From positions 1 through 42,884 of the forward strand of contig JAKSLL010000026.1 in NCBI GenBank assembly GCA_024401215.1: 42,884 bases of DNA, given 5' to 3'. The notes below the pieces were generated by a model. That model did not search any database and was not told the DNA's origin. It worked only from the letters and a program-made list of their open reading frames with translations. Below are positions 1-42,884 of the stretch, piece after piece. Origin of the DNA: Bacteroidaceae bacterium. Its GTDB lineage: Bacteria; Bacteroidota; Bacteroidia; Bacteroidales; Bacteroidaceae. Position numbers and translations under genes: made by a program. Each line of letters begins with the position of its first letter. The first letter of the stretch is position 1.

Positions 1-118
1 AGTAGAATTTCTTTGTGAACAAGTTGACATTGAACTGTCTCTTTGTTCTGCGCAATGAGTGTGATACATTGTTACCAATCATTGCCTTTTTACCAGTAAT
101 CTGACAAAATTTAGACAT
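1..118 (-). CDS. rpmB: 50S ribosomal protein L28, N-terminal part (cut by window edge)
   Basis: The minus strand from an ATG at 118-116 reads 39 residues without a stop to the window edge. It begins [13 protein letters not shown] and continues with [14 protein letters not shown] and [11 protein letters not shown], which matches the start of Bacteroidetes ribosomal protein L28, a small component of the large ribosomal subunit. The rest of the gene lies outside the window. It sits about 110 bases downstream of tRNA-Arg on the same strand and probably shares its transcript, because no separate TAnnTTTG box is visible between them. Recognition is by sequence memory and is firm. Confidence 0.93.
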
Positions 119-226
119 TGTAGTGATTTTTTAATTAATATTGAAAGTCATAGCCAAATGGACTTGAACCGTCCCGAAGGTTTCTGACAAGAATCAACTA
201 CGTCATAAAGACCGTTGAAACTTTTG

Positions 227-300
227 TGATCCGGTTGGGATTCGAACCCAAGACCCACAGCTTAGAAGGCTGTTGCTCTATCCAGCTGAGCTACCGGACC
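227..300 (-). tRNA. tRNA-Arg, anticodon TCT
   Basis: On the minus strand the sequence starts GGTCCGG at 300 and ends CCGGATC plus discriminator A at 227, forming a seven-pair acceptor stem with one G-T wobble. The D arm (TAGCTCAGCTGGATAGAGC), the anticodon loop CTTCTAA and the T arm (GGGTTCGAATCCC) are all present. The anticodon TCT reads AGA arginine codons. Length is 74 nt and CCA is not encoded, so it must be added after transcription. Confidence 0.97.
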
Positions 301-372
301 ATCCTTATTGGATTTGTATGAACAAGCATACAAAACAAAGTACACAAGCACCACTTGCGCATTTTGCGGGTG

Positions 373-404
373 CAAAGGTATGAATTATAATCCAAACCCA
401 CAAA
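373..404 (-). promoter_or_regulatory. Bacteroidetes-type promoter for tRNA-Arg / rpmB
   Basis: On the minus strand a -7 box TACCTTTG lies at 380-373 and a -33 TTTG at 404-401, 20 bp apart. This fits the Bacteroidetes primary sigma consensus (TTTG, about 19-20 bp, TAnnTTTG). Transcription would start around 365, some 65 bases before the tRNA. Confidence 0.65.
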
Positions 405-531
405 ATTATACACAATTATTTTTGCCACCAGCAGTTTTTTTGTTGCTTTCCTTGGTCAAAACAACAATTATCAACAAAAATAGCGACAAATGAAGACACA
501 CCCGCTACGCCTTTCGCTTAAAAACACCTCC

Positions 532-560
532 CCCTTCGCCCGTCGGAGACAAGCGAAGGG
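532..560. repeat. 8-bp inverted repeat, possible hairpin downstream of pgi
   Basis: CCCTTCGC at 532-539 pairs exactly with GCGAAGGG at 553-560 around a 13-base loop. With one mismatch the pairing extends outward to 12 positions. It lies downstream of the minus-strand pgi and could stop that transcript, although no clear T tract follows on that strand. Confidence 0.45.
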
Positions 561-661
561 AGAGTGGAAAAAAGCAATTTATCTTTTATGTCTGGACTAT
601 AGACAGACCAAGTCCATTCTGCAACGAAGCTACAGGGAGCCCCTATTTCGCATTATTTATT

Positions 662-1993
662 TCAGCCTTTCCTGAGAATAGCAGCAGACTCTGCCTCATA
701 ACCAGGCTTGTTGAGAAGGGCAAACATGTTCTTCTTGTAAGCCTCAACACCTGGCTGGTTGAATGGGTTCACTTCAAGAAGGAGACCAGAAATACCACAA
801 GCCTTCTCGAAGAAATAGATGAGCTGTCCAAGGTTGTACTCATCAAGCTTCTCTATTGAAACCTTCATATTTGGAACGCCACCATCAACATGAGCAAGCT
901 GTGTTCCAAGTTCTGCCATTTTGTTCACCTCGTCAATACGCTTTCCTGCAAGGAAGTTGAGACCGTCAAGGTTCTCCTCGTCAGATGGCACACAGAGAGT
1001 TGTGTTTGGCTTCTCCACAGAAATTACTGTTTCAAAGATTGTGCGCTCACCATCCTGAATCCATTGACCCATTGAGTGGAGGTCTGTTGTAAGGTCAACA
1101 GCAGCAGGGAAGATGCCCTTGCCGTCCTTACCCTCTGACTCTCCATAGAGCTGCTTCCACCACTCGCCGAAGTTGTGAAGCTTTGGCTGATAGTTGCAGA
1201 GGATTTCAATCTTCTTTCCGCTCTGATAGATAGCGTTACGAACAGCGGCATATACAGCAGCAGGATTCTTCTCTGCTGGAGCATTGATGTCACACTCCTT
1301 CTCCATATCCTGAGCACCCTTCACGAGAGCAGCAATGTCAAAGCCTGCCACAGCGATTGGAAGAAGACCAACAGGAGTGAGCACAGAGAAACGGCCGCCT
1401 ACATTGTCAGGAATGATGAATGACTTATATCCCTCCTTATCAGCTGTTGTGCGAGCAGCACCTTTCTTTGCATCTGTCACAGCAACAATCACCTTCTTTG
1501 CCTCTTCCTTTCCGCGCTGGTCCTCACACATCTTCTTGAGGAGGCGGAATGTGATAGCAGTCTCTGTTGTAGTTCCTGACTTGGAGATGTTGATTACGCC
1601 AAACTTCACACCCTTGAGATAGTCGATAAGTTCAGAGAGGTAATCCTCGCCGATATTGTTGCCGGCAAAGAGGATGCGTGGCATATTTGATGGCCGAAGC
1701 CAGCCAAACGAACTTGAGAGAGAATCTATTACCATGCGAGCTCCAAGATAAGAGCCGCCGATGCCGGCAACGACAACAGCCTCACAATTCTCCTGAAGGA
1801 CCTTTGCTGTAGCATTTATCTCAGCAATAAACTCAGGAGTTATTGATGATGGAAGGTGCAACCAACCAAGAAAATCATTACCTGGACAAGTGCCGTTCTC
1901 AAGAGCCTCCTGAGCGGCCTTCACCTGAGGCGCAAGAGCCTCTACTGCACCAGCAGCCAAAAACTGCTGAGCCTTTGTTACATTAATCTGCAT
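662..1993 (-). CDS. pgi: Glucose-6-phosphate isomerase
   Basis: This cytoplasmic enzyme interconverts glucose 6-phosphate and fructose 6-phosphate in glycolysis and gluconeogenesis. The 443 residues match the short bacterial form of the family, with two SIS sugar-isomerase folds. Visible motifs are [11 protein letters not shown] near residue 77, the phosphate-binding SKSGTTTET near 138, ESEGKDGKG with the likely catalytic glutamate near 285, and the C-terminal signature [17 protein letters not shown]. The ATG at 1993 gives the expected N-terminus. It is the last gene of lysS-gpsA-pgi, 24 bases after gpsA. The identification is secure. Confidence 0.97.
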
Positions 1994-2017
1994 TGTATGT
2001 TATATTTTGTTAGTTAA

Positions 2018-3019
2018 TTATCTGAATGAGTCTGACAGAATCTTTATCTCGACAGACGGACTTATCTTCTCGTACAATATATTATATACAGCATCGAGGA
2101 TTGGCATATTCACATGATACTTCTTGTTGATAATCTTCATGCAATTTGTGCCGTAATACCCCTCTGCAATCATTTCCATTTCAAGCTGAGCGGTCTTCAC
2201 CGAGTAGCCTTGGCCTATCATCGTTCCAAAGACACGGTTTCGTGAGAAATTCGAATACATCGTCACGAGCAAGTCGCCAAGGTAAGCCGAATCGCTGACA
2301 TGACGCTCCTCTGGCTCAACAGCAGAGAGGAAACGCTTCATCTCCTGCACCGCATTCGCCACAAGCACAGCCTGGAAGTTGTCACCCTGTTTCAATCCAT
2401 GGCACACACCAGCCGCGATAGCATACACATTCTTCAGCACAGACGAATACTCTATGCCTTCTATGTCGCGCGACACGCTCGTCTTGACATATTTGTTCGT
2501 AAACAAGTCGGCAATGATATTTGCATTGTCGAGGTCGCGGCATCCTACGGTGAGATAGCAGAGGCGGTCAAGAGCCACCTCCTCTGCGTGAGACGGTCCG
2601 CCGATGCAAGCCACCTGCTCCTCAGGCACATTATACTGACGCTGGAAGTAGCGGCTCACCGTTATGCCCTCCTCAGGCACAATGCCCTTAATGGCAGTCA
2701 CCACCATCTTCTCCCTCATGTTCGCCTTGAGCTTCTTCAGATGATTCTTCACATAAGGCGATGGGATGACAAAGATTAGGGTGTCGCAGTTTTTCACCAC
2801 CTCATTGATGTCAGACGAGAAGTCTATCCTGTCCACATCGAAGTGCAGTCCTGTCAAATATGCCGGGTTGTGATGCATACGCTTGAAATCCTCGATGCGG
2901 TCATCACGGCGCATATACCATGTTATCCTCTCCTCATGGTGCATGACAATCTTTGCAATAGCTGTTGCCCAGCTACCACCACCCAAGACTGCCACTTTAC
3001 CACTCGACTGAAACTTCAT
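2018..3019 (-). CDS. gpsA: NAD(P)-dependent glycerol-3-phosphate dehydrogenase
   Basis: It reduces dihydroxyacetone phosphate to sn-glycerol 3-phosphate, the backbone for membrane phospholipids, in the cytoplasm. The 333 residues fit the family. The Rossmann motif GGGSWATA is at residues 13-20, the conserved AIKGI segment lies in the middle, and LKNVYAIAAG carries the conserved catalytic lysine region. The ATG at 3019 lies two bases after the lysS stop, so translation is probably coupled. It sits between lysS and pgi on the minus strand; I see no internal promoter. Confidence 0.96.
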   Translation of the reverse strand: MKFQSSGKVAVLGGGSWATAIAKIVMHHEERITWYMRRDDRIEDFKRMHHNPAYLTGLHFDVDRIDFSSDINEVVKNCDTLIFVIPSPYVKNHLKKLKANMREKMVVTAIKGIVPEEGITVSRYFQRQYNVPEEQVACIGGPSHAEEVALDRLCYLTVGCRDLDNANIIADLFTNKYVKTSVSRDIEGIEYSSVLKNVYAIAAGVCHGLKQGDNFQAVLVANAVQEMKRFLSAVEPEERHVSDSAYLGDLLVTMYSNFSRNRVFGTMIGQGYSVKTAQLEMEMIAEGYYGTNCMKIINKKYHVNMPILDAVYNILYEKISPSVEIKILSDSFR

Positions 3020-3021
3020 AA

Positions 3022-4776
3022 CTAACCAATCTTAGCGATTATTGCGTTGAGTTCATCCACCGAAGGCTTCTGAATGTCGAGCTTATACTTCTTGATAATC
3101 TCGCCTATCTGCTGCTGCACCTTCTGAGCGTTAGCTCCTGCGAGAGTGCTCACAAGATTGTAGCCTGCCTTGTTGAGAACAGGCACCACATCTTCTGCGA
3201 AACCTACCTCCACAAATGCACTCACTGGATCCTTAGGAGCTTTCACTTCCGGCTTCATCTGAGGGAAGAGCATAACTTCGCCAATGGCGAACTTACCTGT
3301 AAGGAGCATCACAAGGCGGTCGATGCCGATACCGATACCGAATGTTGGAGGCATACCATACTGGAGAGCGCGGAGGAAGTCGTGATCAATAATCATCGCC
3401 TCGTCGTCACCCTTGTCAGCAAGCTTCATCTGGTCGATGAAACGCTGCTCCTGGTCGATTGGGTCATTAAGCTCTGAATATGCGTTTGCAAGCTCCTTGC
3501 CGTTCACCATAAGCTCGAAACGCTCTGTGAGACCTGGCTTTGAGCGGTGCATCTTTGTAAGCGGTGACATCTCTACTGGATAGTCGGTGATGAATGTTGG
3601 CTGGATGAATGTGCCTTCGCATGTCTCGCCGAAAATCTCATCGATAAGCTTGCCCTTGCCCATTGTCTCGTCCACCTCAATGCCGAGCTTCTTTGCTACC
3701 TCACGTATCTCATCCTCCGACATTGGATAGAGGTCATAGCCTGTCTTCTCCTTGATAGCGTCAAGGATTGGAAGACGGCGGAACGGAGCCTTGAATGACA
3801 CAACCTTGCCATCGATCTCAACCTCTGGCTTGCCATTAACAGCTGTACATATTTCTTCGAGCATCTTCTCCGTGAAGTCCATACCCCAGTTGAGGTCCTT
3901 ATAAGAGATGTAAAGCTCCATGCATGTGAACTCTGGGTTGTGAGTCTTGTCCATGCCCTCGTTGCGGAAGTTCTTGCCAATCTCATACACACCCTCAAAA
4001 CCGCCCACGATGAGGCGCTTCAGATAAAGCTCTGTGGCGATGCGCATGTACATAGGAATATTGAGCGCATTGAAATGTGTGATGAATGGGCGAGCCGAAG
4101 CACCGCCTGCTATGCTCTGGAGCGTTGGAGTCTCAACCTCTGTATAGCCAGCGTCATCGAGGATGCGGCGAAGGGTGCGGAGTATTGTCGCACGCTTCAG
4201 GAATGTGTCCTTCACGCCGTTGTTAACCACAAGGTCAACATATCTCTGACGATAGCGAAGCTCTGGGTCTTCAAATGCGTCAAACACCTGTCCGTCCTTT
4301 TCCTTCACGATAGGGAGCGGCTTGAGAGACTTGGCAAGCACCGTGAGCGACTGAGCATGCACACTTATCTCGCCCGTCTGAGTGCGGAACACAAATCCTT
4401 TCACGCCGATGAAGTCACCAAGGTCGAGAAGCTTCTTGAACACCGTGTTGTAGAGGTCTTTGTTGTCCTCTGGACAGATGTCGTCACGAGTGATGTAAAC
4501 CTGGATTCGTCCTTTTGAATCCTGAATCTCAACAAACGAAGCCTTACCCATCACGCGGCGGCTCATCATACGTCCGGCGATGCACACCTCACGAAGAGGC
4601 TCTGTTGGGTTACCCTCTGCGTCCACCGCTGGATCCTTGAAATCAGCGATTATGTCAGTAGAAAATGCGTCAGTTGGATATTCTGCAGCTGGGTATGGGT
4701 CGATGCCCATATCCTTAAGCGCCTGGAGATTGTTTCTTCTGTTTATCTCCTGCTCAGAAAGTTCGAGAATGTTCAT
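3022..4776 (-). CDS. lysS: Lysyl-tRNA synthetase, class II, with C-terminal extension
   Basis: It charges tRNA-Lys with lysine. The N-terminal OB-fold anticodon-binding domain covers roughly residues 60-165. The class II core includes motif 2 (FRNEGMDKTHNPEF) and motif 3 (GIGIGIDRLVML). At 584 residues it is longer than the roughly 500-residue E. coli type. The extra C-terminal stretch of about 75 residues (from PVSAFVEVGF) looks like a small helical domain of the kind found on Bacteroidetes LysRS. It is the first gene of the operon with gpsA and pgi, behind a TACCTTTG promoter at 4827-4820. Confidence 0.97.
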   Translation of the reverse strand: MNILELSEQEINRRNNLQALKDMGIDPYPAAEYPTDAFSTDIIADFKDPAVDAEGNPTEPLREVCIAGRMMSRRVMGKASFVEIQDSKGRIQVYITRDDICPEDNKDLYNTVFKKLLDLGDFIGVKGFVFRTQTGEISVHAQSLTVLAKSLKPLPIVKEKDGQVFDAFEDPELRYRQRYVDLVVNNGVKDTFLKRATILRTLRRILDDAGYTEVETPTLQSIAGGASARPFITHFNALNIPMYMRIATELYLKRLIVGGFEGVYEIGKNFRNEGMDKTHNPEFTCMELYISYKDLNWGMDFTEKMLEEICTAVNGKPEVEIDGKVVSFKAPFRRLPILDAIKEKTGYDLYPMSEDEIREVAKKLGIEVDETMGKGKLIDEIFGETCEGTFIQPTFITDYPVEMSPLTKMHRSKPGLTERFELMVNGKELANAYSELNDPIDQEQRFIDQMKLADKGDDEAMIIDHDFLRALQYGMPPTFGIGIGIDRLVMLLTGKFAIGEVMLFPQMKPEVKAPKDPVSAFVEVGFAEDVVPVLNKAGYNLVSTLAGANAQKVQQQIGEIIKKYKLDIQKPSVDELNAIIAKIG

Positions 4777-4819
4777 ATATATCTATTAAACTAATATTTT
4801 CGTCTATACAATAAGCATG

Positions 4820-4827
4820 CAAAGGTA
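4820..4827 (-). promoter_or_regulatory. -7 box for the lysS-gpsA-pgi operon
   Basis: TACCTTTG on the minus strand lies 43 bases upstream of the lysS ATG and matches the Bacteroidetes TAnnTTTG consensus. Confidence 0.6.
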
Positions 4828-4901
4828 ACACTTATTATTAAAAAAAACTAACTATCCACGGATTTTTACCTTTCACTCTTCTACTTTACGCATAAAACAA
4901 T

Positions 4902-4909
4902 TACCTTTG
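4902..4909 (+). promoter_or_regulatory. -7 box for the mscS-family gene
   Basis: TACCTTTG on the plus strand ends 47 bases before the ATG at 4957. It lies in the same 180-bp divergent intergenic region as the lysS promoter, pointing the other way. Confidence 0.6.
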
Positions 4910-4956
4910 CAGCATATTTTCAATTGCAAATTACAAAATAAGGTAAAAAGGTTTAT

Positions 4957-5814
4957 ATGGAAGAACATTACGCGTTCTCTTTTTTCAAGGATATCGAAAT
5001 CAAAAAAATTGCTATCAAAAGCATCACCCCCTACATCATTGATTTCGGTGTAAACATCATAATCGCTGTTGTAGCGTTCTTTGTTGGTCGCTTTCTCATC
5101 AAGCATCTTATCGGGCTGTGCAACAAAATCATGATAAAGCGAAAGGCAGAGCCATCACTTTACACTTTCGTCAACAGTCTGATGAGCATATCTCTCAACA
5201 TTCTGCTCATCATCAGCATCATCAGCATCATAGGCATCGACACAAGCTCATTTCTTGCCGTTTTCGCCTCTGCGGGACTTGCTATCGGCATGGCGTTCAG
5301 CGGCACCTTGTCTAACTTTGCAGGAGGAGTCATGATCCTTGTCTTCCACCCTTACCGAATAGGTCACTATATCGAGGCGCAGGGGTTGGCTGGCATTGTC
5401 AAGGAGATACAGATTTTCAATACTATACTCACCACACCAGACAACCAAACCATCGTGATTCCTAATGGCGCGCTTGCCACAGGAACACTCAAAAACTACT
5501 CCGAAGCCCCTCTCCGAAGAGTGGACGTGAAGGTGGAGGTGGCTTACGGCACATCTCCCGAGGATGTAAGAAACGTGCTCAGGCGCATAGTTGAGGAAGA
5601 TGAGCGCATCATAAAGGATTCCGAGTTGCATGCTCCAGCCTACCCTATGACTGCCATGGCATCATCAAGCATTGAATTTCAGCTGCGAGCGTGGACAAAG
5701 TCCGAGCAATACTGGAATGTCTATTTCGACACCACAGAGAAGGTGTATAACGCCCTCAACGAAGCTGGCATAGAAATTCCTTTCCAGCAGGTGGATGTAC
5801 ACATGAAGTCATAA
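4957..5814 (+). CDS. MscS-family small-conductance mechanosensitive channel
   Basis: This is a predicted inner-membrane channel that opens under membrane tension and protects against osmotic downshock. The 285 residues match the minimal MscS size. Hydrophobic segments lie near residues 25-50 and 68-90. The pore-lining helix is rich in Gly and Ala (FASAGLAIGMAFSGTLSNFAG, about 103-123), as in TM3 of MscS. The C-terminal half is the soluble vestibule domain (NGALATGTLKNYS, then VKVEVAYGTSPEDV). It is monocistronic, divergent from lysS and convergent with purU, with 36 bases between the two stops. Confidence 0.93.
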   Translation: MEEHYAFSFFKDIEIKKIAIKSITPYIIDFGVNIIIAVVAFFVGRFLIKHLIGLCNKIMIKRKAEPSLYTFVNSLMSISLNILLIISIISIIGIDTSSFLAVFASAGLAIGMAFSGTLSNFAGGVMILVFHPYRIGHYIEAQGLAGIVKEIQIFNTILTTPDNQTIVIPNGALATGTLKNYSEAPLRRVDVKVEVAYGTSPEDVRNVLRRIVEEDERIIKDSELHAPAYPMTAMASSSIEFQLRAWTKSEQYWNVYFDTTEKVYNALNEAGIEIPFQQVDVHMKS

Positions 5815-5850
5815 ACTCATTTAGAACACCCACCCAACCGTTTTGTTCAT

Positions 5851-6714
5851 TTAGCTGAAAATCACCGTTTTATTCTTATATGTCAGGATTTTCCTCTCCA
5901 CATGCTTCTTGACTGCGCGAGAGAGTACAATCTTCTCAAGGTCCTTGCCTTTCAGCACAAGGCTGTCTGGCGTGTCCTTATGCGTGATACGCACCACATC
6001 CTGTTCAATAATAGGGCCTGCATCAAGTTCTGTTGTCACATAGTGGCTTGTTGCACCAATAATCTTCACACCCCTCTCATACGCCTGATGATATGGCTTT
6101 GCGCCTATGAATGCAGGAAGGAATGAATGGTGTATGTTTATTATCTGATGCGGATAGCTCTTTATCATCTCCTCGCTGATAATCTGCATGTAACGCGCTA
6201 AGACGATAAAGTTCACCTTCTCCTTGCGCAGCAGCTCCATCTCCGCCTCTTCCACTTCTGCTTTGTTCGACCAGTCTTTCTTGATGCTCCACACATAGTA
6301 TGGTATGCCAAACTGCTCAGCCACATATCTCAAGTCTTCGTGATTGCTCACTATGCAAGGAATCTCCACATCAAGTTCCCCAGCCTTATAGCGAGCCAGC
6401 AAGTCATAGAGGCAGTGGCTCATCTTGCTCACAAAGAGCGCCATACGAGGCTTAACGGTGTTGAAATAGAGGTTGAACACCATCTCATAGCGCTTGCCGT
6501 AAAGCGTTTCTATATATTCCGCAATCTTGTCTGAAGGGATGAGAAAGTTCTTCAGCTCCCACTCTATACGCATAAAGAACATGCCATCTACCTGGTCCAC
6601 ATACTGGTCGAGATAGACGATGTTTCCGTTATTGTCTGTAATAAATTTTGTTATCTCCGTGATGATGCCCAACTTGTCGGGACAATGGAGAAGCAATATT
6701 GCTGTTGGTTCCAT
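5851..6714 (-). CDS. purU: Formyltetrahydrofolate deformylase
   Basis: It hydrolyses 10-formyltetrahydrofolate to tetrahydrofolate and formate, balancing one-carbon pools and feeding formate to purine synthesis. The N-terminal ACT regulatory domain (about residues 5-80, HCPDKLGIITEITKFI) is followed by a formyltransferase fold. The catalytic Asn-His-Asp set is visible in NIHHSFLPAFIGAKPYHQA and in ATSHYVTTELDAGPIIEQD. Length is 287 residues, as expected. Its promoter faces that of the HAD gene, with the two -7 boxes 12 bases apart. Confidence 0.95.
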   Translation of the reverse strand: MEPTAILLLHCPDKLGIITEITKFITDNNGNIVYLDQYVDQVDGMFFMRIEWELKNFLIPSDKIAEYIETLYGKRYEMVFNLYFNTVKPRMALFVSKMSHCLYDLLARYKAGELDVEIPCIVSNHEDLRYVAEQFGIPYYVWSIKKDWSNKAEVEEAEMELLRKEKVNFIVLARYMQIISEEMIKSYPHQIINIHHSFLPAFIGAKPYHQAYERGVKIIGATSHYVTTELDAGPIIEQDVVRITHKDTPDSLVLKGKDLEKIVLSRAVKKHVERKILTYKNKTVIFS

Positions 6715-6812
6715 TTATTCAATATATAGTTATGTTCAATTTCACATACAAGACTCATACAATCATGCTGACTGCCAAGCCTCCTTTTCATTTTATCGTA
6801 AAAGACAACTAC

Positions 6813-6840
6813 AAAGGTATAACTTTTTTACTACCTTTGC
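6813..6840. promoter_or_regulatory. Back-to-back promoters of purU and the HAD gene
   Basis: A minus-strand -7 box TACCTTTG lies at 6820-6813 and a plus-strand TACCTTTG at 6833-6840, pointing away from each other with 12 bases between them. The elements upstream of each box must overlap the other promoter, so polymerase binding at one should compete with the other. Confidence 0.6.
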
Positions 6841-6859
6841 ACACAAAATCCACAAATAA

Positions 6860-7564
6860 ATGATAAAGAACATAATTTTCGACCTTGGAGGCGTACTTCT
6901 CGACCTCGATATGCCATATTGCATCACTCGTTTCAAATCTCTCGGATTGGACTTGAACAAGCTTACCGAGTCAAATAAAAATTCCACCTCTGGCTCCACG
7001 CAGAAGAACGCCGTACTATGCGAGGGCATGGTAGCAACAGGCGCCATGAATCTATACCAGACGGGGGATATCTCCACCGACGATTTCTTCCTCGGCATGC
7101 AGCGCTATGCCCTTCCTGGCACCACCATGAAGCAGCTCAAAGACGCATGGAACACCTGCTGCCTCACAATACCGCAATACCGCCTCGACAAGGTTTACGA
7201 ACTTCGTCAGAAAGGCTATAACATCTATATGCTGTCCAACACCAACGATGAACATTGGCAGGACATCGTAGCTCGCTGTTTCGGCTCATACGAAGATGTC
7301 ACACGCTATTTCCACCGCACTTTCCTTTCACAGGAGATGCACCTCGCAAAACCCAATGATGTCATCTACACCACCCTATTGAGCGAAATTAATGCAGAAG
7401 CATCCGAATGTCTGTTCATCGATGATTCTCAGCCCAATATCGACGCTGCATCAGCACTCGGATTTCACACCATCAAAGCACAAGTCACAAAGACAAAAGA
7501 CGGCAAGGTCATCGAAAGACCTTCCATCGACTGGGTGAATCTGGTTGATCAAAAACTCTCTTAA
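6860..7564 (+). CDS. HAD-superfamily hydrolase, YihX-like phosphatase
   Basis: This is a probable cytoplasmic phosphatase acting on a small sugar phosphate or nucleotide. The 234 residues carry all four HAD motifs: I is FDLGGVLLDLD (nucleophile D8), II is MLSNTND, III is the lysine in LAKPNDVIY, and IV is CLFIDDSQPNIDAA. The DLGG form of motif I, with Gly where DxD enzymes have the second Asp, is typical of the glucose-1-phosphatase-like YihX group, but the substrate cannot be read from sequence. It has its own promoter (6833-6840) 20 bases before the ATG. Confidence 0.88.
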   Translation: MIKNIIFDLGGVLLDLDMPYCITRFKSLGLDLNKLTESNKNSTSGSTQKNAVLCEGMVATGAMNLYQTGDISTDDFFLGMQRYALPGTTMKQLKDAWNTCCLTIPQYRLDKVYELRQKGYNIYMLSNTNDEHWQDIVARCFGSYEDVTRYFHRTFLSQEMHLAKPNDVIYTTLLSEINAEASECLFIDDSQPNIDAASALGFHTIKAQVTKTKDGKVIERPSIDWVNLVDQKLS

Positions 7565-7617
7565 TTGCCGCTGGCAACCTATAAGGCAGAAGGAAGCTAA
7601 GACAACAAATGACAATA

Positions 7618-7779
7618 GTAACTACTTTGCGATTTGATTTATAAACAACGATTCAACCAAATTCATCCAAATTAGAGCCTTGGCTCTTTGAATTTTCATC
7701 ACAAGGTTGTCTGATTGCAAGAATTTGGTTGAACCGAAGCTCGGCGTAAGCCAATCCTTGTTTAAAGCTGAATAGTAAT
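7618..7779 (-). mobile_element. MITE-like non-coding element, copy 1 (162 bp, diverged)
   Basis: This stretch matches the reverse complement of the element at 28215-28375 in length (162 against 161 bp) and sequence: GTAACTACT at one end, then GATTCAACCAAATTC, CCAAATTAGAGCC and GGCTCTT. The flanks TGACAATA (7610-7617) and TAACAATA (7780-7787) agree at 7 of 8 positions, consistent with an old 8-bp target duplication. The right terminal repeat is degraded (AATAGTAAT), and part of the right half differs from the other copy. There is no coding capacity. It separates the HAD and nitroreductase genes. Confidence 0.7.
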
Positions 7780-7803
7780 TAACAATAACAAACTAAATAA
7801 ATA

Positions 7804-8490
7804 ATGTTAATAGACGAAGCAATAAAGGCAAGACACAGCGTAAGAAACTACAAACATCTGCCGCTAACGGAGGAGATGATAGAAGTACTCCAGCAGAACA
7901 TTGACGAATGCAACAAGCAAGGCAACCTGCACATACAGCTGGTACTGAACGAGCGCAAGGCATTCACAGGAATTATGTCGTACGGCGTATTCTCTGGCGT
8001 AGAGAATTATTTCGTCATGGCAGGAAAAAAAAGCGCTGATTTGGATGAGCGGATTGGCTACTATGGAGAGAGACTCGTACTCTTAGCACAGACTCTTGGG
8101 CTCAACACATGCTGGGTGGGGCTATCATATCGTAAGGTCAGCAATGCTTTCAAGATCGAGAAGGACGAAAAGCTGGCATGCGTCATTGCACTCGGCTATG
8201 GCGAAGACAAATACAGGAAGCACAAGATAAAGAGTCGAGAGGAAGTGAGCAACGCCAGTGAACTCACACCCGAATGGTTCAACAAGGGTATTGAAGCAGC
8301 GCTCCTCGCACCAACAGCCGTCAACCAGCAGAAGTTCTTTTTTGAGCTGCTAAACGAGAAGAAAGAGGGAAAAGCCGTTGTGAAGGCATCGACAACATTC
8401 TCCATGATAGGCTACACAAAGATGGATTTGGGCATTGCTAAGTATCACTTTGAGGCGGCTGCAGGAAAAGACAATTTCGTGTGGGCATAG
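7804..8490 (+). CDS. Nitroreductase-family protein (TM-nitroreductase type)
   Basis: This is a predicted FMN-dependent oxidoreductase of the nitroreductase fold. The N-terminus (IKARHSVRNYKHLPL) is the classic FMN-phosphate-binding start. GYYGERLVLLAQTLGLNTCWVGLS is the dimer helix and flavin segment. The second half (PEWFNKGIEAALLAPTAVNQQ) repeats a nitroreductase-like helix, as in the single-chain putative TM nitroreductase family. Length is 228 residues. The substrate is unknown. The start lies 24 bases after the MITE-like element, so the element may affect its 5' leader. Confidence 0.85.
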   Translation: MLIDEAIKARHSVRNYKHLPLTEEMIEVLQQNIDECNKQGNLHIQLVLNERKAFTGIMSYGVFSGVENYFVMAGKKSADLDERIGYYGERLVLLAQTLGLNTCWVGLSYRKVSNAFKIEKDEKLACVIALGYGEDKYRKHKIKSREEVSNASELTPEWFNKGIEAALLAPTAVNQQKFFFELLNEKKEGKAVVKASTTFSMIGYTKMDLGIAKYHFEAAAGKDNFVWA

Positions 8491-8523
8491 AGACATACAT
8501 AAGAATAAAGACAAACATACAGC

Positions 8524-9039
8524 ATGCATAACAAGAGAGAGGATTTATCACTATTGCACGGAGAGGAAGACGCCATGGCCATATACAACGACGTAAAGGC
8601 ATCAGACAGCTTCGTTGAATTTGCATTGACATATATGCACGATGACGACAAAGTGGCTCGCAATGCGCTATGGGTGTTGACAAAAGCAACAGACAAGGAA
8701 TTATCACAGTTCCAGTCCATCATCGACAAGTTTATTGACCTGGCAATGAGTACAGAAAATTCATCTGTAAGGCGACTGAGCATGAATATTATCGACAGGC
8801 TCAAGATAAACAAAGATGACATCCGCACAGACTTCCTCGACTTCTGCCTTGAACATGCTGTGGATTTAGCAGAATACCCTGGCATTCAATCCTTGGCAAT
8901 AAAGCTCGCCTACAAAATGTGCTCTTTCTACCCCGAACTGAAGAAGGAACTCATCAGCACACTCGAAGCAATGGAGATAGAACACTATAAGCCAGCCGTA
9001 AAGAGCATCAGAAGCCGGATACTGAAATTCAGCAAATAA
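8524..9039 (+). CDS. HEAT/ARM-like helical repeat protein of unknown function
   Basis: A 171-residue acidic, all-helical protein with repeating pairs of helices such as FVEFALTYMHDDDKVARNAL and VRRLSMNIIDRLKI, which look like degenerate HEAT or ARM repeats. No catalytic motif, signal peptide or membrane segment is visible. Such proteins usually scaffold other proteins or nucleic acid. It lies 33 bases after the nitroreductase and 13 bases before the YqiA-like gene, so the three probably form one transcript. I cannot assign a function. Confidence 0.75.
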   Translation: MHNKREDLSLLHGEEDAMAIYNDVKASDSFVEFALTYMHDDDKVARNALWVLTKATDKELSQFQSIIDKFIDLAMSTENSSVRRLSMNIIDRLKINKDDIRTDFLDFCLEHAVDLAEYPGIQSLAIKLAYKMCSFYPELKKELISTLEAMEIEHYKPAVKSIRSRILKFSK

Positions 9040-9052
9040 CTATGACAAAAGA

Positions 9053-9853
9053 ATGAAAACAATAATTTTTCTTCATGGATTCTTCGCCAGCGGCAGTTGC
9101 GCGCCAGCTTTGGCATTGAAAGAAGCCTTCGAGGGCAGAGCAATCGTTCTGACTCCCGACCTACCCCTGCATCCAAAAGACGCTATTGCCACCATACGCA
9201 GAATCATAGACAAGCATAAGCCCGACTTGTTGATTGGAAACAGCTGTGGCGCATTTTACGCTCAGATGCTCTCTCCTGTCGTTGGAGTGCCAGCCTTGCT
9301 CGGCAATCCTCATTTCGAGATGACAAAGTTTCTCAAAGACCGAATCGGCGAGCATCAGTACAAAGCACCTCGTGCGGACGGGAAGCAGACTTTTGTGATT
9401 GACGAAAACCTCATTAACGAATTTGCAGAACTCGAACTCCAGCAATTCAACTATTGCAACCCATATTACAAAGAACGTGTGTGGGGTGTGTTTGGAGAAA
9501 AGGACACTCTGGCACACTACGAACCATTGTTTCTCGAACATTACAACAATGCCACACATTTCCCAGGAAATCACACTCCGACAAGCGACGAGGTGAAGGA
9601 ATGGTATGTGCCTCTGGCAGAAAAGATGCTCTTGAACTACCCACAAAAAGAAGAACGATTCTTCAAGCACTTCAAAGGGGGCATGTACCGCTTTGTGCAA
9701 ACGGCGTTTGACTCCGAAACCCAAGAACGAATGGTTGTTTACCAAGCTCTCTACGGAGAAGAAGCATTCTGGGTTCGCCCCGAAAAGATGTTCTTCGAAA
9801 CCATCGAACGCAATGGAGACAAATTCCCACGATTCACGGAAATAAGCAGGTGA
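9053..9853 (+). CDS. YqiA/YcfP-type alpha/beta esterase fused to a C-terminal DUF1653 domain
   Basis: Residues 1-195 form an alpha/beta hydrolase of the YqiA type: FLHGFFASGS near residue 6, the nucleophile elbow GNSCG (GxSxG), and a late GNHTPTSDE with the likely catalytic histidine. Residues from about 203 (FKHFKGGMYRFVQTA, then VYQALYGEEAFWVRPEKMFFE, ending PRFTEI) match DUF1653, a small domain usually encoded alone. YqiA acts as a soluble esterase on small acyl substrates; the role of DUF1653 is not known. The two are joined in a single 266-residue frame. Confidence 0.85.
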   Translation: MKTIIFLHGFFASGSCAPALALKEAFEGRAIVLTPDLPLHPKDAIATIRRIIDKHKPDLLIGNSCGAFYAQMLSPVVGVPALLGNPHFEMTKFLKDRIGEHQYKAPRADGKQTFVIDENLINEFAELELQQFNYCNPYYKERVWGVFGEKDTLAHYEPLFLEHYNNATHFPGNHTPTSDEVKEWYVPLAEKMLLNYPQKEERFFKHFKGGMYRFVQTAFDSETQERMVVYQALYGEEAFWVRPEKMFFETIERNGDKFPRFTEISR

Positions 9854-9892
9854 TCATAGTTTTCGCAGGTGCCCCCTAAGCAGGTATTCAAT

Positions 9893-11101
9893 ATGCTTAT
9901 GAACAAAACAACAACAATAAAACCACACGAAGGCATACCTACAGCCCTAATGTGGATGCTGTCAGTTATGGCAGGAGTGTCGGTTGCAAACCTATACTAC
10001 TGCCAGCCATTGCTGAACATGATTCGTGAGGATATTGGCATATCAGAATTTGAAGTGAATCTGATGCCTGTATTCACGCAAGTCGGCTACGCCTTTGGTC
10101 TGCTGTTCATCATACCGATGGGCGACATGTACAACCGACGCACCACCATCCTCACAAGCTTCGGCGTACTCATCGTCTCGCTCATGAGCATCTTTTTCGC
10201 TCAAAACGTGTGGATGCTCCTTGCTGGCTCTTTCGTGACAGGATTCTTCTCTGTCACGCCGCAAGTTTTCATGCCTTTCGCCTCTCTCTACTCCAAGCCT
10301 GGGGAGAAGGAGCGCAAGGTGGGCATGATACTCTCTGGCTTGCTTGTCGGCATCCTTGGCTCGCGAGTGGTGAGTGGCTATGTAGGCCACATCTTCGGAT
10401 GGAGAATGATGTATGCCATTGCTGCCATCCTCATCTTCACAAGCGCCCTTGCCGTCATACGCTACTTTCCTAATGTCACACCCACCTATAATGGCAAGTT
10501 CATGAAACTCATGGCAAGCATACGCAAGCTTGCCGTCCAGCATCCGCAGTCTTTGCTCTACTCCATCCGCTCTGCATTTGCCTTTGGCTCTTTCCTTGGC
10601 CTATGGGGATGCCTGGCTTTCCGCATGAAGGAAGCCCCATTCTTTGTTGGGAGCGACATGGTTGGGTTGCTTGGAATCTGCGGCATAGCAGGAGCATTGA
10701 CAGCATCCAATGTGGGCAAATATGTGCCTCGCTATGGCATCGAACGTATCAATGCTGTGGGTCTCTGCCTGCAAATGCTCGCATGGGGAATACTTGGTTT
10801 GTTTCATGACACATACACAGGCATAATAATCAGCATCATAGTCATCGACATCGGCATGCAATGCATCCAGCTGAGCAACCAAAGCGCAACAATGAAGCTA
10901 TGCCCCGAAGCGTCATCACGCATGAACACAATCTATATGGTGACCTACTTCATTGGCGGTTCATTGGGCACATTCCTTGCCGGCACTCTTTGGAGCCTCT
11001 ACGGATGGATGGGCACCGTTGCATCAGGATTCCTCATGCTTACATGCTCTATTTTGTCAATCATGATAATAAAGAGGATTATTGATAAAAAGGCTGGGTA
11101 A
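9893..11101 (+). CDS. Major facilitator superfamily transporter
   Basis: A predicted inner-membrane protein of about 400 residues with twelve hydrophobic segments. The loop between TM2 and TM3 (GDMYNRRTTIL) is the standard MFS motif A, which supports a proton-coupled drug or metabolite exporter; the substrate is not readable. The open frame extends to a GTG at 9869, but I prefer the ATGs at 9893 or 9899 because the upstream residues (PPKQVFN) look untranslated. Its stop faces the stop of the Sel1-repeat gene, 33 bases away. Confidence 0.9.
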   Translation: MLMNKTTTIKPHEGIPTALMWMLSVMAGVSVANLYYCQPLLNMIREDIGISEFEVNLMPVFTQVGYAFGLLFIIPMGDMYNRRTTILTSFGVLIVSLMSIFFAQNVWMLLAGSFVTGFFSVTPQVFMPFASLYSKPGEKERKVGMILSGLLVGILGSRVVSGYVGHIFGWRMMYAIAAILIFTSALAVIRYFPNVTPTYNGKFMKLMASIRKLAVQHPQSLLYSIRSAFAFGSFLGLWGCLAFRMKEAPFFVGSDMVGLLGICGIAGALTASNVGKYVPRYGIERINAVGLCLQMLAWGILGLFHDTYTGIIISIIVIDIGMQCIQLSNQSATMKLCPEASSRMNTIYMVTYFIGGSLGTFLAGTLWSLYGWMGTVASGFLMLTCSILSIMIIKRIIDKKAG

Positions 11102-11134
11102 TTACTACGATTCCAAAACACAGTTCAAGCAGCA

Positions 11135-12214
11135 TCACTCATCATCTTCACACTCTAAGCGTCTCAGCGCCAAGTGATGGCCCACATCTGCAGCACGACG
11201 ATAGTAAAACATTGCTTTGTCTATATTGGGGGCATCTATCCACCCCTCCTCATACGACTGCCCTATGCGATACCAAGCATAGGGGTCGGTGGACACGCGA
11301 TATGCTTCGAGAGCAAGCGAAAGGTCTGGTGCATGATTGTCGTATCCACGGCGATAGATATCACCAAGACTTGTTGGTGCGTATAGAGTGTCGCCATGTC
11401 TTATTGCCTGGCGATACCAGAATACAGCCTCATCAACATCACGCTCCACGCCTATGCCATTCTCAAAGATTGTGCCTATATCATTAAGCACCACTCCTTC
11501 TATCTTGTCACCTCGCTTATGCCCTTCAGCAAGTTCAAGAAGTATTGCCACATCGTCAGCCGAATAGCTCTCTGTAGTCTCTGCTCCATCAGTCTGCCAC
11601 GAGCGTACCGTACCTATCGACTCATGCTGAGGCACATCAACATACAAATCCTCATCAATGTCCTGCTCTTCCCTCTCCGGATCGCACGGAAGCAAATCAT
11701 GGCTCATCAGATACTGGGTATATCCGTATATTCGTGGTGTCGAAGAATGACATGACACTCCAAAACGACGCAATACTTCGGTATTCAAATAAGGGAAAGA
11801 CTCTGAAACAGGGAGTTCGATGTAATATTTGACGCCTAATGCCAGCATACATTTCACATAAGCAATCTCCTCCCCTATGCTCTCCTCTATCCACTCCTCA
11901 TCAAAGATGGCAAAAGCACTCTTTCCATCCCGTTCGTAAGGACAGCCTGCAAGATAGCAGCTGAGGCAATCAGCAAGATAAGGGAAAAGACGATAATCGT
12001 CGTACGAAGCAAGACAATCCATCGAAAGCACATACTCGCCACCCACACGTTCGATAGCGAACATCGTTTTTGACCTCCCCTTGCGGCAGAATCCCCATGC
12101 GTCAGGAATCTCATCAGGAGAAATCACAAGTTCAAGGTCATCCATCCCAAGTATCGACAGATACTCAGAAAACACAAACGACACAGAAGAAGATATTGAT
12201 ATTTGCTGCAACAT
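11135..12214 (-). CDS. Sel1-repeat protein coupled to the sigma/macro gene
   Basis: A 359-residue acidic soluble protein. The first 200 residues match no family I know. From about residue 240 there are Sel1-like repeats (AVFWYRQAIRHGDTLY, then ALEAYRVSTDPYAWYRIGQ and KAMFYYRRAADVGHHLAL), alpha-alpha units that mediate protein contacts. The frame can be opened at a TTG (12235), but the ATG at 12214-12212 shares one base with the TAA of the upstream gene (TAATG), the usual sign of translational coupling. It is therefore likely made with, and may bind, the sigma/macro protein. Confidence 0.82.
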   Translation of the reverse strand: MLQQISISSSVSFVFSEYLSILGMDDLELVISPDEIPDAWGFCRKGRSKTMFAIERVGGEYVLSMDCLASYDDYRLFPYLADCLSCYLAGCPYERDGKSAFAIFDEEWIEESIGEEIAYVKCMLALGVKYYIELPVSESFPYLNTEVLRRFGVSCHSSTPRIYGYTQYLMSHDLLPCDPEREEQDIDEDLYVDVPQHESIGTVRSWQTDGAETTESYSADDVAILLELAEGHKRGDKIEGVVLNDIGTIFENGIGVERDVDEAVFWYRQAIRHGDTLYAPTSLGDIYRRGYDNHAPDLSLALEAYRVSTDPYAWYRIGQSYEEGWIDAPNIDKAMFYYRRAADVGHHLALRRLECEDDE

Positions 12215-13443
12215 TACTTTTCTAAAATTTCCCAAAACTCTTTTGGCAGATGTATGTTCACTACATCTTTAGCCTCAACAAACAAAGGGGCGATGTCCTT
12301 TGGTTCAAAACCTGCAATGCCGCATCCAATAGGAGTGACAAGGAATGTCAGCGACGGATGCTGCTTAGCATACTTGATGAAGTCATCCACATAAGGCTTA
12401 ATGGTGTCTGTGCCGCCTTGCATGGTAGGGATAGCGTATGACCTGCCCTGAATGCCAACACCATTGCCCATCTCTGCACCAAAATTGAGATACGCTGTGC
12501 GGGCTGCCCCACCAGCGTGCATACCATGAAGATTTGAGCCAAACACAAATATCTCATTTGGCCCCAGCGACCTGATAAATCGTGAAGTGATTCTTGTATT
12601 TTCCATATTTCCTTTATTGTCTTTTGATATTTCTCCCTGACTTGTTATTTGTTCCATAACATTTTCCTCGCCTTTATCTTTTTTAAAGAATGTGTTAATA
12701 TTATTGCTGACACTTTTAAGCAGATTTCCGATTACACAAGGTTTTGACATTCTATCCTCATTCCTCTCTCTCTCAATATACATATTTCTCGCCATACACT
12801 TTTCTTCTTCAACCATTGCACCCATCATTTCATCAACAGCATAAATACTTCCAAACAAACCTCCACCATAATGCTCCACCACAAACGGAGTGACAACGTC
12901 ATCCATCATCCTCTTGTAACGCTGATTGACTGCCGACGGAGTCATGCCAAGTTTTTCTGCCACATCTTTCTGCTTATAACCCAAATAGATTATCATGTGA
13001 GCGATCTCTGCCATAACACGGTCAGCATAGTAAGCACCCACAGCTTCTGCCACATCGAAAAGCATATCTTTGTCATATTCGTCAGAACGAATATAATCGA
13101 GCACCTCATCCGAACAAGCCTCACTCAAAGACTCAAATTCCTTGTTGAACGCCTTCAGCGCATCAAGCACCACAAACTTAAATCCGCCCATCATCCATGT
13201 GCTAAGCTTCATGTGTTCTGGTCGGTCTTCAAGCTGGTGAAAACCATGAGTGAGCAACTGTATATAATATTCGTGAGCAAGCGAATAGAAATCAAGGCCT
13301 ACTTTGCGGCTGAGCTGATACTTGTAGTCAAACACAGCATACGCCTTGCGGCAGAATCCATAGAAATATTTTTTTGTTATTTCCACATCAAAGGATTGTA
13401 ACCCTCTGATGATTCTATAATCGGAATATTGACGTTCAAACAT
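12214..13443 (-). CDS. Sigma-70-like domain fused to a macro-like (A1S_2505-type) domain
   Basis: One 409-residue frame. Residues 1-105 resemble sigma region 2 (GLDFYSLAHEYYIQLL, KLSTWMMGGFKFVVLDALK). Residues about 145-185 form a region-4-like helix-turn-helix (YKQKDVAEKLGMTPSAVNQR). A polar linker follows. Residues 285-405 match the phage-associated A1S_2505 family, which has macrodomain-like features (EIFVFGSNLHGMHAGGAA, GRSYAIPTM, FLVTPIGCGIAGF). A protein that directs transcription and also senses a nucleotide or ADP-ribose ligand is an attractive inference only. Internal ATGs near residue 280 could also make the macro part alone. Its promoter is at 13489-13496. Confidence 0.8.
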   Translation of the reverse strand: MFERQYSDYRIIRGLQSFDVEITKKYFYGFCRKAYAVFDYKYQLSRKVGLDFYSLAHEYYIQLLTHGFHQLEDRPEHMKLSTWMMGGFKFVVLDALKAFNKEFESLSEACSDEVLDYIRSDEYDKDMLFDVAEAVGAYYADRVMAEIAHMIIYLGYKQKDVAEKLGMTPSAVNQRYKRMMDDVVTPFVVEHYGGGLFGSIYAVDEMMGAMVEEEKCMARNMYIERERNEDRMSKPCVIGNLLKSVSNNINTFFKKDKGEENVMEQITSQGEISKDNKGNMENTRITSRFIRSLGPNEIFVFGSNLHGMHAGGAARTAYLNFGAEMGNGVGIQGRSYAIPTMQGGTDTIKPYVDDFIKYAKQHPSLTFLVTPIGCGIAGFEPKDIAPLFVEAKDVVNIHLPKEFWEILEK

Positions 13444-13488
13444 ATTATTACACTATCTATTAAGTAAGTAGAAGATCATTACTTTTTG

Positions 13489-13496
13489 CAAAGTTA
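13489..13496 (-). promoter_or_regulatory. -7 box for the sigma/macro-Sel1 operon
   Basis: TAACTTTG on the minus strand, 45 bases upstream of the ATG at 13443, matches TAnnTTTG. No clear -33 TTTG is visible. Confidence 0.5.
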
Positions 13497-13630
13497 ATTT
13501 TTTTTGAAGAAAATGTTATTTTTTTTCACACCTAACTTAATTTTTTACAAAAACTTTCTTCTTAATAAACAAAAGAACTCAAAAATACCATCAATCGAGG
13601 GAATTAACATGTATTCAATAATAAAAAATT

Positions 13631-13637
13631 AAAGGAG
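13631..13637 (+). promoter_or_regulatory. Strong Shine-Dalgarno for the vWA gene
   Basis: AAAGGAG lies nine bases before the ATG at 13647. Most genes in this window have only A-rich leaders, so a good Shine-Dalgarno stands out and fixes this start. Confidence 0.6.
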
Positions 13638-13646
13638 AAGCAAATT

Positions 13647-14297
13647 ATGGAAAATCAAAACGACAAGACAGCAAAGAGAGTTTTCAACCTCATCATCGTT
13701 GACGAATCAGGCAGCATGAGCATCATCCATCATGAAGCATTAGCAGGCATCAACGAAACCATCAACACTTGCCAGCAGATGCAGAAAAAATATCCTGAGA
13801 TGGAGCAGCACATCACACTCATCTCATTCGACAGCAACCACTTCAAAATGCACTACGACAACGCCCTCGCTACCAATGCCAATCCACTAACTATGCGCGA
13901 CTACCAGCCATCAGGCGCAACTCCTCTCTATGACGCTATAGGCAAGGGGGTAGCAAAGCTTAACGCACAGGCGGGGATTGACGACAATGTGCTTGTGACA
14001 ATCATCACTGACGGAGAAGAAAACTGCTCAAGAGAATACGACCTTGCTATGGTCAAGAATCTTATCGAGAAGCAGAAAAAATTAGGATGGACATTCACTC
14101 TCATTGGCACAGACAACCTTGACGTAGAAGGTATGGCAAAGGCTTTCTCAATCGACAATCATCTCGAATTTTGTGAAGATGAAGAGAACACAAGAAAGAT
14201 GTTCGAGAAGGAGAGGAAGGCACGTTCACGCTATAATGATTTCTGCGCTTGTGAAATGCCTATGCCTTGTGGTTCTTTCTTCATGAAAGAAGACTAA
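13647..14297 (+). CDS. Soluble von Willebrand factor A domain protein with intact MIDAS
   Basis: A 216-residue protein that is almost entirely one vWA domain. The metal site is complete: DESGS at residues 19-23, T92 in SGATPLYDA, and D122 in ITDGEEN. It has no signal peptide or membrane anchor, so it should act in the cytoplasm, probably as a metal-dependent protein-binding module. A short Cys/Met-rich tail (CACEMPMPCG) ends the protein. It is transcribed away from the sigma/macro gene with 203 bases between them, and a terminator follows at 14338. The partner is unknown; the neighbours make the sigma/macro and Sel1 proteins candidates. Confidence 0.87.
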   Translation: MENQNDKTAKRVFNLIIVDESGSMSIIHHEALAGINETINTCQQMQKKYPEMEQHITLISFDSNHFKMHYDNALATNANPLTMRDYQPSGATPLYDAIGKGVAKLNAQAGIDDNVLVTIITDGEENCSREYDLAMVKNLIEKQKKLGWTFTLIGTDNLDVEGMAKAFSIDNHLEFCEDEENTRKMFEKERKARSRYNDFCACEMPMPCGSFFMKED

Positions 14298-14337
14298 CAA
14301 CACACGAGAGTTCCACACGTAAGATGATAAAAAATGT

Positions 14338-14383
14338 AAGACGGTGTTTGTACGACCAGTTTGGTCCATGCAAGCACCGTCTT
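14338..14383 (+). terminator. Hairpin terminator after the vWA gene
   Basis: AAGACGGTG (14338-14346) pairs exactly with CACCGTCTT (14375-14383). A nested GACCA/TGGTC pair lies inside. It is followed by a T-rich run, 40 bases after the vWA stop. Confidence 0.7.
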
Positions 14384-14868
14384 GTTATTTGTTACGATTT
14401 TTGTAAATTATTGCAGATGCAATACAAACACCCTAACTCCACTCTTCAAGGCTTTATTCACATAAAAGCACTCGGACATGGGCAGAGTCAAAGCTTCCAG
14501 CATTACATAGCTACAGCACAGCCGCCACTTTACGTATTGAACAAAGACGGTCGAGGAATGTTTTGTTCTTACAACTTATTATCATATTGAACTCCGTAAA
14601 GAGAGCAATGTAAGTCATTGTGCTGACCTCAAGTGCATCTCTAACTATGTGTAAAACAAAAAATCCACTGAAGGTTGCTATTGTTTCAAATTTAATTTGT
14701 ACCTTAGCAACGTCATACATTTTTTTTGCATGTTTTCTAATTGCAACACTAAGACATGTGAAAAAATTGGCACAACATATTTTTGAGCAACGCTTTATTG
14801 TTCACCAATTTACACTTTAGATACCATAGTGTTGCAAGTATTAATTAAAGGTCACAAGCTCTATTGTT
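14384..14868. other. AT-rich intergenic region before the LCCL gene
   Basis: No convincing gene is visible; the frames at 14267-14590 and 14511-14820 have no recognisable start context or motif. It contains a long-spaced inverted repeat: TTGCAACACT at 14741-14750 and its exact complement AGTGTTGCAA at 14828-14837, extending to 14 of 16 matches. Confidence 0.55.
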
Positions 14869-15600
14869 ATGAAAAAAATTTTGTCTTTTCTTTTATTTTT
14901 CTTTGTTGCTATAATCGGTTTTTCACAATCGCCTATAAAGGTGGCTGACTACCGAAAATCCACCCTTCCTAACAATGGCGTATATACTGTAACTGGACGA
15001 ACAAATGGCCGTATATGGGGTGACGGTGTCTATACCGATGACTCAGACTTAGCTACCGTTTGTGTACATGCTGGCATTCTTCGAGCTGGCGAGACTGGTA
15101 TCATACAGGTCACAAAGAAGCCGGGGCGCAGCAGCTATCCAAGCGTGTCTCGCAATGGAGTGAAATCCATCTCCTATGGTGCATGGGACGGATCTTATTC
15201 TGTAGCACTTTACAATTCTAACACTTCGACATCCAACACCACTACAAACAAGCAAAGTCAAAGCACGACTTCGCAGCGCAATGCTAGTGTCAATGCACCT
15301 CAGGGGCCTACCAACTTGAAGGAATACCGAAAATCCACCCTTCCTAACAATGGCGTATATACTGTAACTGGACGAACAAATGGCCGTATATGGGGTGACG
15401 GTGTCTATACCGATGACTCAGACTTAGCTACCGTTTGTGTACATGCTGGCATTCTTCGAGCTGGCGAGACAGGTGTCATACAGGTAACAAAGAAGCCGGG
15501 GCGCAGCAGCTACCCAAGTGTGACTCGCAATGGAGTGAAATCCATTTCCTATGGTGCTTGGGACGGATCTTATTCTGTAGCACTTTACAATTCTAAATAA
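14869..15600 (+). CDS. Secreted protein with two near-identical LCCL domains
   Basis: A lipid-free signal peptide (about residues 1-19, ending FFFVAIIGFSQ) precedes two copies of an LCCL domain at about residues 28-118 and 153-243, joined by a Ser/Thr/Asn/Gln-rich linker. Each copy has the LCCL hallmarks RIWGDGVYTDDSDLATVCVH, then AG, PGRSSYPS, and NGVKSISYGAWDGSY. LCCL domains are extracellular and thought to bind lipids or polysaccharides; in bacteria their ligand is undefined. The copies differ at only 8 of 272 bases. The gene ends 63 bases before the large metallopeptidase-like gene, so co-transcription is possible. Confidence 0.88.
   Translation: MKKILSFLLFFFVAIIGFSQSPIKVADYRKSTLPNNGVYTVTGRTNGRIWGDGVYTDDSDLATVCVHAGILRAGETGIIQVTKKPGRSSYPSVSRNGVKSISYGAWDGSYSVALYNSNTSTSNTTTNKQSQSTTSQRNASVNAPQGPTNLKEYRKSTLPNNGVYTVTGRTNGRIWGDGVYTDDSDLATVCVHAGILRAGETGVIQVTKKPGRSSYPSVTRNGVKSISYGAWDGSYSVALYNSK
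14950..15221 (+). repeat. 272-bp direct repeat, copy 1 (LCCL-encoding)
   Basis: Identical to 15325-15596 except at 8 positions, all at or after base 15096. The first 146 bases are identical. The copies are 375 bases (125 codons) apart, so the reading frame is kept. Confidence 0.9.
15325..15596 (+). repeat. 272-bp direct repeat, copy 2 (LCCL-encoding)
   Basis: Second copy of the repeat at 14950-15221. Several of the eight differences are silent, and the changed residues are conservative (Ile to Val, Ser to Thr). Confidence 0.9.
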
Positions 15601-15663
15601 TGCTTCCACTGAGAAAGCATCTACAAGAATTGAAAAACTAACTACAACTATACAACAACTAAC

Positions 15664-18519
15664 ATGAGAAAAATCAAGTCATTACTGCTATCAGGCTTTA
15701 TCATGATGGCAGGTGCAATTTCTGCACAAACAAATGTCACAAGCAAATACATCGAGAACCCCGACTTTGGAGCTCGATTTGCAGCATGGACAAATCCAGG
15801 AAAGTTCACATACAACATAGCCAGCAACTTCGACAGAAAGAACGGAGAAGTGTATATGGAGAAGTGGGTAGAAAAGAGCAAGACTCTTGGCAGCAACGCT
15901 GGTATGTCGCAGACACTTCGCGACCTACCTACTGGCACTTACACTCTTGTTGTTGCTGCCCAAAACATCTCTCAGGCAAACACAAGCAAGACTTGCACAG
16001 GTGCTTTCGTATATGCAGGAGCGGAGCAGGTGGAAATCAGCGAAAGCCGCGACTATTCGATTGTATTCACCGTGGTGAATGGCAAGGCAGACATCGGCGT
16101 AAAACTCAGCAGCTGTAACGGCAACTGGGTGTGCGTGGACAACTTCCGCCTTTTCTATAATGGCGAGAATGCCGACAGCATAGCTGCTGAACAGACTCGC
16201 ATTGACAAGGAGCTTGCTGAACTCAAGGAGCATCTTGCCAATCCTACAGGCGCTGCTCCAAAGGTGACAACAGGGGCTTTCGTGCCTACAGGCACCACTA
16301 TCGCACTCGGCAGAAGCACTATCAGCGGCACATGCAAGGAGAAGGGGTTCTGCTGGAGCACAGAACCAAACCCGACTATCTTCGACGAGAAAACAACAGA
16401 GACATTCGACAACAACGGCAGTATCTATGTGATGCGCGGATTGAAGCCTTCTACAATATATTATGTTCGCGCATACGCCATGACAAATGGCTATCAGGTT
16501 GCATACGGCGATGTGGTGAAGATTGCAACACTTCGCAAGGGCGTGATGAACTATGGCTATGACTTTGCTGGCGATGCCAACCAGAATGCTCGCATCAACA
16601 GCGCTTGCGCAGAATGTATATGGATGTACAACGCACTCAGCTATATCCCTGGTTTCTACCTCAATGTACATTATGTGTATGGAGCTGGCGCTGGCGACGG
16701 CACAGCCGACTGTTCGTATGGAGGATGGATGCGTGTGAGCCAGAAGGAGGCTTATCAGCAGACAGGCACGATTCTTCATGAAACAAATCACGGTGTGGGC
16801 GTTGGAACAACAAACGAATGGTATAACAACGCAAACCTCCGCGGCAGCGTGTCAAGAGGTCTTTGGCTTGGCCCTCGCGCCACTCAGATGGTTCGCTTCT
16901 TCGACAACAACACGACATCCACAATGACTGGCGATGGCACACACATGTGGCCTTACGGCATCAACGGAGCTCATGAAGACAGCTATCAGCCATCCAACCA
17001 TGCTCTATATTTTGCGAACATCTTAATCACTCACGCCATGCATCAGGATGGACTCATCTGCAGCAGCCAAGCAGGTTTTGCTATGCCAGCGTATGTATTC
17101 CAGCAAGATGACAATACCAAGTATTACATCAAAAGCGAATCTGCAGCCGGAGGTTCGCTCACAAGCTACCTCACACTTACCGCTACTGGCACTTTACGTA
17201 ATGTTGAAGCATCAGCAGAAGAGGCTTTGAAAGATGACAACTACGCATGGAACATCACTTACAACCCAGCAACAAGCAACTACATATTCCGCAATGTGGG
17301 CACAGGTAAATACATAACATATTCAAGCTCAAGCATCAAAGGCGCATCTGCCACAACTCCTGGCACAAACCAGAATTTCCACCTCATGCCATCACGCGAA
17401 GATGTAGCAATAGGCAAGTACAAGGGCACAAGCTACTGGCTCATCAAAGATAAGGCCAAGGTTCTTGCCACAGCTTCTTACAACAAGGCGGGCTATTATA
17501 GCACTTCCACAGCCAACTACGATGCTTCCAACAATGCAGAAACACAACGATGGATTTTCCTCACAGCAGACGAGATTTCGGAGTTTGAGACAGAAGCGAC
17601 AAAAGCTAAGACTGCTGAACTCGAAGAGCTCATTTCAAACGCCAAGTCTCTGCTTGCCACTCCTCATCACGCTTCATCAGAAATGACTGATCTCGCATCA
17701 ATAAAGACTGCTTTTGAGAATGCCATACAGTCTGCTGAAGCCAGCAAAGATTCATATCAGTCACCAGCAGAAGTAAGTGCAGCAATCTCTGACATAGAAA
17801 CTGCGCTTGTTGACTTCCTTGCAGCTGCAACACCTGATGACATTGCCAAACCATTCGACCTCACATTCATGCTTGTCAATCCAAACTTCAAGGACGGCAC
17901 AAATGGATGGAGCACTTCTGGCACAGTAAACTTCTCATGCGTTGAGTTCTTCCAGTCTAACTTTGACATGTCTCAGACAACAAAACTGAAACTGCCTATC
18001 GGCACATACGAAGTGCGCGTCAACGCCTTCCAGCGACCAGGCTCAAGGGAAGTTACTTACGGACAAAGCGGCATAGACAATGTCACAACCAACCTGTACA
18101 TCAAAGCTACTCTACAGAAAGTCAAAAATATATGGGCAGATGCACAGCCTAAGTCTCTTGGTGGAACGACCTACCATCAGAACAACCTGTATATTCCTGA
18201 CAATATGGAGGCAGCATCAAAATGGTTTGCAAACGGATGGTACGATAACAGCGTGATTGTCAATTCCGCTTCTTCGTCAGCAATCAAGGTGGGCATAAAG
18301 AGCACAAGCAACACAGCATCGGCATATTGGAGCATCTTCACCAACTTCCGACTCTATTACTACGGCTCATACACCAAGGAGGACATGACGAAAATAGACA
18401 ATGTCAACGACAACTCCGTCACCACATCAGGCACATACTACGACCTTTCTGGCCATGCTGTCAAAAACCCATCACGCGGCATTTACATTCGTGACGGAAA
18501 GAAGATTTTTGTGAAATAA
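15664..18519 (+). CDS. Secreted multidomain zinc metallopeptidase-like protein with a type IX-like tail
   Basis: A 951-residue exported protein. After a signal peptide (to about residue 21, GAISAQ) comes a jelly-roll-like module starting IENPDFGARFAAW, then a fibronectin-like segment ending LKPSTIYYVRAYAMTNG. The catalytic candidate is HETNH at residues 372-376, a HExxH zinc motif. A beta-trefoil-like region follows (about 480-640), then a helical FIVAR-like segment, then a second NPNFKDGTNGWS module. The end (YDLSGHAVKNPSRGIYIRDG, then KKIFVK) resembles a type IX sorting tail. Hydrolysis of host or plant glycoprotein is plausible but inferred. A strong terminator follows. Confidence 0.8.
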   Translation: MRKIKSLLLSGFIMMAGAISAQTNVTSKYIENPDFGARFAAWTNPGKFTYNIASNFDRKNGEVYMEKWVEKSKTLGSNAGMSQTLRDLPTGTYTLVVAAQNISQANTSKTCTGAFVYAGAEQVEISESRDYSIVFTVVNGKADIGVKLSSCNGNWVCVDNFRLFYNGENADSIAAEQTRIDKELAELKEHLANPTGAAPKVTTGAFVPTGTTIALGRSTISGTCKEKGFCWSTEPNPTIFDEKTTETFDNNGSIYVMRGLKPSTIYYVRAYAMTNGYQVAYGDVVKIATLRKGVMNYGYDFAGDANQNARINSACAECIWMYNALSYIPGFYLNVHYVYGAGAGDGTADCSYGGWMRVSQKEAYQQTGTILHETNHGVGVGTTNEWYNNANLRGSVSRGLWLGPRATQMVRFFDNNTTSTMTGDGTHMWPYGINGAHEDSYQPSNHALYFANILITHAMHQDGLICSSQAGFAMPAYVFQQDDNTKYYIKSESAAGGSLTSYLTLTATGTLRNVEASAEEALKDDNYAWNITYNPATSNYIFRNVGTGKYITYSSSSIKGASATTPGTNQNFHLMPSREDVAIGKYKGTSYWLIKDKAKVLATASYNKAGYYSTSTANYDASNNAETQRWIFLTADEISEFETEATKAKTAELEELISNAKSLLATPHHASSEMTDLASIKTAFENAIQSAEASKDSYQSPAEVSAAISDIETALVDFLAAATPDDIAKPFDLTFMLVNPNFKDGTNGWSTSGTVNFSCVEFFQSNFDMSQTTKLKLPIGTYEVRVNAFQRPGSREVTYGQSGIDNVTTNLYIKATLQKVKNIWADAQPKSLGGTTYHQNNLYIPDNMEAASKWFANGWYDNSVIVNSASSSAIKVGIKSTSNTASAYWSIFTNFRLYYYGSYTKEDMTKIDNVNDNSVTTSGTYYDLSGHAVKNPSRGIYIRDGKKIFVK

Positions 18520-18571
18520 CACCTCTTACTTTGATTTACAAAGCACATATAGAAAACACAAATTAAATATG

Positions 18572-18603
18572 AACCCCGAAAGCGAAACTTTCGGGGTTTT
18601 ATT
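18572..18603 (+). terminator. Intrinsic terminator after the metallopeptidase gene
   Basis: AACCCCGAAAG (18572-18582) and CTTTCGGGGTT (18588-18598) form an 11-pair stem with a five-base loop, followed by a run of T. Confidence 0.9.
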
Positions 18604-18614
18604 TTGTAAAAGCA

Positions 18615-18706
18615 TGTAACATTTGTAACACGCCCTATGTTACAAGTGTAACACGCTGTGTGTTACAAGCGTAACATGCTGTGTGTTACATGTGTAACAC
18701 ACAGCA
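18615..18706. repeat. Four tandem 23-bp units, each with a palindromic TGTTACA-type core
   Basis: Units start at 18615, 18638, 18661 and 18684. The inner two have cores TGTTACAAGTGTAACA and TGTTACAAGCGTAACA; the last is TGTTACATGTGTAACA and the first is degenerate (TGTAACATTTGTAACA). Spacers are CGCTGTG or close variants. The 23-bp period is about two helical turns, so dimeric regulators could bind on one face. No unique spacers exist, so it is not a CRISPR array. Confidence 0.85.
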
Positions 18707-18919
18707 AAGACATGTTTGGCCGTGCCGTGCTTCGAGGTTCACTAAATTGGCTACGCCGAGCTGACGGTTCTTGATAAATATAAAAATAATTTTGATTACT
18801 TTCTTATTTGCGTACCTTTCTTCTTTCACCACCTTTCTACTTCTCTATAATTTCCCTTTGACCACATAACAAGTAAAGCGAAACTTGCAGATACTAATAT
18901 AAAAAAAACTATTATTTTC

Positions 18920-18950
18920 TTTGCCAAATAACAAATATTCTCTATTTTTG
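18920..18950 (+). promoter_or_regulatory. Complete promoter of the structured RNA
   Basis: A -33 TTTG at 18920-18923 and a -7 TATTTTTG at 18943-18950 are separated by 19 bp, matching the Bacteroidetes consensus. The hairpin-rich segment begins within ten bases. Confidence 0.7.
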
Positions 18951-18955
18951 CATTG

Positions 18956-19201
18956 TCTCTCGGGAGAAATCGAGAGAAATTAAGGCGTTCCACGCTTTAT
19001 CCTTTGCACCGAAATCGCCAATTTCACAAGCTGGAGGATAGAGACAATGGTTCGCCCGTCTCGTGTATCTGTATGCATACGGTCCGCACCGTATTGCAGC
19101 TGCATATACGGTGCGGGTAGATTGTTTCATATTCATTTCAGTGATGGTGTTTGGCGATACCAGGTGTAAGGTGGGTAAGGACAAGACTCCCCGCCTTTTT
19201 T
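18956..19201 (+). ncRNA. Probable structured non-coding RNA, rod-like, possibly 6S-like
   Basis: A segment of about 245 nt between a complete promoter and a terminator with no credible ORF. Long-range pairs bring its ends together: AAGGCG (about 18979) with CGCCTT (19192-19197), CCTTTGCACC with GGTGTAAGG, and ATCGCCAA with TTGGCGAT. Local hairpins are TCTCTCG/CGAGAGA at the 5' end, GAGAC/GTCTC, and an apical GCACCGTAT/ATACGGTGC. This rod with bulges resembles 6S RNA architecture, but I see no decisive consensus. The alternative is a terminator-type leader of the FISUMP gene, whose ATG is 85 bases downstream and has no other visible promoter. Confidence 0.6.
19168..19201 (+). terminator. Terminator ending the structured RNA
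   Basis: AAGGTGGG (19168-19175) pairs with CCCGCCTT (19190-19197), followed by T residues to 19201. The same CGCCTT can instead pair with AAGGCG near the 5' end, so two exclusive folds are possible. Confidence 0.65.
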
Positions 19202-19285
19202 GTTTTAAAAATCTAATGCTGAATCTTGGGGGGTAAATAGGCGATTATATTGGGTATGAAACAGTTACACTTATACCACTCAATT

Positions 19286-20197
19286 ATGAAAAAGACAATC
19301 ATCACATTGCCTGCGCTCTGCATTTCCGTCTTTTGTAGTGCGCAGTTGAAAACAACATCTACCTACGATGTTGATGGTAATGGTTCCGTTAATATCGGTG
19401 ATATATCTTCCACAGTTGAGAAGGTACTTGGCAAAACAGCTGACAACCGCCAGGTTGTTGATGCAGAAACCTTGAACTCTGTGCTTAAAAGCATTGATGC
19501 ACGTCTCAATGCTATTGAGACAAAGCTTGGCGTTGGAGGATTTGAAGAGGGGAAAATTTTTGACACTCACGAATATGTTGACCTTGGCCTTCCATCTGGA
19601 ACCCTTTGGGCGACATGCAATGTAGGTGCAAACTCACCAGAGGAATTTGGCGACTATTATGCATGGGGAGAAACAGAAACAAAGACAAATTACAACCTAT
19701 CGACATACAAATACTATGCATCAAGCACAGAACAAGATGCTGATGGATTTTATATTATAACCAAAGGCTACACAAAATACAACCCACAATCAAAATCGTC
19801 TGATAATGGCTACAAAAAGTTCTACGATGACAAGACAAAACTTGAACCTGATGACGATGTCGCTCATGTATTATGGGGCGGCGACTGGCGTATGCCAACA
19901 AAGGCAGAGCAGGACGAACTTAGAAATAACTGCATCTGGGGCTGGACAGAACTGAAAGGTGTAAATGGATATAAAGTAACTGGTGTGAATGGAAAGTACA
20001 TTTTCCTTCCTGCAGCCGGCTATCGCGATAACAGCTCCCTCAGCGTTGAGGGTTCACGCGGCTATTACTGGTCAAACTCACTCATCGAAAGTAGTCCTGA
20101 CTGTGCATTTTATCTCGACTTCTATTCGAGTCGCGTTAACTGGAGTGGCTATTACCGATCCTATGGGTATTCCGTACGCCCAGTTCGTCACCAATAG
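19286..20197 (+). CDS. Secreted FISUMP-domain protein with a dockerin-like calcium motif
   Basis: The ATG at 19286 gives a clean signal peptide (MKKTIITLPALCISVFCSAQ); the frame opens 12 codons earlier but the added residues spoil it. Mature residues start with YDVDGNGSVNIGDISSTVEK, a dockerin or EF-hand-like calcium loop, followed by a short coiled coil (LKSIDARLNAIETKLG). The C-terminal two thirds is a FISUMP domain (VDLGLPSGTLWATCNVGAN, WGGDWRMPTKAEQDEL, PAAGYRDN, YWSNS, ending SVRPVRH). FISUMP proteins are surface or secreted with no established activity. Confidence 0.85.
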   Translation: MKKTIITLPALCISVFCSAQLKTTSTYDVDGNGSVNIGDISSTVEKVLGKTADNRQVVDAETLNSVLKSIDARLNAIETKLGVGGFEEGKIFDTHEYVDLGLPSGTLWATCNVGANSPEEFGDYYAWGETETKTNYNLSTYKYYASSTEQDADGFYIITKGYTKYNPQSKSSDNGYKKFYDDKTKLEPDDDVAHVLWGGDWRMPTKAEQDELRNNCIWGWTELKGVNGYKVTGVNGKYIFLPAAGYRDNSSLSVEGSRGYYWSNSLIESSPDCAFYLDFYSSRVNWSGYYRSYGYSVRPVRHQ

Positions 20198-20336
20198 GTT
20201 ACTTAATTTTTGTATTGTAAAGGCAATGCACTATCTTGGTATATACAAAATCAGCTTTTTACTTTTTATTAATACGTATTTAATTCCGACAATAGGTTAA
20301 ATTTATTAACCAATTTATAACTTTTAACTAATAATT

Positions 20337-23300
20337 ATGAAGAAATCTTTACTTCTTATTGCTGCCCTTGTGTCAAATGCTGCTGTGTTTGCACAATGGA
20401 CTGCTCCTGTGCCTTCAAAGGTTCAGGAAATGGCAACAGATGATGAAACTTCTCAGTATCTTTATAATAAAGAGGCTGGAGGATTTTTTGCCGGAGGAAA
20501 CGATTGGGGCACACGTGCTTCTGTTTCTACAACTGCTGATCCTATCAAGTTTGTTTCTTTGGATGGCGAGGCTTATAATTTCGCTTGCTATCCAGCAGCA
20601 AAGAATGCATGGCTCTACGTATCTTGCAACAACTTTGATGCTATGTGGGTTGATGCTGCAAATGCTGTAGCAAATAGTACTTACCCAGGTACAGACGCTT
20701 GGCAGATTCAGAAGCAGGCTAATGGCAGCTACAAGATCTCTAACTCAACAATTACTGGACCATACACTTTAGGTGTGGCTGAAATTTATAGAGGTCTCAA
20801 AGGCAATACTCGTTGTTACATCAATGACCAAGAAGATGTTTACGAAGTAGATGGCGAGACAACTCCAAGTATTTCTGGCAAGTTCTATGATGAATGGGTA
20901 TTCGTCGATGAAGAAGAGTATGAGGCTCTCAAGCCACAGGTAGAGGTGTATCTTGCATCAGTTAACCTTCTGGGAAAGATTGATGCTGTGAAGGCTGAGG
21001 ACGGAGCATTCGGCCTTGCTAACATCAATAAGGTATATCAGAATACATCTTCAACTGTTGAAGAACTTAATGCTGCTGGTGCAATTTGTGATGCTGCTAT
21101 AGCATTCCATAAGGCTTTGGAAGAAGCTAAGGCAACATATCCATATCTTGATTTTTCTGCTCCTATTGCAGTTTATAATAATGTGAATTCAACAGCAGAA
21201 GAATTGACAGCTGCATCTGGACAGATTAAGGAGATTGTTAATAATTATCTTGCTACTCAGGCAACATTTGAATCTCCAATCGATTACTCTTCTGTAATCG
21301 GTAATGGATCTGATGTCGCTCCTTGGACTCAGGAGTTTGCTGACGACAAGAAGGTTGGTACATGGCACACAAATACATGGTCAACAGAGGCTAACGGCGG
21401 TGCTGACGGTACAGACATGGTAACTCCATTCTGTGAGGACTGGGTGGCTAACGGCTCTATCCTTTCTGACCAGAAGATTTTCCAGGTTCTCAAGAATGCT
21501 GCTCCTGGTCTTTATAAGTTTGAGGCAAACGTACGTCTCTACAACGAGAAGGGCGATGTTGACGCTATTACAGGATGTAACATGTACTTCGGTGATAAGA
21601 GTGTAACTCTTGCTGAGCAGGTTGAAATGTACAAGTCAAGCGGCAAGTGTGTGCTTTGGAGCAAGAACAAGTTCCATATCATCGCTATCGTTGAAGAGTC
21701 TGGCGACATCGAATTCGGTTTCGACATCAAGGACGCTACATTCAACTGGATGGCATTCAAGGATACATCTCTCAAGTACTACGGCAATGAGAATTGCCAG
21801 GCTAACGCAGAAAAGCTCATCAAGGATTCTTATAATTTTAAAAAGGCAGAAGGCGTAGATGCTAACGCTGATGTTATCGCTGCTTATAATAACGCTGTTG
21901 ATGCATTCAACGCAGCTCAGTCTGCTGAAGACATCAAAGCAAAAGCGGCAGCCGCTGATGCAGCAAAGTCTGCTCTCGATGCAAATATTGCTGCTTACAA
22001 CAAATTGAAGGAAAGCATCAAGGCATGGGTGAAGGCTGTATCTGAAAAGCAGGATCTCGCAGGTGCTGAGTGGGATGACTTCTCTGACTTCATGCAGTCT
22101 GAGGACAAAATCGACAACTACCCAACTCCAAACCCAGTAGTAATCAACGACGGTGACCGCTCACTCACAACAGAGGAGATTGAAGAATATATCAAGAAGG
22201 TAGATGAGCTTTACGCTTCTGCTATCTCTCACTCAATCACTGATGGTGCTGACTGTACAGATATAATGCTCGTTAACCCTAAGTTCACTGATCCTAACGG
22301 TGCAGGTTGGACTGTAACAGACGGTAAGACTGGCAAGTGTGGCAACTACACAGCTCGTGGTGGTCTCCACAACTTCCCTGTAGCAGAGTCTTGGCATGCA
22401 ACATTTGATGTGTTCCAGGAAATTGACGGTGTGCCAGATGGTATCTACTCACTCAGCTTGAACGGTTTCTGCCGTCTCGATGATGGTGAGACAGAGGTTG
22501 CTGCTGAAATCTACATGAACGAGTTCGCAACAACTCTCCAGGATCTCTATTCACCAGAGCAGATGGTCAAGAATGATGACAACGCTATCGATGGATTCAA
22601 TTGCTACTTGGATGCTTCTGAAAACGGAGGATGGACTACTAACCCTGTATTCTTGGTAGAGCAGGCTGATGGTACTATGGTGCCTTGCGGTCATAACTCA
22701 CCAGCAAACAATACAGATAGCCAGGTTGATATTTCAGGAACAACTTATCTCGTTCCAAACGGTATGGAAGGTGCTTCTGTAGCATTCTCTGCAAACCGTT
22801 ATCAGGCTAAAGTTTACGGCTTGGTAGAAGGTGGCAAGATGCGTCTTGGTATCCGCAACACAACTTCAACTCACCAGTGGGCTCTCTGGAGCAACTTCAC
22901 TCTCACATACGAAGGAAAGCCTAAGGACGTTATCCTTGACCTCTTACGACAGTATATCGAAAGACTTGAGAATTACTCTGCTGACAATGTTGACAACATG
23001 ACAACACCAGCTAAGACTGTAGCTGTTGCTCCAATTGCAGATGCTAAGAATGCTGTTGCTGCTCAGGATGTTGATGCAATGTATCAGTCTCTCTCTGATG
23101 TAAATGCTGCTATGGTTGCTGCTAAGGAGAATGTAGCTGCTGTTAACGCATTCAAGGCTGTTGAGGAAGAAATCAATGCAGCTCTTGAGGGCAATCCTGG
23201 TGCAGAGGCTTTGGCTGCTTATGTTAAGATTTCTGACAAGATCTATGGTTACAAGGCACTTTCTACTGTCGAATTGAACGAACTCACAGAACATATGAAG

Positions 23301-24260
23301 GAAGTTGCTGAACTTCTCCGCATCCCTTCTACTGAAGGTGCTTCAGATGAAGAACCTGTTGACTTCACAGCAGTTATCATTAACCCAGACTTCTCTACAG
23401 GAAATGCTGATGGTTGGAAGTATCAATTTGCTGAGGTTTCAAACCTTGGTTTCCAGAATAATAATGTTTACAATGGCGAGGAAGTTTCTGTTGACCAGTT
23501 CATCGAAGGCTGGCGTTCAGGTAACGCTCCAATCGGCGACGGTTCAATTGAACAGACTATCTCTAAGCTTCCTGCAGGTGTTTACACTCTTACTGTAGAT
23601 GCTATCGCTAACCTCCAGAGCAGCCAGGCTGATGATCCAGAGGCAGATGATTACTGGGAGACAGCTTCAAACGGTATTTATCTCTTCGCTTCAGAGGCTG
23701 ATGGTAAGAAGAGCGCTATCGAGATAAAGTCTGCTAATGGCTCTCCAAAGCACTTCTCTCTCGTATTTGCTAAGGAAAATGCTGACAGCGATGTAACTAT
23801 CGGTATCCAGACTATCCAGTCAACTTGTAACTGGATAGCAGCCGACAATTGGGCACTTGCTTACAATGGCACTATTGGCGCAAGTTCATTGGAAATCAAT
23901 GGCGATGTAACTAACAAGACAGAATATCATGAAGTAGAAACACCTTCTATTAGTTATAGCAACAATAAAATCATATTTAGTTGTGGAACAGAAAATGTCG
24001 AATATCATTGTGACTATTCTATCACACAAAAAGAAGCAACAACAATAGATTCTAATGGTGTTTTTGACATACCAACTATCTCTTCTTGTGATCTAACGAT
24101 ATCAGTATATGCTACCGCCATGGGCTTAAATCGCAGCAAGACTGTAACAAAAACATTTAAGAACATCCCTCTCTTTAACAATGGAGATGTGAATAACGAC
24201 AAGCAAATAAACATTTCAGATGTGTCTGCTCTTATCAATAAGCTTTTAAATCAGAAATAG
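20337..24260 (+). CDS. Very large secreted FIVAR-like protein with a C-terminal dockerin-like motif
   Basis: A 1307-residue exported protein with a signal peptide ending VFAQ near residue 20. Three jelly-roll-like modules are visible: one after residue 310, one starting LVNPKFTDPNGAGW, and one starting INPDFSTGNADGWK. They alternate with Ala-rich helical FIVAR-like segments such as VIAAYNNAVDAFNAAQSAED. After a beta domain the protein ends in GDVNNDKQINISDVSALINK at about 1282, a single dockerin-type calcium loop. Codons are strongly biased to GCT, GTT and AAG, unlike most neighbours, suggesting high expression. It probably binds surface glycans or complexes; no catalytic motif is visible. 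Confidence 0.78.
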   Translation: MKKSLLLIAALVSNAAVFAQWTAPVPSKVQEMATDDETSQYLYNKEAGGFFAGGNDWGTRASVSTTADPIKFVSLDGEAYNFACYPAAKNAWLYVSCNNFDAMWVDAANAVANSTYPGTDAWQIQKQANGSYKISNSTITGPYTLGVAEIYRGLKGNTRCYINDQEDVYEVDGETTPSISGKFYDEWVFVDEEEYEALKPQVEVYLASVNLLGKIDAVKAEDGAFGLANINKVYQNTSSTVEELNAAGAICDAAIAFHKALEEAKATYPYLDFSAPIAVYNNVNSTAEELTAASGQIKEIVNNYLATQATFESPIDYSSVIGNGSDVAPWTQEFADDKKVGTWHTNTWSTEANGGADGTDMVTPFCEDWVANGSILSDQKIFQVLKNAAPGLYKFEANVRLYNEKGDVDAITGCNMYFGDKSVTLAEQVEMYKSSGKCVLWSKNKFHIIAIVEESGDIEFGFDIKDATFNWMAFKDTSLKYYGNENCQANAEKLIKDSYNFKKAEGVDANADVIAAYNNAVDAFNAAQSAEDIKAKAAAADAAKSALDANIAAYNKLKESIKAWVKAVSEKQDLAGAEWDDFSDFMQSEDKIDNYPTPNPVVINDGDRSLTTEEIEEYIKKVDELYASAISHSITDGADCTDIMLVNPKFTDPNGAGWTVTDGKTGKCGNYTARGGLHNFPVAESWHATFDVFQEIDGVPDGIYSLSLNGFCRLDDGETEVAAEIYMNEFATTLQDLYSPEQMVKNDDNAIDGFNCYLDASENGGWTTNPVFLVEQADGTMVPCGHNSPANNTDSQVDISGTTYLVPNGMEGASVAFSANRYQAKVYGLVEGGKMRLGIRNTTSTHQWALWSNFTLTYEGKPKDVILDLLRQYIERLENYSADNVDNMTTPAKTVAVAPIADAKNAVAAQDVDAMYQSLSDVNAAMVAAKENVAAVNAFKAVEEEINAALEGNPGAEALAAYVKISDKIYGYKALSTVELNELTEHMKEVAELLRIPSTEGASDEEPVDFTAVIINPDFSTGNADGWKYQFAEVSNLGFQNNNVYNGEEVSVDQFIEGWRSGNAPIGDGSIEQTISKLPAGVYTLTVDAIANLQSSQADDPEADDYWETASNGIYLFASEADGKKSAIEIKSANGSPKHFSLVFAKENADSDVTIGIQTIQSTCNWIAADNWALAYNGTIGASSLEINGDVTNKTEYHEVETPSISYSNNKIIFSCGTENVEYHCDYSITQKEATTIDSNGVFDIPTISSCDLTISVYATAMGLNRSKTVTKTFKNIPLFNNGDVNNDKQINISDVSALINKLLNQK

Positions 24261-24333
24261 TTATACCAACGCTATTCCTTACTGCAGTAAAATAGCAATA
24301 ATCAAGATTCGATAAGGACAGATATGATTTTTC

Positions 24334-24373
24334 AGCTCCAGCATTATCTCAGAGATAATCTGGAGCTTTTGTT
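24334..24373 (+). terminator. Strong intrinsic terminator after the dockerin-like protein gene
   Basis: AGCTCCAG at 24334-24341 pairs with CTGGAGCT, and inside it ATTATCT pairs with AGATAAT around CAG. A T-rich tail follows. Confidence 0.88.
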
Positions 24374-24477
24374 CTTTCTAAAAAATAGAACTGTCAAAAA
24401 TGATTCAAATACAAACTTTTGAGAAACCTTCTGTTAATACGAATCGCTATAAATTAGACGTGAATTATCGTATAAAA

Positions 24478-24509
24478 TTTGTTCCTCTCACATTAAACAT
24501 TTATCTTTG
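24478..24509 (+). promoter_or_regulatory. Promoter of the radical SAM operon
   Basis: A -33 TTTG ends at 24481 and a -7 TATCTTTG lies at 24502-24509, with 20 bp between. The -7 box ends 32 bases before the ATG at 24542. The three genes that follow overlap, so this should drive all of them. Confidence 0.68.
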
Positions 24510-24541
24510 TCTTACAATAATTTTCTAATTTGTTAACGTAC

Positions 24542-25429
24542 ATGAAGATAGATAAAGAATATCCTGCAACACACTCAATGTCAACAACATGGTACGCTGT
24601 TGATGCAGAAGGCAATGTTGCACTTATGGACTACAACGAAAATGGCCCTGTCCCTCACGGTTTGGAAGAAAACTATATTCCAGAACTTATACTTCAACTA
24701 CCTGCTAATGACACAGGAAACATACCAACAGCGTCATATACAGAAGAACAGGTTAACGAGCTATTAGGAAAACGTGTTGATTTAGACGATTTAGAGTATG
24801 GACCTATTGTGGTAGAACTCAAAAAATGTAGAGAAGAAGCTTTTATCAAGTGGGCGCACAAAATCAACACAGAAGCATTTGGACACAGAGCTATAATTCG
24901 TTTAAATCCGAAACTCGACTATTATGCTGTGAACGATCGTGGCAGAGGAAAGGAGTTTGAAAATATGCTGAACAACAAATGGTTCTACAACATTTATTCT
25001 TGCTTTTGGGAAATTGACGACATTTGGGACAAAGAAACGCAGAATGTTGTATGGGACAAAACATTCACATCAGTCCCATTTTATATATACGGTCAACCTT
25101 ATTCTAACAATCTTAGGATGAGTAAGATTCACACTCCTTGTCATCCTGTAAAGATAGAGCAGCTGCCACCTGATGTACAGAGGAAAGCCACTAAGTTGCC
25201 TTTGTCTTTTGCAGAAACAAGAAAACTGCAAATTGCAGAGTTTGCAGATTGTTCTATTATGGAAAATCCAAGATTTGAATATAAAGGACAATCCTATCAT
25301 TACCTACCTGACTCAAATGGAGAATTTATGTATATCGCCGTGGGAGAAAGGGTTGCTTCAACTCCGCAAAAACTGTCAAAAGAAGAGGTCAACAAACTAA
25401 GTAATGGTGAAAAAGAAAAAACGCTATGA
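24542..25429 (+). CDS. Unknown protein A of the radical SAM operon
   Basis: A 295-residue soluble protein of no family I recognise. It starts with DKEYPATHSMSTTWYAVDAE and then GNVALMDYNENGPVP; the W-x3-D-x2-G-N-V-x4-D pattern is shared with the next gene. Later shared blocks are FYIYGQPYSNN, HPVKIEQLP and YHYLPDSNGE. The ATG at 24542 is chosen over a TTG at 24530 because it aligns with the paralog's start. Its TGA overlaps the next ATG by four bases (ATGA). There is no signal peptide, so it is cytoplasmic. It could be a substrate or partner of the radical SAM enzyme. Confidence 0.8.
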   Translation: MKIDKEYPATHSMSTTWYAVDAEGNVALMDYNENGPVPHGLEENYIPELILQLPANDTGNIPTASYTEEQVNELLGKRVDLDDLEYGPIVVELKKCREEAFIKWAHKINTEAFGHRAIIRLNPKLDYYAVNDRGRGKEFENMLNNKWFYNIYSCFWEIDDIWDKETQNVVWDKTFTSVPFYIYGQPYSNNLRMSKIHTPCHPVKIEQLPPDVQRKATKLPLSFAETRKLQIAEFADCSIMENPRFEYKGQSYHYLPDSNGEFMYIAVGERVASTPQKLSKEEVNKLSNGEKEKTL

Positions 25430-26862
25430 GAACTGACAAAGAATATCCTGCAACACATTCTATGTCAACGGCATGGTATATAGTTGATGACGAAGGTAAT
25501 GTAGGAATCATGGATTATAACGAAAATGGTCCTGTCCCTTGGGGAGTTGAACAAACAAGTAGCGATGACTTGAAATTTGGGCATTGGGAGGATAGTTATT
25601 GCAAGATTATCAAATTCAATCTTACTAACGAACAAATACTGGATTTATTGAGTAACCCACATAAGCCATCAGAAGAAAAGATGTGGTATGAATGTGTCGT
25701 ACGAATTGCCAAAGAAAAGAAGGAACGTTTTATTGAATTATGCAAAAACGAAGATATTGATGCAGAAAGTATTTTCTGTTTGTCAGAAGGATTAGGATTA
25801 TATGAGTTTGATGCCTATGAATGTGCGCATGACATCAATTATCTTGAAAAGCCCGTCAGTGGCTCTCTGAAATTGATGCTTGACGAGAACATTATCATCG
25901 AAGTGTATAGTTTACAAGAACTTGACATGAATGACAAATTCAAAAACGACGAGGTCATTTTCGAAAAAGAATTCGAAAATTCACCATATTATATGTTTCA
26001 TCAGCCATATTGGACAGGCTGTTTGCCTAAGAAAATGCATCAACCAAAGCACCCAGTGAAAATGGATCAGATTCCAGAAAGATTCAGGCACAGACTACAT
26101 AAGATTCCTGGAAGTTTCAAGGATATGGATACCTTTCAAATAGCCCAATACTATCCTTGTGAAGAGTATTGCAATAATACATATATAGTAGATGGCTGCT
26201 CTTACCAACTATCACCACTTCCTGATGGGACAGAAGTCTATACCAAATCAGGAATGTGTCATTACCCTTTCTTTAATTATTGTTCCGAGAAGGAAAAATT
26301 TCATTGTACACAAAAATGTACAACCCAATGCTGTGATATATTCGACATGTACATCAATGATAAACCAACAGTTCTAATTATATTTGACCCAAGGGAAGAA
26401 GCTGATTATAATTGGAAAATTGAAACAAATATTGTCTTTCAAAATTCATACGCCACACCATATATATCAAAATTGCCTTATAGAATAGCTGACAAAGGTT
26501 TGCTCTTTCAAGATGATGTGATTAAGTACATCAATCAAGAATGCCTGTCAAAAATACTGAAAGAATCAAAGGGGTATATTGAAGCAATAATCAATGATAT
26601 CAGACCTCGTGTTATTCTCGTAACGGACATGGCTTTCGAAGTGATGAACGATGTTTTCAAACTTACAAATAAAAAAATAGAAATTAATAGTGAGGAATAC
26701 CCTTTCTACTCTTTGTCGGAGTTGTTCAAGCATTCTGCTATCATTGACGAATTGGCGCAAATGCCATTCAGAGGCAAGCATCACCCGCAGCTGATTTCAA
26801 CAGAAGAGATGGATTTTCTAATTAAGAATGGTATCGCAAAAGAATATAGCACTTTGATATGA
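25426..26862 (+). CDS. Unknown protein B, longer paralog of A with a Cys-rich insert
   Basis: A 478-residue cytoplasmic protein. Residues 1-290 are homologous to protein A: DKEYPATHSMSTAWY, GIMDYNENGPVP, YYMFHQPYW, HPVKMDQIP and YQLSPLPDG align in order, and the first codons are nearly identical at DNA level. It then adds about 190 residues starting with a cysteine cluster (HCTQKCTTQCC at about residue 295-305), followed by a mixed alpha/beta region (TVLIIFDPREEADYNW). The clustered cysteines could bind metal or be modified. It overlaps the upstream and downstream genes by ATGA on both sides. No family name can be given. Confidence 0.8.
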   Translation: MRTDKEYPATHSMSTAWYIVDDEGNVGIMDYNENGPVPWGVEQTSSDDLKFGHWEDSYCKIIKFNLTNEQILDLLSNPHKPSEEKMWYECVVRIAKEKKERFIELCKNEDIDAESIFCLSEGLGLYEFDAYECAHDINYLEKPVSGSLKLMLDENIIIEVYSLQELDMNDKFKNDEVIFEKEFENSPYYMFHQPYWTGCLPKKMHQPKHPVKMDQIPERFRHRLHKIPGSFKDMDTFQIAQYYPCEEYCNNTYIVDGCSYQLSPLPDGTEVYTKSGMCHYPFFNYCSEKEKFHCTQKCTTQCCDIFDMYINDKPTVLIIFDPREEADYNWKIETNIVFQNSYATPYISKLPYRIADKGLLFQDDVIKYINQECLSKILKESKGYIEAIINDIRPRVILVTDMAFEVMNDVFKLTNKKIEINSEEYPFYSLSELFKHSAIIDELAQMPFRGKHHPQLISTEEMDFLIKNGIAKEYSTLI

Positions 26863-27599
26863 TAGATCTGTTATCCATTGATTTAAGTAACTATTGCTCA
26901 AAAGAATGCTCCTTTTGTTATAATCACAGCAGGAAGGATGGTAATACTATGTGGAAAACAGAAGAAGTTATTCTGTTTGTTTCTGACTGTATTGCTCATG
27001 GCATAAAGGCTGTGTCACTTGGCGGTGGAGAGCCATTTGAGTATCCAGGCATATTCGATATTATAGATGCGCTCTATCCACAATGCTATCTTTCAGTAAC
27101 AACCAATGGCTTGCCGTTGGAACATATAAAGACGTGGAATAATCTTATGCTGCATAAGCCCGACAAAATCCACGTCACTATTCATCAACCTCAAGATGAG
27201 GAGGAAGTGTTGAGAGTTGAAAGACTTGTTCAGAAATTAGCAGAAACAGACATCAAGCCAGGCATTAACCTTTTGGTTGGTGCAGACAAGATAGAAGTTG
27301 CACAATTTGTTTATGCCAGAATGCTTCAGAGTATTAATGCTGACCAGATAATAGTCATACCTCAAAGATATGGCAACACCCCGTCTCCTAAGGATTTGGC
27401 AAAAGTTTCTTCTGGCAAACCTTTTCAAAGTCCATCATGTCTATTGGGATGTAAAAGGCCTCAAACTTTCGCATCCGTTTCGTGGGACAAGAAAGTCAAT
27501 TCATGCAGCTATGCAAGAGGCAAGGTGTCTCTTGAAAATTTGGACTATCAAGGACTAACTACTGCACTTAAAGCAGTCAAGTGGGGTACATGTTCATAA
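26859..27599 (+). CDS. Small radical SAM enzyme with extra C-terminal cysteines
   Basis: A 246-residue radical SAM protein. The cluster motif C13-x3-C17-x2-C20 (YCSKECSFCY) binds the 4Fe-4S that cleaves S-adenosylmethionine, and GGGEP (residues 55-59) is the SAM-binding motif. Four further cysteines (C194, C198, C216, C245) lie in a short C-terminal region and could hold an auxiliary Fe-S cluster, as in SPASM-type peptide-modifying enzymes, though the spacing is not a standard SPASM. Its ATG overlaps the TGA of protein B. The tight coupling suggests it modifies protein A or B, or a shared substrate; this is inference. Confidence 0.9.
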   Translation: MIDLLSIDLSNYCSKECSFCYNHSRKDGNTMWKTEEVILFVSDCIAHGIKAVSLGGGEPFEYPGIFDIIDALYPQCYLSVTTNGLPLEHIKTWNNLMLHKPDKIHVTIHQPQDEEEVLRVERLVQKLAETDIKPGINLLVGADKIEVAQFVYARMLQSINADQIIVIPQRYGNTPSPKDLAKVSSGKPFQSPSCLLGCKRPQTFASVSWDKKVNSCSYARGKVSLENLDYQGLTTALKAVKWGTCS

Positions 27600-27792
27600 A
27601 TACAATGTTAACAGTAAACCATCAATATCACAAAAGTCAGACTCGCAGCATAGAGGATGCATGAAAAGCGGAATACTCAAATGTGACAAAAATCATTTCA
27701 CCACCAATTTTTTTGTAATAAAGTTTTGTTGATTAGACTTTTATGAATATCATTTGCAATGAAGATAAGTAGAACCTAAAAAGAAGAAAGCC

Positions 27793-28218
27793 ATGTTACA
27801 AGTTGCAAACCCTATTTACGATATTGTGTTCAAGTACTCTGACAATGATGAGGTTCTCTACATACTGCGCAAGCTGAAGGAGGCAGCCTCTGACAGCAAG
27901 CTGCGCCACGACATGAACGTGGAGGATGAATATTTCAGCGCCATCGAGAAGCGAGACACAGAGATTCTCATGCGTGATAAGATGCTTGCAGAGCAGAAGA
28001 GCCAACTCGACGAACAAAAGAATCAGCTGGACGAACAGAAGAATCAGCTGGACGAACAGAAGAATCAGCTTGCAGAAAAGGACTCCAAACTTGCAGAACA
28101 ACAATTACAGTTAACTGCTTCCATTAAGCTAATGCTTTCACAAAACATTCCAGTTGATGTCATCGCCAAAGCTCTCGGAGTAAGCGTGGAAACAATCCAT
28201 GAAGTCGAGGCACTGTAA
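27793..28218 (+). pseudogene. Internally deleted Rpn/PD-(D/E)XK nuclease-family remnant
   Basis: A 141-residue frame. The start (MLQVANPIYDIVFKY) is the N-terminus of the Rpn-like nuclease or transposase family of Bacteroidetes. Directly after FKY it jumps to the family's C-terminal region (LKEAASDSKLRHDMNVEDEY, FSAIEKRD), a coiled coil and a terminal helix-turn-helix-like end (IPVDVIAKALGVSVETIHEV). The catalytic PD-(D/E)XK middle, some 200 residues, is absent. The frame is open, so a short protein may be made, but it cannot be an active nuclease. The stop codon lies in the terminal repeat of the MITE-like element. Confidence 0.65.
28006..28068 (+). repeat. Three tandem 21-bp units encoding LDEQKNQ
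   Basis: Units at 28006-28026, 28027-28047 and 28048-28068 encode LDEQKNQ three times, an exact heptad that extends a coiled coil. Units two and three are identical at DNA level, so slippage could change the number by whole heptads without breaking the frame. Confidence 0.9.
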
Positions 28219-28375
28219 CTACTCTGCGAATGCCCTTTTTAACAAAGATTCAACCAAATTCAACCAAAATTTAGCAATTTTGTTGTTCTTGTATGTGAAT
28301 TCCAAGAGCCAAAGGCTCTAATTTGGTGGAATTTGGTTGAATCTTTGTTTATAAATTAAATCGCTGAGTAGTTAC
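28215..28375 (+). mobile_element. MITE-like non-coding element, copy 2 (161 bp, intact ends)
   Basis: The ends are GTAACTACTCTGCGA and TCGCTGAGTAGTTAC, complementary at 14 of 15 positions. Inside them AACAAAGATTCAACCAAATT pairs with AATTTGGTTGAATCTTTGTT as a perfect inner repeat. GAGGCACT flanks both sides (28207-28214 and 28376-28383), an 8-bp target duplication (9 if the shared C is counted). There is no ORF. The copy at 7618-7779 is the same element inverted. Mobilisation by a transposase elsewhere in the genome is likely. Confidence 0.85.
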
Positions 28376-28430
28376 GAGGCACTATGATGTTGTTAAAGAT
28401 ACTTTCGTAATTTGAACGAGGATTACGAGT

Positions 28431-29150
28431 TTAAAACAAACTCTTGACAAGATAGAATATTACTGGCACGAGGAGTGAAGGAAGGAGGTTTACCGTCTTG
28501 CAGTCTTTAATGCCAAGTATTCCAAGACCAGAACTGACGATAAGCACACCACCCACAATGGAAAGTTCGGTGCGCATAGGTTCAGGCATAGCCTCACCAA
28601 AGAAATATGCGATAGCATAGAACATGCCCTGCCAACAGAAGAGCACAGGTGCTGCAAGAAGCATTATCCATCCATAGCTTGCTGCAAGCACGGCAGAGGT
28701 AACAAGGTCAAGTGTTGCGTTAGTGTAAAGATATGTGTTGGCTGACTCCCCTATCGCCCATCCTTGAGTTGGAGAGAGGGCAGAAAGTACAGGGCCGACA
28801 ATGCTGAAGGTGCCAATGCAGTAGAGAAGCAAGCCTGTCACCAATCCTTGAAGACCATTGGTCTCTTTCTTTGTCTTTGCATTAAGACGGGCATTCAGTT
28901 TGTCAATCTTACCCGACAAATCGAGTTTCGTGCCTATAATGCCTCCAATGGCAAGACTGATGATAAACATCACTGGGTATTCACTCTTTGCCATGTTTGG
29001 CAGCGAAGCGTTGACTCCAAGTACAAGACAGCACAAGCCGAGGGCATTAAAAAGCACCTTCTTGTACTTCTCACCAATTCCTGTGCGCACTATTGCACCA
29101 AATGCACCTCCAATAAGTATCGTGGTAGTATTAACTATTGTTCCTAACAT
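28431..29150 (-). CDS. DUF554-family inner-membrane protein
   Basis: A 239-residue integral membrane protein with six or more hydrophobic stretches. It starts MLGTIVNTTTILIGGAFGAI and has the Gly-rich IGGIIGTKLDLSGKID, which match DUF554 (YqgA-like). It is a presumed transporter of unknown substrate. A minus-strand TAACTTTG box at 29299-29292 could be its promoter, leaving a leader of about 140 bases. It converges on the MITE-like element and the Rpn remnant. Confidence 0.88.
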   Translation of the reverse strand: MLGTIVNTTTILIGGAFGAIVRTGIGEKYKKVLFNALGLCCLVLGVNASLPNMAKSEYPVMFIISLAIGGIIGTKLDLSGKIDKLNARLNAKTKKETNGLQGLVTGLLLYCIGTFSIVGPVLSALSPTQGWAIGESANTYLYTNATLDLVTSAVLAASYGWIMLLAAPVLFCWQGMFYAIAYFFGEAMPEPMRTELSIVGGVLIVSSGLGILGIKDCKTVNLLPSLLVPVIFYLVKSLF

Positions 29151-29415
29151 TGAGCAGCTTTTATCTATAATTTTAATACACAGCTGGCGTTCTTATCATT
29201 TCTGTGAGTTTCGTAAAACACCATCGCAAAATTCTTTCATGCAGGCTGGCTATCCAAAATCTAAAATCACGCTAACTGACAAATTTGCGAACAAAGTTAT
29301 GAATTTCCATCAAAAAACGAACAAAAACATCGAAAGTATTATCGAAAGCACATATTGAACAAGTCAAAATGGCATTTCTGTTCGGTAAAAAGTATAGATT
29401 TCCACGCGTGACAGC

Positions 29416-29445
29416 TTTGAAAATGAGAAGTTTTTCGTAACTTTG
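29416..29445 (+). promoter_or_regulatory. Promoter of the ATP-grasp-like gene
   Basis: A -33 TTTG (29416-29419) and a -7 TAACTTTG (29438-29445) are separated by 18 bp; the gene starts 34 bases later at 29480. Confidence 0.65.
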
Positions 29446-29479
29446 TGTGTTTTGACAACAGCATCACAACAGAAACAAG

Positions 29480-30487
29480 ATGAACAAGACACTACCAAGC
29501 ATTTTCAACTGCTCGAACGACATGGCACTTGCAGCCAATGTGCGCCAATACTTTCCGCCGAAGCGAATCATGCAGATGGAAAGCGAGTTGAGCGACCTCT
29601 CAAAACTGTGGGACAGCACAAGATTTGCAGGACCATGGGGATGGAGTCTTGCAACAAAGCAGAGATACATAAAGATGGGCATCGATGCTGCTTATCTGCC
29701 GAGCGACGAATGGCTAAACGAAGTGAGGATGCTGTCAAGCAGACAATATGCATGTGACTACATCCAGAAACTGCTGATGCACTTTGACGACAGCCGCCTG
29801 CTCGGCAAGGAGATGCGCTTCGCCACCAATGTGGAAAGTGCGATGACGCATACTACATCAGACAGAACACAAGAGGACACGCAGATATACAAGTCACCAT
29901 GGTCATCGTCAGGCCGTGGCGTGTTTACGTCTCATGGGCTCAGCAAAGACATGGTGGAACACAAACTGAGAGGATTCATAAACACACAGGGGGGATTTGT
30001 CGTGGACAAATTCCATGAAGGCAAGACACTCGACTTCGCTATGGAGTTTTATGTAAATGAAAATCATTCGGTAGATTTTCTCGGCTATTCTGTCTTTTAT
30101 GCTGCAGAGAACGGCGCATACGGCTATAACCTGGTAGAAAACCAAAATGAATTGAAACGCAGAATCGATGTTGACGAGACACTGCTGAATGCACTCATAG
30201 AATACCACAAAGAGCATTTAGGTGAAACATGCTATCATGGCCCTGTAGGCATCGACATGATAAAGACCAGCGAGGGCAAGATTCATCCTGTGATAGAAAT
30301 CAACATGAGGATGAACATGGGTATTCTTGCTTTGCTTTTAGAGGAGAAATATGGCTCTGCGGCAGAAAACCGATATTCTATTGGTGAAACATTGAAAAGC
30401 ATAGCACTAACTCAGGAGAGAGAGAGAGGTTTTCAGGCTAAGATAGAAGACCGCAAATTGATGATTATCTATAAAAATGGCCACTGA
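29480..30487 (+). CDS. ATP-grasp-like protein, function unknown
   Basis: A 335-residue soluble protein. The second half has the run of motifs seen in ATP-grasp ligases: KSPWSSSGRGVF for the ATP-binding Lys and Gly-rich loop, DKFHEGKTLDFAMEFYV as the hinge strands, HGPVGIDMI, and EINMRMNMGIL with the conserved metal-binding Glu and Asn. Such enzymes join a carboxylate to an amine or thiol using ATP. The N-terminal part (NDMALAANVRQYFPP) is unlike characterised members. It stands alone with its own promoter, so its substrate cannot be guessed from context. Confidence 0.75.
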   Translation: MNKTLPSIFNCSNDMALAANVRQYFPPKRIMQMESELSDLSKLWDSTRFAGPWGWSLATKQRYIKMGIDAAYLPSDEWLNEVRMLSSRQYACDYIQKLLMHFDDSRLLGKEMRFATNVESAMTHTTSDRTQEDTQIYKSPWSSSGRGVFTSHGLSKDMVEHKLRGFINTQGGFVVDKFHEGKTLDFAMEFYVNENHSVDFLGYSVFYAAENGAYGYNLVENQNELKRRIDVDETLLNALIEYHKEHLGETCYHGPVGIDMIKTSEGKIHPVIEINMRMNMGILALLLEEKYGSAAENRYSIGETLKSIALTQERERGFQAKIEDRKLMIIYKNGH

Positions 30488-30596
30488 TTGTTAAAAAACA
30501 ATACTCTTCAGACTTACTTATGAGCGGAAAAAGTTCAAATACGCCAAGAAAACAAAGAAGCATCCCCAAATGCTTGATGCCTTGAATATTTGTTAT

Positions 30597-30604
30597 TACC
30601 TTTG
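30597..30604 (+). promoter_or_regulatory. -7 box for the DUF2207 pair
   Basis: TACCTTTG at 30597-30604, 48 bases before the ATG at 30653. It lies inside the longest possible frame from 30590, showing that the upstream start is not used. Confidence 0.6.
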
Positions 30605-30652
30605 TGGTCTAAAAACATAGAAGTAAAAGCCCAAATAAATCAGCAAAACAAA

Positions 30653-32587
30653 ATGAACGCATTAAAAACGTATAAATCGGCAATACTATTCTTCCTTGCA
30701 TTTGTAATAAATATCGGTATAGCAAATGCATACGATCCTGGATATTATTTTGAAAAATACCACTTCGACATGACTGTACATGAAAATGGCAGCTACGACG
30801 TGGTGGAAAATATCGACGCCGTATTCACAGAAGAGAGCCGAGGCATTTTCCGTGAGATACCAGTATGGGTATGGGTGAAGCGTGATGTATCAGAGAAACA
30901 AGACGGCAGCGAGACAAAGATGCTTCAATACTATGTGGATGTGGACAATGTGGATGTGTCGGAGGAGACTTCGGAAGAGGAGATTGACGAATTGTACTCC
31001 ATCCGTATTGGTTCGGCTGACAAGTATATAAAAGGTCCTCATCCATACACTATCAAATACACTCTCACACCATACGGCGACCGTGTCGAGCAGAGCGACT
31101 TGTTCTTCTACTCCTTGCTTGGTGTGGGATGGGACTGCAAAACAAACCAATTCACTTTCAGCATACATTTCGACAAACCTCTCACGGACGAGGAGTTGAA
31201 ACAGCTTGAAGTATTTACAGGTGAACTTGGCGACAACACAAACTATGCAAATGCTATAATAACAAAAGCAACAAACACAGAGATTCAAGGAATAAGAAAA
31301 AACATCGAGCCACATGAGGCGATAACTGTAAGAATACCATTAAGAGAAGGTTATTTTGCAGAAAATACGCATCCTAAGTTAAACATCCAAACTTCTTGGA
31401 TACTGATTATCATCTCTGCAGTACTCATTGCCATAATTCTTTTCCTCGAACTTATTCCAAGCTACAGACCGACAAAAGTTATCTCCTTCCGTCCTCCAAA
31501 GGGAATGACAAGTGCTGATGTCGGCGCTATAGCCTCAGCAGAGATAAATGATAAATGTGTGCTATCACTCATACCATGGCTAGCCAGCAAAGGAAGTCTG
31601 ATTATTGACAATTCACAAGCGAAACCTATACTACGAATCAGCAACGGACTTCCTTGCGATGCACCACCATATGTAAAATCTCTCTTCGACGGTATGTTCT
31701 TTAATGGCAGCAAGGAGATGGACACCAACAAGCCATCAAACAATTTCGGCAAAGGGTGGTATAATTGCATGTCCTCGCTTACAAAAACTTTTCAAGACAA
31801 GTTGAACAAGACCAGAGACAAACAATTCAGGATTCTCTATGCTGCAATTCTAACGGTGTCGTTCGCCAATTGCTTTGCATCAATAAGAGACGGATGGCTT
31901 GTAGGAGGATTAACAACCGTCTTTTTCGCTGTAATCTCCGCTATTCAGAAGCTACAGTTAAACAGCGATCTACAAAAATCCACACCTACGGGAATGGCAT
32001 TCATCATCGGCTTATGCACATCTTTCTTTATACTATTAATGCATTGGGGCTGTTTCGGTGGCGAAGACCCAAGTTACATTCCTATGAAATTTATCTATAT
32101 GATAAATGGTGCATTATTCGTAGCATGCTACCTCTCAATCAAACTCGAGGAGCCAACAGAATACCGCAAGACACATCTTGGCGAAATCATGGGATTCAAA
32201 GAGTTCATAGAAACAGCAGAAAAGCCACAGCTCCAGAAACTTCAAGCAGAGGATGAGATGTACTTCTACGACATCCTCCCTTATGCCGTAGCGTTAGGAT
32301 TGGCTGACAAATGGGCAAAGAAATTTGAGAATATCATTGTGAAACAGCCTTCATGGTATAAGGGCAAGCAAGGCGAGATTGTCACAAGCTCTTTGGCTCG
32401 TCTTGTTACACATTCGATGATGACAAAAGGAATGAAGAATTCTATAGCAAGTGGAGCACCGCGTTCAACGTCATCACGCTCATCATCATCTTCTGGTAGC
32501 AGTTACAGTTCAAGCCACAGCTACAGTTCACGAGGTGGCGGTTATTCCGGTGGCGGTTTCGGAGGCGGCGGCGGACGACGCTGGTAA
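30653..32587 (+). CDS. DUF2207-family membrane protein, first of a tandem pair
   Basis: A 644-residue membrane protein. A signal peptide (about 1-26, ending IANA) leads into the extracytoplasmic DUF2207 beta domain (MTVHENGSYDVVENIDAVFT, then ESRGIFREIP). A transmembrane helix follows at about 252-275, then a cytoplasmic domain starting ISFRPPKGMTSADVG, then about four more hydrophobic segments. The tail is Ser-rich and ends in a Gly-rich run, GGGFGGGGGRRW. DUF2207 proteins are widespread and lack a known function. It is co-transcribed with its paralog 40 bases downstream. Confidence 0.88.
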   Translation: MNALKTYKSAILFFLAFVINIGIANAYDPGYYFEKYHFDMTVHENGSYDVVENIDAVFTEESRGIFREIPVWVWVKRDVSEKQDGSETKMLQYYVDVDNVDVSEETSEEEIDELYSIRIGSADKYIKGPHPYTIKYTLTPYGDRVEQSDLFFYSLLGVGWDCKTNQFTFSIHFDKPLTDEELKQLEVFTGELGDNTNYANAIITKATNTEIQGIRKNIEPHEAITVRIPLREGYFAENTHPKLNIQTSWILIIISAVLIAIILFLELIPSYRPTKVISFRPPKGMTSADVGAIASAEINDKCVLSLIPWLASKGSLIIDNSQAKPILRISNGLPCDAPPYVKSLFDGMFFNGSKEMDTNKPSNNFGKGWYNCMSSLTKTFQDKLNKTRDKQFRILYAAILTVSFANCFASIRDGWLVGGLTTVFFAVISAIQKLQLNSDLQKSTPTGMAFIIGLCTSFFILLMHWGCFGGEDPSYIPMKFIYMINGALFVACYLSIKLEEPTEYRKTHLGEIMGFKEFIETAEKPQLQKLQAEDEMYFYDILPYAVALGLADKWAKKFENIIVKQPSWYKGKQGEIVTSSLARLVTHSMMTKGMKNSIASGAPRSTSSRSSSSSGSSYSSSHSYSSRGGGYSGGGFGGGGGRRW

Positions 32588-32627
32588 AAAACCTCAAGTA
32601 ATGACAAAGCACCAACTTTAGAACAAT

Positions 32628-34547
32628 ATGAACACATACAAAAGATACAAATCACGCATATTGTTTATTCTCACATTATTTATGTGCATGGCCTCCGTCA
32701 AGGCTTACGGAGACTCAAGCTTCTACTTTGACAATTATAATGTTGAGATGACAGTACACGAGAATGGAAGCTACGACGTGAAAGAGAGCATCAACGCAAT
32801 ATTCACATCTGAAAGCCGAGGCATTCTCCGCGATATACCATTATGGGTGTGGGTGAAACGCGATGTGTCGGAGAATCAAGACGGAAGCCAAACCAAAATG
32901 TTTCAATACAAAGTAGATGTGGACAATGTGACTGTTTCTGAACAGCACGAATGCTTTGATGACGAAGAGCTATACACCATCCAAATCGGCTCTGCCGACA
33001 AGACTATTAATGGTCCACATTCCTACTCCATAAGCTACACACTCACTCCATACGGAGACCGTGTAGAACAAAGTGATTTGTTCTTCTACTCTCTGCTCGG
33101 CACAGGATGGGAATGCGATATAAAACAGTTCACTTTCAGCATACATTTTGACAAGCCCTTAAAAGACGACGAACTGAATAAACTGGAAGTGTTTGCCGGC
33201 AGCCTTGGCAGCAATAGCAATGTGGCAAGTTCCGTTGTCACTAAAGCGACAGCTACAGACATCGAGGGAGTGAGGAAGAACAATAAGCCACAGGAGGCTG
33301 TAACAGTACGCATTCCCCTGCGCGAAGGATATTTTGCAGAAGGGACGCATCCTAAACAGGACATCCAATTAGCGTGGCTTTTCACAGGCATATCAGCCTT
33401 ACTCATTATTATCATGTTATGCGTAGAGTTTTGGCCGAAACCTACGCCAACAAAAATCATCTCTTTCCGTCCTCCGAAAGGCATGACAAGTGCAGAAGTT
33501 GGCACTATAGCCAATGGGTATGTAAACAATAACGCTATTCTCTCACTAATACCATGGCTCGCAGAAAAGGGCTATATCTCCATCAACAATACAGGAGAAC
33601 ACCCTATATTGAAATATGAGAAGGATGTTCCTGAAGACGCGCCAAACCATGTACTCCGTCTTTTCAACTACATGCTGGACAAGAAGCATAAGTTGCTCTA
33701 TACAGACCAGCCTGCTCCTGCTTTTGGCGCAGGATGGGAGGAATGCAGACGACTGCTATCTTATCAATTCCACAAAAAACTCAATATAGGCAACTTAAAG
33801 CCTTTATGGATATACAATACAGCGTTAGTGACTGTTGCATGCGCAAACTTCTTTGCAACAATAAAAGAAGGAGTGCTGGCGGCAATAATCTCTGTCATAA
33901 TGTTAGGTCTGCTTGAAATAATCCCAACTGTTGTGCTGAATGAATGCAAGCAAAAGCCTGCTCCAATAGCCCATATCGTAGGATGGAGCATCTTTGCGAT
34001 GATATACATACTATCATTCTGTATCGGATGTTTCGGTGGAGAAGACTCAACCTACATCCCTTTAGCATGCGTTTACGGCATCAACATAGGAATGTTAACC
34101 GCATGTTTCTTCATACTAAGGCTTGACAAACCAACTAAGGAGAGGATGGAGCACTTAGGAGAAATCTTAGGCTTCAAAGAGTTTATCGAGACAGCTGAAA
34201 AACAGCAACTTGAAAAACTGCAAGCTGAGGATGAGAAATATTACTACAGCATCCTCCCGTATGCCGTGGCATTAGGACTTGCAGACAAATGGGCAGAGAG
34301 GTTCAAGGGTATAGCTGTGAAGACACCAGAGTGGTATCAAGGACATAAAGGCGAGATTGCTACAGCGGCTATCGCCACAACCATAACAAAGACTCTCATG
34401 CAATCGAAAGCAGCAGAATCAATCGCCCAAAAGAAGAAAGCCTATGCTTCGTCAGGAAGCAGTTACTCTTCAAGCAGCAAATACAGTTCGGGTGGCGGAG
34501 GATATGCCGGCGGAGGATTCGGAGGCGGTGGAGGACGACGCTGGTAA
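32628..34547 (+). CDS. DUF2207-family membrane protein, second of the pair
   Basis: A 639-residue paralog of the preceding gene with the same layout: signal peptide, DUF2207 domain (VEMTVHENGSYDVKESINAI), central transmembrane helix, ISFRPPKGMTSAEVG, a four-helix hydrophobic block, and the same GGGFGGGGGRRW end. Aligned regions such as TLTPYGDRVEQSDLFFYSLL are almost unchanged, while the middle cytoplasmic part has diverged. The pair may form a hetero-oligomer. Tandem duplication is clear; function is unknown. Confidence 0.88.
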   Translation: MNTYKRYKSRILFILTLFMCMASVKAYGDSSFYFDNYNVEMTVHENGSYDVKESINAIFTSESRGILRDIPLWVWVKRDVSENQDGSQTKMFQYKVDVDNVTVSEQHECFDDEELYTIQIGSADKTINGPHSYSISYTLTPYGDRVEQSDLFFYSLLGTGWECDIKQFTFSIHFDKPLKDDELNKLEVFAGSLGSNSNVASSVVTKATATDIEGVRKNNKPQEAVTVRIPLREGYFAEGTHPKQDIQLAWLFTGISALLIIIMLCVEFWPKPTPTKIISFRPPKGMTSAEVGTIANGYVNNNAILSLIPWLAEKGYISINNTGEHPILKYEKDVPEDAPNHVLRLFNYMLDKKHKLLYTDQPAPAFGAGWEECRRLLSYQFHKKLNIGNLKPLWIYNTALVTVACANFFATIKEGVLAAIISVIMLGLLEIIPTVVLNECKQKPAPIAHIVGWSIFAMIYILSFCIGCFGGEDSTYIPLACVYGINIGMLTACFFILRLDKPTKERMEHLGEILGFKEFIETAEKQQLEKLQAEDEKYYYSILPYAVALGLADKWAERFKGIAVKTPEWYQGHKGEIATAAIATTITKTLMQSKAAESIAQKKKAYASSGSSYSSSSKYSSGGGGYAGGGFGGGGGRRW

Positions 34548-34614
34548 AATGTTACCGTTCAAAAATCGCCACATCTTTTAACACAATCAGACAAGACAAC
34601 AATCACTCTATTCA

Positions 34615-35187
34615 ATGGCAGAGAAGATGACTGAATTTCAGAAGATGAGAAGCGGAATGCTTTTCGACTTCACTGATAAAGAAGTGCTTGACAGCATCAT
34701 GCACTCTAAGCAGTTATGTGCAAAAATAAGACAGATGAGCGAGTTCGACGAAGGTTATCGCAACCTGATAGAAGAACTTATCCCTGGCATTCCAAAGTCT
34801 TCGATTGTAATCTCTCCCATCACTTGTGATCACGGCAACGGAGTGAAACTTGGAGAGCATACTTTTGTAAACAGCAACTGCACCTTTCTTGATGGAGGCT
34901 ACATCACAATAGGCGACCACACCCTCATAGGACCCGACTGCAGATTTCTCACCCCTCAGCACCCTATGAACTATCTTGAAAGAAGGGAAACAAAGGAGAC
35001 TGACCTGCCAATCACAATAGGTAAAGACTGCTGGATTGGTGGCAATGTTACCGTATGTCCTGGTGTGACTATCGGTGACCGCAGCATCATAGGGGCTGGC
35101 AGTGTAGTTACAAAGGACATTCCAAACGACTGCGTGGCTGTTGGCAATCCGGCAAGAGTTATAAAAAGAAATGAAAACAAGGTATGA
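34615..35187 (+). CDS. Maltose/galactoside-type O-acetyltransferase (hexapeptide)
   Basis: A 190-residue left-handed beta-helix acetyltransferase of the maa/lacA group. The N-terminal helical cap (TEFQKMRSGMLFDFTDKEVL) is followed by hexapeptide turns (GVKLGEHTFVNSNCTFLDGG, ITIGDHTLIGPDCRFL). The catalytic His region is TPQHPM, and WIGGNVTVCPGVTIGDRSII is the acetyl-CoA wall. It transfers acetyl from acetyl-CoA to a sugar or similar hydroxyl. Its TGA overlaps the ATG of the VanX-type gene (ATGA), so the two are made together; the functional link is not obvious. Confidence 0.9.
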   Translation: MAEKMTEFQKMRSGMLFDFTDKEVLDSIMHSKQLCAKIRQMSEFDEGYRNLIEELIPGIPKSSIVISPITCDHGNGVKLGEHTFVNSNCTFLDGGYITIGDHTLIGPDCRFLTPQHPMNYLERRETKETDLPITIGKDCWIGGNVTVCPGVTIGDRSIIGAGSVVTKDIPNDCVAVGNPARVIKRNENKV

Positions 35188-35900
35188 AAAGCATTTTTGT
35201 ATTTGCACTTACACTATTATGCTGTTGTAATGTATATAATGTGACAGCGCAGGAGAACGACAGATCGGGTTTTGTGCTTATAACAGATGTTGTGCCTGAT
35301 GCCGTAATGGACATACGATATTACACAGCTTACAATTTTACAGGCGACAGCGTACCTGGATATGAGGAGCCAGTAGCATTGATGACACGTCAAGCCGCAG
35401 ACTCTCTAAAAGCCGTTAGCGAAGAACTGAGAAAAAAGGGATATAGAATAAAAGTCTTTGATGCTTACCGCCCACAATGTGCAGTGGATTTCTTCATGAA
35501 ATGGGCACAAAAGCCGACTGATGTGAGGATGAAAAAGGACTTCTACCCGGAGATAAGCAAGTCTATGATAATCCCTCAAGGATATGTGGCAAGAAAAAGC
35601 GGTCACACTCGCGGCTCAACCATCGACCTCACACTTGTAGATCTTAAAAGCGGGGAAGAAATCGACATGGGCAGCACTTTCGACTACTTCGGTTCTATCT
35701 CACATGCCAATATCCTGCCAGGACAAAAAGCTGGGACACATAAGCCAATCAACAAAAATCAATACCAAAACCGCATGATACTGCGCAACGCTATGGAACA
35801 TCACGGCTTTAAGGCATACAATGGCGAATGGTGGCATTTCACGCTAAGAAACGAACCATTCCCACATACTTATTTCACATTCCCTGTCAGAAGGAAATAG
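35184..35900 (+). CDS. VanX/DdpX-type D-Ala-D-Ala dipeptidase (M15D)
   Basis: A 238-residue zinc dipeptidase with a signal peptide (about 1-22, ending NVTAQ). Zinc ligands H141 and D148 (SGHTRGSTIDLTL) and H218, with catalytic E215 (EWWHF), are all present, and R in FDAYRPQ is the substrate arginine. The family hydrolyses D-alanyl-D-alanine. In a periplasmic Gram-negative setting this is more likely wall recycling than vancomycin resistance, and no vanHAS genes are nearby. It overlaps the acetyltransferase gene by four bases. Confidence 0.92.
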   Translation: MKSIFVFALTLLCCCNVYNVTAQENDRSGFVLITDVVPDAVMDIRYYTAYNFTGDSVPGYEEPVALMTRQAADSLKAVSEELRKKGYRIKVFDAYRPQCAVDFFMKWAQKPTDVRMKKDFYPEISKSMIIPQGYVARKSGHTRGSTIDLTLVDLKSGEEIDMGSTFDYFGSISHANILPGQKAGTHKPINKNQYQNRMILRNAMEHHGFKAYNGEWWHFTLRNEPFPHTYFTFPVRRK

Positions 35901-35964
35901 TAATAAGTAATCGTTCAAAATCAAAAAAAGGAGTTTTTTTTATAGTTAGGTCACGGAAAATCCT

Positions 35965-35972
35965 TAACTTTG
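35965..35972 (+). promoter_or_regulatory. -7 box for prs
   Basis: TAACTTTG lies 41 bases upstream of the ATG at 36014. Confidence 0.55.
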
Positions 35973-36013
35973 CAGCAAATTTAAAAGTCACATACTTATA
36001 AAGTCAGAAAACC

Positions 36014-36952
36014 ATGAATCAAGGAAGACCTTTTAAGGTATTTTCAGGTACAAAGACAAGGTATTTAGCAGAGCGCATCTGCCAGAGTTTAGGTTGTCCA
36101 CTTGGCAATATGATTATCACACATTTTGCTGATGGAGAGTTTGCGGTTTCTTTTGAAGAGTCAATCCGCGGCAACGACGTATACCTCGTACAGTCAACAT
36201 TCCCAAACAGCGACAATCTCATGGAACTTCTTCTCATGATTGATGCAGCAAAGCGTGCCAGCGCACGAAGCATCATAGCTGTAATTCCGTATTTCGGATG
36301 GGCAAGACAGGACCGCAAGGATAAGCCAAGAGTGAGCATTGGAGCAAAGCTCGTAGCCGACCTTCTCAGCGTGGCAGGCATTGACCGCCTCATAACTATG
36401 GACTTGCACGCAGACCAGATTCAGGGTTTCTTCAATGTCCCAGTCGATCACCTCTACGGTTCACTTGTTGAGGTTCCTTATGTTGAATCACTCGGACTCA
36501 GCGACCTCGTAATTGCAACTCCAGACGTGGGAGGCGCAAAGCGCGCAGGACTCTTCGCCAAGAAGCTCCACGCACCACTTGTGCTCTGCAACAAAACTCG
36601 CGCTCGTGCAAATGTCGTAGAGTCAATCCAAATCATCGGTGACGTAAAGGGTAAGGATGTTGTGCTTGTTGACGACATGGTTGACACAGCAGGAACAATC
36701 ACAAGGGCTGCAGACGAAATGCTTAAGGCTGGCGCAAAGAGTGTTCGTGCCGTAGCAAGCCACTGCGTGATGAGCGACCCTGCAAGCGACCGCGTACAGA
36801 ACTCAGCACTTACAGAAATCGTATTTACAGACTCAATACCTTATGCTCAGAAATGCCCAAAGGTAAAGCAGCTCTCCATTGCTGATATGTTTGCACGAGC
36901 AATACGTGCAGTGTCAGAAGAAAAGAGTGTTTCTGAAGAATTCAATTTCTAA
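36014..36952 (+). CDS. prs: Ribose-phosphate pyrophosphokinase (PRPP synthetase)
   Basis: It makes 5-phosphoribosyl 1-pyrophosphate from ribose 5-phosphate and ATP, the precursor for purine, pyrimidine, histidine and NAD synthesis. The 312 residues are full length. Visible motifs are the ATP-binding PYFGWARQDRK, the metal-binding DLHADQIQGFF and the PRPP loop VLVDDMVDTAGT. It is monocistronic with its own promoter and a hairpin after the stop. Identification is secure. Confidence 0.97.
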   Translation: MNQGRPFKVFSGTKTRYLAERICQSLGCPLGNMIITHFADGEFAVSFEESIRGNDVYLVQSTFPNSDNLMELLLMIDAAKRASARSIIAVIPYFGWARQDRKDKPRVSIGAKLVADLLSVAGIDRLITMDLHADQIQGFFNVPVDHLYGSLVEVPYVESLGLSDLVIATPDVGGAKRAGLFAKKLHAPLVLCNKTRARANVVESIQIIGDVKGKDVVLVDDMVDTAGTITRAADEMLKAGAKSVRAVASHCVMSDPASDRVQNSALTEIVFTDSIPYAQKCPKVKQLSIADMFARAIRAVSEEKSVSEEFNF

Positions 36953-36964
36953 AACAGAAATAAA

Positions 36965-37012
36965 AATAATGTATAATGTGTGACACCGGATTGCCATGCA
37001 TTATACATTATT
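36965..37012 (+). terminator. Hairpin after prs
   Basis: AATAATGTATAATG (36965-36978) pairs perfectly with CATTATACATTATT (36999-37012), a 14-bp stem and 20-base loop. The T tract is weak (TATATTATA), so terminator or 3' stability hairpin are both possible. Confidence 0.65.
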
Positions 37013-37098
37013 ATATTATATGAGCGGCAATTACATTTGTCATTTTTCAAGACGCTCACAAATATTTTGATCACTAACTAACTAATACCCTAACTCTA

Positions 37099-39090
37099 AT
37101 GAATAACAAATTCTTATTTACATCTGTTTTATGTCTCTCATTAGCGGGCAGCGCCTTAGCACAAAAGAATGCGCCAACAACCGCTCCAGCAGACCCTAAC
37201 GAGAAAGTATCGTTCCTCTTCACATATTTCACAGGCAATGCTCCAGAACAAGAGCAAATCTGCTATGCACTTAGTGAGGATGGATATAACTACACATTAC
37301 TTAATCAAGGCCTTCCTGTTATAAAGTCCGACTCTATAGCTTACACTCAGTGTGTACGCGACCCACACATACTCCGTGGAGAAGACGGAAAGACATTCTA
37401 CATGGTTGTAACAGATATGAAATCTTCTCTTGGTTGGGCTTCAAACCGTGGACTTGTTCTGATGAAATCAACAGACCTCATCAATTGGACACACTCCGCT
37501 ATCAATTTCCCTACCAAGTATCCTAAATCATGGAAGAATGTAACTCGCGTATGGGCTCCAGAAACCATTTACGACCACAAAGCGGGCAAGTACATGGTAT
37601 TCTACTCTCTGCTTACAGATGACGGAAAGCTTAACTACGATAAGATTTTCTATCAGTATGCAAACGAAGACTTTACCGACCTCGAAGGAGAGCCAACACT
37701 TCTTTTCGATGATGGCAGAGCTGCCATTGACGGCGATATCGTATTCAACGAAGAAGATAATAAGTTCCACCTCTTCTACAAGAGTGAAGCAGGAGGAGGC
37801 ATCTATCAGGCTGTAGCTGACCAACTTACAGCAGAACCTGGCAAACCACTTTGCAGCCAATGGACAAAGTGGCCAGACCGCGTAGAAGTCTGCAAGAAAG
37901 CTGTAGAAGGTGTTGGAGTTTGCAAGAGCCTTGATGGCAAGTCTTGGGTAGTGATGTACGACTGCTACGGTGCAGGACACTACCAGTTCTGCAAGTCTGC
38001 CGATCTCAAGAAATTCGAATGGGTAGCCGACACTAAGACATCAGGCATGTTCACTCCTCGACATGGAACAATCATGCCTATTACTCAAGCAGAGAAGGAT
38101 CGTCTCATCGCAGAATGGGGAGATGGCAAAAACCCAATCCTTCCTGGTTTCCACGCAGACCCAGAGGTCATGCACGCTAAGAAGGACGGCAAGTTCTACA
38201 TCTATTCAACAACTGATGGCACTCCAGGTTGGGGCGGTCATGATTTCAGCGTATTCTCTTCTACCAACCTCATCGACTGGAAAGACGAAGGCAAGATGCT
38301 TGATGTAAAGGGCGATCAGGTAACATGGGCTACTGGTAATGCTTGGGCTCCTTGTATTATAGAGAAGAAAGTGGGTAAAGGATATAAGTATTACTATTAC
38401 TTCTCCGCTCATAATCCAAAGACAAACCGTAAGGAAATTGGCTGTGCTATTGCCGATGACCCTAAGGGGCCATTTGTTGACTGCGGTCATCCAATCGTGA
38501 CAGACGACGATCGCCCTGCAGGCGTAAGAGGTGGTCAGGCTATAGATGTCGATGTTTTCCAGGATCCAAAGACAGGCAAGTTCTACCTCTACTGGGGCAA
38601 CGGATTCATGGCAGGTGCAGAACTTAATGACGACATGATTTCTATAAAGAAGGAAACATCTGTTGACCTCACACCTAAGGGTGGATCTCTCAAAGATTAT
38701 GCTTACCGCGAAGGAACATACGTATTCTTCCGCAAAGGCATCTATTACTTCCTTTGGTCTGTTGACGACACAGGTGCAGACAACTACCATGTAGCATACG
38801 GAACAGCCAAGAGTCCTCTTGGTCCTATTACTGTTGCAGAACAACCAGTAATACTCCAGCAGGATCCATCACAGAAGATTTACGGCACTGCTCACAACTC
38901 TGTTCTTCAAGTAAATGGCAAGGATGATTGGTATATCGTTTATCATCGCATCAACCCTAACTTCCGTGAGCGCAAGCTTTCTCCTGGCACACATCGTCAG
39001 GTTTGTATCGACAAGATGACATTCGACAAGGATGGCAAGATCAATGTTGTCAAGCCTACAAAAGATGGTCCTGCACCACTTAAGAAATAA
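37099..39090 (+). CDS. Secreted protein with two GH43-type beta-propeller modules
   Basis: A 663-residue exported glycoside hydrolase of family 43 (arabinofuranosidase, xylosidase or related). The signal peptide ends SALAQ near residue 22. Module 1 (about 30-335) has D88 (RDPHIL), D211 (AIDGDI) and E270 (VEGVGV); module 2 (about 345-655) has D354 (HADPEV), D483 (AIDVDV) and E538 (YREGTY). Both modules therefore retain candidate Asp-Asp-Glu triads. Tandem GH43s in Bacteroidetes degrade plant arabinans or arabinoxylans. No SusC/SusD pair is in the window, so it is not in a standard polysaccharide locus here. A terminator follows. Confidence 0.88.
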   Translation: MNNKFLFTSVLCLSLAGSALAQKNAPTTAPADPNEKVSFLFTYFTGNAPEQEQICYALSEDGYNYTLLNQGLPVIKSDSIAYTQCVRDPHILRGEDGKTFYMVVTDMKSSLGWASNRGLVLMKSTDLINWTHSAINFPTKYPKSWKNVTRVWAPETIYDHKAGKYMVFYSLLTDDGKLNYDKIFYQYANEDFTDLEGEPTLLFDDGRAAIDGDIVFNEEDNKFHLFYKSEAGGGIYQAVADQLTAEPGKPLCSQWTKWPDRVEVCKKAVEGVGVCKSLDGKSWVVMYDCYGAGHYQFCKSADLKKFEWVADTKTSGMFTPRHGTIMPITQAEKDRLIAEWGDGKNPILPGFHADPEVMHAKKDGKFYIYSTTDGTPGWGGHDFSVFSSTNLIDWKDEGKMLDVKGDQVTWATGNAWAPCIIEKKVGKGYKYYYYFSAHNPKTNRKEIGCAIADDPKGPFVDCGHPIVTDDDRPAGVRGGQAIDVDVFQDPKTGKFYLYWGNGFMAGAELNDDMISIKKETSVDLTPKGGSLKDYAYREGTYVFFRKGIYYFLWSVDDTGADNYHVAYGTAKSPLGPITVAEQPVILQQDPSQKIYGTAHNSVLQVNGKDDWYIVYHRINPNFRERKLSPGTHRQVCIDKMTFDKDGKINVVKPTKDGPAPLKK

Positions 39091-39112
39091 AAATATCACT
39101 AATAATAACACT

Positions 39113-39153
39113 CACATCGTTCGGCGAAATGCTGGACGATGTGTATGTTTTTT
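39113..39153 (+). terminator. Intrinsic terminator between GH43 and ridA
   Basis: CACATCGTTC (39113-39122) pairs with GGACGATGTG (39134-39143), a 10-bp stem with one wobble, followed by a T6 run at 39148-39153. Confidence 0.85.
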
Positions 39154-39176
39154 CTAATAATTCAAAAAGAACTACA

Positions 39177-39575
39177 ATGAAAACTGTAAAAGCAATAAGC
39201 ACTCCTGATGCACCTGCTGCTATCGGCCCATATAGTCAGGGAATAATCACAAACGGAACAAACACTGTGTATGTAAGCGGTCAGCTCCCTATCGACCCTG
39301 CCACCGGCAAGTTTGCTGAGGGCGGTATAAAAGCAGAAGCACGCCAGAGCCTTACAAACATCAAAAACATCCTTGCGGCAGAAGGTCTCACAATGGCTAA
39401 TGTAGCCAAAGTGACTGTTCTCTTGGCAGACATCAATGACTTCGCTGCAGTAAACGAGGTATATGCTGAATTCTTCCAGGAACCATATCCTGCTCGTTCA
39501 GCCTTTGCCGTTGCAGCATTGCCTAAGGGCGCGAATATCGAAATCGAAGCTATTGCTGCTGCAGATAAATTTTAA
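39177..39575 (+). CDS. ridA: RidA/YjgF-family enamine/imine deaminase
   Basis: It hydrolyses reactive 2-aminoacrylate-type enamines and imines released by PLP enzymes such as threonine dehydratase. The 132-residue length and motifs (APAAIGPYSQGI, VYVSGQLPIDP, ARQSLTNIKNIL, PARSAFAVAALP and the Glu-rich IEIEAIA end) fit RidA, including the binding Arg in PARSA. The longer start at 39129 lies inside the terminator loop and is rejected. It shares its downstream spacer with agmatine deiminase, probably on one transcript. Confidence 0.95.
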   Translation: MKTVKAISTPDAPAAIGPYSQGIITNGTNTVYVSGQLPIDPATGKFAEGGIKAEARQSLTNIKNILAAEGLTMANVAKVTVLLADINDFAAVNEVYAEFFQEPYPARSAFAVAALPKGANIEIEAIAAADKF

Positions 39576-39597
39576 GCAGGTAATCAAACTTATTTAT

Positions 39598-39675
39598 ATG
39601 TTCATACTGGTAGGTGTGTTCTTAATATCCATACTCTATTTTGACACCTACTTAACACGATACAACTACATATAA
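39598..39675 (+). CDS. Possible 25-residue hydrophobic peptide
   Basis: An ATG at 39598 opens 25 codons (MFILVGVFLISILYFDTYLT, then RYNYI) ending TAA at 39673-39675, one base before the aguA ATG. The first 14 residues could span a membrane. No Shine-Dalgarno supports it. GTAGGTGT (about 39609-39616) and ACACCTAC near 39645 form an 8-bp inverted repeat in the same bases, so this may be a hairpin rather than a gene. Confidence 0.3.
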   Translation: MFILVGVFLISILYFDTYLTRYNYI

Positions 39676-39676
39676 C

Positions 39677-40729
39677 ATGACAAAAGAATATCTTCCTGCC
39701 GAATGGCATAAGCAACTCTTCGTACAACTAACATGGCCTCACGCCAACACCGACTGGGCACCAGTACTCACTGATGCCATCGACTGCTTCTGCAATATAG
39801 CAAGGGAGATAGCTAAGCGTGAACACCTTGTTGTAGTGTGTCAGGACATAGAACAAGCAAAATCCGACATGCTGCAACATGGTGTTGCTTTTGATAACAT
39901 ACAGTTCATCCAGTGCGACACTAACGACACATGGGCAAGAGACCATGCGTTTATTACAAGCATTGACAAAGAGAACAGGAAAGTTGTATTAAATGATTAT
40001 CAATTCAATGGCTGGGGACTAAAGTTTGCAGCAAATTATGACAATCAGATAAATAGCAACATTCTAAAAGACATCGAAGCTTTGTATTCTACAAAAAGTA
40101 TAAAGACAGAATACAGCAATAAACTCGATTTTGTTTTTGAAGGCGGCAGTATTGAAAGCGACGAAGAAGGCACTCTAATGGTTACATCAAGCTGCCTACT
40201 TTCACAAAACAGAAACAACACTCTCACAAAAGAACACATTGAGGCAAGGATAAAAGCTGATTTCAATGCCAAAAGAGTAATATGGATAGAACACTCCTGG
40301 CTTGCTGGAGACGACACAGACGGTCACATTGACACCGTTGCGAGATTCTGTTCAAAAGACAGCATAGCTTATGTCAAATGCTATGAAGAGTCTGATGAGC
40401 ATTACGAAGAGCTGAAAGCCATGGAAGAGGAGTTGAAAAATCTAGTCACCCCAGAAGGTAAGCCATACAAGCTATTCCCCCTCCCCCTCCCTGACGCATG
40501 CTATGACGAGGATGGAGAAAGACTGCCTGCAACACATGCTAACTTCTTAATAATGAACGGTGCAGTCCTTGTACCTACTTACAACCAGAAAGACAAAGAC
40601 GACATTGCATTGCAGCAGCTGAAAGAAGCGTTCCCCGACAGAGAAGTTATTGGAATAGACTGCCGAGTCCTCATCATACAGCACGGATCACTTCATTGCT
40701 CAACAATGCAATACCCTGCTTTTGATTAA
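39677..40729 (+). CDS. aguA: Agmatine deiminase / peptidyl-arginine deiminase family
   Basis: A 350-residue soluble guanidine-group hydrolase that converts agmatine to N-carbamoylputrescine in polyamine synthesis. The family traits are ARDHAF and FEGGSIESD (substrate-binding Asp and Glu), the DTDGHIDTVARF histidine, and a late GSLHCSTMQYP with catalytic C341. There is no signal peptide, so it is cytoplasmic and unlike secreted Porphyromonas enzymes. It follows ridA on the same strand. Agmatine against a related guanidine compound cannot be separated by sequence. Confidence 0.92.
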   Translation: MTKEYLPAEWHKQLFVQLTWPHANTDWAPVLTDAIDCFCNIAREIAKREHLVVVCQDIEQAKSDMLQHGVAFDNIQFIQCDTNDTWARDHAFITSIDKENRKVVLNDYQFNGWGLKFAANYDNQINSNILKDIEALYSTKSIKTEYSNKLDFVFEGGSIESDEEGTLMVTSSCLLSQNRNNTLTKEHIEARIKADFNAKRVIWIEHSWLAGDDTDGHIDTVARFCSKDSIAYVKCYEESDEHYEELKAMEEELKNLVTPEGKPYKLFPLPLPDACYDEDGERLPATHANFLIMNGAVLVPTYNQKDKDDIALQQLKEAFPDREVIGIDCRVLIIQHGSLHCSTMQYPAFD

Positions 40730-40856
40730 GCATTACTATTCATGAAACTGTGAAAGAATCTTTTTGTCTTTAAGGGTGTTCCACAAATTAGTTTGAGACT
40801 CATTTTGCGCCTTCACAAAACACAAGATTATACTCATTTTGGATTAAATCGGAACA

Positions 40857-40914
40857 AAACTCGACTTTGCAAACATTTTTTCAATTAACAAGAAAAATTT
40901 GCAAAGTCGAGTTT
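40857..40914. repeat. Perfect 17-bp inverted repeat upstream of the AAA ATPase
   Basis: AAACTCGACTTTGCAAA (40857-40873) and TTTGCAAAGTCGAGTTT (40898-40914) are exact complements around 24 bases that can themselves pair (TTTTTC with GAAAAA). It lies 22 bases upstream of the -7 box of the ATPase gene, in position for an operator or a transcript-blocking hairpin. Confidence 0.9.
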
Positions 40915-40935
40915 GCATTTTACTCGAAATTTTTC

Positions 40936-40943
40936 TAATTTTG
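40936..40943 (+). promoter_or_regulatory. -7 box for the AAA ATPase gene
   Basis: TAATTTTG, 80 bases before the ATG at 41024. The usual -33 position (about 40912-40916) coincides with the right arm of the inverted repeat. Confidence 0.5.
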
Positions 40944-41023
40944 CACCCAAATTACCTAGCAAGAGATATTTTATTATATCTTGCCTATTTCGCGAATGAC
41001 ATAATAAAACCAAAAAGGAATTT

Positions 41024-42205
41024 ATGGAATCATTTTTCCGTACACATGCTTACTTAGTAGAGCACTTAAAGGCTCCCGTGCGTCGTGATTTGATGGACGA
41101 GATTAATTGGAATGATCGTATGATCGGCATTAAAGGTGCTCGTGGTGTAGGTAAAACTACCTTCTTGCTTCAATTTGCTAAGGAGCATTTTTCTCCATAC
41201 GACCATTCGTGTCTGTATATTAACACTAACAACTTTTACGTCCAAAACATTGGTATTGCAGAATTTGCAGGTGAATTTTATCATTCAGGCGGTAAGGTGC
41301 TCCTAATTGACCAGGTTTACAAACAACCAAACTGGAGCGAGCAGCTTCGTGAATGTTACGACCGTTATCCTGGATTGAAAATCGTATTCACCGGCTCTCC
41401 TGTGATGCGCCTCAAAGAAGAAAATCCAGAGTTGAACGGCATAGTAAAATCGTACAACCTTAGAGGATTCTCTTTCCGCGAGTTCCTCAATCTCTCTACT
41501 GGTTTGAAACTCAAACCATACACTTTGGAAGAGATTATTAACAACCACGCACAGATTGCAACAGAGATATACTCAAAAGTTAATCCTCGCGAATATTTCC
41601 AGGCATATCTCCACCACGGATTCTATCCTTTCTTCCTTGACAAAGTCAATTATTCGGAAAATCTCCTCAAGAACATGAACATGATGATTGAGGTGGATAT
41701 CCTCCTCATAAAGCAGATAGAACTTAAATATCTTGCAAAAATCAAACAATTGTTCTATCTTCTTACTACAAGCGGAAGCAGCGTCCCTAATGTCAGTCAG
41801 CTTGCTACAGAACTTGGTATGAGCCGTGCTACAGTTATGCACTATATCAAGTACCTTATGGAAGCAAGACTCGTAAACATGATTTACGGCAAAGGTGACG
41901 AATTCCCAAAGAAGCCAGCCAGAGTGCTTCTGCATAACTCCAATCTTATGTATAGCTTCTACCCTCGTGGTTTCGACGAGCATGACGTCCTCGAAACATT
42001 CTTCTGCAACACTTTGTGGAAGGACCACAAGGTGAACAAACAGGGCAATATGTGTTCATTCCTCATTGATGGCCAGTACGACTTCAAGATTGTGGAACAC
42101 AGCACAAAGCTCAAGAGCAAGGCTAAGACCTTGTTCGCTGTCAATCAATGTGACATTGGCGACGGCAACCAGATTCCATTGTGGATATTTGGCTTCCTCT
42201 ATTAA
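41024..42205 (+). CDS. AAA_14/DUF4143-like ATPase
   Basis: A 393-residue ATPase of the archaeal-type AAA_14 plus DUF4143 class, widespread in Bacteroidetes with no settled role. Walker A is GARGVGKTT at 38-46. Walker B is VLLIDQV (D96) with Gln where a catalytic Glu is usual, a substitution seen at the hydrolysis position. Sensor-like FTGSPVMRL follows near 125. The C-terminal half has a winged helix (QLATELGMSRATVMHYIKYL) and ends in a DUF4143-like fold. Its promoter overlaps a perfect inverted repeat. It is likely nucleotide-switch regulated; substrate and partner are unknown. Confidence 0.85.
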   Translation: MESFFRTHAYLVEHLKAPVRRDLMDEINWNDRMIGIKGARGVGKTTFLLQFAKEHFSPYDHSCLYINTNNFYVQNIGIAEFAGEFYHSGGKVLLIDQVYKQPNWSEQLRECYDRYPGLKIVFTGSPVMRLKEENPELNGIVKSYNLRGFSFREFLNLSTGLKLKPYTLEEIINNHAQIATEIYSKVNPREYFQAYLHHGFYPFFLDKVNYSENLLKNMNMMIEVDILLIKQIELKYLAKIKQLFYLLTTSGSSVPNVSQLATELGMSRATVMHYIKYLMEARLVNMIYGKGDEFPKKPARVLLHNSNLMYSFYPRGFDEHDVLETFFCNTLWKDHKVNKQGNMCSFLIDGQYDFKIVEHSTKLKSKAKTLFAVNQCDIGDGNQIPLWIFGFLY

Positions 42206-42250
42206 GAATAAGTGACATAATTCAAAATTTACAATAACGTTGTATAATAA

Positions 42251-42884
<634 letters not shown>

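Follow-up and report, generated by a model that had tools for sequence, protein, structure and literature searches.

A rare radical SAM unit whose partner proteins keep a conserved N-terminal tail and, in one group of loci, exchange a middle block

Why should a small radical SAM enzyme be encoded directly behind two larger proteins that are homologous to each other, and would such proteins be its substrates or the subunits that direct it? The question is raised by a contig of a Bacteroidaceae bacterium (GCA_024401215.1, JAKSLL010000026.1), which was analysed over 42,884 nucleotides (hereafter the window). Many radical SAM enzymes have a protein partner of their own, and the present locus has the following genes and promoter candidate.

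24478..24509, + strand: match to a Bacteroides-type promoter, TTTG-N20-TATCTTTG (pattern scan)
24542..25429, + strand: protein A, a short partner of 295 amino acids without a uracil-DNA-glycosylase-like (UDG-like) domain (ORF call, homology to B)
25426..26862, + strand: protein B, a long partner of 478 amino acids (ORF call, AlphaFold2 model)
26859..27599, + strand: radical SAM enzyme of 246 amino acids (ORF call, Pfam match, fold comparison)

The open reading frames agree with the initial annotation in that three consecutive genes overlap by ATGA at both the A/B and the B/enzyme junction. The homology that it claimed for A and B is equally evident, given that the DKEYPATHSMST and MDYNENGPVP blocks are identical in the two proteins, which share 34% identity over the whole alignment. 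The promoter that it placed upstream fits the Bacteroides consensus, and the window contains six matches to the pattern TTTG-N17..23-TAnnTTTG, whereas 100 shuffled sequences average 1.77 and two of them reach six. SOS control was considered and rejected. Sites of the SOS type (CTAA-N5-TTAG, at most one mismatch) numbered six where 16.7 were expected, and none lies in the promoter region. The single exact match to this pattern is found inside gene A, at 25104-25116.

The enzyme itself carries two sets of cysteines.

26895..26918, + strand: cluster motif C13-x3-C17-x2-C20 (61 of 61 aligned sequences)
27438..27593, + strand: second cysteine set C194, C198, C216 and C245 (alignment of 61)

Both the cluster motif and the GGGEP motif, which had been read from the sequence at the outset, are invariant in all 61 aligned enzymes, and a match to Pfam Radical_SAM (PF04055; 44.1 bits, cut-off 29.5) places the protein in the radical SAM superfamily. 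It also has cysteines after the core of the kind expected in RiPP maturases (SPASM/twitch), with C194, C198 and C216 present in 61/61 aligned enzymes and C245 in 60/61. To judge from this conservation, the second set probably binds an auxiliary Fe-S cluster. In other respects nothing sets it apart from radical SAM proteins in general. Among the NCBIfam matches listed it scores under every curated cut-off, the best being MoaA with 42 bits against 325. The case that the initial annotation had regarded as speaking against its reading, an enzyme inside a known subfamily with an unrelated substrate, is thus not seen among these matches. Fold comparison places the enzyme close to the peptide maturases SkfB and SuiB. 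The family TIGR03916 (cut-off 343.5 bits), which we take to be the same as COG4277, matches neither the enzyme locus (contig C154) nor contig C60, at one end of which the same genome has a further unit of B and enzyme. Its four matches in this genome down to an E value of 10 are on contigs C135, C209, C164 and C153, and the C135 locus scores 636 bits.

How constant is the company that this enzyme keeps? A scan of species genomes seeded by two enzyme peptide patterns yielded 70 loci, and a profile of eight partner sequences found matches in 67 of them. The partner end of one further locus (L019) is in another frame and is cut off by the contig start, and this locus was counted as linked. Another enzyme (L078) is intact, though outside the ORF filter. 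The contig of L028 begins 24 nt before the enzyme, which is too short to judge the partner, and L076 (42% identity), which has no partner, is the sole true miss among the 70 loci. A partner homolog is therefore found beside or near the enzyme in 68 of 70 loci, or 68 of the 69 that can be assessed. The initial annotation had proposed to check whether A and B stay linked to this radical SAM subtype, and the linkage is near-obligate. Three of the 70 loci (L014, L020 and L027) match contigs of relatives from earlier searches and so add nothing independent. Clustering of the 61 aligned enzymes, among them that of the window, gives 49 clusters at 90% identity, 40 at 80% and 25 at 70%. By their record titles, most hosts of the 70 loci are gut or rumen Bacteroidales, joined by Treponema and Spirochaetales, and L055 is labelled Erysipelothrix, from a metagenome bin.

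The unit is also rare and patchy. At an E value of 1e-30 the enzyme is detected in 6 of 393 genomes of the order, and the partner profile finds 9 of the same 393, namely the same six with strong matches (E <= 9e-32) and three with weak partial ones, such that homologs of A and B are not mostly unlinked to the enzyme. When 150 relatives were searched with A as the only query, no partner without an enzyme was found, and the matches, in four genomes, were all at units. With the divergent partner of L075 as query, five of 395 genomes of the phylum matched, comprising the window's own genome and four with partial matches in the UDG region. A partner search of Spirochaetes matched 4 of 247 genomes, including that of L067. 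In another of these (L149), a partner fragment shares its contig with the enzyme motif and a second fragment sits at another contig end, and the remaining two have weak partial matches.

Two broader settings were considered and set aside. A wide HSMDxxWFAVD family without radical SAM genes, which we had expected, was found by no search. Likewise, a phage or mobile-element home for the unit is not indicated by the viral, phage and plasmid searches. Specifically, viral contigs held no relatives of the unit (one of these searches was by pattern only), phages gave nothing for the first 55 residues of B and just distant Thermus phage genes for the enzyme, and plasmids gave one partial enzyme match and chance-level matches for the L075 N-terminus.

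Gene order was compared in the 66 loci for which both ORFs were picked up, with partners of at least 380 amino acids termed long (L) and the others short (S). The partner precedes the enzyme in 65 loci and follows it only in L075. Classed by ORF length, the arrangements are L in 33 loci, S in 21, SL in 4, LL in 3, SS in 2, and LSS, LS and enzyme-L in one each. Three of the apparently short cases are really long: the partners of L041 and L048, which are cut or mis-started, extend as far as the profile does, and that of L063 is split into two ORFs. After this correction short partners stand alone in 20 loci, and two or three tail-bearing partners occur in 10 of 66, among which L059/L061 and L046/L050 are near-copies. 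The gap between partner and enzyme is -8 to +8 nt in 46 of 65 loci. An exception is L048, where 1252 nt separate a partner fragment from the enzyme. Thus the constant unit is one of two genes, the enzyme plus one to three partners. Of the conserved three-gene unit proposed in the initial annotation, the conservation has stood (68 of 70 loci) and the number of genes has not.

A third constant gene was sought among ORFs of at least 70 amino acids clustered over 72 loci (the 70, the window and C60) and was rejected, because the enzyme cluster covers 71 loci and the partner cluster 69, while the next covers 16 and is mixed by eye, followed by WYL-like proteins in 13 and HIRAN-like proteins in 6. 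The constant neighbour of the enzyme among ORFs above 60-70 amino acids is the large partner. Same-strand neighbours were scanned for 101 upstream and 66 downstream genes (167 of 305 usable). No listed Pfam family occurs in more than 4 of the 101 or 3 of the 66, and no listed PADLOC family in more than 2 of the 101. On these raw counts we claim no association with defence islands.

Enzyme and partner appear to share part of their history. Enzyme identity and best-partner core identity show a moderate correlation (Spearman 0.46, over pairs that are not independent). On a quick tree of 60 enzymes, 58 of them labelled, partner type (long-bearing versus short-only) requires 10 changes, 5 of which are forced by starred branches. 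Shuffled labels require 14.2 changes on average, and only 1-4 of 500 shuffles are as low as 10. Partner type is thus partly inherited with the enzyme, though it changes often.

If the partner is dedicated to the enzyme, then the portions that all partners share are of particular interest.

24548..24592, + strand: invariant tail of A, residues 3-17 (partner alignment)
25432..25476, + strand: invariant tail of B, residues 3-17 (partner alignment, AlphaFold2 model)
25477..25539, + strand: beta-hairpin of B with DxxGNV and NGPVP, residues 18-38 (alignment, model)

Across 66 partners (of 82 ORFs found; 2145 pairs), mean pairwise identity is 81% in the tail (residues 3-17, KEYPATHSMSTxW), 62% in the hairpin (residues 18-38) and 22-31% beyond residue 38. 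Even in partner pairs whose cores are less than 20% identical the tail retains 73% identity, and residues P8, A9, H11, S12, W17 and D21 are invariant in 66/66 partners, including the outlier L075. For residues 1-38, dN/dS in 16 close pairs ranges from 0 to 0.38 (the highest being L026/L030; one value is undefined), and pN/pS is, for example, 0.022/0.458 in one pair and 0/0.265 in another (L066/L082). Given that synonymous changes pile up while few amino acids change, selection acts on the tail as protein. AlphaFold2 models B with high confidence (pLDDT 92.3, pTM 0.89), and only residues 5-11 fall below 50, such that this part of the tail is predicted to be disordered. A tail that is conserved, predicted to be disordered and accompanied by the enzyme as its only constant neighbour would be well explained if the enzyme binds it. 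No Pfam, NCBIfam or PADLOC family reaches its cut-off for A or B, and the PADLOC anti-phage families give no match to either protein up to an E value of 1.

Beyond the tail, one group of loci reveals a different mode of evolution.

25663..25959, + strand: position in B of the exchanged block, residues about 80-178 (mapped from homologs L036-L044)

In the model of B, residues 90-161 within this block form a b-a-b-b-a-b segment, and the pLDDT of the block is mostly 88-98. The exchange was observed among six related loci (L036, L038, L039, L040, L043 and L044), and the enzymes of the first five of these are 91-98% identical. The partners of L036 and L038 are 44-65% identical in residues 81-180 and 100% elsewhere save for one segment of 95%, and in DNA the edges of the block are sharp, near codons 80 and 177 (B residues 79-178). 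The block of L036 fits that of L043 (98-100%) and the block of L038 fits that of L039 (96-100%), against the relationships of the flanks. Discordant sites for L036 divide 1:89 in the block versus 120:11 outside (Fisher P 4e-48) and for L038 1:86 versus 211:10 (P 1e-63), with L040 less clean at 12:68 versus 105:51 (P 6e-15). L036 and L038 have a stretch of 7.8 kb in common that is 96.6% identical, whereas the sequence on either side is 74-75% identical, which suggests that the stretch moved between species recently. Within it only 6 of 129 comparison windows fall below 85%, five of them in the block; for L039 versus L043, 10 of 51 windows around the unit do so, some outside the block. The L036 partner had a single match in every one of the six genomes, such that a donor copy in the same genome was not found. 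In pairs of the group the block has a dN/dS of about 0.3, which speaks for replacement of the whole block rather than point-by-point positive selection. Thus, in this six-locus group, the middle block has been replaced by recombination while tail, C-terminus and enzyme remained nearly constant.

Broader mosaics, which do not show exchange of this same 80-178 block, have homogenised ends and differing middles. The partners of L058/L062 and L049/L078 are 95-98% identical at residues 361-478 and 41-70% over residues 39-360. Tandem copies in L014 share their last hundred codons at 95-98% DNA identity, and those in L059 agree over 20 initial codons and a single late segment, and in both loci the middles have diverged. 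Such an exchange is not seen in the genome of the window itself, where identity between the two copies of B is 67-78% in each segment beyond residue 38.

The C-terminal half of B adds a further, optional element.

26185..26769, + strand: UDG-like fold of B, residues 254-448, without GExPG (fold and motif comparison)
26281..26331, + strand: cysteine group C286, C294, C298 and C302 of B (long-partner alignment)

This half has a UDG-like fold, and the domain is absent from A and from many other partners. Its sequence carries little trace of the family, since Pfam gives no UDG match for the window's B up to an E value of 1 (PF03167) and hhalign probabilities are 2.9% and 5.4%. GExPG is found in 0/47 long partners versus 29/30 UDG controls picked without a motif filter (the other has GQxPG). 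HP[SNGA] is likewise found in 0/47, one partner having HYS, versus HPS, HPA or HPxP in 30/30 controls (HPxP was scored in the controls alone). The cysteines are frequent in long partners (C286 in 38/39, C294 in 28/37, C298 in 33/37, C302 in 29/41), and this group might be a metal site.

We tentatively favour, with somewhat less than even confidence, a two-component system in which the tail docks on or is modified by the enzyme and the exchangeable middle determines what is recognised. A single radical SAM enzyme, with its probable auxiliary cluster, would serve one to three dedicated partners. The invariant tail would enter or dock on the enzyme, the partner being either a substrate of protein size or a specificity subunit that has the tail as its handle, and the middle module would decide the target of the complex. 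This module may be under selection for novelty, as in conflict with a phage, a plasmid or a neighbour, and the UDG-like domain, where present, could help to hold nucleic acid. We give slightly more weight to modification of the tail than to docking alone. The initial annotation had proposed that the enzyme modifies A or B or acts with them on a shared target. The conserved unit agrees with that proposal in part, but because A lacks the UDG-like C-terminus and the middle recombines in one group of loci, a specificity subunit now competes with a substrate. Exchange of modules is typical of recognition domains in restriction and other conflict systems, and a more specific version would have the enzyme aimed by interchangeable specificity proteins that dock through one tail and whose recognition module is swapped in a system of conflict or self-recognition. 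This version we consider doubtful. If it is true, radical chemistry would act as an effector of conflict or self-recognition, for which we found no counterpart.

The same observations can be read in other ways. A pair for DNA or nucleotide repair or modification, with the enzyme altering a base that the UDG-like domain finds, holds or removes, seems unlikely to us. So, to a greater degree, does a viperin-like scheme, by which the enzyme would make a modified nucleotide and the partner, whose recognition domain varies, would act as its sensor or regulator. The enzyme reaches 27.7 bits in the viperin family (NF038283/pVip) against a cut-off of 180, SkfB ties with viperin as its fold neighbour, and its four extra near-invariant cysteines are, to our knowledge, lacking in viperins.

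Under the logic of peptide natural products, the product would be a piece of the partner, which would then be a very large precursor headed by a conserved leader. The conserved N-terminus and variable remainder, the several partners per enzyme in some loci and an enzyme fold near RiPP maturases would all suit this arrangement, but the variable part is a folded domain, as its pLDDT indicates, rather than a short core, and no neighbour family exceeds the 4 of 101 or 3 of 66 counted above. We therefore regard it as quite improbable. It might also be argued that the apparent exchange arose in assembly, from mixed strains in metagenome bins, given that all six loci come from metagenome-assembled genomes. 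That explanation is very improbable, because L038 and L039, which their record titles assign to different projects, carry the same alternative block at 96-100% DNA identity, the frames stay open, and a related pattern is seen in tandem copies on one contig.

The claim that the system is undescribed has survived our reading, since the literature searched gave no description of the unit, nor of a recombining partner middle beside a fixed tail and enzyme. The best-matching known pair is rSAM_link_UDG (TIGR03916 plus a UDG protein), likewise a two-gene unit with a UDG-fold protein in Bacteroidetes, where a paper on the SOS response reports a COG1573-COG4277 operon (PMC8565304). In contrast to that pair, whose TIGR03916 member matches another locus of the genome (C135), the present enzyme has 246 amino acids, the UDG-like domain is optional and lacks GExPG, and the partner bears a conserved tail. 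The unit thus gives this genome a second pairing of a radical SAM enzyme with a UDG-like fold besides its TIGR03916 locus, without belonging to that family. The peptide maturases SkfB, SuiB and EpeE, which have linked substrate genes, resemble the enzyme in core fold and in having a second cysteine set, but the present partner is usually a folded protein of 280-490 amino acids and no NCBIfam cut-off is reached among the matches listed. Viperins (pVip) differ in that the enzyme is below their family cut-off and has an extra cysteine set and a near-obligate partner. Given that radical SAM enzymes with partners are already known, module exchange is what could make this unit more than another example, and if the tail is the enzyme's handle, both chemistry and target become directly testable. 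The nearest analogy, for which we claim no sequence relation, is HsdS of type I restriction, in which a recognition module recombines between conserved flanks while the catalytic subunit remains constant.

When the homologous enzyme loci of two other genomes (L036 and L038) were compared, identity reached 96.6% across 7.8 kb (positions 961-8760), with flanks at 74-75%, and this high-identity stretch stops shortly beyond the enzyme gene. The stretch has apparently been transferred recently between species. At a further locus (L063, 1651-2896), two ORFs correspond to one long partner that has been split, and this partner appears to be broken. At L076, the enzyme homolog has no partner at the locus and therefore may represent an older, partner-free relative. 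The title of that contig reads Gracilibacteria, and by eye its neighbouring genes look cyanobacterial.

The surroundings of the unit were also inspected at two other homologous loci. In L054 (1-16732), WYL-like and DUF262-like genes surround the unit, accompanied by genes for an EVE-like protein and a TIR/SEFIR-like protein, and an activase-like gene constitutes a second radical SAM gene there (most of these labels were assigned by eye). In L009, an ORF (6808-7956) that contains a CFLAGTKI motif and looks Hint/intein-like by eye lies on the strand opposite the enzyme gene, with an overlap between its end and the 3' end of that gene.

Within the window, a 1307 aa ORF (20337-24260) is located immediately upstream of the radical SAM unit; neither this ORF nor one of 951 aa (15664-18519) has any Pfam match at 1e-5. 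A 243 aa ORF (14869-15600) matches the LCCL domain at 94.5 bits, a domain known mostly from eukaryotes, and two DUF2207 membrane proteins are encoded in tandem at 30590-34547.

Regarding known systems, the same genome carries a clear gene for TIGR03916 (rSAM_link_UDG), a radical SAM family linked to UDG, on another contig (G000:C135:4815-6056), separate from the window's unit.
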